A stretch of DNA of 64,000 nucleotides from Acidihalobacter prosperus (lineage in GTDB: Bacteria > Pseudomonadota > Gammaproteobacteria > DSM-5130 > Acidihalobacteraceae). The stretch covers positions 356,637 through 420,636 of the forward strand of contig NZ_JQSG02000006.1 in assembly GCF_000754095.2 (NCBI RefSeq). The letters run 5' to 3'. Below are positions 1 through 64,000 of this stretch, in pieces; position 1 is the first letter of the stretch, and each line of letters begins with the position of its first letter. The translations under genes and the position numbers were made by a program. The notes beneath the pieces were generated by a model. That model was given only the letters and a program-made list of their open reading frames with translations, searched no databases and was not told the origin of the DNA.

Positions 1-1542
1 GGCAAGTGTGGCGCTCGCCGCCGGTTCGTCAGTAGACGATGCCTGAAAGCCGCCAACGCCTGGCGTCTCCGTGAGACCAAGACGCACGGCCGCGCCGGGT
101 GCAACCCGCACACTCACCTTATTGTCATCCGCACTCGGCGCATCGAGGATGACCCGCTGCAATCGAATCGGCGAATCGCCGCGATTGGCTTCGTCGATGA
201 TTTCCTGAAACTTGTCGTGGGCCACTATGTTGAGCCGATCCACAACCGCTACGCCGGTGCGTTTCCCATAAGGGAGACGCAGACCGCGCCCGATGCTCTG
301 TTCGATCAACGTGCGGGCGTTGGCAGCGCGCAGAGGTACGATGGTGTAGAGATTGGTCACGTCCCAGCCTTCCTTGAGCATGTTGACGTGAATCACGATC
401 TCGGTTGGCTCATCCACGCTCTCCACTGCCAGTAAGCGCGTGACCATCTCTTCCTCGGCCGCGCCTGTACGGCTGGAATCGACCTGGATCACCTTGCCGC
501 TATAACGACCTTCGTAGAAGGCGACGGATTCCAGCAGCGCCCGGAGTTGACCCGCATGCGTGGTGTCCCGAGCAATCACCAGCATGAACGGCTTGACCGG
601 CTTGACACCGTTCTCGCGGGCGTAGGTCAGCAGTTCCACCTTGGTGGTTTCGTGCAGTCGCACGCCGTCTTCGAGTTTGGTCTTCTCAATTTCCTCTGGA
701 CTATGCGACTTAGCGTCGAAGTTGCGCTGAGTAACCACCGCCGGCTCTTTGACGAAGCCATCTTCAATAGCCCGCGCCAACGGATAATCCATCACCACAT
801 TCTTGAAGGGTACCGGTCCACGGCTGGATTCCACGAACGGCGTGGCCGTCACCTCCAGACCGAACAACGGATTCAGTTCATTGATCGCGCGCATCCCGGC
901 TTGAGCGCGATAGCGGTGCGACTCGTCCATAAGTAGCACCAGATCTGGCAGATTCGCCAGATGATTGAAGTAGCTCTCGCCGAGCACCTCGCGCATGCGC
1001 TTGATGCGCGGCTCCTTGCCGCCACGTACTTCGGAATTGATCTTCGAGATGTTGAAAATGTTGATACGAATCTCGCCGTACAATTCGCCGCCGGTGATGT
1101 TCTGCTGTTCGTAGTTGTCGCCCGTGATCACACGCGGCGCATTGATTGCGAACTCGCCAATGCCCTTGAACACGTACTTCGGTGTATTCGGCGTAAAGTC
1201 GGTGATCAGTTTGTTGTAGATGGTCAGGTTCGGCGCCAGCACGAAGAAGTTGTTGATGCCGTGCGCCAGATGCAGGTAGGCGATGAACGCACCCATCAGG
1301 CGCGTTTTGCCCACGCCGGTCGCCAGGGCGAAGCACAGTGAGGGGAACTCGCGCTCGAAGTCTTCCAACGTCGGGAATTCAGCCTTCAGCGTGGAAAGAA
1401 GTACAGCGACGTCTCGATCTTCATGCCGCAGCATCTTAGGCGCAGCGTCCAGCATCCGCTTCAGACGTTCTAAAGATTCTGCCTGTGGTGGGCGAAGTGA
1501 CAAACGACCGGTAACAGCATGCAGCGTACGAAGGCTCATCAT
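1..1542 (-). CDS. res: Type III restriction enzyme Res subunit (partial, C-terminus off the left edge)
   Basis: DEAD/DEAH-family helicase-nuclease subunit of a type III restriction system; it would translocate or slide on DNA and cut with the Mod subunit. The first 514 codons are open. Seen: Walker A ATGVGKT at residues 74-80, a DEAD-type box MDESHR near residue 205, then a VTATPF motif III-like stretch and a conserved IGRGLRLP helicase motif VI near residue 450. The endonuclease domain expected at the C-terminus lies outside the window, so its integrity is unknown. The ATG (tandem ATG ATG) overlaps the stop of mod, indicating translational coupling. Last gene of the visible defence operon. 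Confidence 0.9.
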   Translation of the reverse strand, partial: MMSLRTLHAVTGRLSLRPPQAESLERLKRMLDAAPKMLRHEDRDVAVLLSTLKAEFPTLEDFEREFPSLCFALATGVGKTRLMGAFIAYLHLAHGINNFFVLAPNLTIYNKLITDFTPNTPKYVFKGIGEFAINAPRVITGDNYEQQNITGGELYGEIRINIFNISKINSEVRGGKEPRIKRMREVLGESYFNHLANLPDLVLLMDESHRYRAQAGMRAINELNPLFGLEVTATPFVESSRGPVPFKNVVMDYPLARAIEDGFVKEPAVVTQRNFDAKSHSPEEIEKTKLEDGVRLHETTKVELLTYARENGVKPVKPFMLVIARDTTHAGQLRALLESVAFYEGRYSGKVIQVDSSRTGAAEEEMVTRLLAVESVDEPTEIVIHVNMLKEGWDVTNLYTIVPLRAANARTLIEQSIGRGLRLPYGKRTGVAVVDRLNIVAHDKFQEIIDEANRGDSPIRLQRVILDAPSADDNKVSVRVAPGAAVRLGLTETPGVGGFQASSTDEPAASATLA

Positions 1543-3248
1543 TCATCCTCACCGCTGCTTTGATCGAAGAGATCAACCTGTGCTACGTCAGCAACGCTTG
1601 CCTTCTTTCCTTTAGTGGGTTCGGCGTTATCTACGGTAGTCGTTCGGTCTTCCTGCTCAACCTCTGCCATAGGCAGATTGGCTACATTAAGGCTGTAATC
1701 GTCGTGGCCCCATTCACAGCGATCCAACACCATCTTAGGAATCTTCTTCAACGTCAGATTCGCCCAGCGGTCGGCGGCCTGCGCGGCGCTCACGCCCCGG
1801 AAGGCCGAGCAACAAATTAGCAGGCTGCGCTCTGCGCCGACTTCGTCGGACAGCGCCTGCAACTGTTCGGCGGAGAGGTTCTGCGTGGTGACATAGATGA
1901 AATCGCGTTCGCTGGAATGCCCGTGCTGCCACCAGAGCGTTTCCGATGGCGCGTAAGTGAAGCCTTCCAGCTTAGCCAACGCCTCGGCCAATTGCGCCGC
2001 GTTGTACTCCGGATTAATGACCGGATTGCCCCAGCGGTCATTGACGATCAAAGAGGGCGCGAGGCGGTAATAGCGGAAACCACCGCCGCCTTGCCAGTTA
2101 ACTGTCTTGGAAATGCCCCCTTGGTCCTCGCCGTTGATGACTTTTTTTAGGCGCGGGATAATGAGGGTATGGCAGTGCTCGCCGAGTTCGACCATGATCC
2201 AACGGCGACTCATTTTATGCGCGACTGCACCGGTAGTGCCGGAACCGGCGAAGGAGTCGAGAACAAGGTCGCCAGGGTTGGTGGCGATATTGATAACCCG
2301 CTCGATCAACTTCTCGGGCTTAGGCGTATCGAATGAACTATCTCCGGGGAAAAGGGCGCGCATTTCATTTTTCGACGTCCGGTTGCTTCCGACATCATTT
2401 TTGCTCCATAAAGTGCGCGGCACCAAGTCTCCAACTTCCGATAAATAGCGCTTAATGCTCGGGCGCGCCGCACCCGTCGGTCCCCACCATATTCGACCTT
2501 TTGCGTCCAACTCCCTAAGCTTCTCTTCTGAAATTCGCCAGAAACGACCTGGTGGAGGTGAGAAAACTCGTCCTGTTGGCCCCACAATCGAATACAGGCC
2601 TTTAGAATAGGGTTTGTTTGCGTATGGATCGCCAGGTAGCCACGGTCCTAACGGATCATTATCAGGGTTGGAATAAATTGAGTTTGCTTCTTCAGTACGC
2701 GCTAGTTTCTTAGGAACCCATTCTGGGTTTTTAGAAAAAACAAAAAGATGGTCATGATCATTCGAGAACTGCCTAGCCGAATTGCGTGGGGAGTCGGCTT
2801 TTTCCCAAATCACGTTTGCTACAAAGTTGGCACGCCCAAACACCTCGTCGCACAATACCTTTAAGTAATGTGCTTCGTTGTCATCAATTGTTATCCACAG
2901 CGAGCCATCCTCCGATAGCAGCCGTTTGATGACCTCTAACCGATCGCGCATCAAGCCGAGCCAAATCGAATGTTCCAAACCGTCGTCGTAATGCGTGAAC
3001 GCGCTGCCGGTGTTGTACGGCGGGTCGATGAACACACATTTTACTTGGCCTGAAAACTCCTGCTCCAACGCCTTCAGTGCCAGCAGGTTGTCTCCAAAGA
3101 TCAGGCGGTTGTCGAAGATGTCATTGTCGGAGACGCGATGCTTGGCGTGATAGGACTTTTCGGGACCTTCGAGCAGAATGCGTGGCTCTAGCTTCGGCCT
3201 CTTTTCCTTGCCAATCCAGGTGAGTTCGAGTTTTTGTTTGATAATCAT
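1539..3248 (-). CDS. mod: Type III restriction-modification Mod subunit, N6-adenine DNA methyltransferase
   Basis: Methylates adenine in the recognition site and supplies sequence specificity to the Res subunit. 569 residues. Catalytic motif DPPY at residues 75-78 precedes the SAM-binding motif FAGSGTT at 333-339, the order of beta-class methyltransferases; the region between (about 150-300) is the expected target-recognition domain. Base composition is strongly mosaic: the segment coding for the recognition domain (about 2640-2760) is 35-45 percent GC, while the 3' part around 1741-1800 is about 70 percent GC, which suggests exchange of the recognition domain. The start lies 6 nt after the ATPase stop, and the stop overlaps the Res start. 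Confidence 0.92.
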   Translation of the reverse strand: MIIKQKLELTWIGKEKRPKLEPRILLEGPEKSYHAKHRVSDNDIFDNRLIFGDNLLALKALEQEFSGQVKCVFIDPPYNTGSAFTHYDDGLEHSIWLGLMRDRLEVIKRLLSEDGSLWITIDDNEAHYLKVLCDEVFGRANFVANVIWEKADSPRNSARQFSNDHDHLFVFSKNPEWVPKKLARTEEANSIYSNPDNDPLGPWLPGDPYANKPYSKGLYSIVGPTGRVFSPPPGRFWRISEEKLRELDAKGRIWWGPTGAARPSIKRYLSEVGDLVPRTLWSKNDVGSNRTSKNEMRALFPGDSSFDTPKPEKLIERVINIATNPGDLVLDSFAGSGTTGAVAHKMSRRWIMVELGEHCHTLIIPRLKKVINGEDQGGISKTVNWQGGGGFRYYRLAPSLIVNDRWGNPVINPEYNAAQLAEALAKLEGFTYAPSETLWWQHGHSSERDFIYVTTQNLSAEQLQALSDEVGAERSLLICCSAFRGVSAAQAADRWANLTLKKIPKMVLDRCEWGHDDYSLNVANLPMAEVEQEDRTTTVDNAEPTKGKKASVADVAQVDLFDQSSGEDE

Positions 3249-3254
3249 GTGGAT

Positions 3255-5576
3255 TTAACTTGGTTTTCTCAAAGGATGCAGGCGGCGTGTGTCGCCACCG
3301 TTCTTCCAATAACTACCGGTGTCTTTTGTGGGCCAGCCGTGATCTGGACATATAAGCGCATCGGATAATTGCTCAACCAATCGGGCAAATCTGATCCCAT
3401 CTTCAGGGTACAGCTCGAAAGAAAGCGCATTGAAGTGCGCCCCCAAGACATTTCTCGCTTGGGCAATGGCCTTTAGTTCATCAAGAATCGGCCTAATCGG
3501 AAAAGGTATGATGACCTGATCACCGTTGTCATCCTCACCAACGGATTCAACAGACAGCGCATTGAGCAGCTTTCCGTTGACGGCATTCAACAAATCGCTC
3601 AGCACATAGGCGTTTCTCGGATTTCTCGGAACAGCGCACCCGTACTTCAAAGTTAAGAAATCAAGGATCGCCTCGAGAATGACACCTGCCTTACCCGTGA
3701 TAGCCTGAACGTCAGGATCAGGCGTGGCTAAGAGAGCCTTCAATCGTGTGATTTCCGGGGTGGAGCCCGTCAGAGTGATACCATCGCCAAATGACCAGTG
3801 TCGCAACTCGACAAACTGACATACCTGATCCGGTTTCAATATGCCCCAACGGAACTTCTCTCGCCAGGGGCGGTAGTGAGTGGTCACAATAGCATGCTGA
3901 AACTGCTGACTGATGTCATATATCAGCCCAATGACTCTTTCGACATGCGGTTCGTCCACGCTGCCCAATACGTCATCTAACACGAGAATCTTGGTTTCCG
4001 GATTTTCCCGTTCCGCCAATGCCAGAAACACGCACAGACCCAACGTATCCAAGTGCGAATCACTGAAATATGCCTGCGGAGGTGTGCCTGCCTTACCAGC
4101 GAATTCAGTGGCTATGTCCAGGGAACCACGTCTTGCTGCATTTAGCGCTAATACAATCTTTTTTAATCCTTCGCCCGGATGGATTTTTTCATATAACTCA
4201 CCTACTCGAGTGGAGATAACGGCAAGAATTTCATCCGTGTATTGCTTTCGTTCGCGCTCCACAATAGCCAGAACTTCTCGAAGCCGAGGAAGCACTGCTA
4301 CCAAGTCTTTGGCGACGGTTTCACTCTCTTTGTAGTCGTTCAGTGAACGGCGTAAGGTTTCGATGAAGTTCTTGCTATCCACGCAAGCGTCAGCGGCTTG
4401 CTTCCACCCCTCACGCTTTGCTTTGTGAGCATCAAGCCAATCTTTCCATTGATCATCCCCAGAGGGGATGGGAAACGAGGGGATGTCTAAGTCGAAAATC
4501 GCTTTGGTATCCGCGCAATAGTTTTCGAGTGACTCAAAGTCACTGCTCGCGTCGCCCCTAAAATCCTCAAGGCGCTGCGTGCTCATTTGCACGGTTCGTT
4601 CTGCGTTCGCGACCGCTTCCTTCGCGGTATCGAGTTTGGAGTGAAGTCCTTGCGCCTGAATGCGTCTATTGACCTCCTCAACCAATCCCTCAGCCTTTTC
4701 TGCACTTTCGCAAAGTGGACAAACTTCTGGATGCGGATGCTGTGCAAAGTGCAATTGCGCAGCTTTCAGGATACCCAGAACTTCCAAGTAGTCATCCGTT
4801 GCATCACTAGTAATTTCATTGAATTTTTCCTTGGAAACCCGTAAAGCAGTCTTCGCAAGCTCAACTTGCTCGTTGAGCCTCTCAAGCTTATCTGGATGTG
4901 AAGCAACCTTGTCCCAACAAGAAAGTAAACCGTCAATTGCAGCTTTTCGAAGATCGAGTTCTTTCTGATCTTTTTGGATTTCCGACTGGGCCCATGTGAA
5001 AGCATCAGGCGCAGGGCATCCCGCCTGGGCCCAAAAATTTTCAATGGCCTCTTTGTTTGCGCCAAGGCGCGTTGTTGCGGTTTCGTATTCACTTTGCTTG
5101 TTGTCGATCAACCTTCTCAGGGCTGTTTCTGAAGCTTCCACGCCGGATACGTCAACAAATTTGCTGATTTCTTTGTAGCGCTCAGCGGGTTGAGCAGCTA
5201 TCAAACTCAGCACCTGACTACGTCTAAGGACATCAACTTGTGGCTTGAACTGCTCGTTATCTACTACCGCAGTCTTCTTGCCCAACGACAAAGTGCATGT
5301 TCCTGCCGAAGTCTCAAGCACAACCTTCACATCGGTATGCGCTTTGCCGACTGACGGCCAGTACGTCCGAGTGGTGCCTCCCACCCCACGTCTGTCTAAA
5401 GACCCTACATTGCCATTGCCAAGCAGATCGAGGGCGTCCGAAATTGTTGATTTCCCCGTTCCGTTTTCGCCATAAACGATGGTGAGCTTTCTCCCTTTCT
5501 CGAAGTCGAGGATAAATGGCGAAACTGCTCCGCGAAGATTCTCTACCCGCAGGTTGACCAGCGAGGGACTAGTCAT
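3255..5576 (-). CDS. Rad50/RecF-like coiled-coil ATPase with zinc hook, defence-operon associated
   Basis: 773-residue ABC-class ATPase. Walker A GENGTGKST at residues 36-44, a long central region rich in charged heptad-like residues containing a CPLC zinc-hook motif at 286-289, an ABC signature-like segment near 505-520 and Walker B ILVLDDV at 530-536, followed by a 230-residue C-terminal domain I do not recognise. The layout is that of Rad50/SbcC, but it is short and no SbcD/Mre11 nuclease adjoins. The ATG at 5576 has a good AGGAG 7-8 nt upstream and overlaps the stop of the preceding 59-residue gene (ATGACTAG), so I prefer it over the in-frame start at 5612. Probably a DNA-end or DNA-structure sensor in the defence operon; that role is inferred. 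Confidence 0.85.
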   Translation of the reverse strand: MTSPSLVNLRVENLRGAVSPFILDFEKGRKLTIVYGENGTGKSTISDALDLLGNGNVGSLDRRGVGGTTRTYWPSVGKAHTDVKVVLETSAGTCTLSLGKKTAVVDNEQFKPQVDVLRRSQVLSLIAAQPAERYKEISKFVDVSGVEASETALRRLIDNKQSEYETATTRLGANKEAIENFWAQAGCPAPDAFTWAQSEIQKDQKELDLRKAAIDGLLSCWDKVASHPDKLERLNEQVELAKTALRVSKEKFNEITSDATDDYLEVLGILKAAQLHFAQHPHPEVCPLCESAEKAEGLVEEVNRRIQAQGLHSKLDTAKEAVANAERTVQMSTQRLEDFRGDASSDFESLENYCADTKAIFDLDIPSFPIPSGDDQWKDWLDAHKAKREGWKQAADACVDSKNFIETLRRSLNDYKESETVAKDLVAVLPRLREVLAIVERERKQYTDEILAVISTRVGELYEKIHPGEGLKKIVLALNAARRGSLDIATEFAGKAGTPPQAYFSDSHLDTLGLCVFLALAERENPETKILVLDDVLGSVDEPHVERVIGLIYDISQQFQHAIVTTHYRPWREKFRWGILKPDQVCQFVELRHWSFGDGITLTGSTPEITRLKALLATPDPDVQAITGKAGVILEAILDFLTLKYGCAVPRNPRNAYVLSDLLNAVNGKLLNALSVESVGEDDNGDQVIIPFPIRPILDELKAIAQARNVLGAHFNALSFELYPEDGIRFARLVEQLSDALICPDHGWPTKDTGSYWKNGGDTRRLHPLRKPS

Positions 5577-5748
5577 CAGTTTCTCCTCGATCCGTTGCTT
5601 TTTCCGTTGCAAGAAGCCAGTCCTCTGACTTCATTGTTCCTGCAGCTATCTTGGCCTGGTACTTATTCATATCCTCAGGCAACAGCAGGCCACGCTCTAC
5701 CAAGAGTGGAGCGATCAACTCAACAAGTTCTTCGGACGGAGATTTCAT
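5569..5748 (-). CDS. Small 59-residue acidic protein of unknown function in the defence operon
   Basis: A complete 60-codon frame (ATG 5748, TAG 5571-5569) between the KTSC gene and the ATPase gene. It begins MKSPSEELVEL and ends GETDD. GGTGAG sits about 8 nt before the ATG, which lies 7 nt after the KTSC stop, and the stop overlaps the ATG of the ATPase gene. This packing and the lack of a competing frame support a real gene. The N-terminal half looks amphipathic-helical. I do not recognise the family; coupling suggests it is made stoichiometrically with the ATPase, perhaps as its partner or regulator. Confidence 0.65.
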   Translation of the reverse strand: MKSPSEELVELIAPLLVERGLLLPEDMNKYQAKIAAGTMKSEDWLLATEKATDRGETDD

Positions 5749-5755
5749 ACGATTC

Positions 5756-5986
5756 TCACCACTTATTTGCGTAGCGATCTTTCACTGTCGTATTGATGTA
5801 GGAGTTCAATCCGCGTCCTTGCACCGCAAGGACTTTCATCCTCTCGACTACTGCCCCGCCTGGACGAGCGGTGTTGTAGAGATATTTGCGACACGCTCCG
5901 CTCTTGAAGACCACAAGAATCGAATCCTCAGTTGCCTCAAAAGCAAGAACATTGGAGTTCCCGTTGAGGTTGAGATATGGCGTCAT
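5756..5986 (-). CDS. KTSC-domain small protein
   Basis: 76 residues from the ATG at 5986, which overlaps the SNF2 stop (ATGA) and has GGGAG just upstream; an in-frame ATG at 5998 is also possible. The pattern S-x-V/I-xxxxYxx-x-L-x-V-x-F-x-x-G ... Y-x-Y ... G-x-x-x-N-xx-I-xxxY matches the KTSC domain: SNVLAFEATEDSILVVF, then YLYN, then SYINTTVKDRY. KTSC domains have been proposed to bind nucleic acid or act as small adaptors, but no firm activity is known to me. It sits between a SNF2 helicase and a Rad50-like ATPase, so a role in the same defence complex is inferred. Confidence 0.8.
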   Translation of the reverse strand: MTPYLNLNGNSNVLAFEATEDSILVVFKSGACRKYLYNTARPGGAVVERMKVLAVQGRGLNSYINTTVKDRYANKW

Positions 5987-8862
5987 TTCAGCTCCCATTC
6001 GATGTCAAATAGTGTCTGTTCATGAACCTGTTGCTGAAGCTGCGATTCCAATTGATCGATCAGTTCGTTGCGTTGAGCTTCCACCTCATCCTGCCGCGCA
6101 AACAACTCTCGGCGCAGCTTGCTTCGCTTACCTTCCAGTTCTCGCTGCTTTTTTTGCCATGAGAGCTTTTCTTCCAATGTAGGCGCGACGGCGGCGGTAC
6201 GGCGCAACTCCTTAATCTCGCGGTCAATATCTTTGATCTCTTGTTCAAGCCCGAGCTTGAGGTCGTCCGCCCAGGCGTCCAGCTTTCGTACTTCCTGTTC
6301 GAAGTAGCCGAGGTTGCGCTGGTTCACATCTCGCAAAAGATTGTTCTTGCGCGTTTCTAAGTCGGACGAAAGCACGGCGTCGGCTGTGTTGAATAACCCC
6401 GCCTGCTCTTGGGTGGCGGGCAAGCGCAGCAGCTTTTCCGGGTCGTCTTCGACAAGCGTGGTGCCATCGGTGGTGCTGGCCGCGACCAGCAGGTGTTGCT
6501 CACGGCTCCCGAGTGTTTCGACTTCGATCAGTTTCACGGTAAGCCACCCTGCTTTGCCGCGGTAGGGCTTCAAGGTGGCAATCTGAGAGCCATAAGCCTC
6601 ATAGTCGAATACGAGTCGCGCGCCATCCAGTGCGCGAGACTTTGCCTGTTCGGTCAGCCATAGGGCCAACGGGTGATTGACACGGTATAGATGCGCCTCA
6701 CCAGAACGACGGGGCAGTTCGTAGCGCCCGAGTTCGATACCCGTTGGACCCTTGCCGTCAACGCCGATCGGCAGGCGCTGAAGCCGGAAGCCGCCGGCAT
6801 CGAAACTCGCGTAGCCGTTCAATTCGGCTTCGGTGAGGTCCATCAGCATCCGCTCGAAGCGGTTGCGTGCGGCGCGACTGTCGTCTGCCTGGACACGGAG
6901 CTTTTCCTGCACTTCTTCGTCGAAGTTCTCCAGCAAAATCCGGCGTGTTTTGACCATCGCTTCGTTGATTTCACCGGACAGATCGAGTTGCAGTTGTTCG
7001 AAGCTGGCCTTGATCTCGCTAGGTTCGCGGCAGTTGCGATAGATGTCAGCTATACGCCGTTCGAAATCGACGCCGGAGCCGATGGTTCCTAACACTTCGT
7101 CACTGGCTCCGAAGACGCCTTCGAAAAGCTGGAACTTGTGCGCGAGCAATTCGTAGACCCGCGCATCGGCTTCGTTGCTGCGGTCGACGAAGTTGACGAC
7201 GACCACGTCGTGCTTTTGCCCGTAACGATGGCAGCGCCCGATGCGCTGTTCGATCCGTTGCGGATTCCATGGCAGGTCGTAGTTGATAACGAGCGAGCAG
7301 AATTGCAGGTTGATGCCCTCGGCACCGGCCTCTGTGGCGATCATGATCTTGCCGCGTTCCTTGAAATGCTCGACCAGGGCCGCACGGGTATCGGCCGTTT
7401 TGGAACCGGTGATGCGATCAGTGCCTGCGTGTCGTTGTAGCCAGTCTTTGTATATCGCCTGGGCGCGTGCGTCGCTGTTTGTGCCGTTGAAGAGTGCAAT
7501 GTCTTCACCGTAGGGCGTGTCCGCCAGTAAGCCGAGCAAGTAATCCTGCGTGCGGCGGGACTCAGTGAAGATTATGGCCTTCTGGGCTGCACCCAGCCGC
7601 TCCAATTCAGAGAAGGCGCGGTCCAGCGCGACGAGCAACGCTTTGCCCTTGGCATTGTGCTGAATGCTGGTCGCCAAGGTTTTGAACTGTCGAAGCTCTT
7701 CGATCTCTGCGGCGATAGCCTCACGTTCGGCGTGACTAGGTGCGGAGTCCGGAGCCTGGTCGTTCCATTCATCAGCCGTTTCGTCGAGCGATTCGTAGTC
7801 TTCATCCAGCACTTCGGACAGGTCGTCCACTTCGGGTGCCTCATCCAGCACCTTCTGTAGACGATTGGCCATAGTCTCCAACGCACCTGCAATCGCATGC
7901 GTACTGGACGCCAACAGTTTCCAAAGGACGAGAGAGATCAGCTGGCGCTGTCCGTCTGGCAACGCCTTGAGATTAGGCCGGCGCAGGTAAGCGGCAACGA
8001 GCCTGGACAGTTCACGCTCTTCTTCCGAAGGGATGAACTCCTGAACGATGGCCTTGCGTTCCGTGTATGACACGTACGGTTGAACCTGCCTGCGTAACGT
8101 GCGTTTGCACACGCTAGCCAGACGTTCACGCAAGCCACTGAAATCCCGGTCCCCGCCCAGCGCAGAGAACTGCACTCGAAAACTGTCCAGGTCACCAAAT
8201 ACCCGGTCATCGATCATGCTCACCAGCCCGTAGAGCTCAAGCAACGAGTTCTGTAGTGGTGTTGCGGTCAGTAGGACTTTGGAATGAACATGAGCAAGCG
8301 CATTTCTTAACGTCCTAGCGATGACGTTGCCCGTCTTGTAGACGTTGCGCAGGCGATGAGCTTCGTCGAGCACCACCAGATCCCACGCGATATCTCTGAC
8401 ATCATCGGCTTTAGCCTTTGCAAACTGGTAAGAGCAGATGATCGGGCCATCTGTGGTCTGAAATGGATTACGCCCCTCGTTTTTGCGGATCGCGTTATAG
8501 CTTTTGGCTTCGAGAATGAGCCCTTGCAGGCCAAACTTGTCCTGCAGCTCCTGGTGCCACTGCTTGCGCAGGTTGGCTGGGACGATGATCAGCATCTTGC
8601 GCCGCCGTTCTGCCCAGCGTTGCATGATGACCAAGCCCGCTTCGATGGTTTTGCCAAGACCCACCTCGTCAGCCAGGATCACTCCGCGGGAAAGTGGGTT
8701 CTTGCAGGCGAACAGGGCGGCCTCAACCTGATGCGGGTTGAGGTCGACCTGAGAGTCCACCAAGGTAGACGCCAGGGATTCAACAGTGTCACTGGCCGCT
8801 CGGCGAGTAAGCAGCCAGGCGTAGTATTGGCTTTGGAACGGCGTCAGCAGTGTATTCGGCAT
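5983..8862 (-). CDS. SNF2/HepA-family DEAD-like helicase, defence-operon associated
   Basis: 959-residue SNF2-superfamily ATPase. Walker A DEVGLGKT at about residues 65-72, a DEAH box (VVLDEAHRL), motif III LLTATPLQN and the C-terminal lobe with the NPQRIEQRIGR signature typical of HepA-like remodellers. The last about 120 residues are a predicted coiled coil rich in Lys, Arg, Glu and Gln. I start it at the ATG at 8862, which follows GGGAG and gives a usual N-terminus; the frame stays open to a TTG at 8916, which lacks support. Comparable helicases sit beside methyltransferase genes in type III-like and DISARM-like defence loci. First gene of the operon; its stop overlaps the KTSC start. Confidence 0.88.
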   Translation of the reverse strand: MPNTLLTPFQSQYYAWLLTRRAASDTVESLASTLVDSQVDLNPHQVEAALFACKNPLSRGVILADEVGLGKTIEAGLVIMQRWAERRRKMLIIVPANLRKQWHQELQDKFGLQGLILEAKSYNAIRKNEGRNPFQTTDGPIICSYQFAKAKADDVRDIAWDLVVLDEAHRLRNVYKTGNVIARTLRNALAHVHSKVLLTATPLQNSLLELYGLVSMIDDRVFGDLDSFRVQFSALGGDRDFSGLRERLASVCKRTLRRQVQPYVSYTERKAIVQEFIPSEEERELSRLVAAYLRRPNLKALPDGQRQLISLVLWKLLASSTHAIAGALETMANRLQKVLDEAPEVDDLSEVLDEDYESLDETADEWNDQAPDSAPSHAEREAIAAEIEELRQFKTLATSIQHNAKGKALLVALDRAFSELERLGAAQKAIIFTESRRTQDYLLGLLADTPYGEDIALFNGTNSDARAQAIYKDWLQRHAGTDRITGSKTADTRAALVEHFKERGKIMIATEAGAEGINLQFCSLVINYDLPWNPQRIEQRIGRCHRYGQKHDVVVVNFVDRSNEADARVYELLAHKFQLFEGVFGASDEVLGTIGSGVDFERRIADIYRNCREPSEIKASFEQLQLDLSGEINEAMVKTRRILLENFDEEVQEKLRVQADDSRAARNRFERMLMDLTEAELNGYASFDAGGFRLQRLPIGVDGKGPTGIELGRYELPRRSGEAHLYRVNHPLALWLTEQAKSRALDGARLVFDYEAYGSQIATLKPYRGKAGWLTVKLIEVETLGSREQHLLVAASTTDGTTLVEDDPEKLLRLPATQEQAGLFNTADAVLSSDLETRKNNLLRDVNQRNLGYFEQEVRKLDAWADDLKLGLEQEIKDIDREIKELRRTAAVAPTLEEKLSWQKKQRELEGKRSKLRRELFARQDEVEAQRNELIDQLESQLQQQVHEQTLFDIEWELK

Positions 8863-8930
8863 CAGCGCGCAAACTCCCGATCCGGTCGTTCGGGAGTCGA
8901 GTCGGCCAAGTGCCAATCAAACTGAATCAC
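8862..8930 (-). CDS. Possible 22-residue coupling/leader frame between antitoxin and SNF2 genes
   Basis: A GTG at 8930 overlaps the antitoxin stop (GTGA), and the frame ends in TGA at 8864-8862, overlapping the SNF2 ATG (TGATG). The 22 codons begin VIQFDWHLADS. Both junctions are of the termination-reinitiation type, so ribosomes could pass from the toxin-antitoxin genes into the helicase. It may simply be a chance frame; no homology is recognised. Confidence 0.3.
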   Translation of the reverse strand: MIQFDWHLADSTPERPDREFAR

Positions 8931-9277
8931 GCTGCCACTATCCTGAATTTGGACGCTTTCGCGATCGGTCGCACATGACGGTTCTCGCGGCGCATTTCGA
9001 CAATGCCGTAGTTGGACAGCGTTTTCAGCGTGCGCGATAGGTTGCCCTGCTTACGGCCAGTCGCTTCAGCCAGAGCAGAGATCGATTCCGGCTTGGTTTC
9101 CATGATGACTTTAAGCAGTGCGCGGTTGTCGTCGCTCAGAACTTCGGCCAGGGAGCGCATGGACGTAAACCAGACCTTGGGCTCGCTAGGCTTTGGCTTG
9201 TACTCGCCGCGCGCGATGGCCAGCATCCGCTCTCGAATCTGCTCTTGCGGCATGATGCCGATAACAATCTGTTTCAT
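8927..9277 (-). CDS. Winged-helix DNA-binding protein, TumA-like antitoxin
   Basis: 116 residues. The middle (about 45-105) reads as a MarR/ArsR-like winged helix: ISALAEATGRKQGNLSRTL recognition segment followed by a wing, ending KFRIVAA. This matches the HVO_A0114-type DNA-binding proteins that pair with DUF6516/TumE toxins. Its ATG overlaps the last 4 bp of the upstream TumE-like gene (ATGA), the usual reverse-order (toxin first) module. It probably neutralises the toxin and represses the shared promoter through the palindrome at 9648-9664; the repression is inferred. Confidence 0.75.
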   Translation of the reverse strand: MKQIVIGIMPQEQIRERMLAIARGEYKPKPSEPKVWFTSMRSLAEVLSDDNRALLKVIMETKPESISALAEATGRKQGNLSRTLKTLSNYGIVEMRRENRHVRPIAKASKFRIVAA

Positions 9278-9639
9278 TGGCTTTCAACCTCTTTCAGTAC
9301 GCGATCCACGTCTGCAAAAAAATCCGCCAGCAACTGGGCGGCGTCCTGAAACTCGTAGGACACACCTTTGTCAGAGACATGACGATGTTTGTGGTCATGG
9401 GCAAGGATGCGCCCCGCATACTTGAACTTCTTCGGCGGTTTGACTGCGTGTGCGTTGTCGTACCCTAAGATCCTCGTTCCATATGGCTCGTGGAGCGTTA
9501 GGGAGTAGCGGATGCCATGTGGAACGGCCGGACTCACCTCGACACGCCAAACTTCGAACTTGATCCAGTACCCGCGGCCTTGATCGATGATCTGACCATC
9601 CAGGTCTAGCAGGGTATCTATGCCATGATCTGTGCGCAT
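9274..9639 (-). CDS. TumE-like (DUF6516 family) toxin
   Basis: 121 residues. The pattern LLDLDGQIIDQGRGYWIKFEV near the N-terminus, then GIRYSLTLHEPYGTRILGYDNAH and a HDHKHRH cluster near residues 80-90, is characteristic of the DUF6516/TumE proteins of TumE-TumA toxin-antitoxin modules. Members are thought to be ribonuclease-like toxins, but the activity of this one is not shown. It is the first gene after the 17-bp palindrome and overlaps the antitoxin by 4 bp. Placement next to a restriction locus on a mobile element suggests an addiction or abortive-infection role. Confidence 0.72.
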   Translation of the reverse strand: MRTDHGIDTLLDLDGQIIDQGRGYWIKFEVWRVEVSPAVPHGIRYSLTLHEPYGTRILGYDNAHAVKPPKKFKYAGRILAHDHKHRHVSDKGVSYEFQDAAQLLADFFADVDRVLKEVESQ

Positions 9640-9647
9640 AGTTAACT

Positions 9648-9664
9648 ATATCAACAGTTGATAT
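9648..9664. promoter_or_regulatory. Perfect 17-bp palindrome, operator candidate for the toxin-antitoxin operon
   Basis: ATATCAACAGTTGATAT: 8-bp arms around a single central base, 9 nt upstream of the toxin ATG at 9639. Its position over the ribosome-binding or promoter region suits autorepression by the winged-helix antitoxin. The binding protein is inferred. Confidence 0.6.
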
Positions 9665-9728
9665 TAATTGGCATAGTGTTGTTGTCCACATAGGCATCCA
9701 TGTCCATGCCTACTGTCCGATGATAGGC

Positions 9729-10238
9729 TCAAACCATCCCCAGCTCCGCCATACTTGAAACCCCGCCGCCAGCAGCAATGAGGTGATCCAAGACGCGCAC
9801 GTCGACTAGCCCAAGCGCCTCTTTAATCCGCCGTGTGATGGTCTGATCCGCCGCCGAGGGTTCAGGGTTACCGCTGGGGTGATTGTGAGCCAGGATGCAT
9901 GCAGCCGCGTTATTCGCTAATGCTCGTTTGACGACCTCCCGTGCGTGGACGCTGCATCCGTCAATCGTGCCCGTAAACAGTTCTTCAAAGGCGATCACCC
10001 CATGCCGGTTGTCCAGCCATAGGATGGCGAACATCTCATGCTCCCGAGGCGCAAGGCGAAGGCTGATGTACTGCTCGGCCTCCCTGGGGCTGCTGATGAC
10101 TGTCCCGCGATGCACTCGTTCTGCCAGGATGTTCCGTGCCAGCTCCAGCACGTCGTCGGCGCTGACCGGCCGGGATGCCTGGTAGTTACCTTCTTCGTCA
10201 CGGGCGAAAGCGCTTGAGTTGCTTGCAGTCTGATTCAT
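9729..10238 (-). CDS. radC: RadC-family JAMM/MPN domain protein
   Basis: 169 residues from the ATG at 10238. A JAMM metallopeptidase-like motif is clear: EE in FEELFTGT, then HNHPSGNPEPSAAD, fitting E...HxHPSGxxxPSxxD. RadC proteins were named for a presumed DNA-repair role that is now doubted; many copies travel on plasmids and ICEs as here. The frame stays open 98 codons further upstream to 10532, but that extension is Arg/Ala/Pro-rich and unlike protein, so I start at MNQTAS, at the usual length for element-borne RadC. It is the only gene between the relaxase block and the defence block apart from the toxin-antitoxin pair. Confidence 0.9.
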   Translation of the reverse strand: MNQTASNSSAFARDEEGNYQASRPVSADDVLELARNILAERVHRGTVISSPREAEQYISLRLAPREHEMFAILWLDNRHGVIAFEELFTGTIDGCSVHAREVVKRALANNAAACILAHNHPSGNPEPSAADQTITRRIKEALGLVDVRVLDHLIAAGGGVSSMAELGMV

Positions 10239-10749
10239 CGGTGCTGCTCCTAGCCTTAGTGGCGGTCGGTTTGCGTGGCGTACGCAAACCTGCCGCCCGG
10301 CGAGGGCAGGGGTAGCAAGCGTCAAGAGCCGGAGGGGCCGGCTGGCGCGGCCCGCAGCACCGCGAGGACACGGGCTGACCCTGCAGGGCGAAGCGCACCC
10401 TTGACGCGCGCGAGGGGCGGCGCCCCTTAGCGGCCTTTGCCGGTCTGCTGGCGCTTTCTGCCGACAGTCCGGCGCTGTTGGGCAAGCGGAAGCGCGCAGC
10501 GTAGATGATGTGCGCAGAGGGTTATCGCGCACATGAACGCAGCGGAGTCACGAGAGAGATGTAGCCAAGCGAAAACCGGCTGCCGCCGGCCCCAATGGGC
10601 ACAGATGGAAGAAGGATGAGTGCCCAGCGAGAATTCACTAAACGCTCACTGAGCACTTATTAACTTAGGTGCGAGCCTCCACAGCCGAATGAGCTGTTCT
10701 TGAACCTGAACTAGGCAGGAGGCCGGCGCCATGACATGAAACAGAAACA
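10239..10749. other. GC-rich non-coding region upstream of radC
   Basis: About 510 bases without a convincing gene. The first 260 bases (10260-10500) are very GC-rich and stay open in several frames, with Ala/Arg/Pro-rich translations, which is a base-composition effect. The rest holds an 8-bp-arm inverted repeat at 10508-10534. The distal part (10620-10740) is AT-richer and contains no frame I would call. A regulatory or transfer-related function is possible; I see no sequence I can name. Confidence 0.5.
10508..10534. repeat. Inverted repeat, 8-bp perfect arms
   Basis: ATGTGCGC at 10508-10515 and its exact reverse complement GCGCACAT at 10527-10534, separated by 11 bases. It lies 270 bp upstream of the radC start in the GC-rich leader region. 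It could be a protein-binding site or hairpin; its function is unknown. Confidence 0.55.
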
Positions 10750-10780
10750 GGATTTAGCTGTGTTTCCCACAGCCAGATCC
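10750..10780 (-). terminator. Stem-loop terminator after the 72-residue hypothetical gene
   Basis: On the minus strand, GGATCTGGCTGTG pairs with CACAGCTAAATCC (two G-U-type positions) around a 5-base loop, followed by a T-rich tail (TGTTTCTGTTTC). It begins 8 bases after the stop of the small gene at 10789 and would end the relaxase transcript. Confidence 0.55.
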
Positions 10781-10788
10781 GCACACCT

Positions 10789-11007
10789 TTACTCAATGAC
10801 AAATGACCAACCCCAAGTCAGTGGGCCATCGAGTTTTTCTTCAGGCAGCTCTGCCATAAACACTCGTGAAATAACTGTAAATGCCCCCGCCAGTCCCTTG
10901 CTGAAATGAACCGTCTCGCCGACGCTAGGCGGATGCGCGCCTTCAGGAACGCGGACTATCCACTGCTGCATGTCTGAACCAGAGCCCAACGTGAATCCCC
11001 ATTGCAT
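10789..11007 (-). CDS. Hypothetical 72-residue protein
   Basis: A small frame directly downstream of the relaxase gene and ahead of a terminator-like hairpin. The ATG at 11007 is preceded by AAGGAG at optimal spacing; an in-frame TTG at 11022 overlaps that Shine-Dalgarno and is rejected. The protein starts MQWGFTLGSGSDM and contains a WIVRVP segment and several glycines, suggesting a small beta-rich fold. No signal peptide or membrane segment is seen. I do not recognise a family. The good ribosome-binding site and hairpin support a real gene; proximity suggests an accessory to transfer. Confidence 0.6.
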   Translation of the reverse strand: MQWGFTLGSGSDMQQWIVRVPEGAHPPSVGETVHFSKGLAGAFTVISRVFMAELPEEKLDGPLTWGWSFVIE

Positions 11008-11135
11008 AGATAACTCCTTCAAACTTCAGGTCAACTTGCTGAGTATGTAGACGACTAAAACCGTTAGTCTTGATCGACCCGCATGAATAGCGGGGCTAGC
11101 AAGTACGTCTAAAGGGGGGGGATAAATCGGTTTCA

Positions 11136-13919
11136 TCACCAATCCTCCATCGTCATGACTATTTCGTCTTCCTGCTCCTGCATCGCCTGGGCGACCATGT
11201 CTTGTTGCTCTGAGCCGCTCATCGCTTGGGCTTCCTCCAGCCCGGACTGCTCGACCACATAGTCCAGGGTTGTCTCTTTTTGCCTGCTGGCGCTCATCGC
11301 CGACACCAAATCACGCATCTCAGCCAGCCGCGGGTCGCTTGCTGGCCGCCCGTCAATGCCCAGAACATTGCACGCGTGCTGATCCAGCCAGGCTCGACAT
11401 GCTGCAAATGAGTCGTCGCATTCGGGCGGCAACTCGACGAATTGCTCCGCGGCAATTGTCTGGGCCAGACCCCGCATTTTTTCTGTTGGCGGCAGCTGCT
11501 CAGCCGCGTCGCGCAGCTGCTGCCTAGTCGCTATGATCTCGGCCGTTTGCCGCATACGGCTCATCTGTACATAGATGCTTTCGCGGCTGGTCATGCTGCC
11601 GCCCGCGAGCGCCACGACTCTATCAACCGTGGCGCCTTGGGCTGCATAAGTCGTAACGGCGTAGCCATGCCGGAGCTGGCTGTACTCCGCTGGATCGATT
11701 GCCACGCGCTCACCAGTGCGGTCGAGACGGACGAGGATCCGCAAGCCTTCTTGCGTGTAGTTGATTCGATCGACGGTTACCAGATCGCCATTCTTCAGGC
11801 CTGTTGCTCGGTCGTTTTTCTTCGCAAGCAATCGATCACCTTCGGCGACCTGAAGTCGACCGGCTGGCCGCCCTTCCCTGTCACGCACCTGAATAACGAC
11901 TTCATTGGTTAGTTTGTGCTCGGCCGACATCCGAGCGCGCGCCGCCTGATTCAGTGCCTGGACCTCCACATTGGTTGAGGCCATTAATAACGTTTCTGAC
12001 TCACCCACCACGGCTGAGTGGTGTACCCAGCGGTCCACGGTGCGATCGATTGCTGCTCGCTGATCGTCCTCGACATAGACCAAGTCGCGATCGAGAAATT
12101 TGGTGATCGCGGCGGCCGCCTCGCCGCGACTGAATTCCTCGACGGCTACTTTGGCCCATTCGGCTTTCTGACGACGAATCTCTGAGATTCGTGCCGAATC
12201 GCGTTCGGCGAGATGCCTGAAAACCCCGCCGGCCGAAACTGCCTGAAGCTGCTTGTGATCACCCACCATGACCACGCGGCATCCGGCGATGGCGGCGTGT
12301 TGCATGATCCTGTGCATGGTCCGTGAGTCGACCATGCCGGCCTCATCAATCACGAGAACGTCGGTGCTGGAGAGAACCTCTCGCGGTGGATGAACCTCGT
12401 CTGTATCCTCATTGACCGACGGTTCCAGGGCTATTAGCAGACCGGCAATCGTGCGGCTTTTAATCCCACTGCCCTCTTGCAGACCCGCTGCGGCCTTTCC
12501 GGAAATTGCACAACCAAGCACTCGCTGACTATTGCTTTCCCAGGCCATGCGCGCTGCCAGCATCGCAGTGGATTTGCCGGCGCCAGCATCTCCGACAATG
12601 ACCCGGAAGGCGCCATCGCTTTGGGTCGCATAGCGGACAGCGGCCTGTTGCTCGGTAGACAGGGCAAAGCCCTTTTCAGCAGCAAATCGATCCAACGCGG
12701 AGTCCACTAATGCGCTCGGCACAACGTGGTGGGTTTCTGCGCTGCGGGCCTCGGCGGCGGTGATGATCTTGCGCTCCTGACGGTACAGTGCACGCGAGGT
12801 GTAGCGGACAGCCCCAGTCTCAGGATGCACCATGCGTAGGATCTCGCTGCTCCGCATGACTAGGTCTACGTGCTCACGGATAGTGTCTAACTGAAGCCCG
12901 CGGTGTTGGGCGGCGACAGCAACGGTCCGCCAAATATGGCGGCTCTCGATCACCGCATCCAAGGCTGTAGCCTTGGTCAGCAACTCTTCGGGGTTCGGCA
13001 TAGGGCCGATGTCTTTGGGCTCTACTTTGGCGGTCAGCGTCTGATCGGCCGAGAAGCCCATTTCGGACGCTTCCTCCTGCCAACGCGCGTGCAGAAGCTC
13101 GGCATCGAGATCTTTGGCTTTACTCACCCGGGTGCTGAGGGCGGCCAGCTCGCTAGCTTTGGCGGAGCCTTCCATACCAACTTCGGAAAGCGCTGCCTCA
13201 ATCTGCTCACGGCGTTTGCTGAAATACCGACACACATCATCGGGCACGCCACATACCTTGAATGAATCACCGTCGGCAGCCACTTGGTAACCCAGCTCGG
13301 CCATGCCGGCAGCTAGCTCGGCCCTATATATGGCGCCTAGAGCCATTTTCCAACGATATAGCTCAAGGGGATCAATCCCGCCCCAGGTTCCATCCTGCCT
13401 CATGGCCAAGTTGTGAAGAAATGCATGCGTGTGAAGCTGCGGGTCTTGCTCACGGCTTGTGCCATGCCGAAAAAGACCTATGAGTAACTTCGCCGACTCA
13501 TACTCTCTGCCGCCCTTACCACGACGGGCTAGCGAAAACTCTTGCTCAATATGTGAAAGCGCACTCTCTACCGCATGATCATGCGTACGCTGGATCTCCA
13601 TGCGACGCGTGACGTCAGCCAAACCCCAGAGGACGGATACGGATTTCGGTGCACTGAACGTAGCGTCCCATCCGGCTCGGTGCGCGGACCCCGCTCCCTG
13701 TACCAAGTCCTGGCCACTCGGGGACCGGCCCTCGGCCGCCATAACAAACATGTCAGCCTTGACCTCTCCGATCAGACCCAGCGCAGCGGCGCCCGCCCCG
13801 AACCATTGACCGCCTCCTTCGGACGCGTAGTACTCATCCGCGCGCCCCCGCTCATCGCGCATGTGCGTGTAATAGTTGACTGCTTCGCCGGCGCTCCCAC
13901 GGCTGCTGATGCTTAGCAT
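11136..13919 (-). CDS. MobF-family (TrwC/TraI-type) conjugative relaxase-helicase
   Basis: 927 residues, close to TrwC. N-terminal relaxase domain with paired tyrosines Y16-Y17 and Y30-Y31 and the metal-binding His cluster in QLHTHAFLHN (H163, H165). A second half carries a RecD-like helicase: Walker A GDAGAGKST near residue 430, Walker B VLVIDEAGMVD, and a late YAVTTYAAQGATVDRV motif. It would nick oriT, stay covalently attached to the DNA and unwind it for transfer. Its ATG shares one base with the coupling-protein stop (TAATG), so the two are co-translated. No truncation is seen. Confidence 0.93.
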   Translation of the reverse strand: MLSISSRGSAGEAVNYYTHMRDERGRADEYYASEGGGQWFGAGAAALGLIGEVKADMFVMAAEGRSPSGQDLVQGAGSAHRAGWDATFSAPKSVSVLWGLADVTRRMEIQRTHDHAVESALSHIEQEFSLARRGKGGREYESAKLLIGLFRHGTSREQDPQLHTHAFLHNLAMRQDGTWGGIDPLELYRWKMALGAIYRAELAAGMAELGYQVAADGDSFKVCGVPDDVCRYFSKRREQIEAALSEVGMEGSAKASELAALSTRVSKAKDLDAELLHARWQEEASEMGFSADQTLTAKVEPKDIGPMPNPEELLTKATALDAVIESRHIWRTVAVAAQHRGLQLDTIREHVDLVMRSSEILRMVHPETGAVRYTSRALYRQERKIITAAEARSAETHHVVPSALVDSALDRFAAEKGFALSTEQQAAVRYATQSDGAFRVIVGDAGAGKSTAMLAARMAWESNSQRVLGCAISGKAAAGLQEGSGIKSRTIAGLLIALEPSVNEDTDEVHPPREVLSSTDVLVIDEAGMVDSRTMHRIMQHAAIAGCRVVMVGDHKQLQAVSAGGVFRHLAERDSARISEIRRQKAEWAKVAVEEFSRGEAAAAITKFLDRDLVYVEDDQRAAIDRTVDRWVHHSAVVGESETLLMASTNVEVQALNQAARARMSAEHKLTNEVVIQVRDREGRPAGRLQVAEGDRLLAKKNDRATGLKNGDLVTVDRINYTQEGLRILVRLDRTGERVAIDPAEYSQLRHGYAVTTYAAQGATVDRVVALAGGSMTSRESIYVQMSRMRQTAEIIATRQQLRDAAEQLPPTEKMRGLAQTIAAEQFVELPPECDDSFAACRAWLDQHACNVLGIDGRPASDPRLAEMRDLVSAMSASRQKETTLDYVVEQSGLEEAQAMSGSEQQDMVAQAMQEQEDEIVMTMEDW

Positions 13920-15946
13920 TATCGGACCTCCATCTGGTCAGCGGGCTCGGAACTGGAACGGAGACGAAATTTCCGACGTCGGGACATGGCGGTGGACGGT
14001 TGCGATGCAGTTGGAGCTTCGGTCACTTGCTGAAGCTGCTCGGCTTCCTCGTCGGCCGAAATCTTCGTAGAGCCATGTTGTGCCTCGGCCATCCGCTGTT
14101 CGGATTTGGCGGATGCGCCTCCGACCGACTTGGGCGGCGGAGCAGGTTGGGTGGGAGCGGGACATGGCCTGGCCTTGCCCGCCTTCTTTGATTTGAGCGA
14201 TTGGGTCCACAGGGCCGGCAGATGGCTTTTGGTGACGTTCCGCCATTGGCTACTAGGCCACCACAGCCGAAACACGTAATCGGGACCGGTCAACAGCAGC
14301 GCATCAATCCCTGGGCGAAACCAACGGCGACGAAACCCGAGTCCGCTAAACTCATGGGGGTAGACAACATATGATTCGGCATGCTGTTCGGTGGCCGTTA
14401 TGGAGTTCGTCTGATGCGCAATAACCCCCGGCGTGCCGCTTTGGCTCTGAGTGCGGCGGGTGATCAGTTGGCGTCCTACGTAATCCGCTGCCCAGGTAGC
14501 GTCCTCATCCCGACATTTCCCTAACAAAACTGTGCTGAAGAGACCTGGCAGGTTGACGTTCCGGTACCGCTCAAAGTGCTTCGTCTGCTGTGTGGCGAAG
14601 AAGCAGCAAATTCCCTTTGATCGCCCAGTCTCCAAAAACTTCTCGATACCATCGATAGTGCCGAGTTGTGCAAACTCGTCCAACATTAGCCACACTCGGC
14701 GAGAGCGAGAGTCTTCTAGTTCACTGACTTCGGCTACGAGCGCCTGAATAATTGCCCCATTCACCGCTTCCGCGAGCTGTTTGTAGTTTCCAGACCCCTG
14801 CAGTATCACGACGCGTGGGCCGCACTCACCGCGGATCCATTCACGGGCGCTCCATGCCCGAAAATTCTTTCGGCTTCGCGCCTCCTGCTCTGCCACAGCG
14901 AGTCCACGCAGCAGAGGGGCAACCTGCGTTTTGAGGTTCGACAGAAAGCTGGCCGTGGGATTGGAGGCCGGGTTCTCGGCTATATCTGCGTCGGGATTGC
15001 CCTCCAGAGCCACAGCGCGCATCTCAGCGAACGGCTGCAGAATTGCGGCACGTAGATCGGCCCACCCCCAATTTATGCCCTCGTTCTTTTTCCGATTTGC
15101 CAGATACACCAACAGGCCAGTCAGGATCGCCGCCGCACCGTCGGCAAAGATCGCGTTTCTTCCATCTGCCGGAGGTACTAGCCGAGAGGCCAATTCTTGC
15201 GCGGCGATTTCCGAATCGATGTCCTCGGCAACCGCCCAAATGACCGTGCGCCTGTCCCATAGGGCGTGCAGAATCGCCCCCTTGGCCTCGGGTTGGCTCA
15301 GAATTCGAGCAGTGTACTCACGCTTGGGATCGTGGATGACCAAGCGACTCGCTGGCTCATCACGTAGGATTGATGTGACAAGCCATTCCTCGACGGTGGT
15401 CTTGCCACTACCTTGACCGCCAATAAATAAAATGGATTCAGACTCGCGTAGGCGGCTGATCTGCAGCTGCGGGTGAATCCGAACACCGGCTCCGCCTGCA
15501 CGACACTCAGCTCTCATTTCTCGCTGTGCGGAGCGCATCGCTGTACGGCCGATCAGCAGCCAACGGCCGCGGAGAGGGCGAACATCCACAGAACCAACCC
15601 GCACGCCCGATATGATGGCCACCATCAGTCCAGCGAATGCTCCGGCGCCAGAGCATAACCACCACCATTTCGCGTAGACAGACAGCCATCTTCTTGCCGA
15701 GTCTGGGTCGGCTGAGTAACCCACCACAGCTGAGATAACATGCCTCGTAAGCGAAGGGAGGTTCTCGGGTGTGAGCGACCAAACAACTACGACCATCAGT
15801 TCGTGAAATGAAACTGGATAGAGCCAACCCCGCGGATAGAGACTGCTGGCGTATCCCACGTAGAGCGCTGCCACAGCCAAAGCGGGGATAAACAGCAACC
15901 CCAAAATCGAAATTGAGAGAAGAGTGAGAGGGTAGTCACGGTCCAT
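13919..15946 (-). CDS. VirD4/TrwB-type IV coupling protein
   Basis: 675-residue inner-membrane ATPase that brings the relaxosome to the secretion pore. Two N-terminal hydrophobic segments (about 8-35 and 97-117), Walker A GGQGSGKTT at about 176-184, Walker B VWLMLDEFAQLG, and the downstream FATQQTKHFERYR segment typical of the TraD/TrwB family. The C-terminal 120 residues are Pro/Ala/Ser-rich and probably disordered. It lies 7 nt after the ribbon-helix-helix gene and is coupled to the relaxase gene, the trwA-trwB-trwC order of R388-type systems. Confidence 0.92.
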   Translation of the reverse strand: MDRDYPLTLLSISILGLLFIPALAVAALYVGYASSLYPRGWLYPVSFHELMVVVVWSLTPENLPSLTRHVISAVVGYSADPDSARRWLSVYAKWWWLCSGAGAFAGLMVAIISGVRVGSVDVRPLRGRWLLIGRTAMRSAQREMRAECRAGGAGVRIHPQLQISRLRESESILFIGGQGSGKTTVEEWLVTSILRDEPASRLVIHDPKREYTARILSQPEAKGAILHALWDRRTVIWAVAEDIDSEIAAQELASRLVPPADGRNAIFADGAAAILTGLLVYLANRKKNEGINWGWADLRAAILQPFAEMRAVALEGNPDADIAENPASNPTASFLSNLKTQVAPLLRGLAVAEQEARSRKNFRAWSAREWIRGECGPRVVILQGSGNYKQLAEAVNGAIIQALVAEVSELEDSRSRRVWLMLDEFAQLGTIDGIEKFLETGRSKGICCFFATQQTKHFERYRNVNLPGLFSTVLLGKCRDEDATWAADYVGRQLITRRTQSQSGTPGVIAHQTNSITATEQHAESYVVYPHEFSGLGFRRRWFRPGIDALLLTGPDYVFRLWWPSSQWRNVTKSHLPALWTQSLKSKKAGKARPCPAPTQPAPPPKSVGGASAKSEQRMAEAQHGSTKISADEEAEQLQQVTEAPTASQPSTAMSRRRKFRLRSSSEPADQMEVR

Positions 15947-15953
15947 TTATGTC

Positions 15954-16181
15954 TCACTCCGCGATCAGGTCAGCGATGATTTTCTGTGCGGACGCTTCAA
16001 TTTTTTTTGCCAGTCGAGCTTCCATGGCTGCCAGCCTGTTTTCCTGAGCGTTAGTCCCGAGCCCGTCATTAATAAGACTTCGCATAGCATCCGAAAACGT
16101 CGTGCCGTCGCGTTCAGCTCGATTCATTATCTGTTGATGAATGCTTTCTGGAAGCCGCACTGCTGTATTGATGGTCCGCAT
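15954..16181 (-). CDS. Ribbon-helix-helix protein, TrwA-like relaxosome accessory
   Basis: 75 residues from the ATG at 16181 (an upstream in-frame ATG at 16217 has weaker ribosome-binding context). The N-terminus TINTAVRLPESIHQQI is a ribbon-helix-helix strand and helix; the C-terminal half is a charged helix (MEARLAKKIEASAQKI) suitable for oligomerisation. By position, first of a trwABC-like trio, it should bind oriT, assist nicking and repress its own operon through the inverted repeats just upstream. That role is inferred from order and fold. Confidence 0.78.
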   Translation of the reverse strand: MRTINTAVRLPESIHQQIMNRAERDGTTFSDAMRSLINDGLGTNAQENRLAAMEARLAKKIEASAQKIIADLIAE

Positions 16182-16217
16182 TCTTGCCCTCTTCTTTTCC
16201 TTTGCCAAAAAGGTCAT

Positions 16218-16470
16218 TTATTTGCGTTAGATTCGATGTAAACGGCGTTGACACGCGATTTAATAAGGGCGTCGTTGGCAATTAAACCGCCACCCGTATA
16301 ACGCCGCGTAAACATGTTGACGCGCCATAGCCAAAGGCAAAAAAGCTCGGGAAATGCTACTGATCACACCGAGGGTGAGTCGGGTGTGGATAGAAAACGT
16401 GCTGCTGCCAAGACACTCTTTGGGATACTGCCGCAAGAACGACACTTGCCACGACCGGATCTCCGGATAC
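16218..16470. other. Candidate origin of transfer (oriT) with nested inverted repeats
   Basis: Non-coding stretch between the winged-helix gene and the relaxosome operon. It contains two related imperfect inverted repeats, 16237-16253 (TGTAAAC, 3 bases, GTTGACA) and 16305-16324 (CGCGTAAACA joined to TGTTGACGCG, one mismatch), plus a bulged hairpin at 16365-16388 (CACACCGA and TCGGGTGTG). In R388-type elements oriT lies directly upstream of trwA, the same place. I cannot identify a nic site by sequence. Confidence 0.5.
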
Positions 16471-17376
16471 TCATCGTGATGCTCCTGGCGTGGCAGTAGA
16501 ACTGGTGAGAAGAGGATGGTGCGGCGCGAGCATTCGGAGCTCATCCAACTCTTTGCCCGCGAGTTCGGGTCGACCCAACGATTGGAAGTGCACTATCGCG
16601 CTCGCCAGCTCGCGAACACGGACGCGCTTCGAGTCAAGATCGGGTTCAGCAGCAGAATTTCTGGCGGCAGCGACCTTCAGCCCAAGCTCGGGAGTGGGTT
16701 GGTCAGTCATCCACCGTTGCGCCGTCGCGCGCAGCCAACCGAGACGGTTGGGGATTTTCCGACCAGCGGCGACTGCCCCCGCTAGTTCATCAAGGAGCGC
16801 CTGATGCAGACATATCGGCAGCTTGCACAGCAGGGACGAGAGCCCGTCACGCTCAGGTCCTGTCAGAATCGATGGGAAGATCAGTTCCTGCCGATCGTCA
16901 TCATTACCACTACCACCGCCCTGCCCTTGATTGCTAACTGGAGGGGTGGTTGTGGTAGTAGCATTTGGTCGTAGTGGTATATGAGATGACACGGATGATG
17001 TCACTTCACCCCCGACACCAGTGTCAGGATTCGGAGTGACATCCCAGGTTTCAGGGGTGACGCCTGCGACAGCGGCGACATTCATGACGTCACCACTCAG
17101 CGTCTGCAGTAAATCAACGCGAACGTGATAGATAGAGCGATGTCCGGGGCGGTGTGTGATTGTCAGCCATCCCCGACTCGCCAGGTCGCTCAGGACTCTT
17201 TGAGTCTGCCGCTTGCCTCGTCGGATCCGCTTGGCAAGGCGTGAGACCGTCGCGCGGCGGTAGATGACCACCCCGTCGTCGTCCGCCCAATCGGCTAGCG
17301 CCAGCATCGCGATCAAGAGTGTTCCATCGACTGCCCGCCCCGCATCCCAGACGGCAAGTTGTGCGCGGATGCTCAC
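16471..17376 (-). CDS. Winged-helix protein, possible element replication or regulatory protein
   Basis: 301 residues from a GTG at 17376 that overlaps the stop of the upstream HTH gene (GTGA). Residues 1-100 form a helix-turn-helix domain of the plasmid-replication or primosome type (LLIAMLALADWADDDGVVIY, then VSRLAKRIRRGKRQTQRVL and a wing). A low-complexity linker with poly-Thr and Gly-Gly stretches (about 140-160) leads to an Ala/Leu-rich C-terminal helical domain. Such proteins are common on plasmids and ICEs near the replication and maintenance genes, but I cannot assign a named family. Conservation of the element's basic functions is suggested by its place beside oriT. Confidence 0.6.
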   Translation of the reverse strand: MSIRAQLAVWDAGRAVDGTLLIAMLALADWADDDGVVIYRRATVSRLAKRIRRGKRQTQRVLSDLASRGWLTITHRPGHRSIYHVRVDLLQTLSGDVMNVAAVAGVTPETWDVTPNPDTGVGGEVTSSVSSHIPLRPNATTTTTPPVSNQGQGGGSGNDDDRQELIFPSILTGPERDGLSSLLCKLPICLHQALLDELAGAVAAGRKIPNRLGWLRATAQRWMTDQPTPELGLKVAAARNSAAEPDLDSKRVRVRELASAIVHFQSLGRPELAGKELDELRMLAPHHPLLTSSTATPGASR

Positions 17377-17678
17377 GCGGCATCTCCGTGCTGCGGTTGG
17401 TCAGCATCTAGTTCGACAGCATCTCCAAACGCGATTACCTCTGCGACCACAGCCGCGGGAAAATAAACTCTCCGCCCCATCCGCACTCTCGAGTCTGCCA
17501 ATCGTCGTGCCCATGGATATCGTTCCCTCCGGCGGGGACTGGCGAGGGTGACTTTCAGGGTGCCTACTGACTTCCTAAGCTCGCGAGCGGTTTCGGTTAG
17601 TAACAGCAGTTCTCCATAACTAGCTCGCAGGCGATTCGCAATTCCTTCGACATCCGGTCTTGTGTGTGTTCGGTGCAT
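17373..17678 (-). CDS. Small helix-turn-helix regulator of the element
   Basis: 101 residues. The central part (LLLLTETARELRKSVGTLKV) reads as a helix-turn-helix of the AlpA/MerR-like or plasmid excisionase sort, followed by RRVYFPAAVVAEVI, where alternating residues suggest a wing that reads the DNA. It is transcribed divergently from the gene at 17755, and a perfect 7-bp-arm inverted repeat lies 7-32 nt before its ATG, so autoregulation is likely. The stop overlaps the winged-helix gene start. Excisionase activity cannot be told from regulator activity here. Confidence 0.6.
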   Translation of the reverse strand: MHRTHTRPDVEGIANRLRASYGELLLLTETARELRKSVGTLKVTLASPRRRERYPWARRLADSRVRMGRRVYFPAAVVAEVIAFGDAVELDADQPQHGDAA

Positions 17679-17684
17679 TACTGA

Positions 17685-17710
17685 TGCCCTCGTTTAACTA
17701 TCTGAGGGCA
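17685..17710. promoter_or_regulatory. Inverted repeat operator candidate in the divergent promoter region
   Basis: TGCCCTC at 17685-17691 and its exact complement GAGGGCA at 17704-17710, 12 bases apart, in the 76-bp gap between two divergent element genes. The position immediately upstream of the small HTH gene fits a self-repression site. Confidence 0.55.
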
Positions 17711-17754
17711 CTTTGGCGGTTGCGGTAACCAGAAAGTAGTCGTAACTTCATCGC

Positions 17755-18636
17755 ATGGGTTATGAAACAATCCACCGGCAACTTTTCCGAGCCCCACGCC
17801 AAAAGGCGCTCACTCCGCAGGTAGTGGCGCAGCGGGTGATGAGACTGCTGCCTCGTGGTCAGTATCCGCGAGGACGCAAGATGGCGCGAAGCATCGCCAA
17901 GATCCGGCGAGAGGTAAGCTGGAGCAAGTTAGATCGCCTCAGCGAGCAGATCGAACGGGAAAGTCAGATCCTCCACGGGATCGGGAGTCCAGCCCCCGAT
18001 GTGGGTGACTTAGTCGAGGCATTGATCTGGCGCGGCTGGCCATACTCGGATGATGCGCAGAGCCCCTCCGCTCGGCAGTTGTGTAGCTACTGCCATCGCC
18101 CGTCTGTAGGTGTAACTTCGCCTCCTGGAGGCCTCGGGCTAAAAGCGAAAGTATGCGCCCACCATATAGCTCGCACCCCGGGAGCACAACGGGCTGCGCG
18201 GCTCACACGATGGGCTGGAGGAGTGATATCACTTCATGACAAAGTTTTAAACGAGGTGGTGAGGCTGAGAGGGGAATTAAGTGAACCTGCCACCGAGCAG
18301 GCAACCATCCAAAAACTAGAAGCAGTGCTGGCGGGGGCCAGCATTGACCGAGTTACCCTGGCGTGGTGGAAGCGATTGCCCGACCTGGAGTTGCCGATCC
18401 GGATTTCGGCACATCTAGCAGTAGAGGCTGAGTACCGTCGATGGGTGACTGAGTCCCGAATTGAGGGAGGTAAGCGCGGCGGCGCCAAGGGTGGTCGACC
18501 AAGGATGATGGACGACGATAAAGTATCTCGGGCCCAACTTATGATGAGCAGCGGCTCCAGCCTAAGACAAGCGGCACGAGGGGTAGGCATGTCGCCATCG
18601 TCTCTGTCTCGGCGGCTCCGCGCGGCGGTACAGTAG
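17755..18636 (+). CDS. Hypothetical element protein with C-terminal helix-turn-helix
   Basis: 293 residues, the only plus-strand gene of the element in the window and the last before the att end. A possible zinc-binding site is formed by CSYCHRP (about residue 109) and KVCAHH 26 residues later. The C-terminus has a Lys/Arg/Gly-rich linker (GGKRGGAKGGRPR) joined to a resolvase-type helix-turn-helix (SLRQAARGVGMSPSSLSRRL). No Shine-Dalgarno precedes the ATG, so it may be leaderless. CGTAACTT, also found in the att region, occurs at 17741-17748. I do not recognise the family; control of excision or maintenance is a guess from position. Confidence 0.65.
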   Translation: MGYETIHRQLFRAPRQKALTPQVVAQRVMRLLPRGQYPRGRKMARSIAKIRREVSWSKLDRLSEQIERESQILHGIGSPAPDVGDLVEALIWRGWPYSDDAQSPSARQLCSYCHRPSVGVTSPPGGLGLKAKVCAHHIARTPGAQRAARLTRWAGGVISLHDKVLNEVVRLRGELSEPATEQATIQKLEAVLAGASIDRVTLAWWKRLPDLELPIRISAHLAVEAEYRRWVTESRIEGGKRGGAKGGRPRMMDDDKVSRAQLMMSSGSSLRQAARGVGMSPSSLSRRLRAAVQ

Positions 18637-18724
18637 CGGTACAGTCCCTAGTTCCTCTCAACTCACCTAAATTGATGTAACCTAATGATATTAAAGAGAG
18701 ATTTATAAGTTTTAGCGTTTCCTG

Positions 18725-18759
18725 AAGTTACGGCCAGTTACCCAGCTTATCCGTAACTT
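18725..18759. repeat. Inverted repeat near the element end, possible recombinase arm site
   Basis: AAGTTACGG at 18725-18733 and its exact complement CCGTAACTT at 18751-18759, 17 bases apart, about 20 bp inside the tRNA-derived att site. A third copy of the core CGTAACTT lies at 17741-17748. Arm-type integrase or Xis sites usually lie at such distances; the assignment is inference. Confidence 0.5.
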
Positions 18760-18775
18760 ATTGATTTTAAATACA

Positions 18776-18821
18776 ACTCATAATCCCTTGGTCCTCGGTT
18801 CGAGTCCGAGCGGGCCCACCA
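18776..18821 (+). other. Displaced 3' half of a CAT-anticodon tRNA (attachment site)
   Basis: From the anticodon loop onward the sequence is a tRNA: CAT anticodon at 18779-18781, T-stem CTCGG 18794-18798 paired with CCGAG 18806-18810 around loop TTCGAGT, acceptor strand CGGGCCC, discriminator A and encoded CCA at 18819-18821. The 5' side (TTTAAATACAA) does not pair with the anticodon stem, and there is no D-arm or acceptor 5' strand, so the gene is broken at the anticodon loop. This is the footprint of a tRNA-targeting integrase. The parent could be tRNA-Met or lysidine-type tRNA-Ile2; the CTTGGTC variable region resembles the latter. Confidence 0.85.
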
Positions 18822-18837
18822 TCACCTTCTCCCGACA

Positions 18838-19383
18838 TCACACATCCATCACGCGAGCGACCGTCTCCTTGTCGTCGATGATGGGGTATTGGTCTTCGGC
18901 AGGGAGGTTATAGTGCCACCATTCGTGGGGCTGGTGGCACCAGCCGGCGGCGGTCATGAGGCCCAGCAGCAGCGCGCGGTTGCGCTGGGTGTCGGGGGGA
19001 ATGTCCAGACGGCCATGGTAGGACTGTTCGCGCATGTCGTCGAAGCCGGTTCCCATCGCCAGCGCTTGGCCATCGGCGCCTGCCAGTGTGAGATCGACGG
19101 CGATGCCGCGACTGTGGGTGGAACCGATGCGCGGGTCGGCGACGAAGGTTGCGTCGGGCAGCGTTTCCCACAGACGCCATTGGGCAGCCGGCGGCCGATA
19201 GGCGTCGTAGACGATCAGTCGGCAGTCGAGCGCCGCGGCGAGGTCGGCGGCGCGCATCAATGCGTCATGGGCCTCCGGGTGCAGCAGCGCAGCGGGACGG
19301 GCGTAGATCGGGTGGCCCGTGATGTTGTCGGCGGTCGCGTAGCGCAAGTCGATGGCGATCGCGGGATGGTCGATGGCGAACAA
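18838..19383 (-). CDS. ddpX: D-alanyl-D-alanine dipeptidase, VanX/DdpX-like
   Basis: Zinc dipeptidase of the VanX family. The zinc and catalytic signature is intact: STHSRGIAVDLTL (SxHxxGxAxD) and EWWHYNL (ExxH). I start at the TTG at 19383 because AGGAGG lies about 7 nt upstream and the protein then begins MFAIDHP, giving 181 residues, near the usual 190-200. The frame runs upstream to 19611 but would overlap dppF and read unlike the family. It is the last gene of the dpp operon, 37 nt after dppF, which fits E. coli ddpXABCDF-type D-Ala-D-Ala salvage. Resistance to glycopeptides is not implied without vanA/vanH, which are absent. Confidence 0.87.
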   Translation of the reverse strand: MFAIDHPAIAIDLRYATADNITGHPIYARPAALLHPEAHDALMRAADLAAALDCRLIVYDAYRPPAAQWRLWETLPDATFVADPRIGSTHSRGIAVDLTLAGADGQALAMGTGFDDMREQSYHGRLDIPPDTQRNRALLLGLMTAAGWCHQPHEWWHYNLPAEDQYPIIDDKETVARVMDV

Positions 19384-19420
19384 GTCCGTTCCTCCTGTGG
19401 TGGTCTCGGTCCTGGCCGGC

Positions 19421-20398
19421 TCAGCGCGCTGCGCGGAAGCGATGGCAGCGCACGGCCCATGTCGGCGTGTCGACCACTGTCGATAATTCCTGAGGGCGTT
19501 CGCAACCGGCTTGCGCGTGTGGGCAGCGTTCGCGAAAGAAGCAGCCCGACGGTAGCCTGCGATTGGAGGGCAGTTCAACGTTCTCCGGCGGACGCTCCGC
19601 CGCGGCACCACCGTCGACGCGGGGCACCGATTCGCACAGCAGGCGCGTGTAGGGATGGCGCGGGCCGTCGAGCACGGCGCCGGCCGGGCCGATTTCCACG
19701 ATCTGTCCGAGATACATCACGGCCACCCGGTCGGCCATGTGACGGACGACGGAAACGTCGTGCGAGATGAGCACATAGGTCAGGCGGCGCCGCTGACGCA
19801 GGTCGAGCAGCAGGTTGAGTATCTGCGCCTGCACCGATACATCGAGCGCCGATGTGGGTTCGTCGAGCACGATGATATCGGGTTCGGAGGATAGCGCGCG
19901 GGCAATCGCGATGCGTTGGCGCTGGCCACCGGAGAATTCGTGGGCATACCGGTCGACATGCTCCGCGCGCAGGCCGACCTGCTCGGCCAGCGTTGCAGCC
20001 ATCCGGCGCAGCACGCGCGTCGGCAAGCGCTGGCGCAGGAACACTGGCTCGGTGATGATGCGCCAGACACGCATGCGCGGGTCGAGTGAGGCATTGGGGT
20101 CCTGGAACACGATCTGCGCGGGTCTTTTGTCCGCATGCGCATGCACATGCGCGCCGCCGACCTGCACACGACCGCTACTGGGGGTCAGCAGCCCGGTCAA
20201 CACCTGCGCGAGCGTGCTCTTGCCGCAACCGGATTCGCCGACGATGCCCAAGGTCTCGCCCTGGGCGACCTCAAGATCGATGCCGTTGAGCGCATGCACG
20301 TATTCGCGCGCGCGGCCCAGCCAGTCGCGGCGCAGCGGGAAACGCACGCGCAGTTCCTCGACACGCAGCGGGATGTCGGACGTCGCGTCCTCGTTCAT
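19421..20398 (-). CDS. dppF: Dipeptide ABC transporter ATP-binding subunit DppF-like
   Basis: 325-residue ATPase of the oligopeptide/dipeptide importer class. Walker A GESGCGKST, signature FSGGQRQRIAIARAL, Walker B IIVLDEPTSALD, and the C-terminal Cys-containing oligopeptide-type tail (CFFRERCPHAQAGC) that binds an iron-sulfur cluster in some members. The ATG at 20398 overlaps the dppD stop by 4 bp (ATGA). Works with DppD as the ATPase heterodimer energising DppB-DppC. Confidence 0.92.
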   Translation of the reverse strand: MNEDATSDIPLRVEELRVRFPLRRDWLGRAREYVHALNGIDLEVAQGETLGIVGESGCGKSTLAQVLTGLLTPSSGRVQVGGAHVHAHADKRPAQIVFQDPNASLDPRMRVWRIITEPVFLRQRLPTRVLRRMAATLAEQVGLRAEHVDRYAHEFSGGQRQRIAIARALSSEPDIIVLDEPTSALDVSVQAQILNLLLDLRQRRRLTYVLISHDVSVVRHMADRVAVMYLGQIVEIGPAGAVLDGPRHPYTRLLCESVPRVDGGAAAERPPENVELPSNRRLPSGCFFRERCPHAQAGCERPQELSTVVDTPTWAVRCHRFRAAR

Positions 20399-21390
20399 GC
20401 TTCCTCCTGCCCATCGACCAGCCAGCACGCGACGGCGTGCGACGGCGCACGTTCGAGCACCCGCATCGGCGGACGCCGGGCGCACACCGGCTGCGCCTCC
20501 GCGCAGCGCGGGGCATAGGCGCAACCCGCGGGCGGGTCGCGCAGATCGGGCACGCTGCCGGGAATCGCGTCCAGCGGCGCGCCGGCGGTCGCGCGCTCCG
20601 GCAGAGCGGCCAGCAGCGCGCGGGTGTAGGGATGTGCCGGTGACGACAGGACCTCGCGCGTGCCCCCGGATTCGACCACGCGGCCGGCATACATGACGTA
20701 GACGCGATCGGTGTATTGCGCGACCACGCCCATGTCGTGGGTGATCAGCATGACAGCGGCGCCCGCCTGACGCGCGCGTTCGCGCAGCAGGCCGAGCACC
20801 TGGCGCTGTACGGTGACATCGAGCGCGGTGGTCGGCTCGTCGGCGATGACGATGGCCGGGTCGCCGGAGAAGGCCAGGGCGATGAGCACGCGCTGGCGCA
20901 TGCCACCGGATAGCTCGAAGGGATAACGGCGCAGCACTTCGTCGGCGTCGGCGATTCGCATTTCGCCCAGCAGGCGTGCCGCCTCCGTGCGTGCCGCGGA
21001 CCGGGACAGCAGCCGCCGGCGGCGGATCACCTCGATCATCTGGCTACCGATGCGGCGCGTCGGATTCAGCGCCGTGAGCGGCTCCTGGAAGATCATCGCG
21101 GCGCGTTGCCCACGCATGGTCACAAGCGTGCTCTCGGAGGCATTCAGTACGTCCGTGTCCAGCAGGGTGATGCGGCCACTGCGCACCCGGTAGTCCTGCC
21201 TCGGCAGCAGCCCCATGGCCAGCAGCGAGGTCACCGATTTGCCGCAGCCCGATTCGCCGACCACGCCCACCATTTCCCCCTGCGCGACGTTCAGATTCAC
21301 GCCGTCGAGCGCGCGCACCGCACCGCCGTAGACCGGGAACTCCATGCTCAGATCTTCGATCTCCAGCACGGCCACCTTGTGCTGCGCCAT
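20395..21390 (-). CDS. dppD: Dipeptide ABC transporter ATP-binding subunit DppD-like
   Basis: 331 residues from the ATG at 21390 (MAQHKVAVLEIED). Walker A GESGCGKSV, signature LSGGMRQRVLIALA, Walker B IVIADEPTTALD and the oligopeptide-type C-terminal tail with CAYAPRCAEAQPVC. The start follows the dppC stop by 2 nt. The frame extends upstream to 21504 inside dppC, but that part is out of family. It pairs with DppF in the cytoplasm. Confidence 0.92.
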   Translation of the reverse strand: MAQHKVAVLEIEDLSMEFPVYGGAVRALDGVNLNVAQGEMVGVVGESGCGKSVTSLLAMGLLPRQDYRVRSGRITLLDTDVLNASESTLVTMRGQRAAMIFQEPLTALNPTRRIGSQMIEVIRRRRLLSRSAARTEAARLLGEMRIADADEVLRRYPFELSGGMRQRVLIALAFSGDPAIVIADEPTTALDVTVQRQVLGLLRERARQAGAAVMLITHDMGVVAQYTDRVYVMYAGRVVESGGTREVLSSPAHPYTRALLAALPERATAGAPLDAIPGSVPDLRDPPAGCAYAPRCAEAQPVCARRPPMRVLERAPSHAVACWLVDGQEEA

Positions 21391-21392
21391 GT

Positions 21393-22274
21393 TCAACGCC
21401 CCCTCTGGCGCGGATCGAGCAGATCGCGCAGGCCGTCGCCCAGCAGATTGAAGGCGGCCGCGGTGCACAGGATGGCGGCGCCCGGGAAGGCCGAGTACCA
21501 CCACTGGTCGAGAATGTAATTACGCCCGGTGGCGACCATGGCGCCCCATTCCGGCGTCGGCGGTTGCGCGCCCAGGCCGATGAAACTCAGCGCCGAGGCC
21601 ATCAGGATGGCATTGCCGATATCCAGCGTCGCCTGCACGATGATCGGCGGCATGGCGTTGGCGGCGATATGCCAGCGCAGCAGCTGCCAGGGTTTGGCGC
21701 CGAACACGCGCGCCGCGCGCACGTAGCCGCTCTCGCGCAGACCCAGCGTCTGGCCGCGGGCCAACCGCACATAGGCGGGAATGCGCACCAGGGCGATGGC
21801 CAGCATGGCGTTCCACAGGCTCGGACCCAGCGCGGCGGCGAGCGCCAGCGTCAGCACCAGCGAAGGCACCGACATAACCACATCCATCAGGCGCATCACC
21901 GTCGTGTCGATCCAGCGCCCGATCACACCGGCAAGCGCGCCGACCACGCTGCCGATGCCGGCTGAAATCGCGACCACGAAAAAGCCGACACCGATGGAAA
22001 TACGGCCACCATAGAGCACGCGGGCGAAGATGTCGCGGCCGACTTCGTCGGTACCGAACCAGTGCGCCCAAGACGGCGCGGCCAGCCGCGCCGCCAGATC
22101 GATGCGATCCGGGTCGACGTTCAACAAGGCCGGCAACAACAGGACGGCGAACAGGATGACGGCGATCATGCCTGCGCCCAGCAAGGTCAGAGGGCTGCGC
22201 CGCAGCCGGTATGCGAGATAGCCCCATCGCGTGACGGCGATGCGGCGCGCGGGCATCGGCTCGGGTACGGACAT
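21393..22274 (-). CDS. dppC: Dipeptide ABC transporter permease DppC-like
   Basis: 293-residue inner-membrane permease. N-terminal cytoplasmic segment, a first transmembrane helix near residues 30-52, a periplasmic loop with HWFGTDEVGRDIFAR (the family GTDxxGRDxxSR signature), then five more helices and an EAA-type loop near 190-205 (EsGYVRAARVFGAKPW). Its start overlaps the dppB stop by one base (TGATG), so the two permeases are made together. Confidence 0.93.
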   Translation of the reverse strand: MSVPEPMPARRIAVTRWGYLAYRLRRSPLTLLGAGMIAVILFAVLLLPALLNVDPDRIDLAARLAAPSWAHWFGTDEVGRDIFARVLYGGRISIGVGFFVVAISAGIGSVVGALAGVIGRWIDTTVMRLMDVVMSVPSLVLTLALAAALGPSLWNAMLAIALVRIPAYVRLARGQTLGLRESGYVRAARVFGAKPWQLLRWHIAANAMPPIIVQATLDIGNAILMASALSFIGLGAQPPTPEWGAMVATGRNYILDQWWYSAFPGAAILCTAAAFNLLGDGLRDLLDPRQRGR

Positions 22275-23290
22275 CAGCCGACCTCCGTGATCCGCGGGTC
22301 GAGTGCCAGATAGGCCAGGTCGACCGCCAGATTGACGAGCACATAAGCGAATGACACCACGAGCGTGAAGCCCATCACGGCGGGAAAGTCGAGCGCCTGG
22401 ATCGAGGCGACGACATAGTTGCCCATGCCCGGCCAGGCAAAGATGGTCTCGGTGAGCACGGCGCCGTAGAGCAGGTCGCCAAAGGCGAGACCCAGCACGG
22501 TCACCGAAGGAATCAACGCGTTGGGCAGCGCGTGACCGAGAATCACCCGCCGGCGCGACAGCCCGCCGGCGCGCGCGGTGCGCACGTAGTCCTCGCCCAG
22601 CTGATCAAGCATGGCCGAACGGATCTGGCGCGCGATGATGCCGACGTTCACGAAGCCCAAAGTGAACGCCGGCAGGGCGATGTGACGCAGGCTGCTCCAG
22701 AAGGCCGCGGCGTTGCCCTCCAGCAGCGAGTCGACCAGGTAGAAGCCGGTGATCGTTCGCGGCGGCACCATCAGCGCACTGATGCGCCCGCCGCCGGGAA
22801 ACCAGCCGAGGTGACCGTAAAACACCGCAATCAACACCAGCCCGAGCCAGAAGGCAGGCGCGGAAATGCCGGTGACGGCCAGCACGCGGGCCACATGGTC
22901 GATCGGACGGTCGCGCCATACCGCGGAGGCGACGCCCAGGGGCACACCGATCAGCACGGCGAACAACAGGGCCGTGACCACCAGTTCCAGCGTGGCGGGA
23001 AAGAAGGCGGCGATGTCCTGCGCCACCGGCCGGCCGGTGCGGATCGACACGCCGAGATTGCCGTGGGCGAGCTCCTCGACATAACGTGCGTACTGCTGCC
23101 ATAGCGGCAGGTCCAGTCCGAGCTGATGACGGATGTGCGCCACCACTGCGGACGACGCGTGCGGACCCGCGATCAGCCGCGCGGGATCGCCGGGAATCAG
23201 ATGGGAAATCACGAAGGTCACCAGCGACACGCCGAACACCACCAGCAGCAAAAACAGCAAGCGTTTGCGGATGACTCTCAAAAAGGTCAT
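22274..23290 (-). CDS. dppB: Dipeptide ABC transporter permease DppB-like
   Basis: 338 residues. Begins with a transmembrane helix (LLFLLLVVFGVSLVTFVI) followed by HLIPGDPAR, the standard DppB/OppB opening, then five further helices and the EAA loop VRTARAGGLSRRRVILGH near residue 240. It forms the translocation channel with DppC. There is a 95-nt gap to dppA, the only sizeable gap in the operon, which may hold a partial terminator or processing site that lets the binding protein be made in excess; I see no clear hairpin. Confidence 0.93.
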   Translation of the reverse strand: MTFLRVIRKRLLFLLLVVFGVSLVTFVISHLIPGDPARLIAGPHASSAVVAHIRHQLGLDLPLWQQYARYVEELAHGNLGVSIRTGRPVAQDIAAFFPATLELVVTALLFAVLIGVPLGVASAVWRDRPIDHVARVLAVTGISAPAFWLGLVLIAVFYGHLGWFPGGGRISALMVPPRTITGFYLVDSLLEGNAAAFWSSLRHIALPAFTLGFVNVGIIARQIRSAMLDQLGEDYVRTARAGGLSRRRVILGHALPNALIPSVTVLGLAFGDLLYGAVLTETIFAWPGMGNYVVASIQALDFPAVMGFTLVVSFAYVLVNLAVDLAYLALDPRITEVG

Positions 23291-23385
23291 GGGTACGTCT
23301 GCTCAAGACCGTGCGTACGAACAACCGGCATCGCCGGCCCGGGGGCGACGGGCGGCGGACAGCCACCGCCCGTCGCATGACGACA

Positions 23386-24954
23386 TCAGTGCGACTTCGA
23401 CATCTCGGCGATGTTGTAGATCTGCTCCAGCATCGGATTGAACACAAAGCCCTTCACGTCCTTGCGCATGGCGATCTGCGAGTTCTTCTGGAACAGGTAC
23501 ACATATGCCGCATCCTGTACCGCGATCCGCTGCGCCTTCCGATACAGGCGCAGACGTTCGGCATGGGTGGCGGCGACCGCGGCCTTGCGCACCAGTTGAT
23601 CGACCTCCGGATTGGCATAAAACGAGCGATTGCCCGCCAGACCACCGTTGGCCGAATCGAACCAATAGTTCATGAACATATAGGGATCGGCGAAATCCGG
23701 GCTCCAGTTGCCGATCGCGATGTCGAAATCGCCCTTGCCGAGCCGGTCGCGGTAGGTCGCGTTGGCGAAATTCTCGAGCTTCACGGCAATGCCGGCGTCC
23801 GCCAGATTGGCCTGCACCGCCAGCGCGATGGTCGCCCAGTTCGGATCGGCGTCGGAATAGTCGAAGCGCAGCTTGAGATCCGATGCGCCGGCCTCCTTGA
23901 GCAGGACGCGCGCCTTGGCGACGTCGCGCGTCGCGGGCTTTAGAGAAGGATCGTAGCCCCACATGCCATCAGGAATCGGCGCCCCCATCGGCTTGCCCTC
24001 GCCGTTCAGTATGCCGGCGATAATGGCCCTGGCATCCACCGCATCGATGATCGCGCGCCGTACCGCCACCTTGTCCAGCGGCGGGCGTTTGTTGTTCAGA
24101 TACAGGTAGGTCACCTTGAGGCTCGGATACTCGCGCACGCTGACGCCTGGCGTGCCGGCCTTCTTGATCGCATTGAGCTGGTCGGCAGGCAGGTTTTCGG
24201 CGATGTCGAGGTCGCCGCGTTCAAGCTGCAGACGCCGCGCCGAGGCGTCCGGCACGATCTTGACCACCACCTCCGCGAAATGCGGCTTCGGACCGGCATA
24301 GTGAGCGTTGGGCGTCATGATCAGGCTCTGCCCTTTCTGCCAGCTGCGCAGCTGGTAGGCCCCGCTGCCGGCGGTATGTTCGGCAAGCCAGCCTTGCGCC
24401 ATGTCGCCGTTCACCTGATGCACCATCACCTTGGGATTGATGATCGCCGCACCATCGTTGGCCAGGGTGTACAGGAAGGGCGCGAAAGGCTGCTTGAGGC
24501 GGAAACGGACGGTATGCGGGCCGATCACCATCACCGAGGCGAGATTGTGGAACGGTTCCGCCGGCCCCTTGCCGAGCTTGAGCAGCCGGTCGAAGGAAAA
24601 TTTCACCGCCGAGGCGTCGACCGGACTGCCGTCCGCGAAGCGCTCGCCCGATTTGAGCTCGAACGTCCAGGTCAGTTTGTTCTTCGACACCTTCCAGGAA
24701 CGCGCCAGCTGGCCGACCACCTGCGTGCTGCCTTTGCCGCCGATCGTCTCGTAGCGCACCAGCCGCTGATACGCCGGGTAAGTCACCGTCCAGTCGTTGT
24801 TGTCCATGGTCACGTCCGGGTCCAGCGTCTGCGGGTCGGCCGCCTTGCCGATCACCAGCACATTCGCCGGCGTCGCGGCAAACGCGCGCACGCCCGCCAG
24901 CGACAACACCGCCAGCCCGACGGCCAGCACCCGTACCCATTTGCGTCTTGTCAT
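23386..24954 (-). CDS. dppA: Periplasmic dipeptide/oligopeptide-binding protein, DppA-like (SBP family 5)
   Basis: 522 residues from the ATG at 24954 (MTRRKWVRV), preceded by GGGAG. A typical Sec signal peptide (hydrophobic VLAVGLAVLSLAGV, cleavage near AFA-AT) precedes the mature protein. The body carries the solute-binding family 5 features (IGKAADPQTLDPDVT, LKSGERFADGSPVDASAVKF). It captures peptides in the periplasm and delivers them to DppBC. Specificity cannot be read from sequence, but the VanX-like enzyme at the operon end points to D-Ala-D-Ala or murein peptides. Confidence 0.92.
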   Translation of the reverse strand: MTRRKWVRVLAVGLAVLSLAGVRAFAATPANVLVIGKAADPQTLDPDVTMDNNDWTVTYPAYQRLVRYETIGGKGSTQVVGQLARSWKVSKNKLTWTFELKSGERFADGSPVDASAVKFSFDRLLKLGKGPAEPFHNLASVMVIGPHTVRFRLKQPFAPFLYTLANDGAAIINPKVMVHQVNGDMAQGWLAEHTAGSGAYQLRSWQKGQSLIMTPNAHYAGPKPHFAEVVVKIVPDASARRLQLERGDLDIAENLPADQLNAIKKAGTPGVSVREYPSLKVTYLYLNNKRPPLDKVAVRRAIIDAVDARAIIAGILNGEGKPMGAPIPDGMWGYDPSLKPATRDVAKARVLLKEAGASDLKLRFDYSDADPNWATIALAVQANLADAGIAVKLENFANATYRDRLGKGDFDIAIGNWSPDFADPYMFMNYWFDSANGGLAGNRSFYANPEVDQLVRKAAVAATHAERLRLYRKAQRIAVQDAAYVYLFQKNSQIAMRKDVKGFVFNPMLEQIYNIAEMSKSH

Positions 24955-25010
24955 TGCCTCAACTCCCATAGGTTGATTACGGTTGCCACTGACCCGGTCT
25001 GCGCCGGACT

Positions 25011-25862
25011 TCATTTCGAATATTGGCCGAACCACTCCTGTGCCTCCGACAGCAGCTCCATGTGCTCGCGCACACGCTGCTCGCCGTAGGCGTCGATCAC
25101 ATCCTGCTCCAACAGGCTCAGACTGAAATGAATCCCCGTGTCCGAGCGAAAAAAAAGCGGCGTGGCGGACGGCAGCGCGACCACGTGCGGTGTGATGTCC
25201 GCCGCCCAGTCGCAGAACTCGTCGCAGAACACGACCACCTCGACGCCGCGCGCGCGCGCCGCCCTTGCCAGTACCGGGCCGTTGCGCGCGTAGCGGAAGA
25301 TATCCATGATCAACAGCGCGCGGCGCGGCGCGGGGTCGGTCAGCAAGCCGGCGTAGGCGCCGTCTGCGCCGTCGATTTCATGCACCCCGGGACGCACATA
25401 GCCCAACCGCATGGCGAAACCGCGGGCCAGATAACCCATGGTCTGGAAACCGGTTACGTAGACGCTGTCGGCCCCGGCCACCGCCTCGACGATCCGCTGC
25501 CACTGCGGCTGACTTCGCACCTCGAAGGCTCGGCGGATAGCCGCGATGCCGCTTTGCAGCACGGCATCTCCGCCCGCGGGCGGCTTGGATTCGCGAAACA
25601 GATCGAAGCGATTGCCGATCCGGCTCAGCTCCGGGCCGTATACTTGGCGTTTGAGCTTGCGCCTTGCCGCCGCGGCATTTTCGTAGCCGAGTTTTTTGAA
25701 GAACCGGGTTACGGTCATCGGGCTGACGCCCACCCGCTCGGCGATCGCGCGGCTGGTGTCGACCAGCAGGGCGTCCGGATTGGCCGTCAGATAGGCCGCC
25801 ACCCGCTTCTCCAGTTTGGTGAAACTGGCGTCGTGTCCGACCTCGGCGCCGATCCAGTCCAT
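25011..25862 (-). CDS. RpiR/MurR-family transcriptional regulator
   Basis: 283 residues. N-terminal RpiR helix-turn-helix (TSRAIAERVGVSPMTVTRFFKKLGY, about 37-62) and a C-terminal SIS domain (about 120-260) that normally binds a phosphosugar. MurR-type members sense N-acetylmuramate 6-phosphate. It is transcribed 57 nt ahead of dppA and has a 26-bp inverted repeat 35 nt upstream of its own start, so it probably controls the whole dpp-vanX operon including itself. The ligand is inferred to be a cell-wall recycling sugar. Confidence 0.85.
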   Translation of the reverse strand: MDWIGAEVGHDASFTKLEKRVAAYLTANPDALLVDTSRAIAERVGVSPMTVTRFFKKLGYENAAAARRKLKRQVYGPELSRIGNRFDLFRESKPPAGGDAVLQSGIAAIRRAFEVRSQPQWQRIVEAVAGADSVYVTGFQTMGYLARGFAMRLGYVRPGVHEIDGADGAYAGLLTDPAPRRALLIMDIFRYARNGPVLARAARARGVEVVVFCDEFCDWAADITPHVVALPSATPLFFRSDTGIHFSLSLLEQDVIDAYGEQRVREHMELLSEAQEWFGQYSK

Positions 25863-25896
25863 TCGACCCGCCTCCGCATCCCGGCTAATCGTATGG

Positions 25897-25922
25897 GCTT
25901 ATGATCCTTCCAAATCATAAGC
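25897..25922. promoter_or_regulatory. Palindromic operator candidate upstream of rpiR-dpp operon
   Basis: GCTTATGAT at 25897-25905 and its exact complement ATCATAAGC at 25914-25922 with an 8-base spacer. The centre lies about 48 nt before the regulator ATG, in the 207-bp gap shared with the divergent EAL-HDOD gene. Two-fold symmetry with about 17-bp centre spacing suits a dimeric helix-turn-helix protein such as RpiR. Confidence 0.65.
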
Positions 25923-26069
25923 AAGTCAAATGTTAGAAAAATAACATTTTGCGGCGCTTACCGATGGCGCGCATCGAATCGATTGGCATGCGGCAAGAAA
26001 GCACCCATACTCGAAGTTGTATTCCTGCTGGCGGGTTGACGCGGCCAGCCCTTCACCTGGCGAGAACGG

Positions 26070-27284
26070 ATGTCGCTTGAAGTCCTGATTGGGCGCCAGC
26101 CCATCTACAACACCCAGCTGGGCGTGGATGCCTACGAGCTGCTGTTCAGGGGCAGCGGTCCGACAGCCGCCGACACGGCCACCGCGCACGTCGTGGTAAA
26201 CGCCTTTCAGGAGTTCGGCATCGAGCAGCTGGCCGGTTCGCGTCGGGTCGGCATCAATCTGAGCCCGCAATTGTTCGAAATCGCCCACGAGCTGCCATTG
26301 CCCCCGCAGCGCGTCATATTCGACATTCCGCCTGCTTTAGGCCACCCGCAGCACCTGCCGCAGCTGCGCCGCCTTGCCGCCATGGGCTATACCCTGGCGC
26401 TCGACGACGGCCGCTACGACCCGGCGCATTCGGAGCTGTATGCGCTGGCCCACATGGTCAAGCTCGATATCAGGGCCATCGCGCCGGAGCGCCTGTCCGC
26501 CGACATGGCCGCACTCAGACGTCACGACTTGCAGTTGCTCGCCCTGCGTATCGAAACACTCGCGGAATTCGAGCGCTTCCGGGATCTGGGCTTCGATTAT
26601 TTCCAGGGCTATTTCCTGAGCCGGCCGCGGGTCATCCGGCATGGCGCCAGCCTGCCGCCCAACAAGGTCGCGTTGCTGCGCCTGTTCGCGATCATTCACG
26701 ATCCGGCCACCGAAACTCACGAGATCGAGCGCGCAATTGCTGCCGATCCCATCCTCAGCTACAAGCTGCTGCGCCTGATCAATTCGGCCTTTTTCAATCT
26801 GCCGCGCCCCGTCACCGCGCTCAAGGACACCATCCTGCTGCTGGGCCGTCAGAGGCTGGCCACCTGGTGCACTCTGCTTGCACTGACCCAGCTCAGCGAC
26901 AAACCTTCCGCGGTATTCGTCATCGCCCTGGCCAGAGCGCGCATGTGCGAACTGCTGGGCGAAGCCACCAGCGGGATCGTGGCCGGAGACGGCTTCATCG
27001 TAGGGCTGCTCTCCGCGCTCGACATCCTGCTCGATCGGCCGTTGCCGCAGGTGATCTCGCCGCTGCCGCTGTCCGAAGATATCAAGCGCGCCATTCTCGA
27101 ACACCAGGGCGCGCTCGGGCGTTACCTGGAGGTGGTACTGAACTACGAACTCAGCCAGTGGCGACGTGTCGGACGCACCGACATCCCGGCTTCGCTGTTG
27201 ACCCGAGCCCGACTCGACGCACTCGACTGGGCGGATTCCGTGCTCAAGCTGACCGGCAGCACGCCCCCTCCCCGTCTTGCCTGA
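26070..27284 (+). CDS. EAL-HDOD signalling protein, YuxH/CdgJ-like, probably catalytically inactive
   Basis: 404 residues. Residues 1-200 form a degenerate EAL domain: it has RQPIYN and YELLFR but lacks the metal-binding Glu/Asp set of active c-di-GMP phosphodiesterases (the usual DDFGTGYSS is replaced by DDGRYDPAHSE). Residues 205-400 are an HDOD domain (ILSYKLLRLINSAFFNLPRPV). Such proteins influence motility or stress signalling without hydrolysing c-di-GMP. GGCGAG lies just before the ATG. Divergent from the rpiR operon and convergent with the NtrC-type gene 9 nt downstream. Confidence 0.85.
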   Translation: MSLEVLIGRQPIYNTQLGVDAYELLFRGSGPTAADTATAHVVVNAFQEFGIEQLAGSRRVGINLSPQLFEIAHELPLPPQRVIFDIPPALGHPQHLPQLRRLAAMGYTLALDDGRYDPAHSELYALAHMVKLDIRAIAPERLSADMAALRRHDLQLLALRIETLAEFERFRDLGFDYFQGYFLSRPRVIRHGASLPPNKVALLRLFAIIHDPATETHEIERAIAADPILSYKLLRLINSAFFNLPRPVTALKDTILLLGRQRLATWCTLLALTQLSDKPSAVFVIALARARMCELLGEATSGIVAGDGFIVGLLSALDILLDRPLPQVISPLPLSEDIKRAILEHQGALGRYLEVVLNYELSQWRRVGRTDIPASLLTRARLDALDWADSVLKLTGSTPPPRLA

Positions 27285-27293
27285 GGCCGCCGT

Positions 27294-28637
27294 TCAGGCG
27301 GCACCGTGAAGATACTTGAGCTTGCGCTGCAGGGTGGAGCGGCTGATCCCGAGCAGCTTCGAGGCCTTGACCTGATTCCCCTGGCACAGGCCCATCACCC
27401 GCCGGATGTGCGCCACCTCGATCTCGTGCAGGCTCATCCCGTGCGGCGGCTCGTCGATGCCGTCGTTGGCGGTATTCTGATTGATGATGATGTCTTCGGC
27501 GTCGATCACATGGCCGTCCGCCAAAGCGAAGCTGCGCTCCAGAACGCTGGTCAGCTCGCGCACATTGCCGGGCCAGTCATACATGTAAAGCTTGCGTCGG
27601 GCGCGCGGGGTTATCTCGAATGACTGCCCCTCCACGTTCTTTTCGTTCTGCCGTGCGAGGAAGAAATCGGTCAGCGCATAGATGTCGTCGCGCCGCTGAC
27701 GCAACGGCGGAATCTTGATCTCGATGACACCCAGACGAAACAGCAGATCCTTGCGATATTCTCCGGTCTCACTGAGGGTCCACAGATCGCGATTGGTCGC
27801 CGCGATCACGCGTACGTCGACCCTGGCGACCTTGGTACTGCCGACCGGTCGGATTTCGCCTTCCTGCAGCACACGCAGCAGCTTGGCCTGCAGGCTTTGC
27901 GTGATGTCGCCGATCTCGTCCAAAAACAAGGTACCACGATCGGCTTCCTGAAACAGGCCCGGCTGACTCGTGTTCGCCCCGGTAAAGGCGCCGCGCACAT
28001 GGCCGAACAGCTCGGAATCGAGCAGATTCTCGGTCAGCGCGCACGAATTGACCGCCACGAAACGCTTGGCGGCGCGGGTGCTCAGACGGTGGATCAGGCG
28101 CGCGATCACTTCCTTGCCCGCCCCGGTCTCGCCGGTGATCAACACCGGCATATCCTGCCGCGCGATCCGTTGCACCCGGCGCATGATCTCGCGCATGGCT
28201 TCGCTCTGCGAGGCGACATAAGGCTCCTGGCGCCGCGCGGCCTCCTCGCGCAGCTGCATCAGCTCCTGACTCTGCGCGCGCTTTTCGAGAATCTTGCCGA
28301 CCCGGATCAACAGCTCGTCCGGCGCCAGCGGTTTCACCAGGTAATCGTAGGCGCCGAGCTTCATGGCCCGCACCGCCTCGTCGACCTCGGCGTGCGCGGT
28401 CACGATCACGATCTCGGGATGGTCGCCACGCGCACGGATCTTAGACAGGATTTCCAGCCCGTCCTCGGCGCCGAGACGAAGATCGAGCATCACCAGATCA
28501 ATGTGCTGCTCCGCCACGATCGCCAGCGCCTGCTCTCCGGAGTTGGCATCCGCGACGTTATGCCCCTCCTTTTCGAGCAGCAGGCGGAGGGTACGGCGGA
28601 TGTTGGGCTCGTCGTCGACGACCAGGATATTAGCCAT
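27294..28637 (-). CDS. NtrC-class sigma-54 dependent response regulator
   Basis: 447 residues from MANILVVDD. Receiver domain 1-120 (VDDEPN, LVMLDLRLGAEDG phospho-Asp, VKPLAPDE Lys), AAA+ domain with Walker A GETGAGKE, an intact GAFTGA loop for sigma-54 contact and Walker B GTLFLDEIGD, and a Fis-type helix-turn-helix at the end (NQVKASKLLGISRSTLQRKL). Start overlaps the kinase stop by 8 bp, so they form one two-component system. Targets are unknown; the nearby formate-dehydrogenase cluster is a possible one. The frame extends to 28679 but without a ribosome-binding site. Confidence 0.92.
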   Translation of the reverse strand: MANILVVDDEPNIRRTLRLLLEKEGHNVADANSGEQALAIVAEQHIDLVMLDLRLGAEDGLEILSKIRARGDHPEIVIVTAHAEVDEAVRAMKLGAYDYLVKPLAPDELLIRVGKILEKRAQSQELMQLREEAARRQEPYVASQSEAMREIMRRVQRIARQDMPVLITGETGAGKEVIARLIHRLSTRAAKRFVAVNSCALTENLLDSELFGHVRGAFTGANTSQPGLFQEADRGTLFLDEIGDITQSLQAKLLRVLQEGEIRPVGSTKVARVDVRVIAATNRDLWTLSETGEYRKDLLFRLGVIEIKIPPLRQRRDDIYALTDFFLARQNEKNVEGQSFEITPRARRKLYMYDWPGNVRELTSVLERSFALADGHVIDAEDIIINQNTANDGIDEPPHGMSLHEIEVAHIRRVMGLCQGNQVKASKLLGISRSTLQRKLKYLHGAA

Positions 28638-29493
28638 GCTGCCTCGCCCTGGGCAGGATGAAGGACGCCTGCGTGCCACGCCCTGGCTCGCTGCTCATCA
28701 CCAGGCGCGTGCCATGCTGCGCCAGGATGTGCTGGGTGATCGCGAGTCCCAGACCGACACCACTCGCGCGGCTGGTGTAGAAGGGCTCCATGATCTGTTC
28801 GAGGCGATCGGCGGGAATGCCTTCGCCGCTGTCGACCACGCTCACCGCGACGTGGCGTTCGTCCGGCACGATGCGCACCGTGAGTCGCCCGCCGGCCGGC
28901 ATGGCCTCGAGTGCGTTGAGCGTCAGGTTCATCAATGCCTGGTGAATCAGGTCGCCATCGCAGAGCGCCATCACCGGCGTCTCCTCGGCCTCCAACGCGA
29001 ACTCGACGGATTCGGGGTTGTTCGTCCCCAGGAGCGTGAACAGATTGCCCGTCGCCTCGACGAGATCGGTCGGCTCCATGCGCGCGATGGGAAAGCGCGA
29101 AAACTGAATGAAATGCCGGAAAATGCGCTGCAGACGCGCGCATTCGTTGGACACGATGCCGGAAAGCTCCTGTTTTTCGCGCGGCGTCAGGTTGTTGCGC
29201 ACCAGCAGTGCCACCGAATTGACGATGGCCTCCAGCGGGTTGCGGATTTCATGGGCGATACCCGCCGTGAGTTGGCTCATGCATGCAAGCCGGTCACGTT
29301 CCGACCAGGTTACCCGCTGGCTGGCGTCATGGCTGACGAAGGCCTCGATCGAATCGGCCATGGTGTTGAAGGCATCCGCCAGCGGCGCCATCGTGGGAAA
29401 GTCCGCCGCGTCCAGACGCGTCTGGAAATGGTAGGCACCCAGACGCTGCAACGCCTCCATGAGCCGTTCGTTTTCCGTGCGCGCTGTGTCCAT
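28630..29493 (-). CDS. Soluble sensor histidine kinase
   Basis: 287 residues without a membrane segment. A HAMP-like helical region (about 15-60, PLADAFNTMADSIEAF), HisKA with phospho-acceptor in GIAHEIRNPLEAI near residue 80, and a HATPase_c domain (N box NLTLNALEAM, G boxes VDSGEGIP and GVGLGLAI). The missing sensory domain suggests it reads a cytoplasmic partner or signal. It overlaps and partners the NtrC-class regulator immediately downstream. Confidence 0.9.
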   Translation of the reverse strand: MDTARTENERLMEALQRLGAYHFQTRLDAADFPTMAPLADAFNTMADSIEAFVSHDASQRVTWSERDRLACMSQLTAGIAHEIRNPLEAIVNSVALLVRNNLTPREKQELSGIVSNECARLQRIFRHFIQFSRFPIARMEPTDLVEATGNLFTLLGTNNPESVEFALEAEETPVMALCDGDLIHQALMNLTLNALEAMPAGGRLTVRIVPDERHVAVSVVDSGEGIPADRLEQIMEPFYTSRASGVGLGLAITQHILAQHGTRLVMSSEPGRGTQASFILPRARQHG

Positions 29494-29556
29494 TCAGTGC
29501 TGACCCCGGCCGAAAGACAAAATTCCATTATACAGGCATTAACTGAGCCGTTAAGT

Positions 29557-30471
29557 TCAGTCTCCGAGGTCCGCCGTATCCGCCACATCCGTCAGCGCAT
29601 CGAGAAAGGTTTGGGTCGCGCGCGAGCGCAAGCGGCCTACCGGCGCCGCGACATAGAGATTCCAGCTGATTCCGCGCACATCCTCGATATGCCGGCACAC
29701 CAGGTCCGGACCGGCGTGCGCCAAGGCCCGGAACGAGGCGAAACCGATGCCGAGGCCCGCCCGCACCGCCTCCTTGATCGCATCGACGCCGGTCACCACG
29801 ATCTTCACCGGCAACTGCATCCCGGCCTCGGCCAGTGCGCGCTCGAAGGTCTGGCGCGCACCCGAAGCCGGTTCGCGCCAGATGATCGGATACTCGCCGA
29901 GCGCCGCCATCGGCACCACATCTGGATAGCGCTGGGCCAGAGGGTGCCCGGCGCGCAACACCAACACCACCTCGTCCACCACCCAGGGCAGCAACTCGTA
30001 CTGTCCGGACATCGGTATATCCGGCAGCGGCCCCTCGATCATGCCGATATCGAACTCCTCGAGACGCCGCATCAGCGCCAGCGAGTTGTCCGTGTCGATA
30101 TATACGGACACGCCTGGGTAAGCCTGCTGGAAACGCACCACATACTCGGGCAGGTAATAGCTGGCTAGCGTACTGGTCGAGCCGATATGGATGCTGCCGG
30201 CCTCGACGCCCTGCAACTGGCGGATGTAGTCGTCGGCCTGCGCATGCGCGCGGCGCAGGGTTTCCGCATAGCGCAACAGCCCCTGCCCGGCGGCGGTCAA
30301 CTCGATACCGTAGCCGCGACGCGCGTACAGGGGTTCGCCAACCAGGTTCTGCAGCTGACGCAACTGCCCGGATACCGCGGGTTGACTCAAATACAACGCG
30401 TCGGCGGCGCGGCTGATACTGCGCAACCGCGCGACGACGGTGAAGGTCAGCAGGTGCTGGGGATTGACCAT
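29557..30471 (-). CDS. LysR-family transcriptional regulator
   Basis: 304 residues. Standard N-terminal helix-turn-helix (SISRAADALYLSQPAVSGQLRQL, about 18-40) and a periplasmic-binding-fold effector domain from residue 90. The sequence resembles CysB/CbbR-like members, but I cannot assign a specific ligand. It is divergent from the formate-dehydrogenase-type gene with a 117-bp AT-rich gap, the normal arrangement for a LysR regulator and its target, so control of that cluster is likely. The gene lies 64 nt upstream of the kinase but is probably a separate unit. Confidence 0.9.
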   Translation of the reverse strand: MVNPQHLLTFTVVARLRSISRAADALYLSQPAVSGQLRQLQNLVGEPLYARRGYGIELTAAGQGLLRYAETLRRAHAQADDYIRQLQGVEAGSIHIGSTSTLASYYLPEYVVRFQQAYPGVSVYIDTDNSLALMRRLEEFDIGMIEGPLPDIPMSGQYELLPWVVDEVVLVLRAGHPLAQRYPDVVPMAALGEYPIIWREPASGARQTFERALAEAGMQLPVKIVVTGVDAIKEAVRAGLGIGFASFRALAHAGPDLVCRHIEDVRGISWNLYVAAPVGRLRSRATQTFLDALTDVADTADLGD

Positions 30472-30588
30472 GGCGTGTCCAGTGGCTAAACATCAGAAAT
30501 ACAAATAAAGAAAATAGATAAAAGAAATTTGAGTGATAATATAGGTTGTCATAGTCTGTGCGTCCACACTACCCCAGGAGGTCGGAGC
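30472..30588. promoter_or_regulatory. AT-rich divergent promoter region between lysR and fdh
   Basis: 117 bp, markedly AT-rich from 30492 to 30550 in a GC-rich neighbourhood. A GATAATATA run at 30533-30541 could be a minus-10 element for the plus-strand gene, and AGGAGGTCGG lies just before the ATG at 30589. LysR boxes (T-N11-A) cannot be picked out with confidence. No FNR box is seen. Confidence 0.45.
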
Positions 30589-33549
30589 ATGGATCAGGGA
30601 GCCAAATGCCGGATCACGGTCAACGGCGAGACGCTCATCGGCGAAGCGGACGAACCGCTGATTCCGTTCCTGGCCCACCATGGCATCGACGTACCGCACA
30701 TCTGCTATCACCCCGCGCTCGGGCCGATCCAGAGCTGCGACACCTGCTGGATCGCCGTCGATGGCAATCCCAGGCGCGCATGCGCCACCACTCTCGCCCA
30801 GGATATGAACATCCGCCTCGACAGCCGCGAAGCGATGGAGGCACGCGAGGAAGGCCTCAACCGCGTGCTGAAGAATCACGACCTTTACTGCACGCTGTGC
30901 GACAACAACAACGGCACCTGCACCGTGCACAATACGGTCCGCGACATGGGTGTAGAGCATCAGGTGTACCCGTACACGCCGAAGCCCTACGAGGTGGACG
31001 CGAGCAATCCCTTCTATCGCTACGACCCCGACCAGTGCATCCTCTGCGGCCGTTGCGTGGAGGCCTGCCAGAACCTGCAGGTCAACGAAACCCTGAGCAT
31101 CGACTGGAGTCTGGAACGCCCGCGCGTGGTCTGGGACGGCGGCCAGCCGATCAACGAATCGAGTTGCGTTTCCTGCGGCCACTGCGTCACCGTCTGCCCG
31201 TGCAACGCGCTGATGGAAAAAAGCATGCTCGGCAAGGCCGGCGTCTTCACCGCCGTCCCCGAGAAGGCCCGCCAGCCGATGATCGACGCCGTCAAGGCGG
31301 TCGAACCGGCCACCGGCTTCATCCCCATCATCGCGGTATCCGAGCTTGACGCGGCTATGCGCAAGCAGGACGTGCGCCGCACCAAGACGGTGTGCACCTA
31401 CTGCGGCGTCGGCTGCAGCTTCGAGATGTGGACGCGCGGCCGCGACATCCTCAAGGTCGAGCCGAGCGAAGGCCCGGCCAACGGCGTGTCCACCTGTGTG
31501 AAGGGCAAGTTCGGCTGGGATTTCGTCAATCACGAGGATCGCCTGACCACCCCGCTGATCCGCGAGAACGGCCGTTTCCGCGAAGCGAGCTGGGACGAGG
31601 CCCTCGGCCTCGTCGCGCGCCGCTTCGCCGAGATCCGCGACGCCCACGGACCCGACGCCCTGGGCTTCATCGCCTCCTCCAAGTGCACCAACGAGGAGGC
31701 CTATCTGATGCAGAAATTCGCACGCGGCGTAATCGGCACCAACAACATCGACAACTGCTCGCGCTACTGCCAGAACCCGGCCACTACGGGCCTGTTCCGC
31801 ACCGTTTCCTACGGCGGCGACTCGGGCGGCATCGCCTCCATCGAGCAGGCCGACCTCGTGCTCATCGTCGGCTCCAATACCGCCGAGAGCCACCCCGTGC
31901 TCGCCACCCGGGTCAAGCGCGCACACAAGCTGCGCGGCCAGCAACTGGTCGTCGCCGACCTGCGCAAGCACGAAATGGCCGAGCGTGCGGACGTATTCAT
32001 CCGCCCGCGTCCGGGCACCGATCTCGTCTGGCTGTCGGCGCTCATCCGCTACATCCTCGACCAGGGCCTGGAGGACAAGGCCTTCCTCGCCGAGCGCGTG
32101 AACGGCCTGGACGAGCTGCGCACCTCGCTCGCACCCTTCACCCTGGAATACGCCGAATCCGTGTCCGGCATCCCGGCAAATACCCTGCGCGATCTCGCCG
32201 AGCGCGTGGCAGGCAGCAGCGGCGTGTGCGTGCTGTGGGCAATGGGCGTCACCCAGCACTGCGGCGGCTCCGACACCAGCACCGCGATTTCCAACCTGCT
32301 GCTGATCACCGGCAACTACGGCCGCCCCGGCACCGGCGCCTACCCGCTGCGCGGGCACAACAACGTGCAGGGCGCCAGCGACTTCGGCGCGATCACCGCC
32401 TTCCTGCCGGGCTACTCGCCGGTCAGCGACGAAACCGCCCGCGCCCGCTTCGGCCAGGGCTGGGGCGTCACGCTGCCGGAGAAGCCCGGGCTCGACAACC
32501 ACGAGATGGTCGATGCCGTGCATGCCGGCGAACTCAAGTCGATGTACGTGATCGGCGAGGACATGGCGCTGGTCGACTCCAACGCGCTGTATGTGCAGTC
32601 GGCGTTCGAGAAGCTCGACTTCTTCGTGGTGCAGGACATCTTCCTCTCGCGCACCGCCCAGTTCGCCGACGTGGTGCTCCCGGCCGCGCCCAGCGTCGAG
32701 AAGGAGGGTACCTTCTCCAACACCGAGCGCCGCATCCAACGCCTCTACGAGGTCATGCCGCCGCTCGGCGACTCGCGCCCGGACTGGCGCATCCTCACCG
32801 GGCTCGCCGAGCGCCTCGGCCGGCCCTGGGGCTACACCCACCCGAGCGAGATCATGGCCGAGGCGGCCAGCCTCACGCCGCTGTTCGCCGGCGTGGACTA
32901 CTCACGCCTGGAAGGTTTCGCCTCGCTGCAGTGGCCGGTGACCGCCGACGGCACCGACACCCCGATCCTGTTCACCGAACGCTTCCCGTTCCCGGACGGC
33001 CGCGCGCGGCTGCACCCGGTGGAATGGATCGAGCCGGCCGAGCTGCCGGACCTCAGCTACGACCTGCATCTCAACAACGGCCGCCTGCTCGAGCAGTTCC
33101 ACGAGGGCAACATGACCAACCGCTCCCGCGGCATCCACAGCAAGGTGCCCGACACCTTCGTGGAGCTGTCGCCCGAGCTGGCGCAGCGACGCGGGGTGCG
33201 CGACGGCAGCCGCGTACGCCTGACCTCGCGGCGCGGCAGCATCGAGGCGCGGGTGCTGGTCACCGACCGCGTCCAGGGCGACGAGCTGTACATGCCGATG
33301 AACTCGGTCGAGGAGCCGATCAACGTGCTCACCGGCAGCCACACCGACCGCGTCACGCACACCCCGGCATACAAGGAGCTGTCCGTGTCGCTGGAGGTGA
33401 TCGAGGCGGACGGCCCCACCCCGCTGCCGCCGCACAACTCGCGCTACGGCCACCCCACGCCCAAGGATGGCCCCGAGCTGCGCGAGAAGTGGCGTCGCGC
33501 GGACTACCAGCGCCCGCCGCACAAACTGCCCGAACACGGAGGACTCTGA
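30589..33549 (+). CDS. Formate dehydrogenase alpha subunit-type molybdoenzyme (YrhE/YjgC-like)
   Basis: 986 residues. N-terminal [2Fe-2S] ferredoxin-like domain (C39, C50, C53, C65), a His-Cys3 cluster site (H97, C101, C104, C111), two [4Fe-4S] sites (C150/153/156/160 and C193/196/199/203) and the Mo-bisPGD domain with its own [4Fe-4S] cysteines (C269, C272, C276, C303). The active-site segment is CSRYCQNPA: Cys394 can ligate Mo, but the next residue is Gln395 where canonical formate dehydrogenases have His. The start at 30589 follows a strong AGGAGG. Followed by DUF1641 and fdhD genes; NADH-binding subunits are absent. Confidence 0.9.
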   Translation: MDQGAKCRITVNGETLIGEADEPLIPFLAHHGIDVPHICYHPALGPIQSCDTCWIAVDGNPRRACATTLAQDMNIRLDSREAMEAREEGLNRVLKNHDLYCTLCDNNNGTCTVHNTVRDMGVEHQVYPYTPKPYEVDASNPFYRYDPDQCILCGRCVEACQNLQVNETLSIDWSLERPRVVWDGGQPINESSCVSCGHCVTVCPCNALMEKSMLGKAGVFTAVPEKARQPMIDAVKAVEPATGFIPIIAVSELDAAMRKQDVRRTKTVCTYCGVGCSFEMWTRGRDILKVEPSEGPANGVSTCVKGKFGWDFVNHEDRLTTPLIRENGRFREASWDEALGLVARRFAEIRDAHGPDALGFIASSKCTNEEAYLMQKFARGVIGTNNIDNCSRYCQNPATTGLFRTVSYGGDSGGIASIEQADLVLIVGSNTAESHPVLATRVKRAHKLRGQQLVVADLRKHEMAERADVFIRPRPGTDLVWLSALIRYILDQGLEDKAFLAERVNGLDELRTSLAPFTLEYAESVSGIPANTLRDLAERVAGSSGVCVLWAMGVTQHCGGSDTSTAISNLLLITGNYGRPGTGAYPLRGHNNVQGASDFGAITAFLPGYSPVSDETARARFGQGWGVTLPEKPGLDNHEMVDAVHAGELKSMYVIGEDMALVDSNALYVQSAFEKLDFFVVQDIFLSRTAQFADVVLPAAPSVEKEGTFSNTERRIQRLYEVMPPLGDSRPDWRILTGLAERLGRPWGYTHPSEIMAEAASLTPLFAGVDYSRLEGFASLQWPVTADGTDTPILFTERFPFPDGRARLHPVEWIEPAELPDLSYDLHLNNGRLLEQFHEGNMTNRSRGIHSKVPDTFVELSPELAQRRGVRDGSRVRLTSRRGSIEARVLVTDRVQGDELYMPMNSVEEPINVLTGSHTDRVTHTPAYKELSVSLEVIEADGPTPLPPHNSRYGHPTPKDGPELREKWRRADYQRPPHKLPEHGGL

Positions 33550-33552
33550 GCC

Positions 33553-33984
33553 ATGGCCGCACCGCTTGCCTACACGCCCCCGCCGCGTACGCAACCCGAC
33601 GACGCCCACGCCGAACTCGAGCGCCTCGTCCAGCTGCTGCACGAGCGCGATGTCCTGCGCCTGGCCAACAACGCCCTCGGTGCGGCGCCGGAGCTGACCA
33701 CCCTGATCGCCGAACTGCTCGACCGCGATGGCAGCCGGCGGCTGAGCTACAACCTCGCCCGTCTGGTCGCCCTGTTCGGCGAACTCGACATGGCACGCAT
33801 CGAACGGCTGATCCCCGCCCTCGAAAGCGGACTCGCCGCGCTCGAAGCGACCGCCGCGGACGAAGCCGCACACCCGTCCGGCATCGCCGGCGCGCTGGCG
33901 CTGCTGCGCGACCGCGAACTGTGGCAGGCGATCGGCGGCATCGTGGCCTTCCTCAAGGCCTTCAACCGAGGCCTGGGCGAATGA
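33553..33984 (+). CDS. DUF1641 protein accompanying the formate-dehydrogenase-type enzyme
   Basis: 143 residues, mostly helical. The C-terminal pattern WQAIGGIVAFLKAFNRGLGE matches the DUF1641 signature; members are encoded beside the YrhE/YjgC-type formate dehydrogenases of Bacillus (YrhD, YjgD). It begins 3 nt after the molybdoenzyme stop and overlaps fdhD by 4 bp, so it is coupled to both. It may be a small partner or assembly factor; its biochemistry is unknown. Confidence 0.85.
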   Translation: MAAPLAYTPPPRTQPDDAHAELERLVQLLHERDVLRLANNALGAAPELTTLIAELLDRDGSRRLSYNLARLVALFGELDMARIERLIPALESGLAALEATAADEAAHPSGIAGALALLRDRELWQAIGGIVAFLKAFNRGLGE

Positions 33985-34799
33985 ACGCGCCTACCCGCGG
34001 CGCCGTCGCCACGCCCTCCCCGGTGGCCGCCATCTGGCGTCACCGCAGCGGCGAGGGGCTGGCATCCGACCTCGACACGCTGGCCGAGGAGTCACCGCTG
34101 GAGATCCGCTACGGCGACGCCGAAAGCGAGCGCGTGGTCACCATGCGCACCCCCGGCGCCGATACGCTGCTCGCAGTCGGACTGCTGCTCGACATGGGGC
34201 TGCTGGACGGGCCGGACGACCTGCTGGCGGTGCGCCAGGAGGGCGCCAACCGCATCCGCGTGCGTCTGCGCACGCACAGAGCGCCACCGCCCGTGCGCAA
34301 GACCGCAGTGACCAGCGCCTGCGGCGTGTGCGGGGATTCGCGGCTCGAACTCGACCGACTGCTCGCCTGCCCGCCGCTCGACGAGGGTCCCGAGGTGCCG
34401 GTCGCGCGCATCCTGGAGCTGCCCGAGCGCCTGCGCGCCGCCCAGGCGATGTTCTCGCGCTCGGGCGGGCTGCACGCGGCCGCGCTGTTCACGCTCGACG
34501 GTCGGCTGTTACGACTGGAGGAGGATGTCGGCCGGCACAATGCGGTCGACAAGGTGATCGGCTGGGCCTGCCTGGAGCGGCGCCTGCCGCTGCAACGACA
34601 GCTGCTGATGGTCAGCGGACGCACCAGCTACGAGATCGTGAAGAAGTGCATCCGCGCGCGCCTGCCCCTGCTCGCCGCCGTTTCGGCGCCGAGCAGCCTC
34701 GCGGTGGAACTGGCGGACGCGTCGGGAATGACGCTGATCGGCTTCCTGCGCCCGCCGCGCTTCAACGTCTACGCGGGCGAGGCGCGCCTGCGCGGCTAG
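33981..34799 (+). CDS. fdhD: FdhD sulfur carrier for formate dehydrogenase maturation
   Basis: 272 residues from the ATG at 33981, overlapping the DUF1641 stop. The sulfur-transfer motif CGVCG is intact (SACGVCGDS near residue 115), as are the GGLHAAALF and VGRHNAVDKVIG segments of the family. FdhD passes sulfur from IscS to the Mo-bisPGD cofactor so that formate-dehydrogenase-type enzymes become active. Its linkage here supports the adjacent large protein being a sulfurated molybdoenzyme. It ends 4 bp inside gpmI, which is convergent. Confidence 0.92.
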   Translation: MNAPTRGAVATPSPVAAIWRHRSGEGLASDLDTLAEESPLEIRYGDAESERVVTMRTPGADTLLAVGLLLDMGLLDGPDDLLAVRQEGANRIRVRLRTHRAPPPVRKTAVTSACGVCGDSRLELDRLLACPPLDEGPEVPVARILELPERLRAAQAMFSRSGGLHAAALFTLDGRLLRLEEDVGRHNAVDKVIGWACLERRLPLQRQLLMVSGRTSYEIVKKCIRARLPLLAAVSAPSSLAVELADASGMTLIGFLRPPRFNVYAGEARLRG

Positions 34800-36346
34800 G
34801 CCGAGGCCGCGCCGCCCTCGAGCAGCAGGCTGTGGCCGGTCATCTCGGCCGGCTGGTCGAGGCCCATCAGCTGCAGCAGGGTCGGCGCAATGCCGCTCAG
34901 GCCGCCGCCGGTGGCGAGACGCCAGGCGCCTTCGTCGATCAGCAGCAGCGGCACCGGATAGGTGGTGTGCTGCGTGTGCGGCTCGCCGGTGACCGGATCG
35001 ACCATCTCGTCGCAGTTGCCGTGATCGGCGGTCAGCAGCACCGAATAGCCCTGCTCGACCGCCGCGTCGAGCACCCGACCGACCTCGCGGTCCAGCGTTT
35101 CCACCGCGCGGATCACCGCCTCGCGCACGGCGGTATGCCCCACCATGTCGCCGTTGGCGAAATTCACCACGATGAAGTCGTACTGGCTGCTCTCCAGCGC
35201 CTTGACCACCTCGTCGGCGACCGCCGCTGCGCTCATTTCCGGCTGCAGGTCGTAGGTCGCCACCTTCGGCGAAGGCACCACCACGCGATCCTCGCCCGGG
35301 AAGGGCGTCTCGCCGCCGCCGTTGAAGAAGAAGGTCACGTGCGCGTACTTTTCGGTCTCGGCGCAATGGAACTGGCGGTAACCGCCCTCGCTCAGCACCT
35401 TGGCGAGGCAGGTGGTGGGACGTTCAGGGGCAAAGGCCACCGGAAAACCGTAACGCGGGTCGTATTCGGTCAACGTGGTTACCGTCACCGGGCTGAAGTC
35501 GCCGCGTGCGAAACCATCGAAATCGTCCAGCGCGAGGGCGGCTGCAAGTTGGCGTGGACGGTCGTTGCGGAAGTTGAAGAACACCACCTGATCGCCGCCG
35601 CGGATGGGTTCGCCGCCGGCGACGATGCGAGGCTTGATGAATTCGTCGGTCTGGCCGTCCGCGTGGGCCGCCGCGATACCGCTCCCGGCATCCTCGCAGG
35701 CCACGCCTTCCGCGTGCACCAGCGCGCGCCAGGCGAGTTCCGTGCGGTCCCAGCGATGGTCGCGGTCCATGGCGAAATAGCGGCCGATGACCGTGGCGAT
35801 GCGGCCGTTAGCCGTCGCGAGCTTTTGCTCCAGCGCGGGCAGGAAGCCAAGCGAGGATTTGGGCGGCGTGTCGCGGCCGTCGGTGACCATATGCACCACC
35901 GGCACAACGCCGGCTTCACCGCACAGGCCGATCAGCGCTTCCAGATGCCTGACATGGCTATGCACGCCGCCATCGGATACCAGGCCCAGCAGGTGTAGCG
36001 GCCGATCGGCCTTGCGCGCAGCCTCCACGGCCTGTCTCAGGGCCGGGTTGGCCTGGAACTGGCCGTCGGCGATGGCGTCGTCGATGCGCACGAGATCCTG
36101 GCGCACGATCATGCCCGAGCCCAGCGCCAGATGGCCCACCTCGGAATTGCCCATCTGTCCGTCCGGCAAGCCCACCGCTCGCCCGGAGGCCTCCAATGCC
36201 GTGTGCGGGTAATGCGAGAAATAGGCATCGAGGCGCGGCGTATGCGCCTCGCAGACGGCGTTGTTTTCCTTGGAAGGATTGAGGCCGAAACCGTCGAGAA
36301 TCACCAGGAGCGCCCGTCGGCGCGGCACTGTGCGCGTTTGCGTCAT
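34796..36346 (-). CDS. gpmI: 2,3-bisphosphoglycerate-independent phosphoglycerate mutase
   Basis: 516 residues, family length. Alkaline-phosphatase-like core with LDGFG at the N-terminus (metal Asp), the phosphoserine nucleophile in GQMGNSEVGH near residue 66, RDTPPKS, and the metal sites VVNFANGDMVGHT and LTADHGNCDEM. Interconverts 3- and 2-phosphoglycerate in glycolysis and gluconeogenesis using two Mn ions. The genomic place, alone and convergent with fdhD, gives no further information. Start ATG at 36346 precedes MTQTRTVPRRR. Confidence 0.95.
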   Translation of the reverse strand: MTQTRTVPRRRALLVILDGFGLNPSKENNAVCEAHTPRLDAYFSHYPHTALEASGRAVGLPDGQMGNSEVGHLALGSGMIVRQDLVRIDDAIADGQFQANPALRQAVEAARKADRPLHLLGLVSDGGVHSHVRHLEALIGLCGEAGVVPVVHMVTDGRDTPPKSSLGFLPALEQKLATANGRIATVIGRYFAMDRDHRWDRTELAWRALVHAEGVACEDAGSGIAAAHADGQTDEFIKPRIVAGGEPIRGGDQVVFFNFRNDRPRQLAAALALDDFDGFARGDFSPVTVTTLTEYDPRYGFPVAFAPERPTTCLAKVLSEGGYRQFHCAETEKYAHVTFFFNGGGETPFPGEDRVVVPSPKVATYDLQPEMSAAAVADEVVKALESSQYDFIVVNFANGDMVGHTAVREAVIRAVETLDREVGRVLDAAVEQGYSVLLTADHGNCDEMVDPVTGEPHTQHTTYPVPLLLIDEGAWRLATGGGLSGIAPTLLQLMGLDQPAEMTGHSLLLEGGAASA

Positions 36347-36405
36347 GATCGTCTCTGGACTATGGCGGTAGGGCCGGCGATTTTATCAGGATCGGCCGAG
36401 CGCGT

Positions 36406-36421
36406 CCCCGCGGGAGCGGGG
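36406..36421 (-). terminator. Short GC-rich hairpin after tatC
   Basis: CCCCGC and GCGGGG around a GGGA loop, 5 nt beyond the tatC stop and 60 nt before the gpmI start. There is no U-tract, so it is at most a weak or Rho-assisted terminator. Confidence 0.3.
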
Positions 36422-36425
36422 CGAC

Positions 36426-37430
36426 TCAGGGCCGGCGCTCATCGTCAGGCGCACCGGATGCATCCTTAGACTCGTCGCCGGCATGGTCTTTTCCGGCCTG
36501 CTGATGGGTGCGTTCGTCCGCTTCCGCCTCGTCCAGCGCGCGATCCATGGCCTCGGCATCCATGGGTGCCGGATAGGCGGTGGTCTCGTCCTCGTCTGCC
36601 TCGTATTCATCGGCCCCGGCGGCTTCGCGCGCCGCCTTGCGCCGCACCACCAGACGCGAAACCAACAGCCCGACCTCGAACAGCAGCAGCAGCGGAATGG
36701 CCAGCGACACCTGCGACATCACATCCGGCGGGGTCAACAGCATGCCGATGACGAAGGCCGCGACGATGATGTAGGGACGCGCGCCGGCCAGCTTTTCCGG
36801 CGTGACCACGCCCATCGCGGTCAGCAATACAATGGCGACGGGCACCTCGAAGGCAGCGCCGAACGCGAGGAACATGTTGGACACGAAGCCCAGATACGCA
36901 CCGATGTCGGTCATCATCTTCACGTCGGCCGGCGTGGTCTTGGCGAAGAAATGGAACATCATCGGAAACACGATGAAATATGCGAAAGCCATTCCCGTAT
37001 AGAACAGCAGCGTGCTCGACACGAGCAGCGGTACCGCCATGCGTTTTTCGTGGCGGTACAGCCCGGGCGCCACGAAGGCCCAGATCTGGTACAACAGGAA
37101 AGGAATGGCGATCACCACCGCCACCAGCAGGGTCAGCTTGAAAGGCACGATGAAGGGCGCGGCCACGTCGATCGCGATCATGCTGCTGCCCTTGGGCAGC
37201 TGAGCCACCAGCGGCACCGCCAGCCAGCTGTAGATCTGGTCTGAAAAGGGACTCAGCCCGATGAACAGGGCGAGGACGGCGATGATCGAGCGCAGCAGCC
37301 GCGTGCGCAGCTCGATCAGATGCGACATCAGGCTGCTCAGCCCGCTGGCCTCCGCGCCCTCCTGGGCTGCGCCGTCGATGGGGGGCTCTTCCGGGGACTC
37401 CGGCGCTTCCTTATTCCGATTTTCTGCCAT
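36426..37430 (-). CDS. tatC: Sec-independent translocase TatC
   Basis: 334 residues from the ATG at 37430, which lies inside the end of tatB (20-bp overlap). Six transmembrane helices and the conserved HLIELRTRLLRSI opening, then LYRHEKRM, mark TatC, the receptor for twin-arginine signal peptides. It is longer than the usual about 250: a 30-residue Glu/Pro-rich N-terminal extension and an acidic C-terminal tail of about 75 residues (DEYEADEDETT and more). The tail should be cytoplasmic and disordered. tatA-tatB-tatC follow the his genes, as often in gammaproteobacteria. Confidence 0.94.
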   Translation of the reverse strand: MAENRNKEAPESPEEPPIDGAAQEGAEASGLSSLMSHLIELRTRLLRSIIAVLALFIGLSPFSDQIYSWLAVPLVAQLPKGSSMIAIDVAAPFIVPFKLTLLVAVVIAIPFLLYQIWAFVAPGLYRHEKRMAVPLLVSSTLLFYTGMAFAYFIVFPMMFHFFAKTTPADVKMMTDIGAYLGFVSNMFLAFGAAFEVPVAIVLLTAMGVVTPEKLAGARPYIIVAAFVIGMLLTPPDVMSQVSLAIPLLLLFEVGLLVSRLVVRRKAAREAAGADEYEADEDETTAYPAPMDAEAMDRALDEAEADERTHQQAGKDHAGDESKDASGAPDDERRP

Positions 37431-37905
37431 GCGTCGTCTTGTCCGCGGGCGCGGGTTCGGGGTGGGCCGCCGGGTTCGGTTGCGTACCCGGTTCCACGGG
37501 CGCTGAGGCGACGGGCTCGGGCCGCGATGCGCCATGCGGGTGATCGTCCGGCGTCTTCGCGGGGGCGCCCTCGCCGTCCGCACGCGTCGGTTCCGCTGGC
37601 AAAGCGCCGGCCTGACGCACGTTCTCGGCGATATCGTCCACTTCGCCGCGCATCTGCTCGCGGGTGTCCTGCAGCATGTCGCGCAGTTCGCGGATCTCGT
37701 CTTCCTGGCGGCTCAGCATGCTGCGCAGCTCGTCGGCATTGAGCTCTCGCTCGATCTCGGCACGCACGGTGGTCGCATAGCGTCGAAAACGTCCGACCCA
37801 GTAGCCGATCTTGCGCACCAGCCCGGGCAGACGCTCGGGCCCCACCACAACGAGGGCCACGATCATGATGAGCATCAGCTCGGAGAATCCCGAGTCGAAC
37901 ATCAA
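37411..37905 (-). CDS. tatB: Sec-independent translocase TatB
   Basis: 164 residues. N-terminal membrane helix (ELMLIMIVALVVVGPERLP) with the family Gly-Pro hinge, then an amphipathic helix and a long charged, Pro-rich tail. TatB forms the substrate-receptor complex with TatC. Either of two adjacent ATGs (37905, 37902) could start it. tatC overlaps its last codons. Confidence 0.92.
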   Translation of the reverse strand: MMFDSGFSELMLIMIVALVVVGPERLPGLVRKIGYWVGRFRRYATTVRAEIERELNADELRSMLSRQEDEIRELRDMLQDTREQMRGEVDDIAENVRQAGALPAEPTRADGEGAPAKTPDDHPHGASRPEPVASAPVEPGTQPNPAAHPEPAPADKTTHGRKSE

Positions 37906-37947
37906 GCCTCCGTGGGTCTCAGGCCGGCGATCGCGGCGCGACCGGGA

Positions 37948-38205
37948 TCAGACCTTGTCCTTGTCCTTCTCGGCATGCTGCTCGCTCTTGGCGTCGAACA
38001 CGCGGCCGGACTCTTCGTCCTGCTTGATGCGCGCGGCGGGTTCGGCCGGCTTGTCGCCCTCGGCCTCGCCTTCCTGCATGGATTTCTTGAAGTTCTTCAC
38101 CGCGGAACCCAGATCGCCGCCGACATTGCGCAGCTTCTTGGTCCCGAACACCAGCACCACCACCAGCAGCAGCACCAGCCACTCATAACCACCCGGAATC
38201 AACAT
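37948..38205 (-). CDS. tatA: Sec-independent translocase TatA
   Basis: 85 residues from the ATG at 38205, with GGGAG 7 nt upstream; an in-frame ATG at 38223 is less likely. Membrane helix [21 protein letters not shown] with the FGxKKL hinge, then the amphipathic helix AVKNFKKSM. Oligomerises to form the protein-conducting path for folded Tat substrates. It heads the tat genes 113 nt downstream of hisE. Confidence 0.93.
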
Positions 38206-38318
38206 ATCGGTTCTCCCGCTCATTGGACCCGCGTTGCGTTCGCGGTGTCCTTGTCCGTTCCCGGCCGGATCGCCCGCAGGCCGGTCCGGCAGACTAACAC
38301 GAAGCGCGGCGTGGGCGT

Positions 38319-38639
38319 TCAGGCCCCGCGCCGCGCCTTTTCAACCAGGCCGGAGGTTCCCATCCGGCGCGCCAGTTCGCGCAGCACGTCGTCGGGCCCG
38401 AGCCCCTGATGCGCCAGCAGCACCAACGTGTGAAACCACAGGTCGGCCACCTCGTAAACCAGCTTGTCCGCCTCGCCGTCCTTGGCCGCCATGACGGTTT
38501 CGGTGGCCTCTTCGCCCACCTTCTTGAGAATGGCGTCCAGCCCCTTGGCATACAAGCCCGCCACGTAGGAGCTGTCCGGCTCGGCCTGCTTGCGCGCCTC
38601 CAGCATCCGCGCCAGCGCGCCCAGTATCTCCTCGCTCAT
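38319..38639 (-). CDS. hisE: Phosphoribosyl-ATP pyrophosphatase
   Basis: 106 residues. The all-alpha MazG-like fold with [16 protein letters not shown] (metal-binding EExxE) and [13 protein letters not shown] near residue 65 is diagnostic. Second step of histidine synthesis, releasing pyrophosphate from PR-ATP. The ATG at 38639 overlaps the hisI stop by 4 bp; the longer frame to 38924 lies within hisI and is not used. hisE and hisI are separate genes here rather than fused. Confidence 0.95.
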
Positions 38640-39040
38640 CCGTAGATATCCTCCGGCGACTTGAGCACCGGGTCCGCCGGCTCCCAGCGGCCGTCTCGCA
38701 GCACGCTGTAGAAGCAGCTCTGGCGACCGGTATGGCAGGCGATGCCGCCCAGTTGCTCGACCTGCAGCAGGATCACGTCGCCGTCGCAGTCCAGACGCAG
38801 CTCGCGCACACGCTGCACATGCCCCGAGGACTCGCCCTTGCGCCACAGCCGGCCGCGCGAACGCGACCAGTAAACCGCCTCGCCGGTTGCCGCCGTTAGC
38901 GCCAGCGATTCGCGATTCATCCACGCGAACATGAGCACCCGACCGCTTCCCGCATCCTGGGCAATGACGGGCACCAGGCCTTCGCTATTCCACCGTATGT
39001 CGTCCAGCCACTGAGGTGACGGCGCCTGCGTCGTATTCAT
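38636..39040 (-). CDS. hisI: Phosphoribosyl-AMP cyclohydrolase
   Basis: 134 residues. Metal and substrate motifs are clear: [42 protein letters not shown], and Cys residues [13 protein letters not shown] that bind zinc. Third step of histidine synthesis, opening the adenine ring of PR-AMP. It is followed with overlap by hisE and preceded at 48 nt by hisF. Confidence 0.95.
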
Positions 39041-39087
39041 GGCCGGAATTGTACCCGCTTAAGCGCCCCGAGCGCGCAGGAAAGTAT

Positions 39088-39861
39088 TCACCAGCGGACC
39101 TCGATGCCTTCGGCGGCCAGCCGCTCCTTGGCCTCGCCGACCGTATGTTCGCCGAAGTGGAAGATACTCGCCGCGAGCACCGCATCCGCGCGGCCCCGGG
39201 TGATGCCCTCGGCCAGATGATCGAGGTTGCCCACGCCGCCGGAGGCGATCAGCGGCACCGGCACGGCCTCGCTGACCGTGCGCATCAGTTCGAGGTCGAA
39301 ACCCTCGCGGGTGCCGTCGCGATCCATGCTGGTCACCAGCAGTTCGCCGGCCCCGTACTCGGCCATGCGCACCGCCCATTCGATGGCGTCGATGCCGGTC
39401 GGCCGCCGCCCGCCGTGGGTGAAGATTTCCCAGCGCAGCGGTTCGCCGGGCGCGCTGACACGCTTGGCATCGATGGCCACCACGATGCACTGGTTGCCGA
39501 AGCGCTCGGCGGCCTCGCGCACGAATTCGGGCCGCGCCACCGCGGCCGAGTTGATCGCCACCTTGTCGGCCCCGGCATTGAGGATGCGACGGATGTCCTC
39601 CAGGGTGCGGATACCGCCGCCGACGGTCAGGGGAATAAAGACCTGCGCGGCCACGGCCTCGACCACGTGGGCCATGGTCTCGCGCTCGTCGCTGCTGGCG
39701 GTGATGTCGAGGAAGGTGATCTCGTCGGCGCCCTGCTCGCCGTAGCGGCGCGCAACCTCCACCGGGTCGCCGGCGTCGCGGATGTCGACGAAGCGCACGC
39801 CCTTGACCACGCGGCCGTTGTCGACGTCGAGGCAGGGAATGATGCGCTTGGCGAGCGGCAT
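39088..39861 (-). CDS. hisF: Imidazole glycerol phosphate synthase cyclase subunit
   Basis: 257 residues from [21 protein letters not shown], the usual length. (beta-alpha)8 barrel with catalytic Asp in CLDVDNG and the second Asp in [13 protein letters not shown], and phosphate loops [10 protein letters not shown] and [10 protein letters not shown]. Uses ammonia from HisH to make imidazole glycerol phosphate and AICAR. It lies 4 nt after hisA. Confidence 0.96.
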
Positions 39862-39865
39862 GGCT

Positions 39866-40609
39866 TCAGTCCGCGGACGCGAGTTCGTCGGCGCGCTTCT
39901 GCGCCGCGGCGAAGTCCAGCGTGCCCTCGTACAGCGCACGGCCGATGATCACGCCGCTGACGCCCTCGTCCTCCACCGCGCACAGGGCCTCGATGTCGTC
40001 CATGTTGTTGACGCCGCCGGAGGCGATCACCGGGATGTGCACCGACTGCGCCAGCCGCGTGGTCGCCTCGACGTTGACACCGCTGAGCATGCCGTCGCGA
40101 TTGATGTCGGTGTACACGATGGCGGCCACGCCGTCCTGCTCGAAATGCTGGGCCAGGTCGATGACGTCGTGGTTGGACAGCTTCGACCAGCCGTCGACCG
40201 CGACGCGCCCATCCTTGGCGTCCAGCCCGACGATGATGTGCTGCGGAAACTCCAGGCAGAGGTCGTTGACGAAATGCGGCGCGCTCACCGCCTTGGTACC
40301 GATGATGACGTAGCTGACGCCGGCATCGAGATAGGCCTGCACCGTGTCCGCGTCTCGAACCCCGCCGCCGACCTGTACCGGCACGTCTGGAAAGGTACGC
40401 GCGATCTGCTCGACGATCGCCGCATTGCGCCGGCCGCCGGCAAAGGCGCCGTCCAGGTCGACCAGATGCAGACGTCGCGCGCCGGCGGCCACCCAACGCT
40501 CGGCCACCGCCAGGGGGTCCTCCGAGAAGACGGTCGCATCGTCCATGCGTCCCTGACGCAGGCGCACGCACTGGCCGTCCTTGAGATCGATCGCCGGTAT
40601 CAACAGCAT
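39866..40609 (-). CDS. hisA: ProFAR isomerase
   Basis: 247 residues. Barrel enzyme related to HisF: catalytic Asp in [14 protein letters not shown], second Asp in [12 protein letters not shown], phosphate loops [10 protein letters not shown] and [11 protein letters not shown]. Performs the Amadori rearrangement that supplies the HisF/HisH substrate. The frame covers the family length exactly. It sits between hisH (46 nt upstream) and hisF. Confidence 0.96.
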
Positions 40610-40655
40610 GAACCCCTACCTCCCGTCATCGTTGCAATATGCCGGCCGGCACCGC

Positions 40656-41309
40656 CTAGGCGGGCTCGCCGTCCCAGCGCGCGAAATTGTGCAGCAGTTG
40701 CAGCCCCGCCCGGTCGCTCTTCTCCGGGTGGCACTGGATGGCGAAGACGTTGTCACGGCCCAGCGCGGCACAGAAATCGATGCCGTAGCCGGCCGTGCCC
40801 GTTACCAGGCGCGCATCCGCCGGCGCGGCATAATAGCTATGCACGAAGTAAAAGCGCGCGCGATCTGGAATGCCCTGCCACAGCGGATGAGGACGCGACT
40901 GTTGCAGCTCGTTCCAGCCCATGTGCGGAATCTTCAGGCGCTCGCCGCCGTGGGGGTCGCGCGGCGAGACGCCGAAATAGCGCACCGTGCCGGGATACAG
41001 CCCGAGCAGCGGTATACCGCCGTTTTCCTCGCTGTTTTCGAGCAGCACCTGCATGCCCATGCAGATACCGATGAACGGACGATTGGCGGCCGCCTCGAGC
41101 ACCGCGTCGACGAGACCATGACCGACGATCTCGCGCATGCAGTCCCGCGCTGCCCCCTGACCGGGAAACACCACGCGGTCCGCTGCTCGCACGGCCTCCG
41201 GCGAGGAGGTGACGACCACGCGGTCGCCTGCCGGCACCACGCGCAGCAGCGCATTGGCAACCGAGCGCAGGTTACCCATGCCGTAATCGATCACTGCCAG
41301 GACGGCCAT
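40656..41309 (-). CDS. hisH: Imidazole glycerol phosphate synthase glutaminase subunit
   Basis: 217 residues. Class I glutamine amidotransferase: oxyanion segment VFPGQGAARDCM, nucleophile Cys in GICMGMQVLLE, and catalytic His and Glu in AIQCHPEKSDRAG near the C-terminus. Delivers ammonia to HisF. It is 35 nt downstream of hisB in the same run of genes. Confidence 0.95.
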   Translation of the reverse strand: MAVLAVIDYGMGNLRSVANALLRVVPAGDRVVVTSSPEAVRAADRVVFPGQGAARDCMREIVGHGLVDAVLEAAANRPFIGICMGMQVLLENSEENGGIPLLGLYPGTVRYFGVSPRDPHGGERLKIPHMGWNELQQSRPHPLWQGIPDRARFYFVHSYYAAPADARLVTGTAGYGIDFCAALGRDNVFAIQCHPEKSDRAGLQLLHNFARWDGEPA

Positions 41310-41344
41310 ATGCTTTGTGAACCGGTCTTGAGTTCGTGGATGTC

Positions 41345-41938
41345 TTAGAGCGCGCCCTTGGTCGAAGGCAGCGTCCCTGCGGCGCGGGGATCCGGCTCGA
41401 CGGCCATGCGCAAGGCCCGACCCAGGGCCTTGAACACGGTTTCGGCGATATGGTGCGCATTGCGCCCGCGCAGGTTGTCCACCTGCAGCGTGATCGCGGC
41501 ATGATTGACGAAGCCCTGCAGGAATTCATGGATCAGATCGACATCGAAATCGCCGATGCGCGCGCGCCGGTAATCGACTTCGTGCGTCAGCCCCGGGCGC
41601 CCGGAACAATCGACCACTACGCGCGAGAGGGCTTCATCCAGCGGCACATAGGCATGCCCGTAGCGACGGATGCCGCGCTTGTCGCCCAGCGCCCGCGCGA
41701 AGGCCTGACCCAGGGTGATGCCGACATCCTCGACGGTGTGGTGGGCGTCGATCTCGAGATCGCCCTCGGCCTGCACGTCGAGATCGATCAAGCCATGCCG
41801 GCCGACCTGGTCGAGCATGTGATCGAAAAAGGGCACGCCGGTTCCGAGCCGCGTCTGGCCCGTACCATCGAGATCGATCCGGACACTGATCCGGGTCTCC
41901 AGGGTCTTGCGTTGAACCTCAGCTGTGCGTCGTTCCAT
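41345..41938 (-). CDS. hisB: Imidazoleglycerol-phosphate dehydratase (monofunctional)
   Basis: 197 residues from the ATG at 41938 ([12 protein letters not shown]); monofunctional, lacking the phosphatase domain of the enterobacterial fusion. Metal-binding repeats [14 protein letters not shown] and [14 protein letters not shown] and the [11 protein letters not shown] motif are intact. First gene of the hisBHAFIE-tat run; hisG, hisD and hisC are not in the window. Divergent from fnr across 147 bp. Confidence 0.95.
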
Positions 41939-42085
41939 GCTCGTGCCGGCAAGGCGATAAATCGGATTGGAAAGCATACCATATCGAACCCAAAGCCGAA
42001 TCGATCGCCGTCAAAGGCGGCTCGATTCGCGAAGCGCCGATTTTTTGTTAAGCTAGCGAGCGCACGGACAAGCCTTGGAGGCTAT

Positions 42086-42844
42086 GTGGACTCGCCGACC
42101 ACCATCAACATCCACAGCCTGTCCCGCGCCTGCAATGACTGCCAACTGCAGGATCTGTGTCTGCCCCTGGGACTCTCCCGCGGCGACATCGAGCGCCTCG
42201 ATCAGATCGTCAACCGCCGCAAACCCCTACAGCGCGGAGCCAATCTGTTTCGCCAGGGGGACCGGTTCCAGGCGCTGTATGCGGTACGCTCCGGCTCGAT
42301 CAAAAGCTATGCGACCACCAACGGCGGCGAGGAACAGATCAGCGCCTTCCACCTGCCCGGCGAAATCCTGGGCCTCGACGCCATCGGCAACGGCAGCCAC
42401 CCGCAGTCCGCCGTAGCCCTGGAAACCACCAGCATCTGCGAACTGCCTTTCGATCGACTGCACAATCTGGCCCACGAGGTCGACGGCCTGCAGCGCCAGC
42501 TGCTGCGCATCATGAGCCGCGAACTCAATTCCGACGAACAGTTCATGCGCCTGCTCGCCAATCGGAGTGCCGACGAGCGGCTCGCCAGCTTCCTGCTCAA
42601 CCTCGCCTCACGCTTCGAACTGCGCGGCTACTCGGGCCAGGCCTTCAATCTCAGCATGTCGCGTAGCGACATCGGCAATTATCTCGGCCTGGCGGTCGAA
42701 ACCGTCAGCCGGCTGTTCACGCGCTTTCAGCAGGAAGGCCTGGTCGAAGTCAATCGCAAGGCCATCACACTGCTCGACCGCGGACGCCTGTCCGGCCTGT
42801 GCAATCTCGGCACGACCGTCGGCGGATCGGCCGCCGGCGTCTGA
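42086..42844 (+). CDS. fnr: FNR/Anr-type oxygen-sensing transcriptional regulator
   Basis: 252 residues starting at the GTG at 42086, with GGAGG 4 nt upstream; the overlapping ATG at 42084 is in another frame. Cluster cysteines C16, C19, C25 (CNDCQLQDLC) and C118 (SICELPF) match those that hold the oxygen-labile [4Fe-4S] cluster of FNR. Cyclic-nucleotide-like domain, then helix-turn-helix SRSDIGNYLGLAVETVSRLFTR, whose ExxSR contacts suggest TTGAT-N4-ATCAA sites. It would switch genes to anaerobic metabolism. No such box is seen in the window. Confidence 0.95.
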   Translation: MDSPTTINIHSLSRACNDCQLQDLCLPLGLSRGDIERLDQIVNRRKPLQRGANLFRQGDRFQALYAVRSGSIKSYATTNGGEEQISAFHLPGEILGLDAIGNGSHPQSAVALETTSICELPFDRLHNLAHEVDGLQRQLLRIMSRELNSDEQFMRLLANRSADERLASFLLNLASRFELRGYSGQAFNLSMSRSDIGNYLGLAVETVSRLFTRFQQEGLVEVNRKAITLLDRGRLSGLCNLGTTVGGSAAGV

Positions 42845-42864
42845 ACCGGCGCCTCGCCCGGACG

Positions 42865-43311
42865 TCAGTCTGGCGCGACCCGCAACCGGAAGGTCACCGG
42901 GCCCTCGTTGACCAGTGCGACCGCCATCTCCGCTCCGAAACACCCCGCCCCTACCGGCGCGTGCGCCGCACGCGCACGCAGCAGCAGATGTTCGAAGCAG
43001 GCGCGCGCCGCCGCAGGTTCCGCGGCCGGGGTAAAGCTGGGGCGCATGCCCTTGTCCGTATCGGCGGCCAGCGTGAACTGCGGCACCAGCAGCAACCCGC
43101 CGCCGACCGCCTTGAGCCCGAGGCTCATGCGCCCCTGCGCATCCGCGAACACCCGATAACCCAGCAAACGCTCCAGCATGCGCTCGGCCTGCGCGCTGTC
43201 GTCACCCCGCTCGACGCCGACCAGCACCATCAAACCCATGCCGATCTCGCCGATCACTTCGCCGCCGACGCTCACGCTGGCGCGGCTCACGCGCTGCAGC
43301 AACGCGATCAT
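42865..43311 (-). CDS. dtd: D-aminoacyl-tRNA deacylase
   Basis: 148 residues, family length. Starts MIALLQRVSRASVSVGGEV, with the catalytic-pocket motifs LLLVPQFTLAADTDKG (SQxT-like; here PQFTL) and the downstream Gly-cisPro-type VNEGPVTF segment. Removes D-amino acids misloaded on tRNA. The ATG at 43311 overlaps the pip stop by 4 bp. The frame runs on upstream through pip but without support. Confidence 0.94.
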   Translation of the reverse strand: MIALLQRVSRASVSVGGEVIGEIGMGLMVLVGVERGDDSAQAERMLERLLGYRVFADAQGRMSLGLKAVGGGLLLVPQFTLAADTDKGMRPSFTPAAEPAAARACFEHLLLRARAAHAPVGAGCFGAEMAVALVNEGPVTFRLRVAPD

Positions 43312-44264
43312 GCCAGTCGCGCGCCCCAGGCATTGGTGGCACGCACCAGCGCATCGATGATCCCGGGTTCGGCGGCCGAATGGCCCGCGTCCGCCACGAT
43401 ATGCAGCTGCGCGTCGGGCCAGGCCTGCTGCAGCAACCAGGCCTGATCCAGCGGGCAGATGGCATCGTAGCGCCCCTGCACGATCACACCCGGCACGCCG
43501 GCGAGACGGCCAGCCCGCGCCAACAACTGGTCGGGTTCGAGAAAGCCGCGGTGCACGAAGTAGTGGTTTTCGATGCGTGCCAGCGCAAGCGCAACGTAAG
43601 GATCGGAAAAATGATCCTCGACCGCCGTGTTCGGGTACAGCGTCGCCGTGCGGCCTTCCCAGATCGACCAGGCACGCGCAGCGGCCATGCGCGCCACCTC
43701 GTCCTCGCCCGTCAGCCGCCGTCGGTAGGCGGCGACAAGATCGTCGCGCTCGGCCGGAGGGATCGGCGCGACGAAATCCGCCCAGTAATCGGGGAACAGC
43801 CTGGAAGCCCCTCGCTGATAGAACCACTCGATGTCCTCGGGACGGCACAGAAACACGCCGCGCAGAATCGCACCCAGCACGCGTTTAGGGTAAGCCTCGG
43901 CATAGGCCAGCCCGAGCGTCGCGCCCCAGGAACCGCCGAAAACCACCCAGCGATCAATCTGCAGATATTCGCGGATGCGTTCGATATCCGCGATCAGGTC
44001 CGCCGTGGTGTTGTCGCGCAACTCGGCATGCGGCGTGGAACGGCCGCTGCCGCGTTGGTCGAACAGCACCACGCGGTAGATGGCCGGATCGAAGAAACGG
44101 CGATGCCAGGGCTCGCAACCGGAACCCGGCCCGCCGTGCAGAAACACTACCGGCAGCCCGTCGGGACGTCCGCACTCTTCTACATACAGGGTATGCCGAT
44201 CGTCCATCGCCAGGGCATGAGTGCGATACGGCAGAATACTCGGGAACAGTGTCAGGCGACTCAT
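43308..44264 (-). CDS. pip: Proline iminopeptidase
   Basis: 318-residue alpha/beta hydrolase of the peptidase S33 family. Oxyanion motif HGGPGSGC near residue 45, nucleophile Ser in GGSWGATLG near 113, catalytic Asp in GRYDAICP and His in AGHSAAEPG near the end; FDQRGSGRSTPH and the cap domain are typical of Pip. Cleaves N-terminal proline from peptides. Divergent from the ttcA-like gene. Confidence 0.93.
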   Translation of the reverse strand: MSRLTLFPSILPYRTHALAMDDRHTLYVEECGRPDGLPVVFLHGGPGSGCEPWHRRFFDPAIYRVVLFDQRGSGRSTPHAELRDNTTADLIADIERIREYLQIDRWVVFGGSWGATLGLAYAEAYPKRVLGAILRGVFLCRPEDIEWFYQRGASRLFPDYWADFVAPIPPAERDDLVAAYRRRLTGEDEVARMAAARAWSIWEGRTATLYPNTAVEDHFSDPYVALALARIENHYFVHRGFLEPDQLLARAGRLAGVPGVIVQGRYDAICPLDQAWLLQQAWPDAQLHIVADAGHSAAEPGIIDALVRATNAWGARLA

Positions 44265-44388
44265 CGGGCATCACTCTCCGGTTGGACGCGGTCACGCGGA
44301 GCCGTTGGGCAACCGCTTCGGGCCGGCATCAGGATACCCCGCATCGACCACGCTTGCCTTCATGCGCCAGGCTCCCTATCTTGCCTGC

Positions 44389-45144
44389 ATGAACACACAG
44401 CACCCGCTCCCGGTACCGCCTCCCAAATCCCTGGCGCGTCTTGCAGGCCGCGCGATCGCTGATTTTCGCATGATCCGCGAGGGCGACCGCGTGCTACTCG
44501 GGCTGTCCGGCGGCAAGGATTCGCTCAGCCTGCTGATGCTGCTGCTGCACTTTCAGCGGCGCGCGCCGATCCGTTTCGAGCTCGGCGCGGTCACCGTCGA
44601 CCCGCAGTCGCCGGATTTCGACCCCAGCCCGCTGATCCCCTATCTGGCCGCGCTCGGCGTGCCGTATCTCTACGAGCGCGAACGGATACTCGAACTGGCC
44701 GAGTCGCACATGGACAACGACTCGTTCTGCGCCTTCTGCGCACGCATGAAACGCGGCGTGATGTACTCGGCGGCACGGCGCGAGGGCTACAACGTCATCG
44801 CCCTGGCGCAGCACTTGGACGATCTGGCGGAAAGCTTCCTGATGTCGGCCTTCCATGGCGGCCAGCTGCGTACCATGAAGGCCCACTATCGCATCGATGC
44901 CGGCGACCTGCGCGTGATACGCCCGCTGGTCTACGCGCGCGAACGTCAGACGCGCGCCTTTGCCGAAAGCGCGCATCTACCGGTGATCAGCGAAAACTGC
45001 CCCGCCTGCTTCGCCATGCCGACGCAGCGCGAGCACATGAAGCAGCTGCTCGCGCAACAGGAGGCCGAGCAACCGCGGCTGTTCCGCAATCTGCTTTCCA
45101 CCCTCAGGCCGCTGATGTCCGCGGGGCTCCCGGACGACGCCTGA
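44389..45144 (+). CDS. ttcA: tRNA 2-thiocytidine synthesis protein, TtcA-like
   Basis: 251 residues from the ATG at 44389. PP-loop SGGKDS at about 45-50 activates the tRNA with ATP, and CAFC at about 115-118 plus CPAC near 205 are placed as the cluster cysteines of TtcA. Thiolates C32 of some tRNAs, using iron-sulfur chemistry. The frame runs back to 44221 with no supporting ribosome-binding site. Related YdaO-like members of unknown specificity cannot be wholly excluded. Followed 6 nt later by the acyltransferase gene. Confidence 0.85.
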   Translation: MNTQHPLPVPPPKSLARLAGRAIADFRMIREGDRVLLGLSGGKDSLSLLMLLLHFQRRAPIRFELGAVTVDPQSPDFDPSPLIPYLAALGVPYLYERERILELAESHMDNDSFCAFCARMKRGVMYSAARREGYNVIALAQHLDDLAESFLMSAFHGGQLRTMKAHYRIDAGDLRVIRPLVYARERQTRAFAESAHLPVISENCPACFAMPTQREHMKQLLAQQEAEQPRLFRNLLSTLRPLMSAGLPDDA

Positions 45145-45149
45145 ACCCC

Positions 45150-46040
45150 GTGCGCGAACTCCTCGTCCGCTGGCTGCTCGGGCTGTTCGCCCACCTGCCA
45201 CTGCGCGCCAACCAGGCCCTCGGCGGCGCGTTGGGCGCGCTGGCCTGGCGGCTATCGCCCAAGCTGCGCCGGCAGACGCTGGACAACCTCGCCCGCTGCT
45301 TCCCCGAGCACGACGCGGCCTGGCATCTCCGCGTCGGGCGCCGTAGCCTCATCGAGTCGACCCGTTCGCTCACCGAGGCGCCCTGGCTGTGGCGTCAGGA
45401 CGCCCGCAAACTGCGCAGCCTGCTGAGCTACGGCGAACACGCCGAATTGCTCGAAACCGCCGGCGCACACGGCGAGGCGATCATCGCGACGCCCCATCTC
45501 GGCAGTTGGGAATTCGCCGGTCTGTGCCTGGCCACCCTGCGCCCGACCACCGCGCTCTACCGTCCTCCGCGCATGAAGACCCTGGACGGCTTCATCCGCG
45601 GAGCGCGCAGCCGCACCGGTTCCGAGCTTGTCCCCACGACGCCGGCGGGCCTGCGCGCGCTGCGGCGCAGGCTGGACGGCGGCGGTGTCGTCGGCATGCT
45701 GCCCGATCAGACCCCCAAGGGCAGCGGCGGCGTATTCGCCCCCTTCTTCGGCCAGCCGGCCTACACCATGCGTCTGCTGTCGCAGCTGGCGCGACGCGCG
45801 CACACGCCGGTCGTGCTCGCCTTCTGCGAGCGCCTGCCGCGCGGCCGGGGCTATCGCGTGCACTGCGTTGCAGCCTGCGCGGCGATCCATGACCCGGACG
45901 CGACGGTGGCCGCCGCCGAGCTCAATCGCTGCGTGGAAACCCTGATCCGACGCTGCCCCACGCAGTATCTCTGGAGCTACCGGCGCTTCTCGCGCCGCCC
46001 GCCATCCGCCCAGAGCCACCCAACGTCGCCCGACGCCTGA
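45150..46040 (+). CDS. Lipid A biosynthesis lauroyl/myristoyl-type acyltransferase (LpxL/HtrB family)
   Basis: 296 residues from a GTG at 45150. One N-terminal hydrophobic segment, then the HX4E catalytic motif in ATPHLGSWEFAG near residue 115 and the MLPDQTPKGSGG substrate-binding segment near 190. Adds secondary acyl chains to lipid A at the inner-membrane cytoplasmic face. Which of LpxL, LpxM or LpxP it is cannot be told. It is co-directional with ttcA at 5 nt spacing. Confidence 0.88.
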   Translation: MRELLVRWLLGLFAHLPLRANQALGGALGALAWRLSPKLRRQTLDNLARCFPEHDAAWHLRVGRRSLIESTRSLTEAPWLWRQDARKLRSLLSYGEHAELLETAGAHGEAIIATPHLGSWEFAGLCLATLRPTTALYRPPRMKTLDGFIRGARSRTGSELVPTTPAGLRALRRRLDGGGVVGMLPDQTPKGSGGVFAPFFGQPAYTMRLLSQLARRAHTPVVLAFCERLPRGRGYRVHCVAACAAIHDPDATVAAAELNRCVETLIRRCPTQYLWSYRRFSRRPPSAQSHPTSPDA

Positions 46041-46131
46041 CAGCCGCCCCCGCGCCCGTCGTCTACACTCTTCACCTGTCCGGGCTTTGAACCCGGGCAC
46101 CAAAACAACACCAAGCAACAAGGGGGGTTCC

Positions 46132-47106
46132 ATGCTACGCAATCTACTGATCATGACCGCGGTCGCGCTGCTCCCGGCAGCGGCGCTCGCCGCCAATCAC
46201 GAGGGCAAGCCGGCCAAGAAGGATGCGGCCGGCCTGCACCACGACTATCGCACCTTCGAGACCGGCGGCAAGGTCGCCTACGGACGCATCGGCGATTCCT
46301 ACAAGGCCGACCTGGTCATGTACCTCGCCGGCAACCAGTTCATGGTGATGGACGACCTGATCAAGGACTTCCAGAAACGCAATCCCGACATCAAGTCGAT
46401 CTACGTCGAAACCATCCCGCCCGGACAGATCCTCAAGAGCCAGATCCTCAGGCAGGGCCGCATCAACAAGCAGAAGACCGCCAAGAACCCCGACCTCTAC
46501 GCCAGCGTCAATCTCAACCATCTGCGCACGCTGGCCAAGAAGGGCCTGATGAAGGAGTACATGATCTACACCCACAACAAGCTGGAGATCATGGTCGCCA
46601 AGGGCAATCCCAAGCACATCAAGGGCGTGGAGGATCTCGCGCGGGACGACGTCGTGCTGTCGCTGCCCAACCCGATCACCGAGGGCATCGCCAAGTTCTA
46701 CGTCATGCCGATGCTCAAGCAAAACGGGCTGTACGAAAAACTGACGGACGACCGCAGCTGCAAACGCTGCTGGGCGGTACCCAAGAAAACCTGGTTCACC
46801 GCGCGCCATCATCGCGAAACGCCTTATCGGATCGAGCACGGCAAGGCCGACGCCGGTATCGTCTGGACCACCGAGGTCGTCTATGCGCAGTCGGAGGGAC
46901 GCCCGGTCGAGGGTGTCGCCCTGCCGCCCAAGGACAATATGGCCGACAAGGTGGGCTATGCCATCGGCGGCCTGACCAATGGCCGCAATCCGGCACAGGC
47001 CCAGCGCTTCCTGGAATACCTCGCCACCGATGCGGCACAGGCGATCTACGAAAAACACGGCTTCATTCGCGCCACACCCAAGGAGCTGGAACTCAAGGCG
47101 CTCTGA
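46132..47106 (+). CDS. Periplasmic substrate-binding protein, ModA/extracellular family 11-like, orphan
   Basis: 324 residues from the ATG at 46132, after a strong GGGGGG-type Shine-Dalgarno. Signal peptide MTAVALLPAAALA with Ala-x-Ala cleavage near residue 21. The body carries binding-protein motifs (VYVETIPPGQILKSQIL, LSLPNPITEGIAKFYV, ADAGIVWTTEV). A CKRC pair near residue 220 is unusual and could bind metal or form a disulfide. It has no permease or ATPase neighbours and ends in a strong terminator. It may bind an oxyanion such as molybdate or tungstate, or a different ligand; family placement is moderate. Confidence 0.7.
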   Translation: MLRNLLIMTAVALLPAAALAANHEGKPAKKDAAGLHHDYRTFETGGKVAYGRIGDSYKADLVMYLAGNQFMVMDDLIKDFQKRNPDIKSIYVETIPPGQILKSQILRQGRINKQKTAKNPDLYASVNLNHLRTLAKKGLMKEYMIYTHNKLEIMVAKGNPKHIKGVEDLARDDVVLSLPNPITEGIAKFYVMPMLKQNGLYEKLTDDRSCKRCWAVPKKTWFTARHHRETPYRIEHGKADAGIVWTTEVVYAQSEGRPVEGVALPPKDNMADKVGYAIGGLTNGRNPAQAQRFLEYLATDAAQAIYEKHGFIRATPKELELKAL

Positions 47107-47132
47107 CCGCCCGCCGACACGGAAACGGAAAC

Positions 47133-47175
47133 GGGGCCGAATGCTGCAGCAGCATCCGGCCCCGTCTATTTTCTC
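47133..47175. terminator. Strong bidirectional Rho-independent terminator
   Basis: GGGGCCGAATGCTGC pairs with GCAGCATCCGGCCCC (one mismatch) around a one-base turn, followed on the plus strand by GTCTATTTTCT. It sits between the binding-protein gene and the convergent TPR gene and can end both transcripts. Confidence 0.85.
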
Positions 47176-47495
47176 TCTACGCCGCGGCGCGCCAAGCGCT
47201 TGCGGAACACGGCCATCTCCTTGGCTGCCTGCTTGTCGCCTCGCGCCTCGGCCACTTCGATGCCACGGTCGTAGGCCGCAATCGCGGCTTCCACATCCTC
47301 GCACTCCCCGAGTGCGCGTCCCAATAGCTTCCAGGCCGCCGAATACCGTCCGTCGAGCGCCACCGCCTCGCGCAGGTGCCCGGCCGCCTCGCGCGCCCGC
47401 CCCTGCTTGAGGTAGGCCCCGCCCAGCGTGAAGCGCAGCAGGGCATTGTCCTGCCCGGTGGCCAACATGGCTTCGAAACGTTCGATCATGTCCAT
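47166..47495 (-). CDS. Small TPR-repeat protein
   Basis: 109 residues made of about three tetratricopeptide repeats (for example LLRFTLGGAYLKQGRAREAAGHL and AAWKLLGRALGECEDVEAAI), ending in a basic tail. No signal peptide. A protein-interaction adaptor; partner unknown. Start at 47495 (an ATG two codons later is equally possible). The 3' end overlaps the terminator stem. Confidence 0.75.
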   Translation of the reverse strand: MDMIERFEAMLATGQDNALLRFTLGGAYLKQGRAREAAGHLREAVALDGRYSAAWKLLGRALGECEDVEAAIAAYDRGIEVAEARGDKQAAKEMAVFRKRLARRGVERK

Positions 47496-47521
47496 GCCGC
47501 GAGGCTATGCCTCGGGCGCCC

Positions 47522-48109
47522 TCACGGCAAGCCCGCTCCGGGCCGGCTGAACACGGCGTAGGCCTCGTCGCGCAGCCCCCGCTTCGTATCGCCAAACGCG
47601 CCTTCCTCGCGGTAGGCGCGTAGTTCTAGCGCCGGAAACAGGCGCGGCAATTCACCCTGGGCCAGCCTAAAATCCGCGCAGCGGGGTCCGCGCCCGGGAT
47701 CGACCGAAGGAGGACCGAAGGTCTGATAGAACAACAGGCCGTTCGGTTTGAGCGCGGCGGCCAGAACCGGCGACAGTGCGCGCGCCAGAAAGCGACTGAC
47801 CACGATCACGTCGAATGCGGCGACCGGCGGCGGCAGGGCGATGACGTCCCGGACCTCGGCATCCAGCGACAGGCCTGCACTGTCGGCGGCACGCGCAAGC
47901 GCGGCGATCGCCGTGGGCGAGGCGTCCCAGGCTGCGGTCCGCAGCCCGTGACGCGCCAGGAACAGAGCGTTGGCGCCCAGACCGCAGGCGAGATCGAGCG
48001 CGTACCCGTCAGCGGGCAGGAGGTGTGCATGATCGAGCAGCACCCGTGCAGGCTCGGCCGCAAGCGGATCGCGGCCGGCATAATGCGCCTCCCAGTCACG
48101 CGACGACAT
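47522..48109 (-). CDS. Class I SAM-dependent methyltransferase
   Basis: 195 residues. Motif I ALDLACGLGANALFLA near residue 40, a motif II-like acidic turn (WDASPTAIAA) and a motif IV-like FDVIVVSRFL near 105, the fold of TehB/UbiE-like small methyltransferases. Substrate is not predictable. It lies 6 nt downstream of a trkH stop and may be read from the trk transcript. Confidence 0.78.
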   Translation of the reverse strand: MSSRDWEAHYAGRDPLAAEPARVLLDHAHLLPADGYALDLACGLGANALFLARHGLRTAAWDASPTAIAALARAADSAGLSLDAEVRDVIALPPPVAAFDVIVVSRFLARALSPVLAAALKPNGLLFYQTFGPPSVDPGRGPRCADFRLAQGELPRLFPALELRAYREEGAFGDTKRGLRDEAYAVFSRPGAGLP

Positions 48110-48115
48110 GCCCGC

Positions 48116-49561
48116 TCAGCTCCGCCAGTACATCGGCGTCAACAGCACCAGCAGCGTGAACACCTCCAGGCGACCGATAAGCATGGCCAGCGAGCAGATC
48201 CATTTGGCGGGCTCACTGATGCCGGCGAAATTGGCGAATACCGAGCCGAGCCCGGGACCCATGTTGTTGATGCAGGCCGAGACCGCCGAAAAGGCCGTTA
48301 CCCAGTCCAGGCCCGCGCCCATCAGCGCCAGCATGAGCACCAGGTAGACCAGTACGTAGGCGGCCAGGAAGCTCCAGATCGCACTGATCACGCGCTCGGG
48401 CAACACCGTCCTACCGAGCTTGACCGGCACCACCGCACGCGGGTGATTGAGGCGTTTCATCTCGCGGAATCCCTGCTTGACGACCAGCAGCACGCGCACC
48501 ACCTTCATACCACCGGCGGTCGAGCCGGCACAGCCGCCGACGATGGGGATCAGCATCAGCAGCACCGGCAGATACAGCGGCCAGTGATTGAAGGGAGCAC
48601 TGGTGAAGCCGCAGCAGGTGAGCACGGTCAGCACCTGGAAGGCGCCGTAGCGCAGATCGGTCAGCATTGTGGGATAGGTCTTCGTGTACCACAGCGTCAG
48701 GCTGACCACCAGGATGCTAGCGGCGACGAAACCGATATAGGCGCGCACCTCGGGGTCAATGAAGTACGGGCGCGCGCTGCCACGCATCAGGGCTAGGTAA
48801 TGCACGGCGAAATTCATGCCGGAAAGGAACATGAAGACGTCGGCAACGCCGTCGATCCACGGACTGTTCCAATAGGCGAAACTGGCGTCGTGCGTGGAGA
48901 AGCCGCCAGTCGCGATGGTCGCAAACCCCTGGCACAGGGCGTCGAAGAAACTCATGCCCGCCACCCAGTAGGCGATGACGCAGGCCACGGTGAGCCCAAC
49001 GTATATCCCCCACAGCGCGCGCGCCGTATGTTCCAACCGCGGCGTGAGTTTCTCGTCCTTCATGGGCCCCGGCGTCTCCGCGCGGAACAGCTGCATGCCG
49101 CCGACCCGCAGCATCGGCAGCACGGCGATGGCGAGCACGATGATGCCCATGCCGCCCAGCCAGTTCAGCTGGGCACGGTAGTAGAGGATGGATTTGGGCA
49201 GGTGATCGAGTCCGACGATCACGGTCGCCCCGGTGGTAGTGAAGCCCGAGACCGACTCGAAGAAGGCATCGGTGAAATCCAGATGCGGACTGAAATGAAA
49301 CGGCAGCGTGCTGACAGCCGAGAGTATCGCCCAATACAGCGCGACGATGAGAAATCCTTCCCGGCGACGCAATTCCTGGCGCGAATTGCGTACCGGGAAC
49401 CAGGCCACGAAGCCCAGCGCGAAGGTCACCAGAAACGAATCCAGGAAATAACCGGCCTGACCGTCGTCGTAGATCATCGACACCACGGCCGGCACCAGCA
49501 TGGTCACGCTGTATGCGGCGATCAGGGCGCCCAGCACCCGTTGCACGGCGGCGATTTGCAT
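48116..49561 (-). CDS. trkH: TrkH potassium uptake pore subunit, paralog 1
   Basis: 481 residues from the ATG at 49561. Four pore-helix motifs: TTTGATV, ATGGFST, TCCGFTS and NNMGPGL. The third filter reads T-C-C-G where TrkH usually has T-T-T-G. About ten hydrophobic segments, as expected. Imports K+ with TrkA. It is followed by the methyltransferase gene and preceded 5 nt upstream by a second trkH, so the pair arose by tandem duplication. Confidence 0.93.
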   Translation of the reverse strand: MQIAAVQRVLGALIAAYSVTMLVPAVVSMIYDDGQAGYFLDSFLVTFALGFVAWFPVRNSRQELRRREGFLIVALYWAILSAVSTLPFHFSPHLDFTDAFFESVSGFTTTGATVIVGLDHLPKSILYYRAQLNWLGGMGIIVLAIAVLPMLRVGGMQLFRAETPGPMKDEKLTPRLEHTARALWGIYVGLTVACVIAYWVAGMSFFDALCQGFATIATGGFSTHDASFAYWNSPWIDGVADVFMFLSGMNFAVHYLALMRGSARPYFIDPEVRAYIGFVAASILVVSLTLWYTKTYPTMLTDLRYGAFQVLTVLTCCGFTSAPFNHWPLYLPVLLMLIPIVGGCAGSTAGGMKVVRVLLVVKQGFREMKRLNHPRAVVPVKLGRTVLPERVISAIWSFLAAYVLVYLVLMLALMGAGLDWVTAFSAVSACINNMGPGLGSVFANFAGISEPAKWICSLAMLIGRLEVFTLLVLLTPMYWRS

Positions 49562-49566
49562 GGCGG

Positions 49567-51018
49567 TCAGCGCCGCCAGAAGCCGGGCGTGAACAGCACC
49601 AGCGGCGTGAAGATTTCCAGCCGGCCAAACAGCATGGCGACGCTCAGCACCCACTTCGCGTAGGGATTGAGCTGTGCGTAATTATCGCCGACCGCACCCA
49701 GCCCCGGCCCCAGGTTGTTCATGCAGGCGGCCACCGCCGAAAAGGCGGTGACCTGATCCAGCCCGGTGGCCATCAGCAGCAGCATGAAGATGCTGAAGGT
49801 GGCCACGTAAGCCGCGAAGAACCCCCAGACCGCATCGATGACGCGATCGTCCACAGGGCGGCGACCGATCTTGACGGTGAACTGACCGCTGGGATGGACG
49901 AGACGCATCAGTTCGCGCACCCCCTGCTTGAACAGCAGCAGGAAGCGCACGACCTTGATGCCACCGCCGGTCGAACCGGCGCAACCGCCGATGAAGCTGG
50001 CGAAGATCAGCAGCGCCGGCAGGAAGCCGGGCCAGTGATGATAGGCCGCGGTGGTGAAACCGGTGGTGGTGCCGATGGATACGGCCTGGAACAGCCCCTG
50101 ACGCAGGTCGGTGGCGAAATGGGTGTAGTGCGCGGTGACGTAAAGATAGCCGACCGTGATCGCCGCCAGCGCCGCGAGGATGCCGAAATAGGTCCGGAAT
50201 TCGGCATCCTGCCAATAGGGGCGCAGACTCATGCGACGCAGCGCAACGAAATGCAGGCCGAAATTGGCCCCCGCAAGCAGCATGAAAACGATGGCGACAC
50301 TCTCGATCTCTGGGCTGCGGAAATAGCCGAGACTCGCATCGTGGGTCGAAAAGCCGCCGATCGACACCGTCGAGAAGCTCTGCGCAATGGCATCGAAAAC
50401 ATCCATGCCGGCCAGCCAATAGGCTGCTGCGCAGGCCACGGTCAGCCCCAGGTAGATGTACCACAGCGCCTTGGCCGTTTCGGCGATGCGCGGGGTCAGC
50501 TTGGCGTCCTTGATCGGCCCTGGCGTCTCGGCGCGGTACAGTTGCATGCCGCCGACGCCCAGCATCGGCAGGACCGCGACCGCGAGCACGATGATGCCCA
50601 TGCCGCCCAGCCACTGCAGCTCCTGGCGATAGAACAGGATGGACTTGGGCAACTCGTCGAGGCCGACGATCACCGTGGCACCGGTCGTGGTCAGGCCCGA
50701 CATGGATTCGAACACCGCGTCGGTCACCGACAGATGCGGCGCCGAGGCCAGCGCCAGCGGAATCGCACCGAACAGGCCCAGAACCAGCCAGAAGGAGACC
50801 GCGACCAGGAAGCCGTCGCGCAGACGCAGGTCGCGGCGCTCGCGGCGCACCGGCCACCACAGCACCAGGCCGGTAGCGGCGGTGATCGCAAAGGCCTCCA
50901 GAAACGGGCGGATACCGACGTCGCCATAGAGCAGACCGACTCCGGCCGGCGGCAGCATGGTGCCGCTGAACACCAGCAACAGCAGGCCGAGGATGCGTTG
51001 GATGACGCGTGGTTGCAT
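49567..51018 (-). CDS. trkH: TrkH potassium uptake pore subunit, paralog 2
   Basis: 483 residues. Pore motifs TTTGATV, SIGGFST, TTTGFTT and NNLGPGL; the second lacks the usual Thr and has Ile (SIGG). About half identical to its neighbour. It is the first trkH after trkA (48-nt gap) and likely the main partner of TrkA. Two pores with different filter details would allow different K+ affinity or Na+ dependence, useful to a salt- or acid-tolerant cell. Confidence 0.93.
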   Translation of the reverse strand: MQPRVIQRILGLLLLVFSGTMLPPAGVGLLYGDVGIRPFLEAFAITAATGLVLWWPVRRERRDLRLRDGFLVAVSFWLVLGLFGAIPLALASAPHLSVTDAVFESMSGLTTTGATVIVGLDELPKSILFYRQELQWLGGMGIIVLAVAVLPMLGVGGMQLYRAETPGPIKDAKLTPRIAETAKALWYIYLGLTVACAAAYWLAGMDVFDAIAQSFSTVSIGGFSTHDASLGYFRSPEIESVAIVFMLLAGANFGLHFVALRRMSLRPYWQDAEFRTYFGILAALAAITVGYLYVTAHYTHFATDLRQGLFQAVSIGTTTGFTTAAYHHWPGFLPALLIFASFIGGCAGSTGGGIKVVRFLLLFKQGVRELMRLVHPSGQFTVKIGRRPVDDRVIDAVWGFFAAYVATFSIFMLLLMATGLDQVTAFSAVAACMNNLGPGLGAVGDNYAQLNPYAKWVLSVAMLFGRLEIFTPLVLFTPGFWRR

Positions 51019-51066
51019 GCAGCTTCCCGTTTCCGTTTGGCACGGCGGTGAGCCGCCGCAGGCAGA

Positions 51067-52440
51067 TCAGAGGAAGGTCACATCGACCTGGAACAAACGT
51101 TCGACATCGCCGATCCGGGAGCGGTCCACCAAGAACAGGATCACGTGGTCTTCCGCCTCGATGATCGTTTCGCCGTGGGCGACCAGCACCTCGTCGCCGC
51201 GCACCACCGCACCGATGGTCGTACCCTTGGGCAGCTTGATCTCATCGACGCGCCGCCCCACCACACGCGAAGTCCTGCGATCGCCATGGGCCACGGCCTC
51301 GATCGCCTCGGCCGCGCCGCGCCGCAAGGAGTGCACGGCCACCACGTCGCCGCGGCGCACGTGCGCGAGCAGTGCGCCCAGCGTGACCTGTTGCGGCGAG
51401 ATTGCGACGTCGATGATGCCACTCTCGACCAGATCGACGTAGGCAGTGCGGTTGATCAGCGCCATCACCTTGCGCGCGCCCAGGCGCTTGGCCAGCATGG
51501 CCGAGAGGATATTGGCCTCGTCGTCATTGGTCAGCGAGCAGAAAACGTCGGTGGCCTCGATGTTCTCCTCCAGCAACAGCTCCTCGTCGGCCGCGTCTCC
51601 GCGCAGCACCATCGCCTTGTCCAGAGTCTCGGAAAGATAGCGCGCGCGATTCGCGTTGTGCTCGATGATCTTGACCTGATAGCGCGCCTCCAGACGCTCG
51701 GCGACACGCTTGCCGATGTTGCCACCGCCCGCGAGCACGATCCGCTTGTAGGATTTGTCCAGCTTGCGCAGCTCGCTGGTGATGGCGCGGATGTTTTTCT
51801 TGGCGGCGATGAAGAAGACCTCGTCGTCGGCCTCGATGATGGTGTCGCCCTGCGGCAGGATGGGCTTGTCGCGACGAAATATGGCCGCCACCCGCGTCTG
51901 GATGCCCGGCATGTGTTCGGCAAGCGTGCGCAGCTCGTTGCCGACCAGAGGGCCGCCGTAATAGGCGCGCACCGCGACCAGCGACACCTTTCCGTCGGCG
52001 AAGTCGAGCACCTGCAGTGCGCCGGGATGCTCGATCAGACGCTGCACGTAGTTGGTGACCAGCTCCTCGGGGCTGATCAGCACGTCGATGGGCAGGGCCT
52101 CCTGCGCGAACAGGCTGGTGTAGGAGAGGTATTCGTTGGCCCGCACACGGGCGATCTTGGTGGGCGTGCGGAACAGGGTGTAGGCGATCTGGCAGGCGAC
52201 CATATTGGTTTCGTCGCTGCTGGTCACCGCGACGATCATGTCGGCATCGCGCGCGCCCGCCTGTTCCAGCACGTCGGGATGCGAACCATGACCGACCACC
52301 GTACGCAGATCCAGCCGGTCCTGCAATTCGTGCAGCACGTCGGCGCGGGTGTCGACCAGCGTGATGTCGTTCGCTTCCTTGGCCAGGTGGTGGGACAGGG
52401 AACCGCCTACCTGACCGGCGCCGAGCACGATTATTTTCAT
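51067..52440 (-). CDS. trkA: Trk potassium uptake regulatory subunit TrkA
   Basis: 457 residues: two Rossmann NAD-binding RCK domains ([12 protein letters not shown] at about 4-15 and [13 protein letters not shown] near 235), each followed by a TrkA-C domain. Binds NAD(H)/ATP and gates TrkH at the membrane. It sits between ntrX-like and trkH genes, the conserved order near fmt in many gammaproteobacteria. Confidence 0.95.
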
Positions 52441-52456
52441 GATGATCTTCCGTTTC

Positions 52457-53824
52457 TCATGGGCGTTTACGCCGTTCCTTGCGCGGCTCGATGCCCAGCG
52501 CCCTCAGCTTGCGATAAAGATGCGTACGCTCGACGCCCGCATGCTCGGCAAGACGCGAGATGTTGCCGCCCATCTCGGCCAGCCAGTGCACCAGGTAGGC
52601 CCGCTCGAAACGCTCGCGTGCATCCTTGAGCGACAGTTCGAACAGCTCGCCGTACCCCGACGGTACCTCGCTCAGGGCGCTGTCGGCCTGCAGGCGCAGG
52701 CTACGCAACGCATCCTCGGCCTCGGCCGGCTCGATCTCCGTGGTCTGCCCACTGGTCAGCACCAGCCTGACCAGCGCCCGCAATTCCGCGATATTCCCCG
52801 GCCAGTGGTGATAGCGTAGGAAATTCTGCGAAGCCACGGTGAAATGGCGATAGTTCAGGCCCTCGTCCTGGTGCAGGCGGTCGGTATGATACTGCAGCAG
52901 CTCCGGCACGTCCTCGACATGTTCCCGCAGCGGCGGGACCCTGATCTGGCCGACCCGGAACAGCTCCGCCAGATCGCCGATCAGGCGTCCCCGCGCCACG
53001 GCATCGTCCAGCCCCTCTGGCCCCAGCAAGGTGGCCAGCACACGCACGTCCTGCGCCCCAACCTCTGGCAGTGCGAGCCGTTCGTAAAGGCGTTCCTGTT
53101 GATCCAGCGTCAGCCTCAGCAGTTCTCCGAGATACAGGCTGCCGCCGCTTGCGCCATGCAGGATGTCCAAAAAAGCATCCGCGCCATCGGTTTCCAGGCT
53201 GGCGTCGAACTGCTCCGCGCGCGCCGCTTCCGCCAAATCGACCAGCGGCCCTCCGGGACGCGGCCCGGCGCCATGCAATACGCGCAGCAACGTGGTGCGC
53301 CCCGAGCCCGGCTCGCCCATCGCGACCACCGGCTCGTGTCTTGGCGCGAGCAGTTCGACCCGCGCGCGCAGCGTCCTCATGACCGCGCTCGAACCCACCA
53401 GCTGCGGCGCCCGTTCCCGGGATGCACCGGCCGGCGGCATCTGACGGCCGGCACGGCCCATCTCCAGCCCGCGGCGCACCGTCAACAGCAGACGCGTCAG
53501 CGAGATCGGCTTCTCGATGTAGTCGAGCGCGCCCTGGCGGGTTGCCTCGACCGCGGTTTCAACCGTGCCGTGCCCGGACATCATGATCACCGCAAAGGGT
53601 GGGTGTTTTTCCGCGTTCCAGGACTTGAGCAAGGTGACGCCGTCCTCTTCCGGCATCCAGATATCGAGCAGCACCAGATCCGGCGTCTGCCGACGGATCG
53701 CGGCGCGCGCCTGCGCGGCATTGGCCGCGACCACCACCGCGTAGCCCTCGTCCTCCAGTATTTCCTGTAGCAAACGCCTGATTTCCGGCTCGTCGTCGAC
53801 CACCAGGATGCGTTCTCCGCTCAT
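52457..53824 (-). CDS. NtrX-like response regulator with degenerate AAA+ domain
   Basis: 455 residues. Receiver domain intact (D54 in [14 protein letters not shown]105 in IEKPISL). The AAA+ part (about 135-380) is damaged: Walker A reads GEPGSGRTT, with Arg in place of the Lys, Walker B reads GSLYLGE with no acidic DE pair, and no GAFTGA loop is present. The C-terminus keeps a Fis-type helix-turn-helix ([20 protein letters not shown]). It should bind DNA but not remodel sigma-54 holoenzyme, so it may act as a repressor or as a sigma-70 activator. Coupled to the kinase gene. Confidence 0.88.
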
Positions 53825-56025
53825 GCGTCCCCCACCGCCGCGCGCCAGCGCGGCAATCTGACCACCAAACACGTCCCGCCTTCCCTGCGCGGCTCGGCCC
53901 AGACCAAACCGTTGTGTTCCTCGACGATCTTTTTCACCACGGCCAAGCCCAAGCCGCTGCCGCCGGTCTTGCCGCTCACGTAAGGCTCGAAGATCTGGCC
54001 GCGCAGCGTGTCGGGGATACCCTCGCCATTGTCGCTGATCCGTAACTCCACGAAGGGCTGGTCTGCCCGCTGGGTCACGCAGGTCTCGACGTGCACTTCG
54101 CCGAGTGGCTTGTCGCGTACCGCCTCCACCGCGTTCTTGAGCAGATTGTGCAGCAACTGCCTCAGACGCCCCGGATCAGCATAAAGCAGACCGACCGCTT
54201 CGGTCGGCGCAAACGTCAGCGAAACGCCCGGATGCGCGCCGTACAGCTCGATCACTTCGGCCACGGCGGCATTGAAATCGACTTCGCTGAGCTGCATGAC
54301 CGGCGCACGCGCATATTCGCTGAAGGCGTTCACCAGCTGTTTCATGCTCTCCACCTGCTGCACGATCGTATCGGTCGACCGCTCCAGAATACGCGCATCG
54401 GCCGCGCTCACATGCGGCAACAGCTTGCGTCGCAGCCGTTCGGCCGATAGCTGGATCGGCGTCAGCGGATTGCGCACTTCGTGCGCCAGTCGGCGCGCCA
54501 CCTCTCCCCAGGCCGCATCGCGCTGGGCACGGATCAGCGCGGTAATATCGTCGAATACGATCACGCTGCCGCCGCCGATGCTGCCCTCGCCCGGCTGCTC
54601 GGGCAGACGCGCCCCGCGGCAGATCAGTATCTTGCGGCCGTTCTCACCGAACAGCTCGACCTCCTGCTCCCAGGAATCGGCGGGCTCGATGAGCCGCGCG
54701 GCGATCGCCTGGTACAGGCCGTGGATGAGCTGGGTGTGGCTGCCGAGATCCGCTAGCCGGCGCCCGTAAAACGGGTCCAGCGTGGTTTCGAGGATATGCT
54801 CGGCAGCGGCATTGGCCGTACGCAGTACTCCGTTGCGGTCGATGGTCAACACGCCCGAGGTCAGATGTTCGAGCACCGTCTGCAGGTAGCGGCGCTGCCG
54901 CTCCAGCTGACGACGCCCCCGCTCGGTTTCCTCGTAGCCGCTCAGCAGGCGCGCGGTCATCTCGTTGAACGAGCGGGCCACGAGCCCCAGTTCGTCTCCC
55001 CTTGTCAGCGGCAACTTGGCCTGCAGGTCGCCGCCGGCCACGCGCCGGATCGCGTCGATCAGACGGCGGATCGGCTGCACCACGCGGCGCGCCGAGTAGA
55101 GCGCCGCCCACACCGCCGCCAGCACGGAGAGCAGCAGCACCAGCGACAGCGTCAGCACGAAGCTCTGCTTGAGCGGCGTGCGCAGAAATGTCAGTTCCTG
55201 ATAGTGGTCGAAGGTGTCCTGCACCTGGGAGGCCAGTTCGCTGGCACGCCCCGGCACCTGGAACACGGCCTGCAGCATGCGCGGCGGCTGCAGGGCTTCC
55301 ACGGAGCCTGGCGGTGCCGGAATCGGCATCAGTATGCGGATCTGCAGGCGGTGGCCGCCTTCGGGTTCGAGCCCGGCATAACCGTGATCACGCCGGTAAT
55401 GGCGCAAGGCGTCCGCGGGCGGCAGATTGGGCACCACCCGCCCTGGCGGGTCCGTGCTCGCGGCGATGATATGGTCGTCGGCACCGAATACCGCGACCTC
55501 GCTGGCCTGCAGGCGGGCGCGCAATGTCACCAGCGCCACCGGCAGGCGGAGATCCGAAACGCCCGACAGACCTTCAGCGGCATCGCGTGTCTGTCGCTGC
55601 AGATCGTGCATGCGCTCGGTCAGCGCACCGCGACCCAGATCCAGCGCATCGCTGAGGGCGCGTTCGATGCGCACGTCGAACCAGCTGTCGATGCCCTGGT
55701 CGAGAAAACGGATCGAGAAAAAGTACACGACCGAAACCGGCACCAGCGCGATCAATATGAACAACAGCACCAGGTGTAGGGTCAGGCGCGCTCCCGGTTC
55801 CTGACGCTTCGCCTGGCGCACGGCCCAGTAGAGGTTGGCCGCGATCAGCAGCGACAGCGCCAACAGCACCACCGTATTGAACACCAGCAGCCAGATGTAA
55901 TGGCGGCTGAAACGCGCGGAGTTCTCCACCGCACCGGACATGGCCAGCACCGACAGCAGTGTCAGGACGATCAGCAGCACCGCCGGCCAGGCGCGGTTGG
56001 TCAGCCGCTTCAGTTCAACGGGCAT
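53821..56025 (-). CDS. NtrY-like membrane sensor histidine kinase
   Basis: 734 residues. Membrane helices near 15-35, 45-65, 85-105 and 285-310, with a periplasmic segment between; HAMP (RRVVQPIRRLIDAIRRV), PAS (LTSGVLTIDRNGVLRTANAA), HisKA (RRLAHEVRNPLTPIQLSAER) and HATPase_c (SDNGEGIP, GGSGLGLAVV). Senses nitrogen or redox state in NtrY relatives. Stop overlaps the NtrX-like start by 4 bp. It lies between rsmB-DUF4390 and trkA, as in related genomes. Confidence 0.92.
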   Translation of the reverse strand: MPVELKRLTNRAWPAVLLIVLTLLSVLAMSGAVENSARFSRHYIWLLVFNTVVLLALSLLIAANLYWAVRQAKRQEPGARLTLHLVLLFILIALVPVSVVYFFSIRFLDQGIDSWFDVRIERALSDALDLGRGALTERMHDLQRQTRDAAEGLSGVSDLRLPVALVTLRARLQASEVAVFGADDHIIAASTDPPGRVVPNLPPADALRHYRRDHGYAGLEPEGGHRLQIRILMPIPAPPGSVEALQPPRMLQAVFQVPGRASELASQVQDTFDHYQELTFLRTPLKQSFVLTLSLVLLLSVLAAVWAALYSARRVVQPIRRLIDAIRRVAGGDLQAKLPLTRGDELGLVARSFNEMTARLLSGYEETERGRRQLERQRRYLQTVLEHLTSGVLTIDRNGVLRTANAAAEHILETTLDPFYGRRLADLGSHTQLIHGLYQAIAARLIEPADSWEQEVELFGENGRKILICRGARLPEQPGEGSIGGGSVIVFDDITALIRAQRDAAWGEVARRLAHEVRNPLTPIQLSAERLRRKLLPHVSAADARILERSTDTIVQQVESMKQLVNAFSEYARAPVMQLSEVDFNAAVAEVIELYGAHPGVSLTFAPTEAVGLLYADPGRLRQLLHNLLKNAVEAVRDKPLGEVHVETCVTQRADQPFVELRISDNGEGIPDTLRGQIFEPYVSGKTGGSGLGLAVVKKIVEEHNGLVWAEPRREGGTCLVVRLPRWRAAVGDA

Positions 56026-56600
56026 CGATACCAGTCGCTCGACGGACGCCAGGCACCCTCCAGGAAGGCGCGCACGCGTAACGGCAACGGGTAGTCGCCG
56101 GCATCCACGCGCACCTTGAGATCCACCTGGTAATGACGTCCCTTGGTCAGCAGGGTCTGGTCCAACAAGGGCAGGCGCCGAAGGTTCGCGATGTCATCCA
56201 GCGCCTCGCTCAGACGGGAGAAGCTGTGCGAGATACCGGTATTGAGGTTATCGACAAGATAACGCCGCGACAGGGCGTGATAGCGCAGCCGGTAACGCTG
56301 GGTCAGCGTGGCGACGGTGTCGTCGAACCACCAGCCGCGCGTGTGTACCACCCGGATGTCATAGGCGATGACCACGCTGACGCCATTGGTCAGGGCGCCG
56401 CGCAGCGTGGCGTCCAGGGGAATGCGTGCCGTTGCATCCAGGTAGTAGACCGAATAGATCTGATAGGCATGCGCGCGCACGATCGAGAACCTGTCGCTTT
56501 CCGCGTGTGCCGGCGGCGCGCCCAACAGCCACGCGGTGCACGCCAGCCCGAGTGCCATGGCCATCCCGCGCAGATATGCGCGGACGGACAGACCACTCAC
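56010..56600 (-). CDS. DUF4390 exported protein
   Basis: 196 residues from a GTG at 56600 that overlaps the rsmB stop (GTGA). A signal peptide (MAMALGLACTAWLLGAPPAHA) precedes a compact domain with alternating strands (DRFSIVRAHAYQIYSVYYLDA, ISHSFSRLSEALDDI) typical of DUF4390. It is nearly always encoded between rsmB and the NtrY-like kinase, suggesting it acts in the periplasm with the kinase. Stop overlaps the kinase start by 16 nt. Function unknown. Confidence 0.85.
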   Translation of the reverse strand: MSGLSVRAYLRGMAMALGLACTAWLLGAPPAHAESDRFSIVRAHAYQIYSVYYLDATARIPLDATLRGALTNGVSVVIAYDIRVVHTRGWWFDDTVATLTQRYRLRYHALSRRYLVDNLNTGISHSFSRLSEALDDIANLRRLPLLDQTLLTKGRHYQVDLKVRVDAGDYPLPLRVRAFLEGAWRPSSDWYRCPLN

Positions 56601-57928
56601 GTCGGCGCCTTGAGCAAACAGGCGTAATAAAAGCCGTCCATGCCGTCTTCCCCAGGAAGGATCTGTCGGCCGTGCGTCATCGCTCTGCCCCAGTCGGCGA
56701 CTATCGGCCACTCCGTCGCGTCGGCGTGATTGCGCATGAAATGCTCGATCACGCGCTGATTTTCGTCGGGCACGATGGAGCACGTCGCGTAGACAAGCCT
56801 ACCGCCCTGTGCGAGCAGTGGCCAGAGGGCTTCGAGCAATGCCTGCTGACGCTCTGCCAACCCCGCAATATCGGAAGCCCGACGCAACAGCTTGATATCT
56901 GGGTGACGACGGATCACGCCCGTTGCCGAACAGGGCGCATCGAGCAGGATGCGATCGTAGGCGCGCCCGTCCCACCAGTCGCGCGGCATTCCGGCATCGG
57001 CGGCGAGCAGATGTGCCGACAGGTCGAGGCGACGCAGGGTGTCGTCGACGCGCGCTAGCCGATCCGGCTCGATCTCGACGGCGGTGATATCGAGCGTGCC
57101 GCCCGCCCGCTCGATCAGATGAGCGGTTTTGCCGCCTGGCGCAGCGCACGCATCGAGCACACGATGCGCCGGCGACGCCGCCACAAGCCCTGCCGCCAAC
57201 TGTGCGGCCTCGTCCTGCACGGACACCCATCCCGCACGAAAACCCGGCAACGCCTCGACATCGACGGGCTGCGCCAGCACCAGGCTGTCCGGCGCATGCC
57301 GGCCCGCTTTGGCGCCGATACCTTCCGTCCGCAGCATCGCCGCATACGTCTCGATATCCGTTTTCGCGCGATTGATGCGCAAGGTCATCGGCGCGCGCGC
57401 GTTGTTGGCCGCGAACACCGCTTCGGCGGCGTCTCCCCAGTCGCCACGAATGCGCTCGATCAGCCAGTCGGGGTGGGCCAGTCGCGCGCTGTCCACGCGC
57501 GCCGTGAGCGCTGTCAGCTCGGCCTCCCGCCGTTGCGCGTTGCGCAGCACGCCATTGACCAGCCGTGCCGCCCACGGCCGCCCGAGACGCCCCGCCAGCG
57601 CGACGGCCTCGTTGACGGCCGCGTAATCCGGCGTGCGCAGGAAAAAGAGTTCGTATAGCCCGAGCTGGATCAGACGCGCCACCGGTGCGTCGCGCGCCCG
57701 CAGCGGCTGGGTGACCAGCGCATCCAGCCAGGCATCCAGCCGCGGCGCATAGCGGAGCAGGCCGTAGGCGCGCTCGCGCAGCAGTGCGCGCGGCGGACCC
57801 GCCGCCAGCTGCCGCTCGGCGCGCGGCAACGCCTGGCTCAGCGAGCGCCCCTGGCGACGCACCGAGTCGACCACCTCCACCGCCAGCGCGCGAGGATCGG
57901 GTGGCCTAGCTGTCGAGCGCTTGGCCAA
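56597..57928 (-). CDS. rsmB: 16S rRNA (cytosine-967 C5)-methyltransferase RsmB
   Basis: 443 residues. N-terminal NusB-like helical RNA-binding domain (about 10-140) and a Rossmann methyltransferase with SAM motif LDACAAPGGKTAHLIE, the catalytic cysteines in LLDAPCSATGV and YATCSIVPDENQRVIEHF, and the final GMDGFYYACL. Its start overlaps fmt by 23 bp. Methylates C967 of 16S rRNA. Confidence 0.95.
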   Translation of the reverse strand: MAKRSTARPPDPRALAVEVVDSVRRQGRSLSQALPRAERQLAAGPPRALLRERAYGLLRYAPRLDAWLDALVTQPLRARDAPVARLIQLGLYELFFLRTPDYAAVNEAVALAGRLGRPWAARLVNGVLRNAQRREAELTALTARVDSARLAHPDWLIERIRGDWGDAAEAVFAANNARAPMTLRINRAKTDIETYAAMLRTEGIGAKAGRHAPDSLVLAQPVDVEALPGFRAGWVSVQDEAAQLAAGLVAASPAHRVLDACAAPGGKTAHLIERAGGTLDITAVEIEPDRLARVDDTLRRLDLSAHLLAADAGMPRDWWDGRAYDRILLDAPCSATGVIRRHPDIKLLRRASDIAGLAERQQALLEALWPLLAQGGRLVYATCSIVPDENQRVIEHFMRNHADATEWPIVADWGRAMTHGRQILPGEDGMDGFYYACLLKAPT

Positions 57929-58844
57929 TCAGACTTCTTCCGTTGATGAATTCGGCGGCCGTCTGAACGCGTCGACCGGGGAGTTGCAGCCGCAACAGGC
58001 GCACGCATCCTTCGCCTGCGGCCACGTCCACACCGTCGCGCGACTCGGCGAAAATCGTGCCAGGCGGCGCAAGCCCGGGGCAAACCAGCAGGCGCGCCTC
58101 GAGCAGCTTGAGCGGTTGCCCGCCATAGCGCGTTTCCGCCACCGGCCAGGGATTGAAGGCCTGTATCTTGCGGACGATCTCCACAGCCGGCTTATACCAG
58201 TCGACGGCGGCCTCGGCCTTGGACAGCTTGCGCGCGTAGCTGGCCTGGTCGGGATTCTGTGACTGGGCCTGCAAGCCACCCGCCGTCAGCCGGTCCAGCG
58301 TCTCGATCAGCGCTGCGGCGCCCAGCGCCGCGAGCCGCTCGTGCAAGCTTCCTGCACTGTCTTCCGGATGGATCGGTGTGCCGCGTCGCAGCAGCATCGG
58401 GCCTGTATCCAGCCCGGCCTCCATCTGCATAATGGTGACGCCGGTTTCGGCGTCTCCGGCCTCGATCGCCCGCTGGATCGGCGCGGCTCCGCGCCAACGC
58501 GGCAACAACGAGGCATGGATGTTGAGGCAGCCCATGCGGGGCAAGTCGAGCACGGCCTGCGGCAACATCAGTCCATAGGCCGCCACGACCATCACGTCCG
58601 GGGCATATTGCGACAATTGACCCAGTACCGCCGCATCGCGCAACGTCTGTGGCTGCTCCACCGGGATATCCAGTGCTTGCGCGGCCACCTTGACCGGACT
58701 GGGACGCAGTTGACGCCCCCGGCCGGCCGGTCGGTCGGGTTGCGTGTACACGGCACGGACCCTGTGGCCGGCCGCCACCAGCGCCTGTAGCGCGGGCACG
58801 GCGAATTCCGGCGTACCCGCATAGATCACGTTCAGCGGCGGCAT
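57906..58844 (-). CDS. fmt: Methionyl-tRNA formyltransferase
   Basis: 312 residues, standard length. Start MPPLNVIYAGTPEFAVPAL, tRNA-loop PDRPAGRGRQLRPSPVKV, folate-site signature NIHASLLPRWRGAAPI near residue 110 and a C-terminal tRNA-binding domain. Formylates initiator Met-tRNA with 10-formyl-THF. It follows def by 162 nt and precedes rsmB with overlap. Confidence 0.96.
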   Translation of the reverse strand: MPPLNVIYAGTPEFAVPALQALVAAGHRVRAVYTQPDRPAGRGRQLRPSPVKVAAQALDIPVEQPQTLRDAAVLGQLSQYAPDVMVVAAYGLMLPQAVLDLPRMGCLNIHASLLPRWRGAAPIQRAIEAGDAETGVTIMQMEAGLDTGPMLLRRGTPIHPEDSAGSLHERLAALGAAALIETLDRLTAGGLQAQSQNPDQASYARKLSKAEAAVDWYKPAVEIVRKIQAFNPWPVAETRYGGQPLKLLEARLLVCPGLAPPGTIFAESRDGVDVAAGEGCVRLLRLQLPGRRVQTAAEFINGRSLIGQALDS

Positions 58845-59006
58845 CCGAACGCCCCCCCGACACCGTCGCGGCGCATGCCGGATGCGTCCGGTCGCGTACA
58901 GTCTGCCGGCGGCGTTCCGGACCCGTGACAGGATATGTCAGAAATCATGATTCTCGCTGTATGTGCCGGCTTGCCGGACCTGTCCGAGGCGGTCGGGAGG
59001 AGTGGA

Positions 59007-59540
59007 TCAGATGGCCGGCGAGCTTTCGCGGGCGCTGTTCGCCTCGAGACGGGACTGTTTTTCCAGCTTGCTGCGAATCCGGTTGCGCTTGAGCGGCGAC
59101 AAGTAGTCCACGAACAACTTGCCGTCGAGGTGATCGATCTCATGCTGTATGCACACGGCCAGCAGGCCGTCGGCCTCGAGAGTGAAGGACTTGCCGGTCT
59201 GATCCAGCGCGCGGACCCTGATCCGCTCGGCGCGACGCACCGTTTCGTAGTATCCCGGCACCGACAGGCAGCCCTCCTCCATTTCTTCCTCGCCATCGCA
59301 CGCGATCAGCTCCGGATTGATCAGGCACAGCGGCTCGTCCCGTTCCGAGGACACGTCGATCACGATGATCCGGCGATGGATATTGACCTGCGTGGCCGCA
59401 AGCCCGATGCCTGGCGCCGAATACATCGTCTCGAACATGTCCCCGACGATCCGGCGCACCTCGTCGTCAACCTGCGCAACCGGTTTGGCCTTCGTGCGCA
59501 AGCGGGTATCGGGGAAATGCAGAATGTCGAGAATGGCCAT
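59007..59540 (-). CDS. def: Peptide deformylase
   Basis: 177 residues. All three motifs: [17 protein letters not shown] (metal Cys) and QHEIDHLDG (metal His pair and catalytic Glu). Removes formyl from nascent proteins. Divergent from the LysM lipoprotein gene across a 158-bp region; the 162-bp gap before fmt shows no clear terminator. A slightly long C-terminal tail (about 10 residues, basic then Ser-rich) is otherwise ordinary. Confidence 0.96.
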
Positions 59541-59698
59541 GAAACCGTACCAAAGTTAATTCGTGCAGCCTTGCATGAATCTCTGCTAAAGTAATGATCA
59601 GCTTACGGTATAGGCTGACCGCACGCCATGGCAAGTCACTATCCTAGCGCGTAAGCACCGTGCCCTGACATAAACAGAATGCCATAAGGGGGACCCGA
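59541..59698. promoter_or_regulatory. Divergent promoter region between def and LysM lipoprotein genes
   Basis: 158 bp, AT-richer than its surroundings from 59541 to 59620. No promoter can be fixed by eye. GGGGG lies just before the lipoprotein ATG. Small inverted element TCAGC / GCTGA at 59599-59619 is too short to call. Confidence 0.35.
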
Positions 59699-60868
59699 AT
59701 GCCGGCCCTGCGATTTAGCCTGACAGCCAAAGCATCGGCGTCGGTTCTGATTGTAACGCTTCTCACGGCGGGATGCGCCAGCACGCCGCAACAGGCATCC
59801 GCGCCGGCAGCACCGCCCGCGCCCGCGCAGCCCATGCCGGCGGCCACGCCCCTGCCGCCCGAAAAACCGCCCGCGGCGACACCCGTCAAGATCAAGCCAA
59901 CGGCACCGAAGCGCTATGTGGTCAAGAAAGGCGACACCCTCTGGGATATCGCCGAGCACTTCCTGCATTCGCCATGGAACTGGCCGGAAATCTGGTACGA
60001 CAACCCGCACATCAAGAATCCCCACTGGATCTATCCCGGCGACGTGCTCACGCTTTATTATGTCAACGGTAAGCCGCGCATCAGCATCACCGGCGGCCCA
60101 CGCGTCAGCGGCCTGCCGACCGTGATACTGAAGCCTTCGGTCGAATATCAGGCCCTGCCCAGGACCGAGCATCCGATCCCGATCCAGACCATCACCCCGT
60201 TCCTGGTGCACCCGCGCGTGGTGCCCGTGGAGCTGTTCGACAAGGCTCCGCATATCGTCGCCGCGGCCGACCGCCGCATTCTGTACAGCAGCGACAACCG
60301 CGTCTACGTGCGCGGCCTGCCGGCCGACGCCAAGCAAAGCTGGTATAGCGTCTACCGCCCTGGGCCGCCGCTCAAGGACCCCAAGAATGGCGACATCATC
60401 GGGCACGAGGTCGTCTATCTGGGCGACATCCACATCATCCACCGCGGCAAGATCGCCACTGGCGTGCTGGAACATACGCGCGAGGAAGTGAGCGCCGGCG
60501 ACCGGCTGTTGCCGCTGGCGCGCAAGCATTATGACTACACCTTCATGCCGCGCGCGCCGAAAACGCAGATCCATGCGCAGATCATCGCCCTATTCAACTC
60601 CATCAGCATGGTGGGGCAGTATCAGGTCGTGGTCATCGATAGCGGCACGCGAGACGGCCTGGAGCGCGGCGACGTGCTCGCGATCGACCAGCATGGCCGC
60701 ACCATCAACGACCCCTACGCCACTCGGCAAGAGTCGCGCCAGGTCACGCTGCCGAACGAACACATCGGCCTCGTGATGGTGTTCCGCACCTTTAAGCGCA
60801 TCAGCTACGCGTTGGTCATGTCCGCCACCAAACCCATCACGGTGGGCAACCTGGCGCACAATCCCTGA
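59699..60868 (+). CDS. LysM-domain lipoprotein
   Basis: 389 residues. Lipoprotein signal with lipobox LLTAGC (Cys26), then a Pro/Ala-rich spacer (about 27-70) that spans the periplasm and a LysM peptidoglycan-binding domain from YVVKKGDTLWDIAEHFL (about 78-125). The remaining 260 residues form an unnamed beta-rich domain seen in the LysM proteins upstream of dprA. Anchored in the outer membrane, it probably links to the murein. Its stop is 5 nt before dprA. Confidence 0.88.
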   Translation: MPALRFSLTAKASASVLIVTLLTAGCASTPQQASAPAAPPAPAQPMPAATPLPPEKPPAATPVKIKPTAPKRYVVKKGDTLWDIAEHFLHSPWNWPEIWYDNPHIKNPHWIYPGDVLTLYYVNGKPRISITGGPRVSGLPTVILKPSVEYQALPRTEHPIPIQTITPFLVHPRVVPVELFDKAPHIVAAADRRILYSSDNRVYVRGLPADAKQSWYSVYRPGPPLKDPKNGDIIGHEVVYLGDIHIIHRGKIATGVLEHTREEVSAGDRLLPLARKHYDYTFMPRAPKTQIHAQIIALFNSISMVGQYQVVVIDSGTRDGLERGDVLAIDQHGRTINDPYATRQESRQVTLPNEHIGLVMVFRTFKRISYALVMSATKPITVGNLAHNP

Positions 60869-60873
60869 CGGGC

Positions 60874-61989
60874 ATGACGGAAGCCGAGCTCGCCGCGTGG
60901 TTGCGCCTGCACCGCACGGCCGGGCTCGGCGCCCGCGGCGCGGCGCAACTGCTCGGGGTCACAGGGCATCCGCAAGCCGCGCTCGATGCGAACGCCGCCA
61001 CCCTGGAACGCGCCGGACTCCCGGCAAGCCACCGCCGCGCCCTCGACACTGCCGCCACGCTCGACGTCGATGAAGACCTGGCATGGGCACGGCAGCCGGA
61101 CCACCACCTGATTCCGGTGGGCGGCACTCGTTACCCGCCTGCACTGCGCGAGATCCACGACCCGCCGCTATTGCTCCATGCCATCGGCGACTGCGAGCTG
61201 TTGCAGTATCCGCAGCTGGCTATCGTCGGCAGCCGGCACCCCACCCCGAATGGACGCGAAATGGCGTTCGAATTCGCGCGCCATCTGGCCTCGACCGGGC
61301 TGGGCATTGCTTCGGGACTCGCGCTCGGCATCGACGGCGCCGCGCACGAAGGAGCCTTGGCTTCCGAAGGCGTCACGGTGGCGGTGGCCGCCACCGGGCT
61401 GGACCGGGTTTATCCTGCCGCGCACCGCGACCTCGCCCGCCGCATCGCGCAGTCGGGCGTGCTGATTTCCGAGGCGCCGCTGGGCACGCGCGTCACGCGC
61501 GGCGCCTTTCCTCGGCGCAACCGCATCATCAGCGGCATCAGCCTCGGCGTGCTCGTCGTCGAGGCCGCCCGGCAAAGTGGGTCGCTGGTCACCGCCCGCC
61601 TTGCCGGCGAGCAGGGCCGGGAAGTGTTCGCCATTCCCGGCTCGATCCACAACCCCTTGTCCCGCGGCTGCCATCGCCTGATCCGCGAGGGCGCCAAACT
61701 GGTGGAGACTGCCGCCGACATCCTGGAGGAATTGGGGCAGCAGTGGCGCGCCGCCCCCGCGCGTGCGGCCGCGGCGACAGCGCCGCACACCCCGGACGAC
61801 GCCCATACCGCGCTGCTGGCCGCCATGGGGTACGACCCCGTCAGTGTCGACCGCCTGGTCGGGCGCAGCGGATTGACCCCGGAAGCCGTTTCCTCCATGC
61901 TGCTCATACTGGAACTGCAGGGCCACGTGGCCACCGTCGACGGCGGCCGCTACGTCCGCACCCCGCAAGGCGACCGAGACAGCGAATGA
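60874..61989 (+). CDS. dprA: DNA processing protein DprA (Smf)
   Basis: 371 residues. N-terminal SAM-like helices, Rossmann domain with IVGSRHPTPNGREMA, SGLALGIDGAAHEGAL and FPRRNRIISGIS, and a C-terminal winged-helix DNA-binding domain (PVSVDRLVGRSGLTPEAVSSML). Loads RecA on incoming single-stranded DNA during transformation. The stop overlaps smg by 4 bp (ATGA). Confidence 0.96.
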   Translation: MTEAELAAWLRLHRTAGLGARGAAQLLGVTGHPQAALDANAATLERAGLPASHRRALDTAATLDVDEDLAWARQPDHHLIPVGGTRYPPALREIHDPPLLLHAIGDCELLQYPQLAIVGSRHPTPNGREMAFEFARHLASTGLGIASGLALGIDGAAHEGALASEGVTVAVAATGLDRVYPAAHRDLARRIAQSGVLISEAPLGTRVTRGAFPRRNRIISGISLGVLVVEAARQSGSLVTARLAGEQGREVFAIPGSIHNPLSRGCHRLIREGAKLVETAADILEELGQQWRAAPARAAAATAPHTPDDAHTALLAAMGYDPVSVDRLVGRSGLTPEAVSSMLLILELQGHVATVDGGRYVRTPQGDRDSE

Positions 61990-62462
61990 AAGAATCCGTA
62001 CTGGATGTCCTCATGTATCTCTTCGAGCAGTATGTCGACGAAGATATGGAAGACCACGAAGCGGATCGTGAACAGCTCGAATCGCGCCTGATCGACGCCG
62101 GATTCCCGGCCAGCGAGATCGACCGGGCATTCGAATGGCTCGATGGCCTGGCCGAGCAGCGCGATGCGCCGCTGGCTCACACCGTGCGGCCGTCGCTGCG
62201 GCTCTATACCGACGCGGAACAGGCGCGCCTCGACAGCGAAATGCGCGGATTTCTGCTATTTCTGGAGCAGAGCGAAATACTCACGCCCTCCACACGCGAG
62301 CTGGTACTGGACCGCGTCATGGCGCTGGACGAGGACGAAATCGACCTCGAACAACTTAAATGGATCGTGCTCATGGTCCTGTTCAACCAGCCTGACCGCG
62401 AGCTGGCATACAACGAACTCGAGGATCTGGTGTTCGAAGAAACGCCCTCCTACCTGCACTGA
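61986..62462 (+). CDS. smg: Smg protein (DUF494)
   Basis: 158 residues. Starts MKESVLDVLMYLFEQYVDED, with a DEDEIDLEQLKWIVLMVLFNQ C-terminal block; both match Smg of the dprA-smg-topA cluster. Acidic, helical, cytoplasmic; function unclear. 23 nt upstream of topA. Confidence 0.93.
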   Translation: MKESVLDVLMYLFEQYVDEDMEDHEADREQLESRLIDAGFPASEIDRAFEWLDGLAEQRDAPLAHTVRPSLRLYTDAEQARLDSEMRGFLLFLEQSEILTPSTRELVLDRVMALDEDEIDLEQLKWIVLMVLFNQPDRELAYNELEDLVFEETPSYLH

Positions 62463-62485
62463 GCCTAACCGCAAGCAAGGATTTT

Positions 62486-64000
62486 ATGGGCAAGCACCTG
62501 GTCATCGTAGAATCGCCCGCCAAGGCCAAAACCATCAAGAAATACCTGGGCAAGGACTTCGAAGTCCTGGCCTCGTACGGCCATGTCCGCGACCTGATCC
62601 CCAAGGAAGGCGCGGTCGACCCCGAGCACGATTTCTCGATGCGCTATGAGATCATTCCGCGTAATCTCAAACATGTCGACGCCATCAGCAAGGCGCTCAA
62701 GCAGGCCGACGACCTGTTTCTCGCCACCGACCCCGATCGCGAGGGCGAGGCGATCTCCTGGCATCTCTACGAGATCCTGCGCGAGCGCGGGCAGCTCAAG
62801 GACAAGGCCGTGCATCGCGTGGCTTTCTACGAAATCACCCGTCAGGCGGTCAACGACGCCATCAGCAACCCACGCGCCCTGTCCGCGGACCTGATCGACG
62901 CCCAGCAGGCCCGGCGCGCATTGGATTACCTGGTCGGCTTCAATCTCTCACCGCTGCTGTGGCGCAAGATCCGCCGTGGCCTGTCAGCCGGACGCGTGCA
63001 AAGCCCCGCCTTGCGCATGATCGTGGAGCGCGAGGAAGAGATAGAACGCTTCGTGCGCCAGGAATATTGGACCGTGGACGCCCATGTGTCGCGCGAGGAA
63101 ACGCCGTTCAGCGCTCGCCTGACCCACGTACAGGGCCGCAAGCTCGGCCAGTTCGATATCGGCGATGCCGACAATGCCGCACAAACCCGCGAATCCCTGC
63201 TTGCCGCCGCGGCGGGAAGCCTGACCGTCGCCAAGCTGGAGAAGAAGCAACGCAAACGCAATCCCGCACCGCCGTTCACCACCTCGACGCTGCAACAGGA
63301 AGCTGCGCGAAAGTTGGGTTTCAGCACGCGCAGAACCATGCAGGTGGCGCAAAACCTGTACGAAGGCATCGACCTGGGTACGGGCCCCATCGGCCTGATC
63401 ACCTACATGCGTACCGACTCGGTGAACCTTGCCGACGAGGCCGTGACCGAGATTCGCGCCCTGATCGGCGAGCGCTATGGCCAGGCCGCGCTTCCCGCCA
63501 CGCCGAACCGCTATCGCACCAAATCCAAGAATGCGCAGGAGGCCCACGAGGCCGTGCGCCCGACCTCGGCCGCGCGCCTGCCCGAGGAACTGAAATCCCG
63601 GCTCACCCAGGATCAGTTCCGCCTGTATGAGCTGATCTGGAAGCGCACCGTGGCCAGCCAGATGATTCATGCCACGCTGGACACGGTCAGCGCCGATCTC
63701 GAAGGCGGCCGAGGCAATGTCTATCGCGCCACCGGATCGGCCCTGCGCGACCCGGGCTTCATGGCCGTCTACCGCGAAGGACTGGACGACGCCGAGCAAG
63801 AGAACGACAACCGCCTGCTGCCACCGATGGCCGAAGGCGAAACCCTGACCCTCAAGGACATCGCCACCGAGCAACATTTCACCGAACCGCCGCCGCGCTA
63901 CAGCGAGGCGAGTCTGGTGAAGGCGCTGGAAGAGCACGGCATTGGCCGCCCGTCGACCTACGCCGCCATCATTTCCACCCTGCTCAGCCGTGAATACGTC
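62486..64000 (+). CDS. topA: DNA topoisomerase I (partial, C-terminus off the right edge)
   Basis: First 505 codons open to the edge. TOPRIM domain with LVIVESPAKAKTI and ATDPDREGEAISWHL (acidic DxDxE-like), then RGLSAGRVQSPALRMIV, and the active-site tyrosine in GLITYMRTDSVNL near residue 311; GRPSTYAAIISTL at the right end. Relaxes negative supercoils. Zinc-finger domains would be outside the window. GCAAGG precedes the ATG by 6 nt. Confidence 0.95.
   Translation, partial: MGKHLVIVESPAKAKTIKKYLGKDFEVLASYGHVRDLIPKEGAVDPEHDFSMRYEIIPRNLKHVDAISKALKQADDLFLATDPDREGEAISWHLYEILRERGQLKDKAVHRVAFYEITRQAVNDAISNPRALSADLIDAQQARRALDYLVGFNLSPLLWRKIRRGLSAGRVQSPALRMIVEREEEIERFVRQEYWTVDAHVSREETPFSARLTHVQGRKLGQFDIGDADNAAQTRESLLAAAAGSLTVAKLEKKQRKRNPAPPFTTSTLQQEAARKLGFSTRRTMQVAQNLYEGIDLGTGPIGLITYMRTDSVNLADEAVTEIRALIGERYGQAALPATPNRYRTKSKNAQEAHEAVRPTSAARLPEELKSRLTQDQFRLYELIWKRTVASQMIHATLDTVSADLEGGRGNVYRATGSALRDPGFMAVYREGLDDAEQENDNRLLPPMAEGETLTLKDIATEQHFTEPPPRYSEASLVKALEEHGIGRPSTYAAIISTLLSREYV

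Follow-up and report, generated by a model that had tools for sequence, protein, structure and literature searches.

How did the 3′ half of a tRNA gene come to stand alone at position 18776 of the stretch of DNA analyzed here? This stretch, referred to below as the window, is 64,000 nucleotides long and corresponds to C6:356637–420636 in the 3.36-Mb genome (8 contigs) of Acidihalobacter prosperus. A first-pass annotation, made from the letters of the window, had taken the fragment for the right end of an element that integrated at the anticodon loop of a tRNA gene, and had predicted an intact CAT-anticodon tRNA and an integrase beyond the left edge of the window. Our analysis led to the same view. 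With a probability that we put at about 0.93, the fragment is the attR of E1, as we denote an integrative and mobilizable element of 22,830 bp that was inserted in tRNA-Ile2(CAU) by its own tyrosine integrase. A sister element elsewhere in the same genome is denoted E2.

The displaced tRNA half and its intact partner

The 47 bp at 18776–18822 on the forward strand of the window (ACTCATAATCC...GGGCCCACCAT) recur without a single mismatch as a direct repeat at C6:352582–352628 (47/47, E = 6.1e-18), and span the tRNA from A31 to the CCA plus one T. This repeat confirms the proposed boundary at the 3′ tRNA half, with a start at 18776 that was exact to the base, and shows that the T at 18822 is shared as well. 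The left copy belongs to an intact tRNA(CAT), of which it forms the 3′ part; ARAGORN places this gene at C6:352551–352627, starting 4.1 kb to the left of the window, on the side where it had been predicted. The outcome that the annotation had named as refuting its reading, a lack of a matching tRNA on the left, was therefore not observed. No complete tRNA was found by ARAGORN in the 64-kb window itself. The gene was expected to begin with GGGCCCG, but actually begins with GGGCCTG, with a T6-G pair. The predicted integrase was also present: a tyrosine integrase gene begins with a GTG codon 99 nt past the CCA of this tRNA. The reading frame preceding the tRNA is rpoD-like, as named by eye from its sequence.

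The DNA on the 5′ side of 18776 is indeed foreign to the tRNA. It contains TTGATTT (18761–18767), 8 nt before A31, and the tandem GGTACA-N5-GGTACA with an 11-bp period (18627–18643, forward strand), a putative arm-type or excision-factor site, both of which are common to related elements. A longer right-end motif, GTAACTTATTGATTT (18753–18767, forward strand), is the inverse of AAATCAATAGGTTAC, which follows the CCA at the left end, and a motif resembling GTAACTTATTGATTT is present in E2 and in the attR of four relatives. On the other side of the fragment, the adjacent host gene encodes an M15 D-Ala-D-Ala dipeptidase (18838–19611, reverse strand). Measured from A31 to A31, E1 is 22,830 bp long. 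In terms of the Islander definition, an intact tRNA is accompanied by a displaced fragment in the same orientation, the 3′ fragment lies downstream at a distance within 2–200 kb, and a tyrosine integrase is encoded inside.

Identity of the target tRNA

A total of 43 tRNA genes, all different, were found genome-wide. Since tRNA-Ile(GAT) and Ala(TGC) are missing from these 43, either the assembly or the tRNA list is incomplete. Three of the genes have a CAT anticodon, the third of which resembles an initiator. The second shows the pairs of elongator Met, T4-A69 and A5-T68 (Table 1 of PMC9976931), and the target carries C4-G69 and C5-G68, which passages of PMC12514573 describe as the pairs read by E. 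coli TilS in tRNA-Ile2. Both pairs are found in 31 of the 33 CAT targets of the named relatives discussed below (the best 80 of 184), the exceptions being L070 and L097. ARAGORN labels the target Met(cat), from the anticodon, but it is highly improbable that E1 entered an elongator methionine tRNA, since the target has the TilS identity pairs of tRNA-Ile2 and the remaining two CAT tRNAs look like an elongator and an initiator. Its sequence makes the target most probably a tRNA-Ile2, of which no other was found, rather than Met.

The insertion site in neighboring genomes

In two genomes of the same genus, the tRNA and the M15 gene found next to attR are separated by 1.0 and 1.3 kb, which supports an insertion between the two. 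In both genomes, the interval is filled by ≈1 kb of other DNA, not E1, and no clean empty site was found among the neighboring genomes compared. The M15 gene lies elsewhere in a third genome (G003) and was not found in a fourth (G004). The latter genome, from the same family, has, right after the same tRNA, what is left of another integrase gene, interrupted by in-frame stops (L169:246–700, G004:C57), indicating that the site has been used repeatedly.

Repeated use makes nested events possible, and the fragment could in principle be the end of some other, older insertion or a tRNA remnant present by chance, in which case the intact tRNA and the integrase would belong to a different element. 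We consider this very unlikely, since the copies agree at all 47 bases and are accompanied by matching end motifs and the clade's GGTACA tandem, and since there is no further tRNA fragment of this kind in the enclosed 22.8 kb (a 141-bp query was found in three places only in the genome). The reading as attR is supported by the 47/47 repeat, the other copy of which has an intact tRNA and an integrase, by the same layout in E2 at tRNA-Lys(TTT), by the far ends of relatives, which carry the same tRNA half, and by the GGTACA tandem at both ends of E1.

Gene content of E1

Nearest to the right end, E1 has an ORF of 293 amino acids (17755–18636, forward strand) that weakly matches a family of phage DNA-binding proteins (phrog_664, E = 1.9e-5) and has no match in Pfam and NCBIfam searches. 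All other features described here are on the reverse strand. An ORF of 301 amino acids (16471–17376) has a weak match to O-like replication initiators (phrog_391, E = 4.1e-8) and none in Pfam. There follow a TrwB/TraD-type coupling protein of 675 amino acids (13919–15946; PF10412, E = 5e-42) and a MobF (TrwC-type) relaxase-helicase of 927 amino acids (11136–13919; PF08751, E = 3.6e-75; NCBIfam MobF above cut-off), and then a RadC-like protein of 267 amino acids (9729–10532; PF04002) and a candidate toxin–antitoxin pair, comprising an HTH protein (116 amino acids) and a TumE-like toxin (121 amino acids) (8927–9639; PF25212 and PF20126). The remaining genes encode an SNF2-type helicase of 977 amino acids (5983–8916), for which DrmD is the closest PADLOC model, an AAA/SMC-like ATPase of 785 amino acids (3255–5612) with weak similarity to LmuB, and a type III methyltransferase (Mod) of 569 amino acids (1539–3248), next to which lies the Res gene, extending past the left edge of the window. 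Together, the Res, Mod, ATPase and SNF2 helicase genes form a single minus-strand run of defense-like cargo that occupies positions 1–8916 of the window and continues to C6:355446. No secretion genes or phage structural families were found among the 17 E1 ORFs scanned with Pfam. A relaxase and a coupling protein, without secretion or phage structural genes in the scanned ORFs, fit an integrative and mobilizable element.

The E1 integrase

The E1 integrase has 343 amino acids (L005:728–1756; PF00589, E = 1.5e-25). Residues R200, H296, R299, H322 and Y331 are invariant across 15 integrase sequences, and the column of the catalytic lysine is shifted by one in E1 (K224 vs. K225). An AlphaFold model (pLDDT 82, pTM 0.55) consists of three domains, in which residues 1–46 are predicted to form three strands and a helix, that is, an N-terminal domain of the arm-binding type. 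The best match of the model in the PDB is full-length lambda integrase (1z1b), aligned over 349 columns with 19% identity. The long branch of the E1 integrase in the tree prompted a closer look at its catalytic domain. The first 75 residues have a median identity of 71% to the family, as is usual, and residues 156–343 have a median of 37%, compared to 61–69% in seven comparison rows. A class-wide search with the E1 catalytic domain yielded no relative closer than 43%. Judged from these identities, the protein may be a mosaic, produced by recombination, or may be fast-evolving.

The sister element E2

The E2 integrase (C2:557168–558229) is 48% identical to that of E1 and adjoins tRNA-Lys(TTT), the 3′ half of which is found again at the far end of the element at C2:535.2k, 23.1 kb away (L044/L045, G000:C2:535.2–558.3k). 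The 354-amino-acid frame of this integrase is open, and a TGA sits ahead of its GTG start. The two elements have MobF relaxases that are 39% identical, coupling proteins that are 25% identical, and RadC-like proteins that are 57% identical over 121 residues. E2 carries as cargo an ISP-type restriction enzyme of 1622 amino acids, and a DnaB-like helicase is also present. A third element was considered at the Thr-CGT tRNA beside a distant integrase of the same genome, and was rejected because there was no separate copy of the tRNA 3′ half in the genome.

The crossover point and the far ends of relatives

The tRNA half was identified at the far ends of relatives with 46/46 (L070), 46/46 (L079) and 45/46 (L122) matching bases. 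Of six far-end copies compared, five (E1, E2, L079, L120 and L122) are identical to the tRNA from position 31 onward and one (L070) from position 30. In the viral contigs L180, L186, L188, L190, L192 and L194, identity with the tRNA type was seen by eye to start at position 32. Since loop bases 32–38 are shared in all copies compared, we infer that the crossover would occur inside this part of the anticodon loop. The resemblance of anticodon loops to the lambda overlap is already known, as described in a section of PMC8371274. Altogether, 13 viral contigs (within L180–L195) have a tRNA 3′ half upstream of the integrase without the 5′ half, an arrangement that is attP-like or represents a tandem junction.

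A strict attR pattern, TTGATTT-N8-AYT-NNN-AATC, was run on 48 genomes, which did not include those of L089 and L097, and gave matches in seven. The matches in L174, L176 and L179 agree with the tRNA beside the integrase, and L175 has the same Thr half by eye, while those in L173, L177 and L178 look like chance and were rejected as attR. For most relatives, this pattern did not locate the far end in the 48 genomes.

A shared anticodon stem-loop in the targets

The E1 integrase alone, when used as query against the genome contigs, retrieved no relative. With an alignment of both integrases of the A. prosperus genome as the query, 184 relatives were obtained, the best 80 of which constitute the named set. 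ARAGORN found a tRNA on the same strand ≤154 nt upstream of the integrase in 72 of the 80 named loci (best 80 of 184), distributed over the types CAT (33), Leu-CAA (25), Phe-GAA (6), Thr-TGT (3), Lys-TTT (3) and Lys-CTT (2). No tRNA was found by ARAGORN near the integrase in the other eight: in five of these (L067, L082, L085, L134 and L131) the 3′ part of a tRNA could be recognized by eye, L084 has a degenerate one, and L088 and L100 have no tRNA part within 330 bp, L100 having a tRNA-Thr 1.1 kb upstream.

The stem-loop GAYT-NNN-AATC is found in the targets of 71 of the 72 named loci (from the best 80 of 184 relatives), 16 of the 17 class-wide clade loci and both elements of the A. prosperus genome, adding up to 89 of 91. 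The exceptions to this rule are L097 (GAATCATAATC) and L217 (Gly-GCC). At L217 (G195:C39), the clade integrase stands beside tRNA-Gly(GCC), and a rule-fitting tRNA-Leu(TAA) is found just upstream of that tRNA or integrase locus. Five divergent class-wide matches (L213–L216 and L220) were placed in the wider set before counting. In this wider family, the rule fits 4 of the 16 loci that have a tRNA (24 loci in all; hand count).

In the A. prosperus genome, 11 of the 43 tRNAs fit the rule, 10 of which were caught by the pattern and one, Lys-TTT, was added by eye. If all tRNAs were equally likely to be used, the probability that six of six target types fall within these 11 would be 7.6e-5, or 4.7e-4 for six of seven types with Gly-GCC counted; these values are based on the tRNA set of this one genome, and the loci are related by descent, so that the counts are not independent. 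The elongator Met tRNA of the genome has an identical anticodon loop but CACTCATAATG, and the 33 CAT targets (best 80 of 184 relatives) have GACTCATAATC in 32 cases and GAATCATAATC in one. Other tRNAs of the genome that fit the rule, and with which no clade integrase was seen, are Asn-GTT, Leu-TAA, Ser-CGA, Tyr-GTA and Thr-CGT.

Closely related integrases use different targets, such as CAT vs. Lys-CTT for a pair that is 81% identical and Phe vs. CAT for a pair that is 80% identical. On integrase trees that were quickly made and have many open forks, the minimum number of target changes was 9 with 81 rows, of which 73 or 74 were labelled, and 13 with 85 labelled rows; for the latter tree, the five listed of 100 shuffles gave 39–44. 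The sequences compared suggest that the clade targets an anticodon stem-loop of the form GAYT-NNN-AATC, in which the anticodon is a variable center. Such a center would allow close relatives to move among several tRNA genes.

The 11-bp hexamer tandem

The tandem GGTACA-N5-GGTACA occurs twice in E1, near the integrase (with one mismatch) and 149 bp before A31; no other GGTACA tandem with ≤1 mismatch was found on either strand of its 22.8 kb. In the attR copies in the genomes of L070, L079, L100 and L122, which were searched with up to two mismatches permitted (0–1 seen), the distance from the start of the tandem to A31 is exactly 138 bp, one repeat unit less than in E1. In the 80 bp preceding the integrase, 78 of the 94 clade loci and 18 of the 24 wider loci have a hexamer that recurs unchanged at a distance of 11, compared to 0–4 (clade) and 0–2 (wider) loci for every other distance from 7 to 30, and to 21 of 1781 (clade) and 9 of 400 (wider) random windows of the same loci. 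E1 is counted among the misses because its integrase-side copy has one mismatch. The hexamer varies by integrase group (GGTACA, GGGACA, GTCACA, TGGACA and others), and the 11-bp spacing is kept in the wider family. Hexamer similarity tracks N-domain similarity to a degree reached in 0 of 1000 permutations, and the catalytic domain does about equally well; the partial correlations of the hexamer with the N-domain and the catalytic domain are also about equal (0.26 and 0.29). No description of such an 11-bp tandem was recognized in the literature at the level of titles and abstract openings, mostly of non-subscription papers.

The GGTACA tandems may be arm sites of the integrase. They might instead be binding sites for an excision factor (RDF), whose operators consist of six-base direct repeats spaced 10–11 bp, or about one helical turn, apart, as in Apl of phage 186 (PMC7498355). 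However, the tandem flanks the core on both sides and accompanies the clade integrase in most loci, and no RDF gene was recognized in the ORFs scanned; neither point is decisive, and we regard the RDF explanation as less likely than not.

Discussion

Both ends of E1, its integrase, relaxase and coupling protein, and the end motifs shared with other elements can be read directly in the DNA. In the mechanism that we propose, the tRNA 3′ half would also be present in the attP of E1, which the integrase would recombine with the tRNA-Ile2(CAU) gene next to the rpoD-like gene, at its anticodon loop. The intact tRNA would thereby be regenerated on the left, at attL, and the original 3′ half displaced to the right, at attR. 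Conjugative transfer of E1 would presumably proceed via the secretion apparatus of a helper. Points that speak against this account are that the neighboring genomes compared offer no clean empty site, that E1 was not seen in excised form, and that the catalytic domain of its integrase is unusually divergent.

Islands that target tRNA genes with an anticodon-centered attP account for 2083 of 3919 islands in Islander, according to passages of PMC4383910. E1 resembles the Islander tRNA islands in having an intact tRNA, a displaced 3′ fragment in the same orientation and an integrase between them, without any essential difference. We assume that E1 itself is outside the Islander data set. It shares an integrase, a relaxase, a coupling protein and the lack of secretion genes in the scanned ORFs with MobF IMEs (review PMC5704250), but differs from them in its cargo of type III restriction-modification, SNF2 helicase and SMC-like ATPase. 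The three-domain model of the integrase is like lambda integrase (1z1b) and the arm-binding tyrosine recombinases treated in sections of PMC8138268; unlike lambda integrase, to which it is 19% identical, it has a putative accessory site, GGTACA with an 11-bp period, and targets a tRNA anticodon loop. The use of many tRNA genes by one integrase lineage is reminiscent of the archaeal target-switching integrases of the pT26-2 type (PMC8371274), whereas the present integrases are bacterial, form a separate lineage, and are proposed to follow a stem-loop rule with a free anticodon center.

The insertion event itself is of an ordinary, well-known kind; what the analysis adds is a target rule drawn from comparison and a signature of hexamer tandems, both of them computational. 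The exact ends of E1, together with E2 at another tRNA, make the change of target by tRNA-targeting integrases testable, and the 11-bp tandem offers a handle on the specificity of accessory sites. As a tentative generalization, somewhat short of an even chance, the attachment logic could be readable from sequence, in that the clade targets GAYT-NNN-AATC with the anticodon left free and uses an accessory hexamer, repeated 11 bp apart at the integrase and at the far end, that varies with the integrase. If this is true, both the target tRNA and the accessory site would be predictable for uncharacterized integrases, and the switching among tRNA genes by close relatives would be explained.
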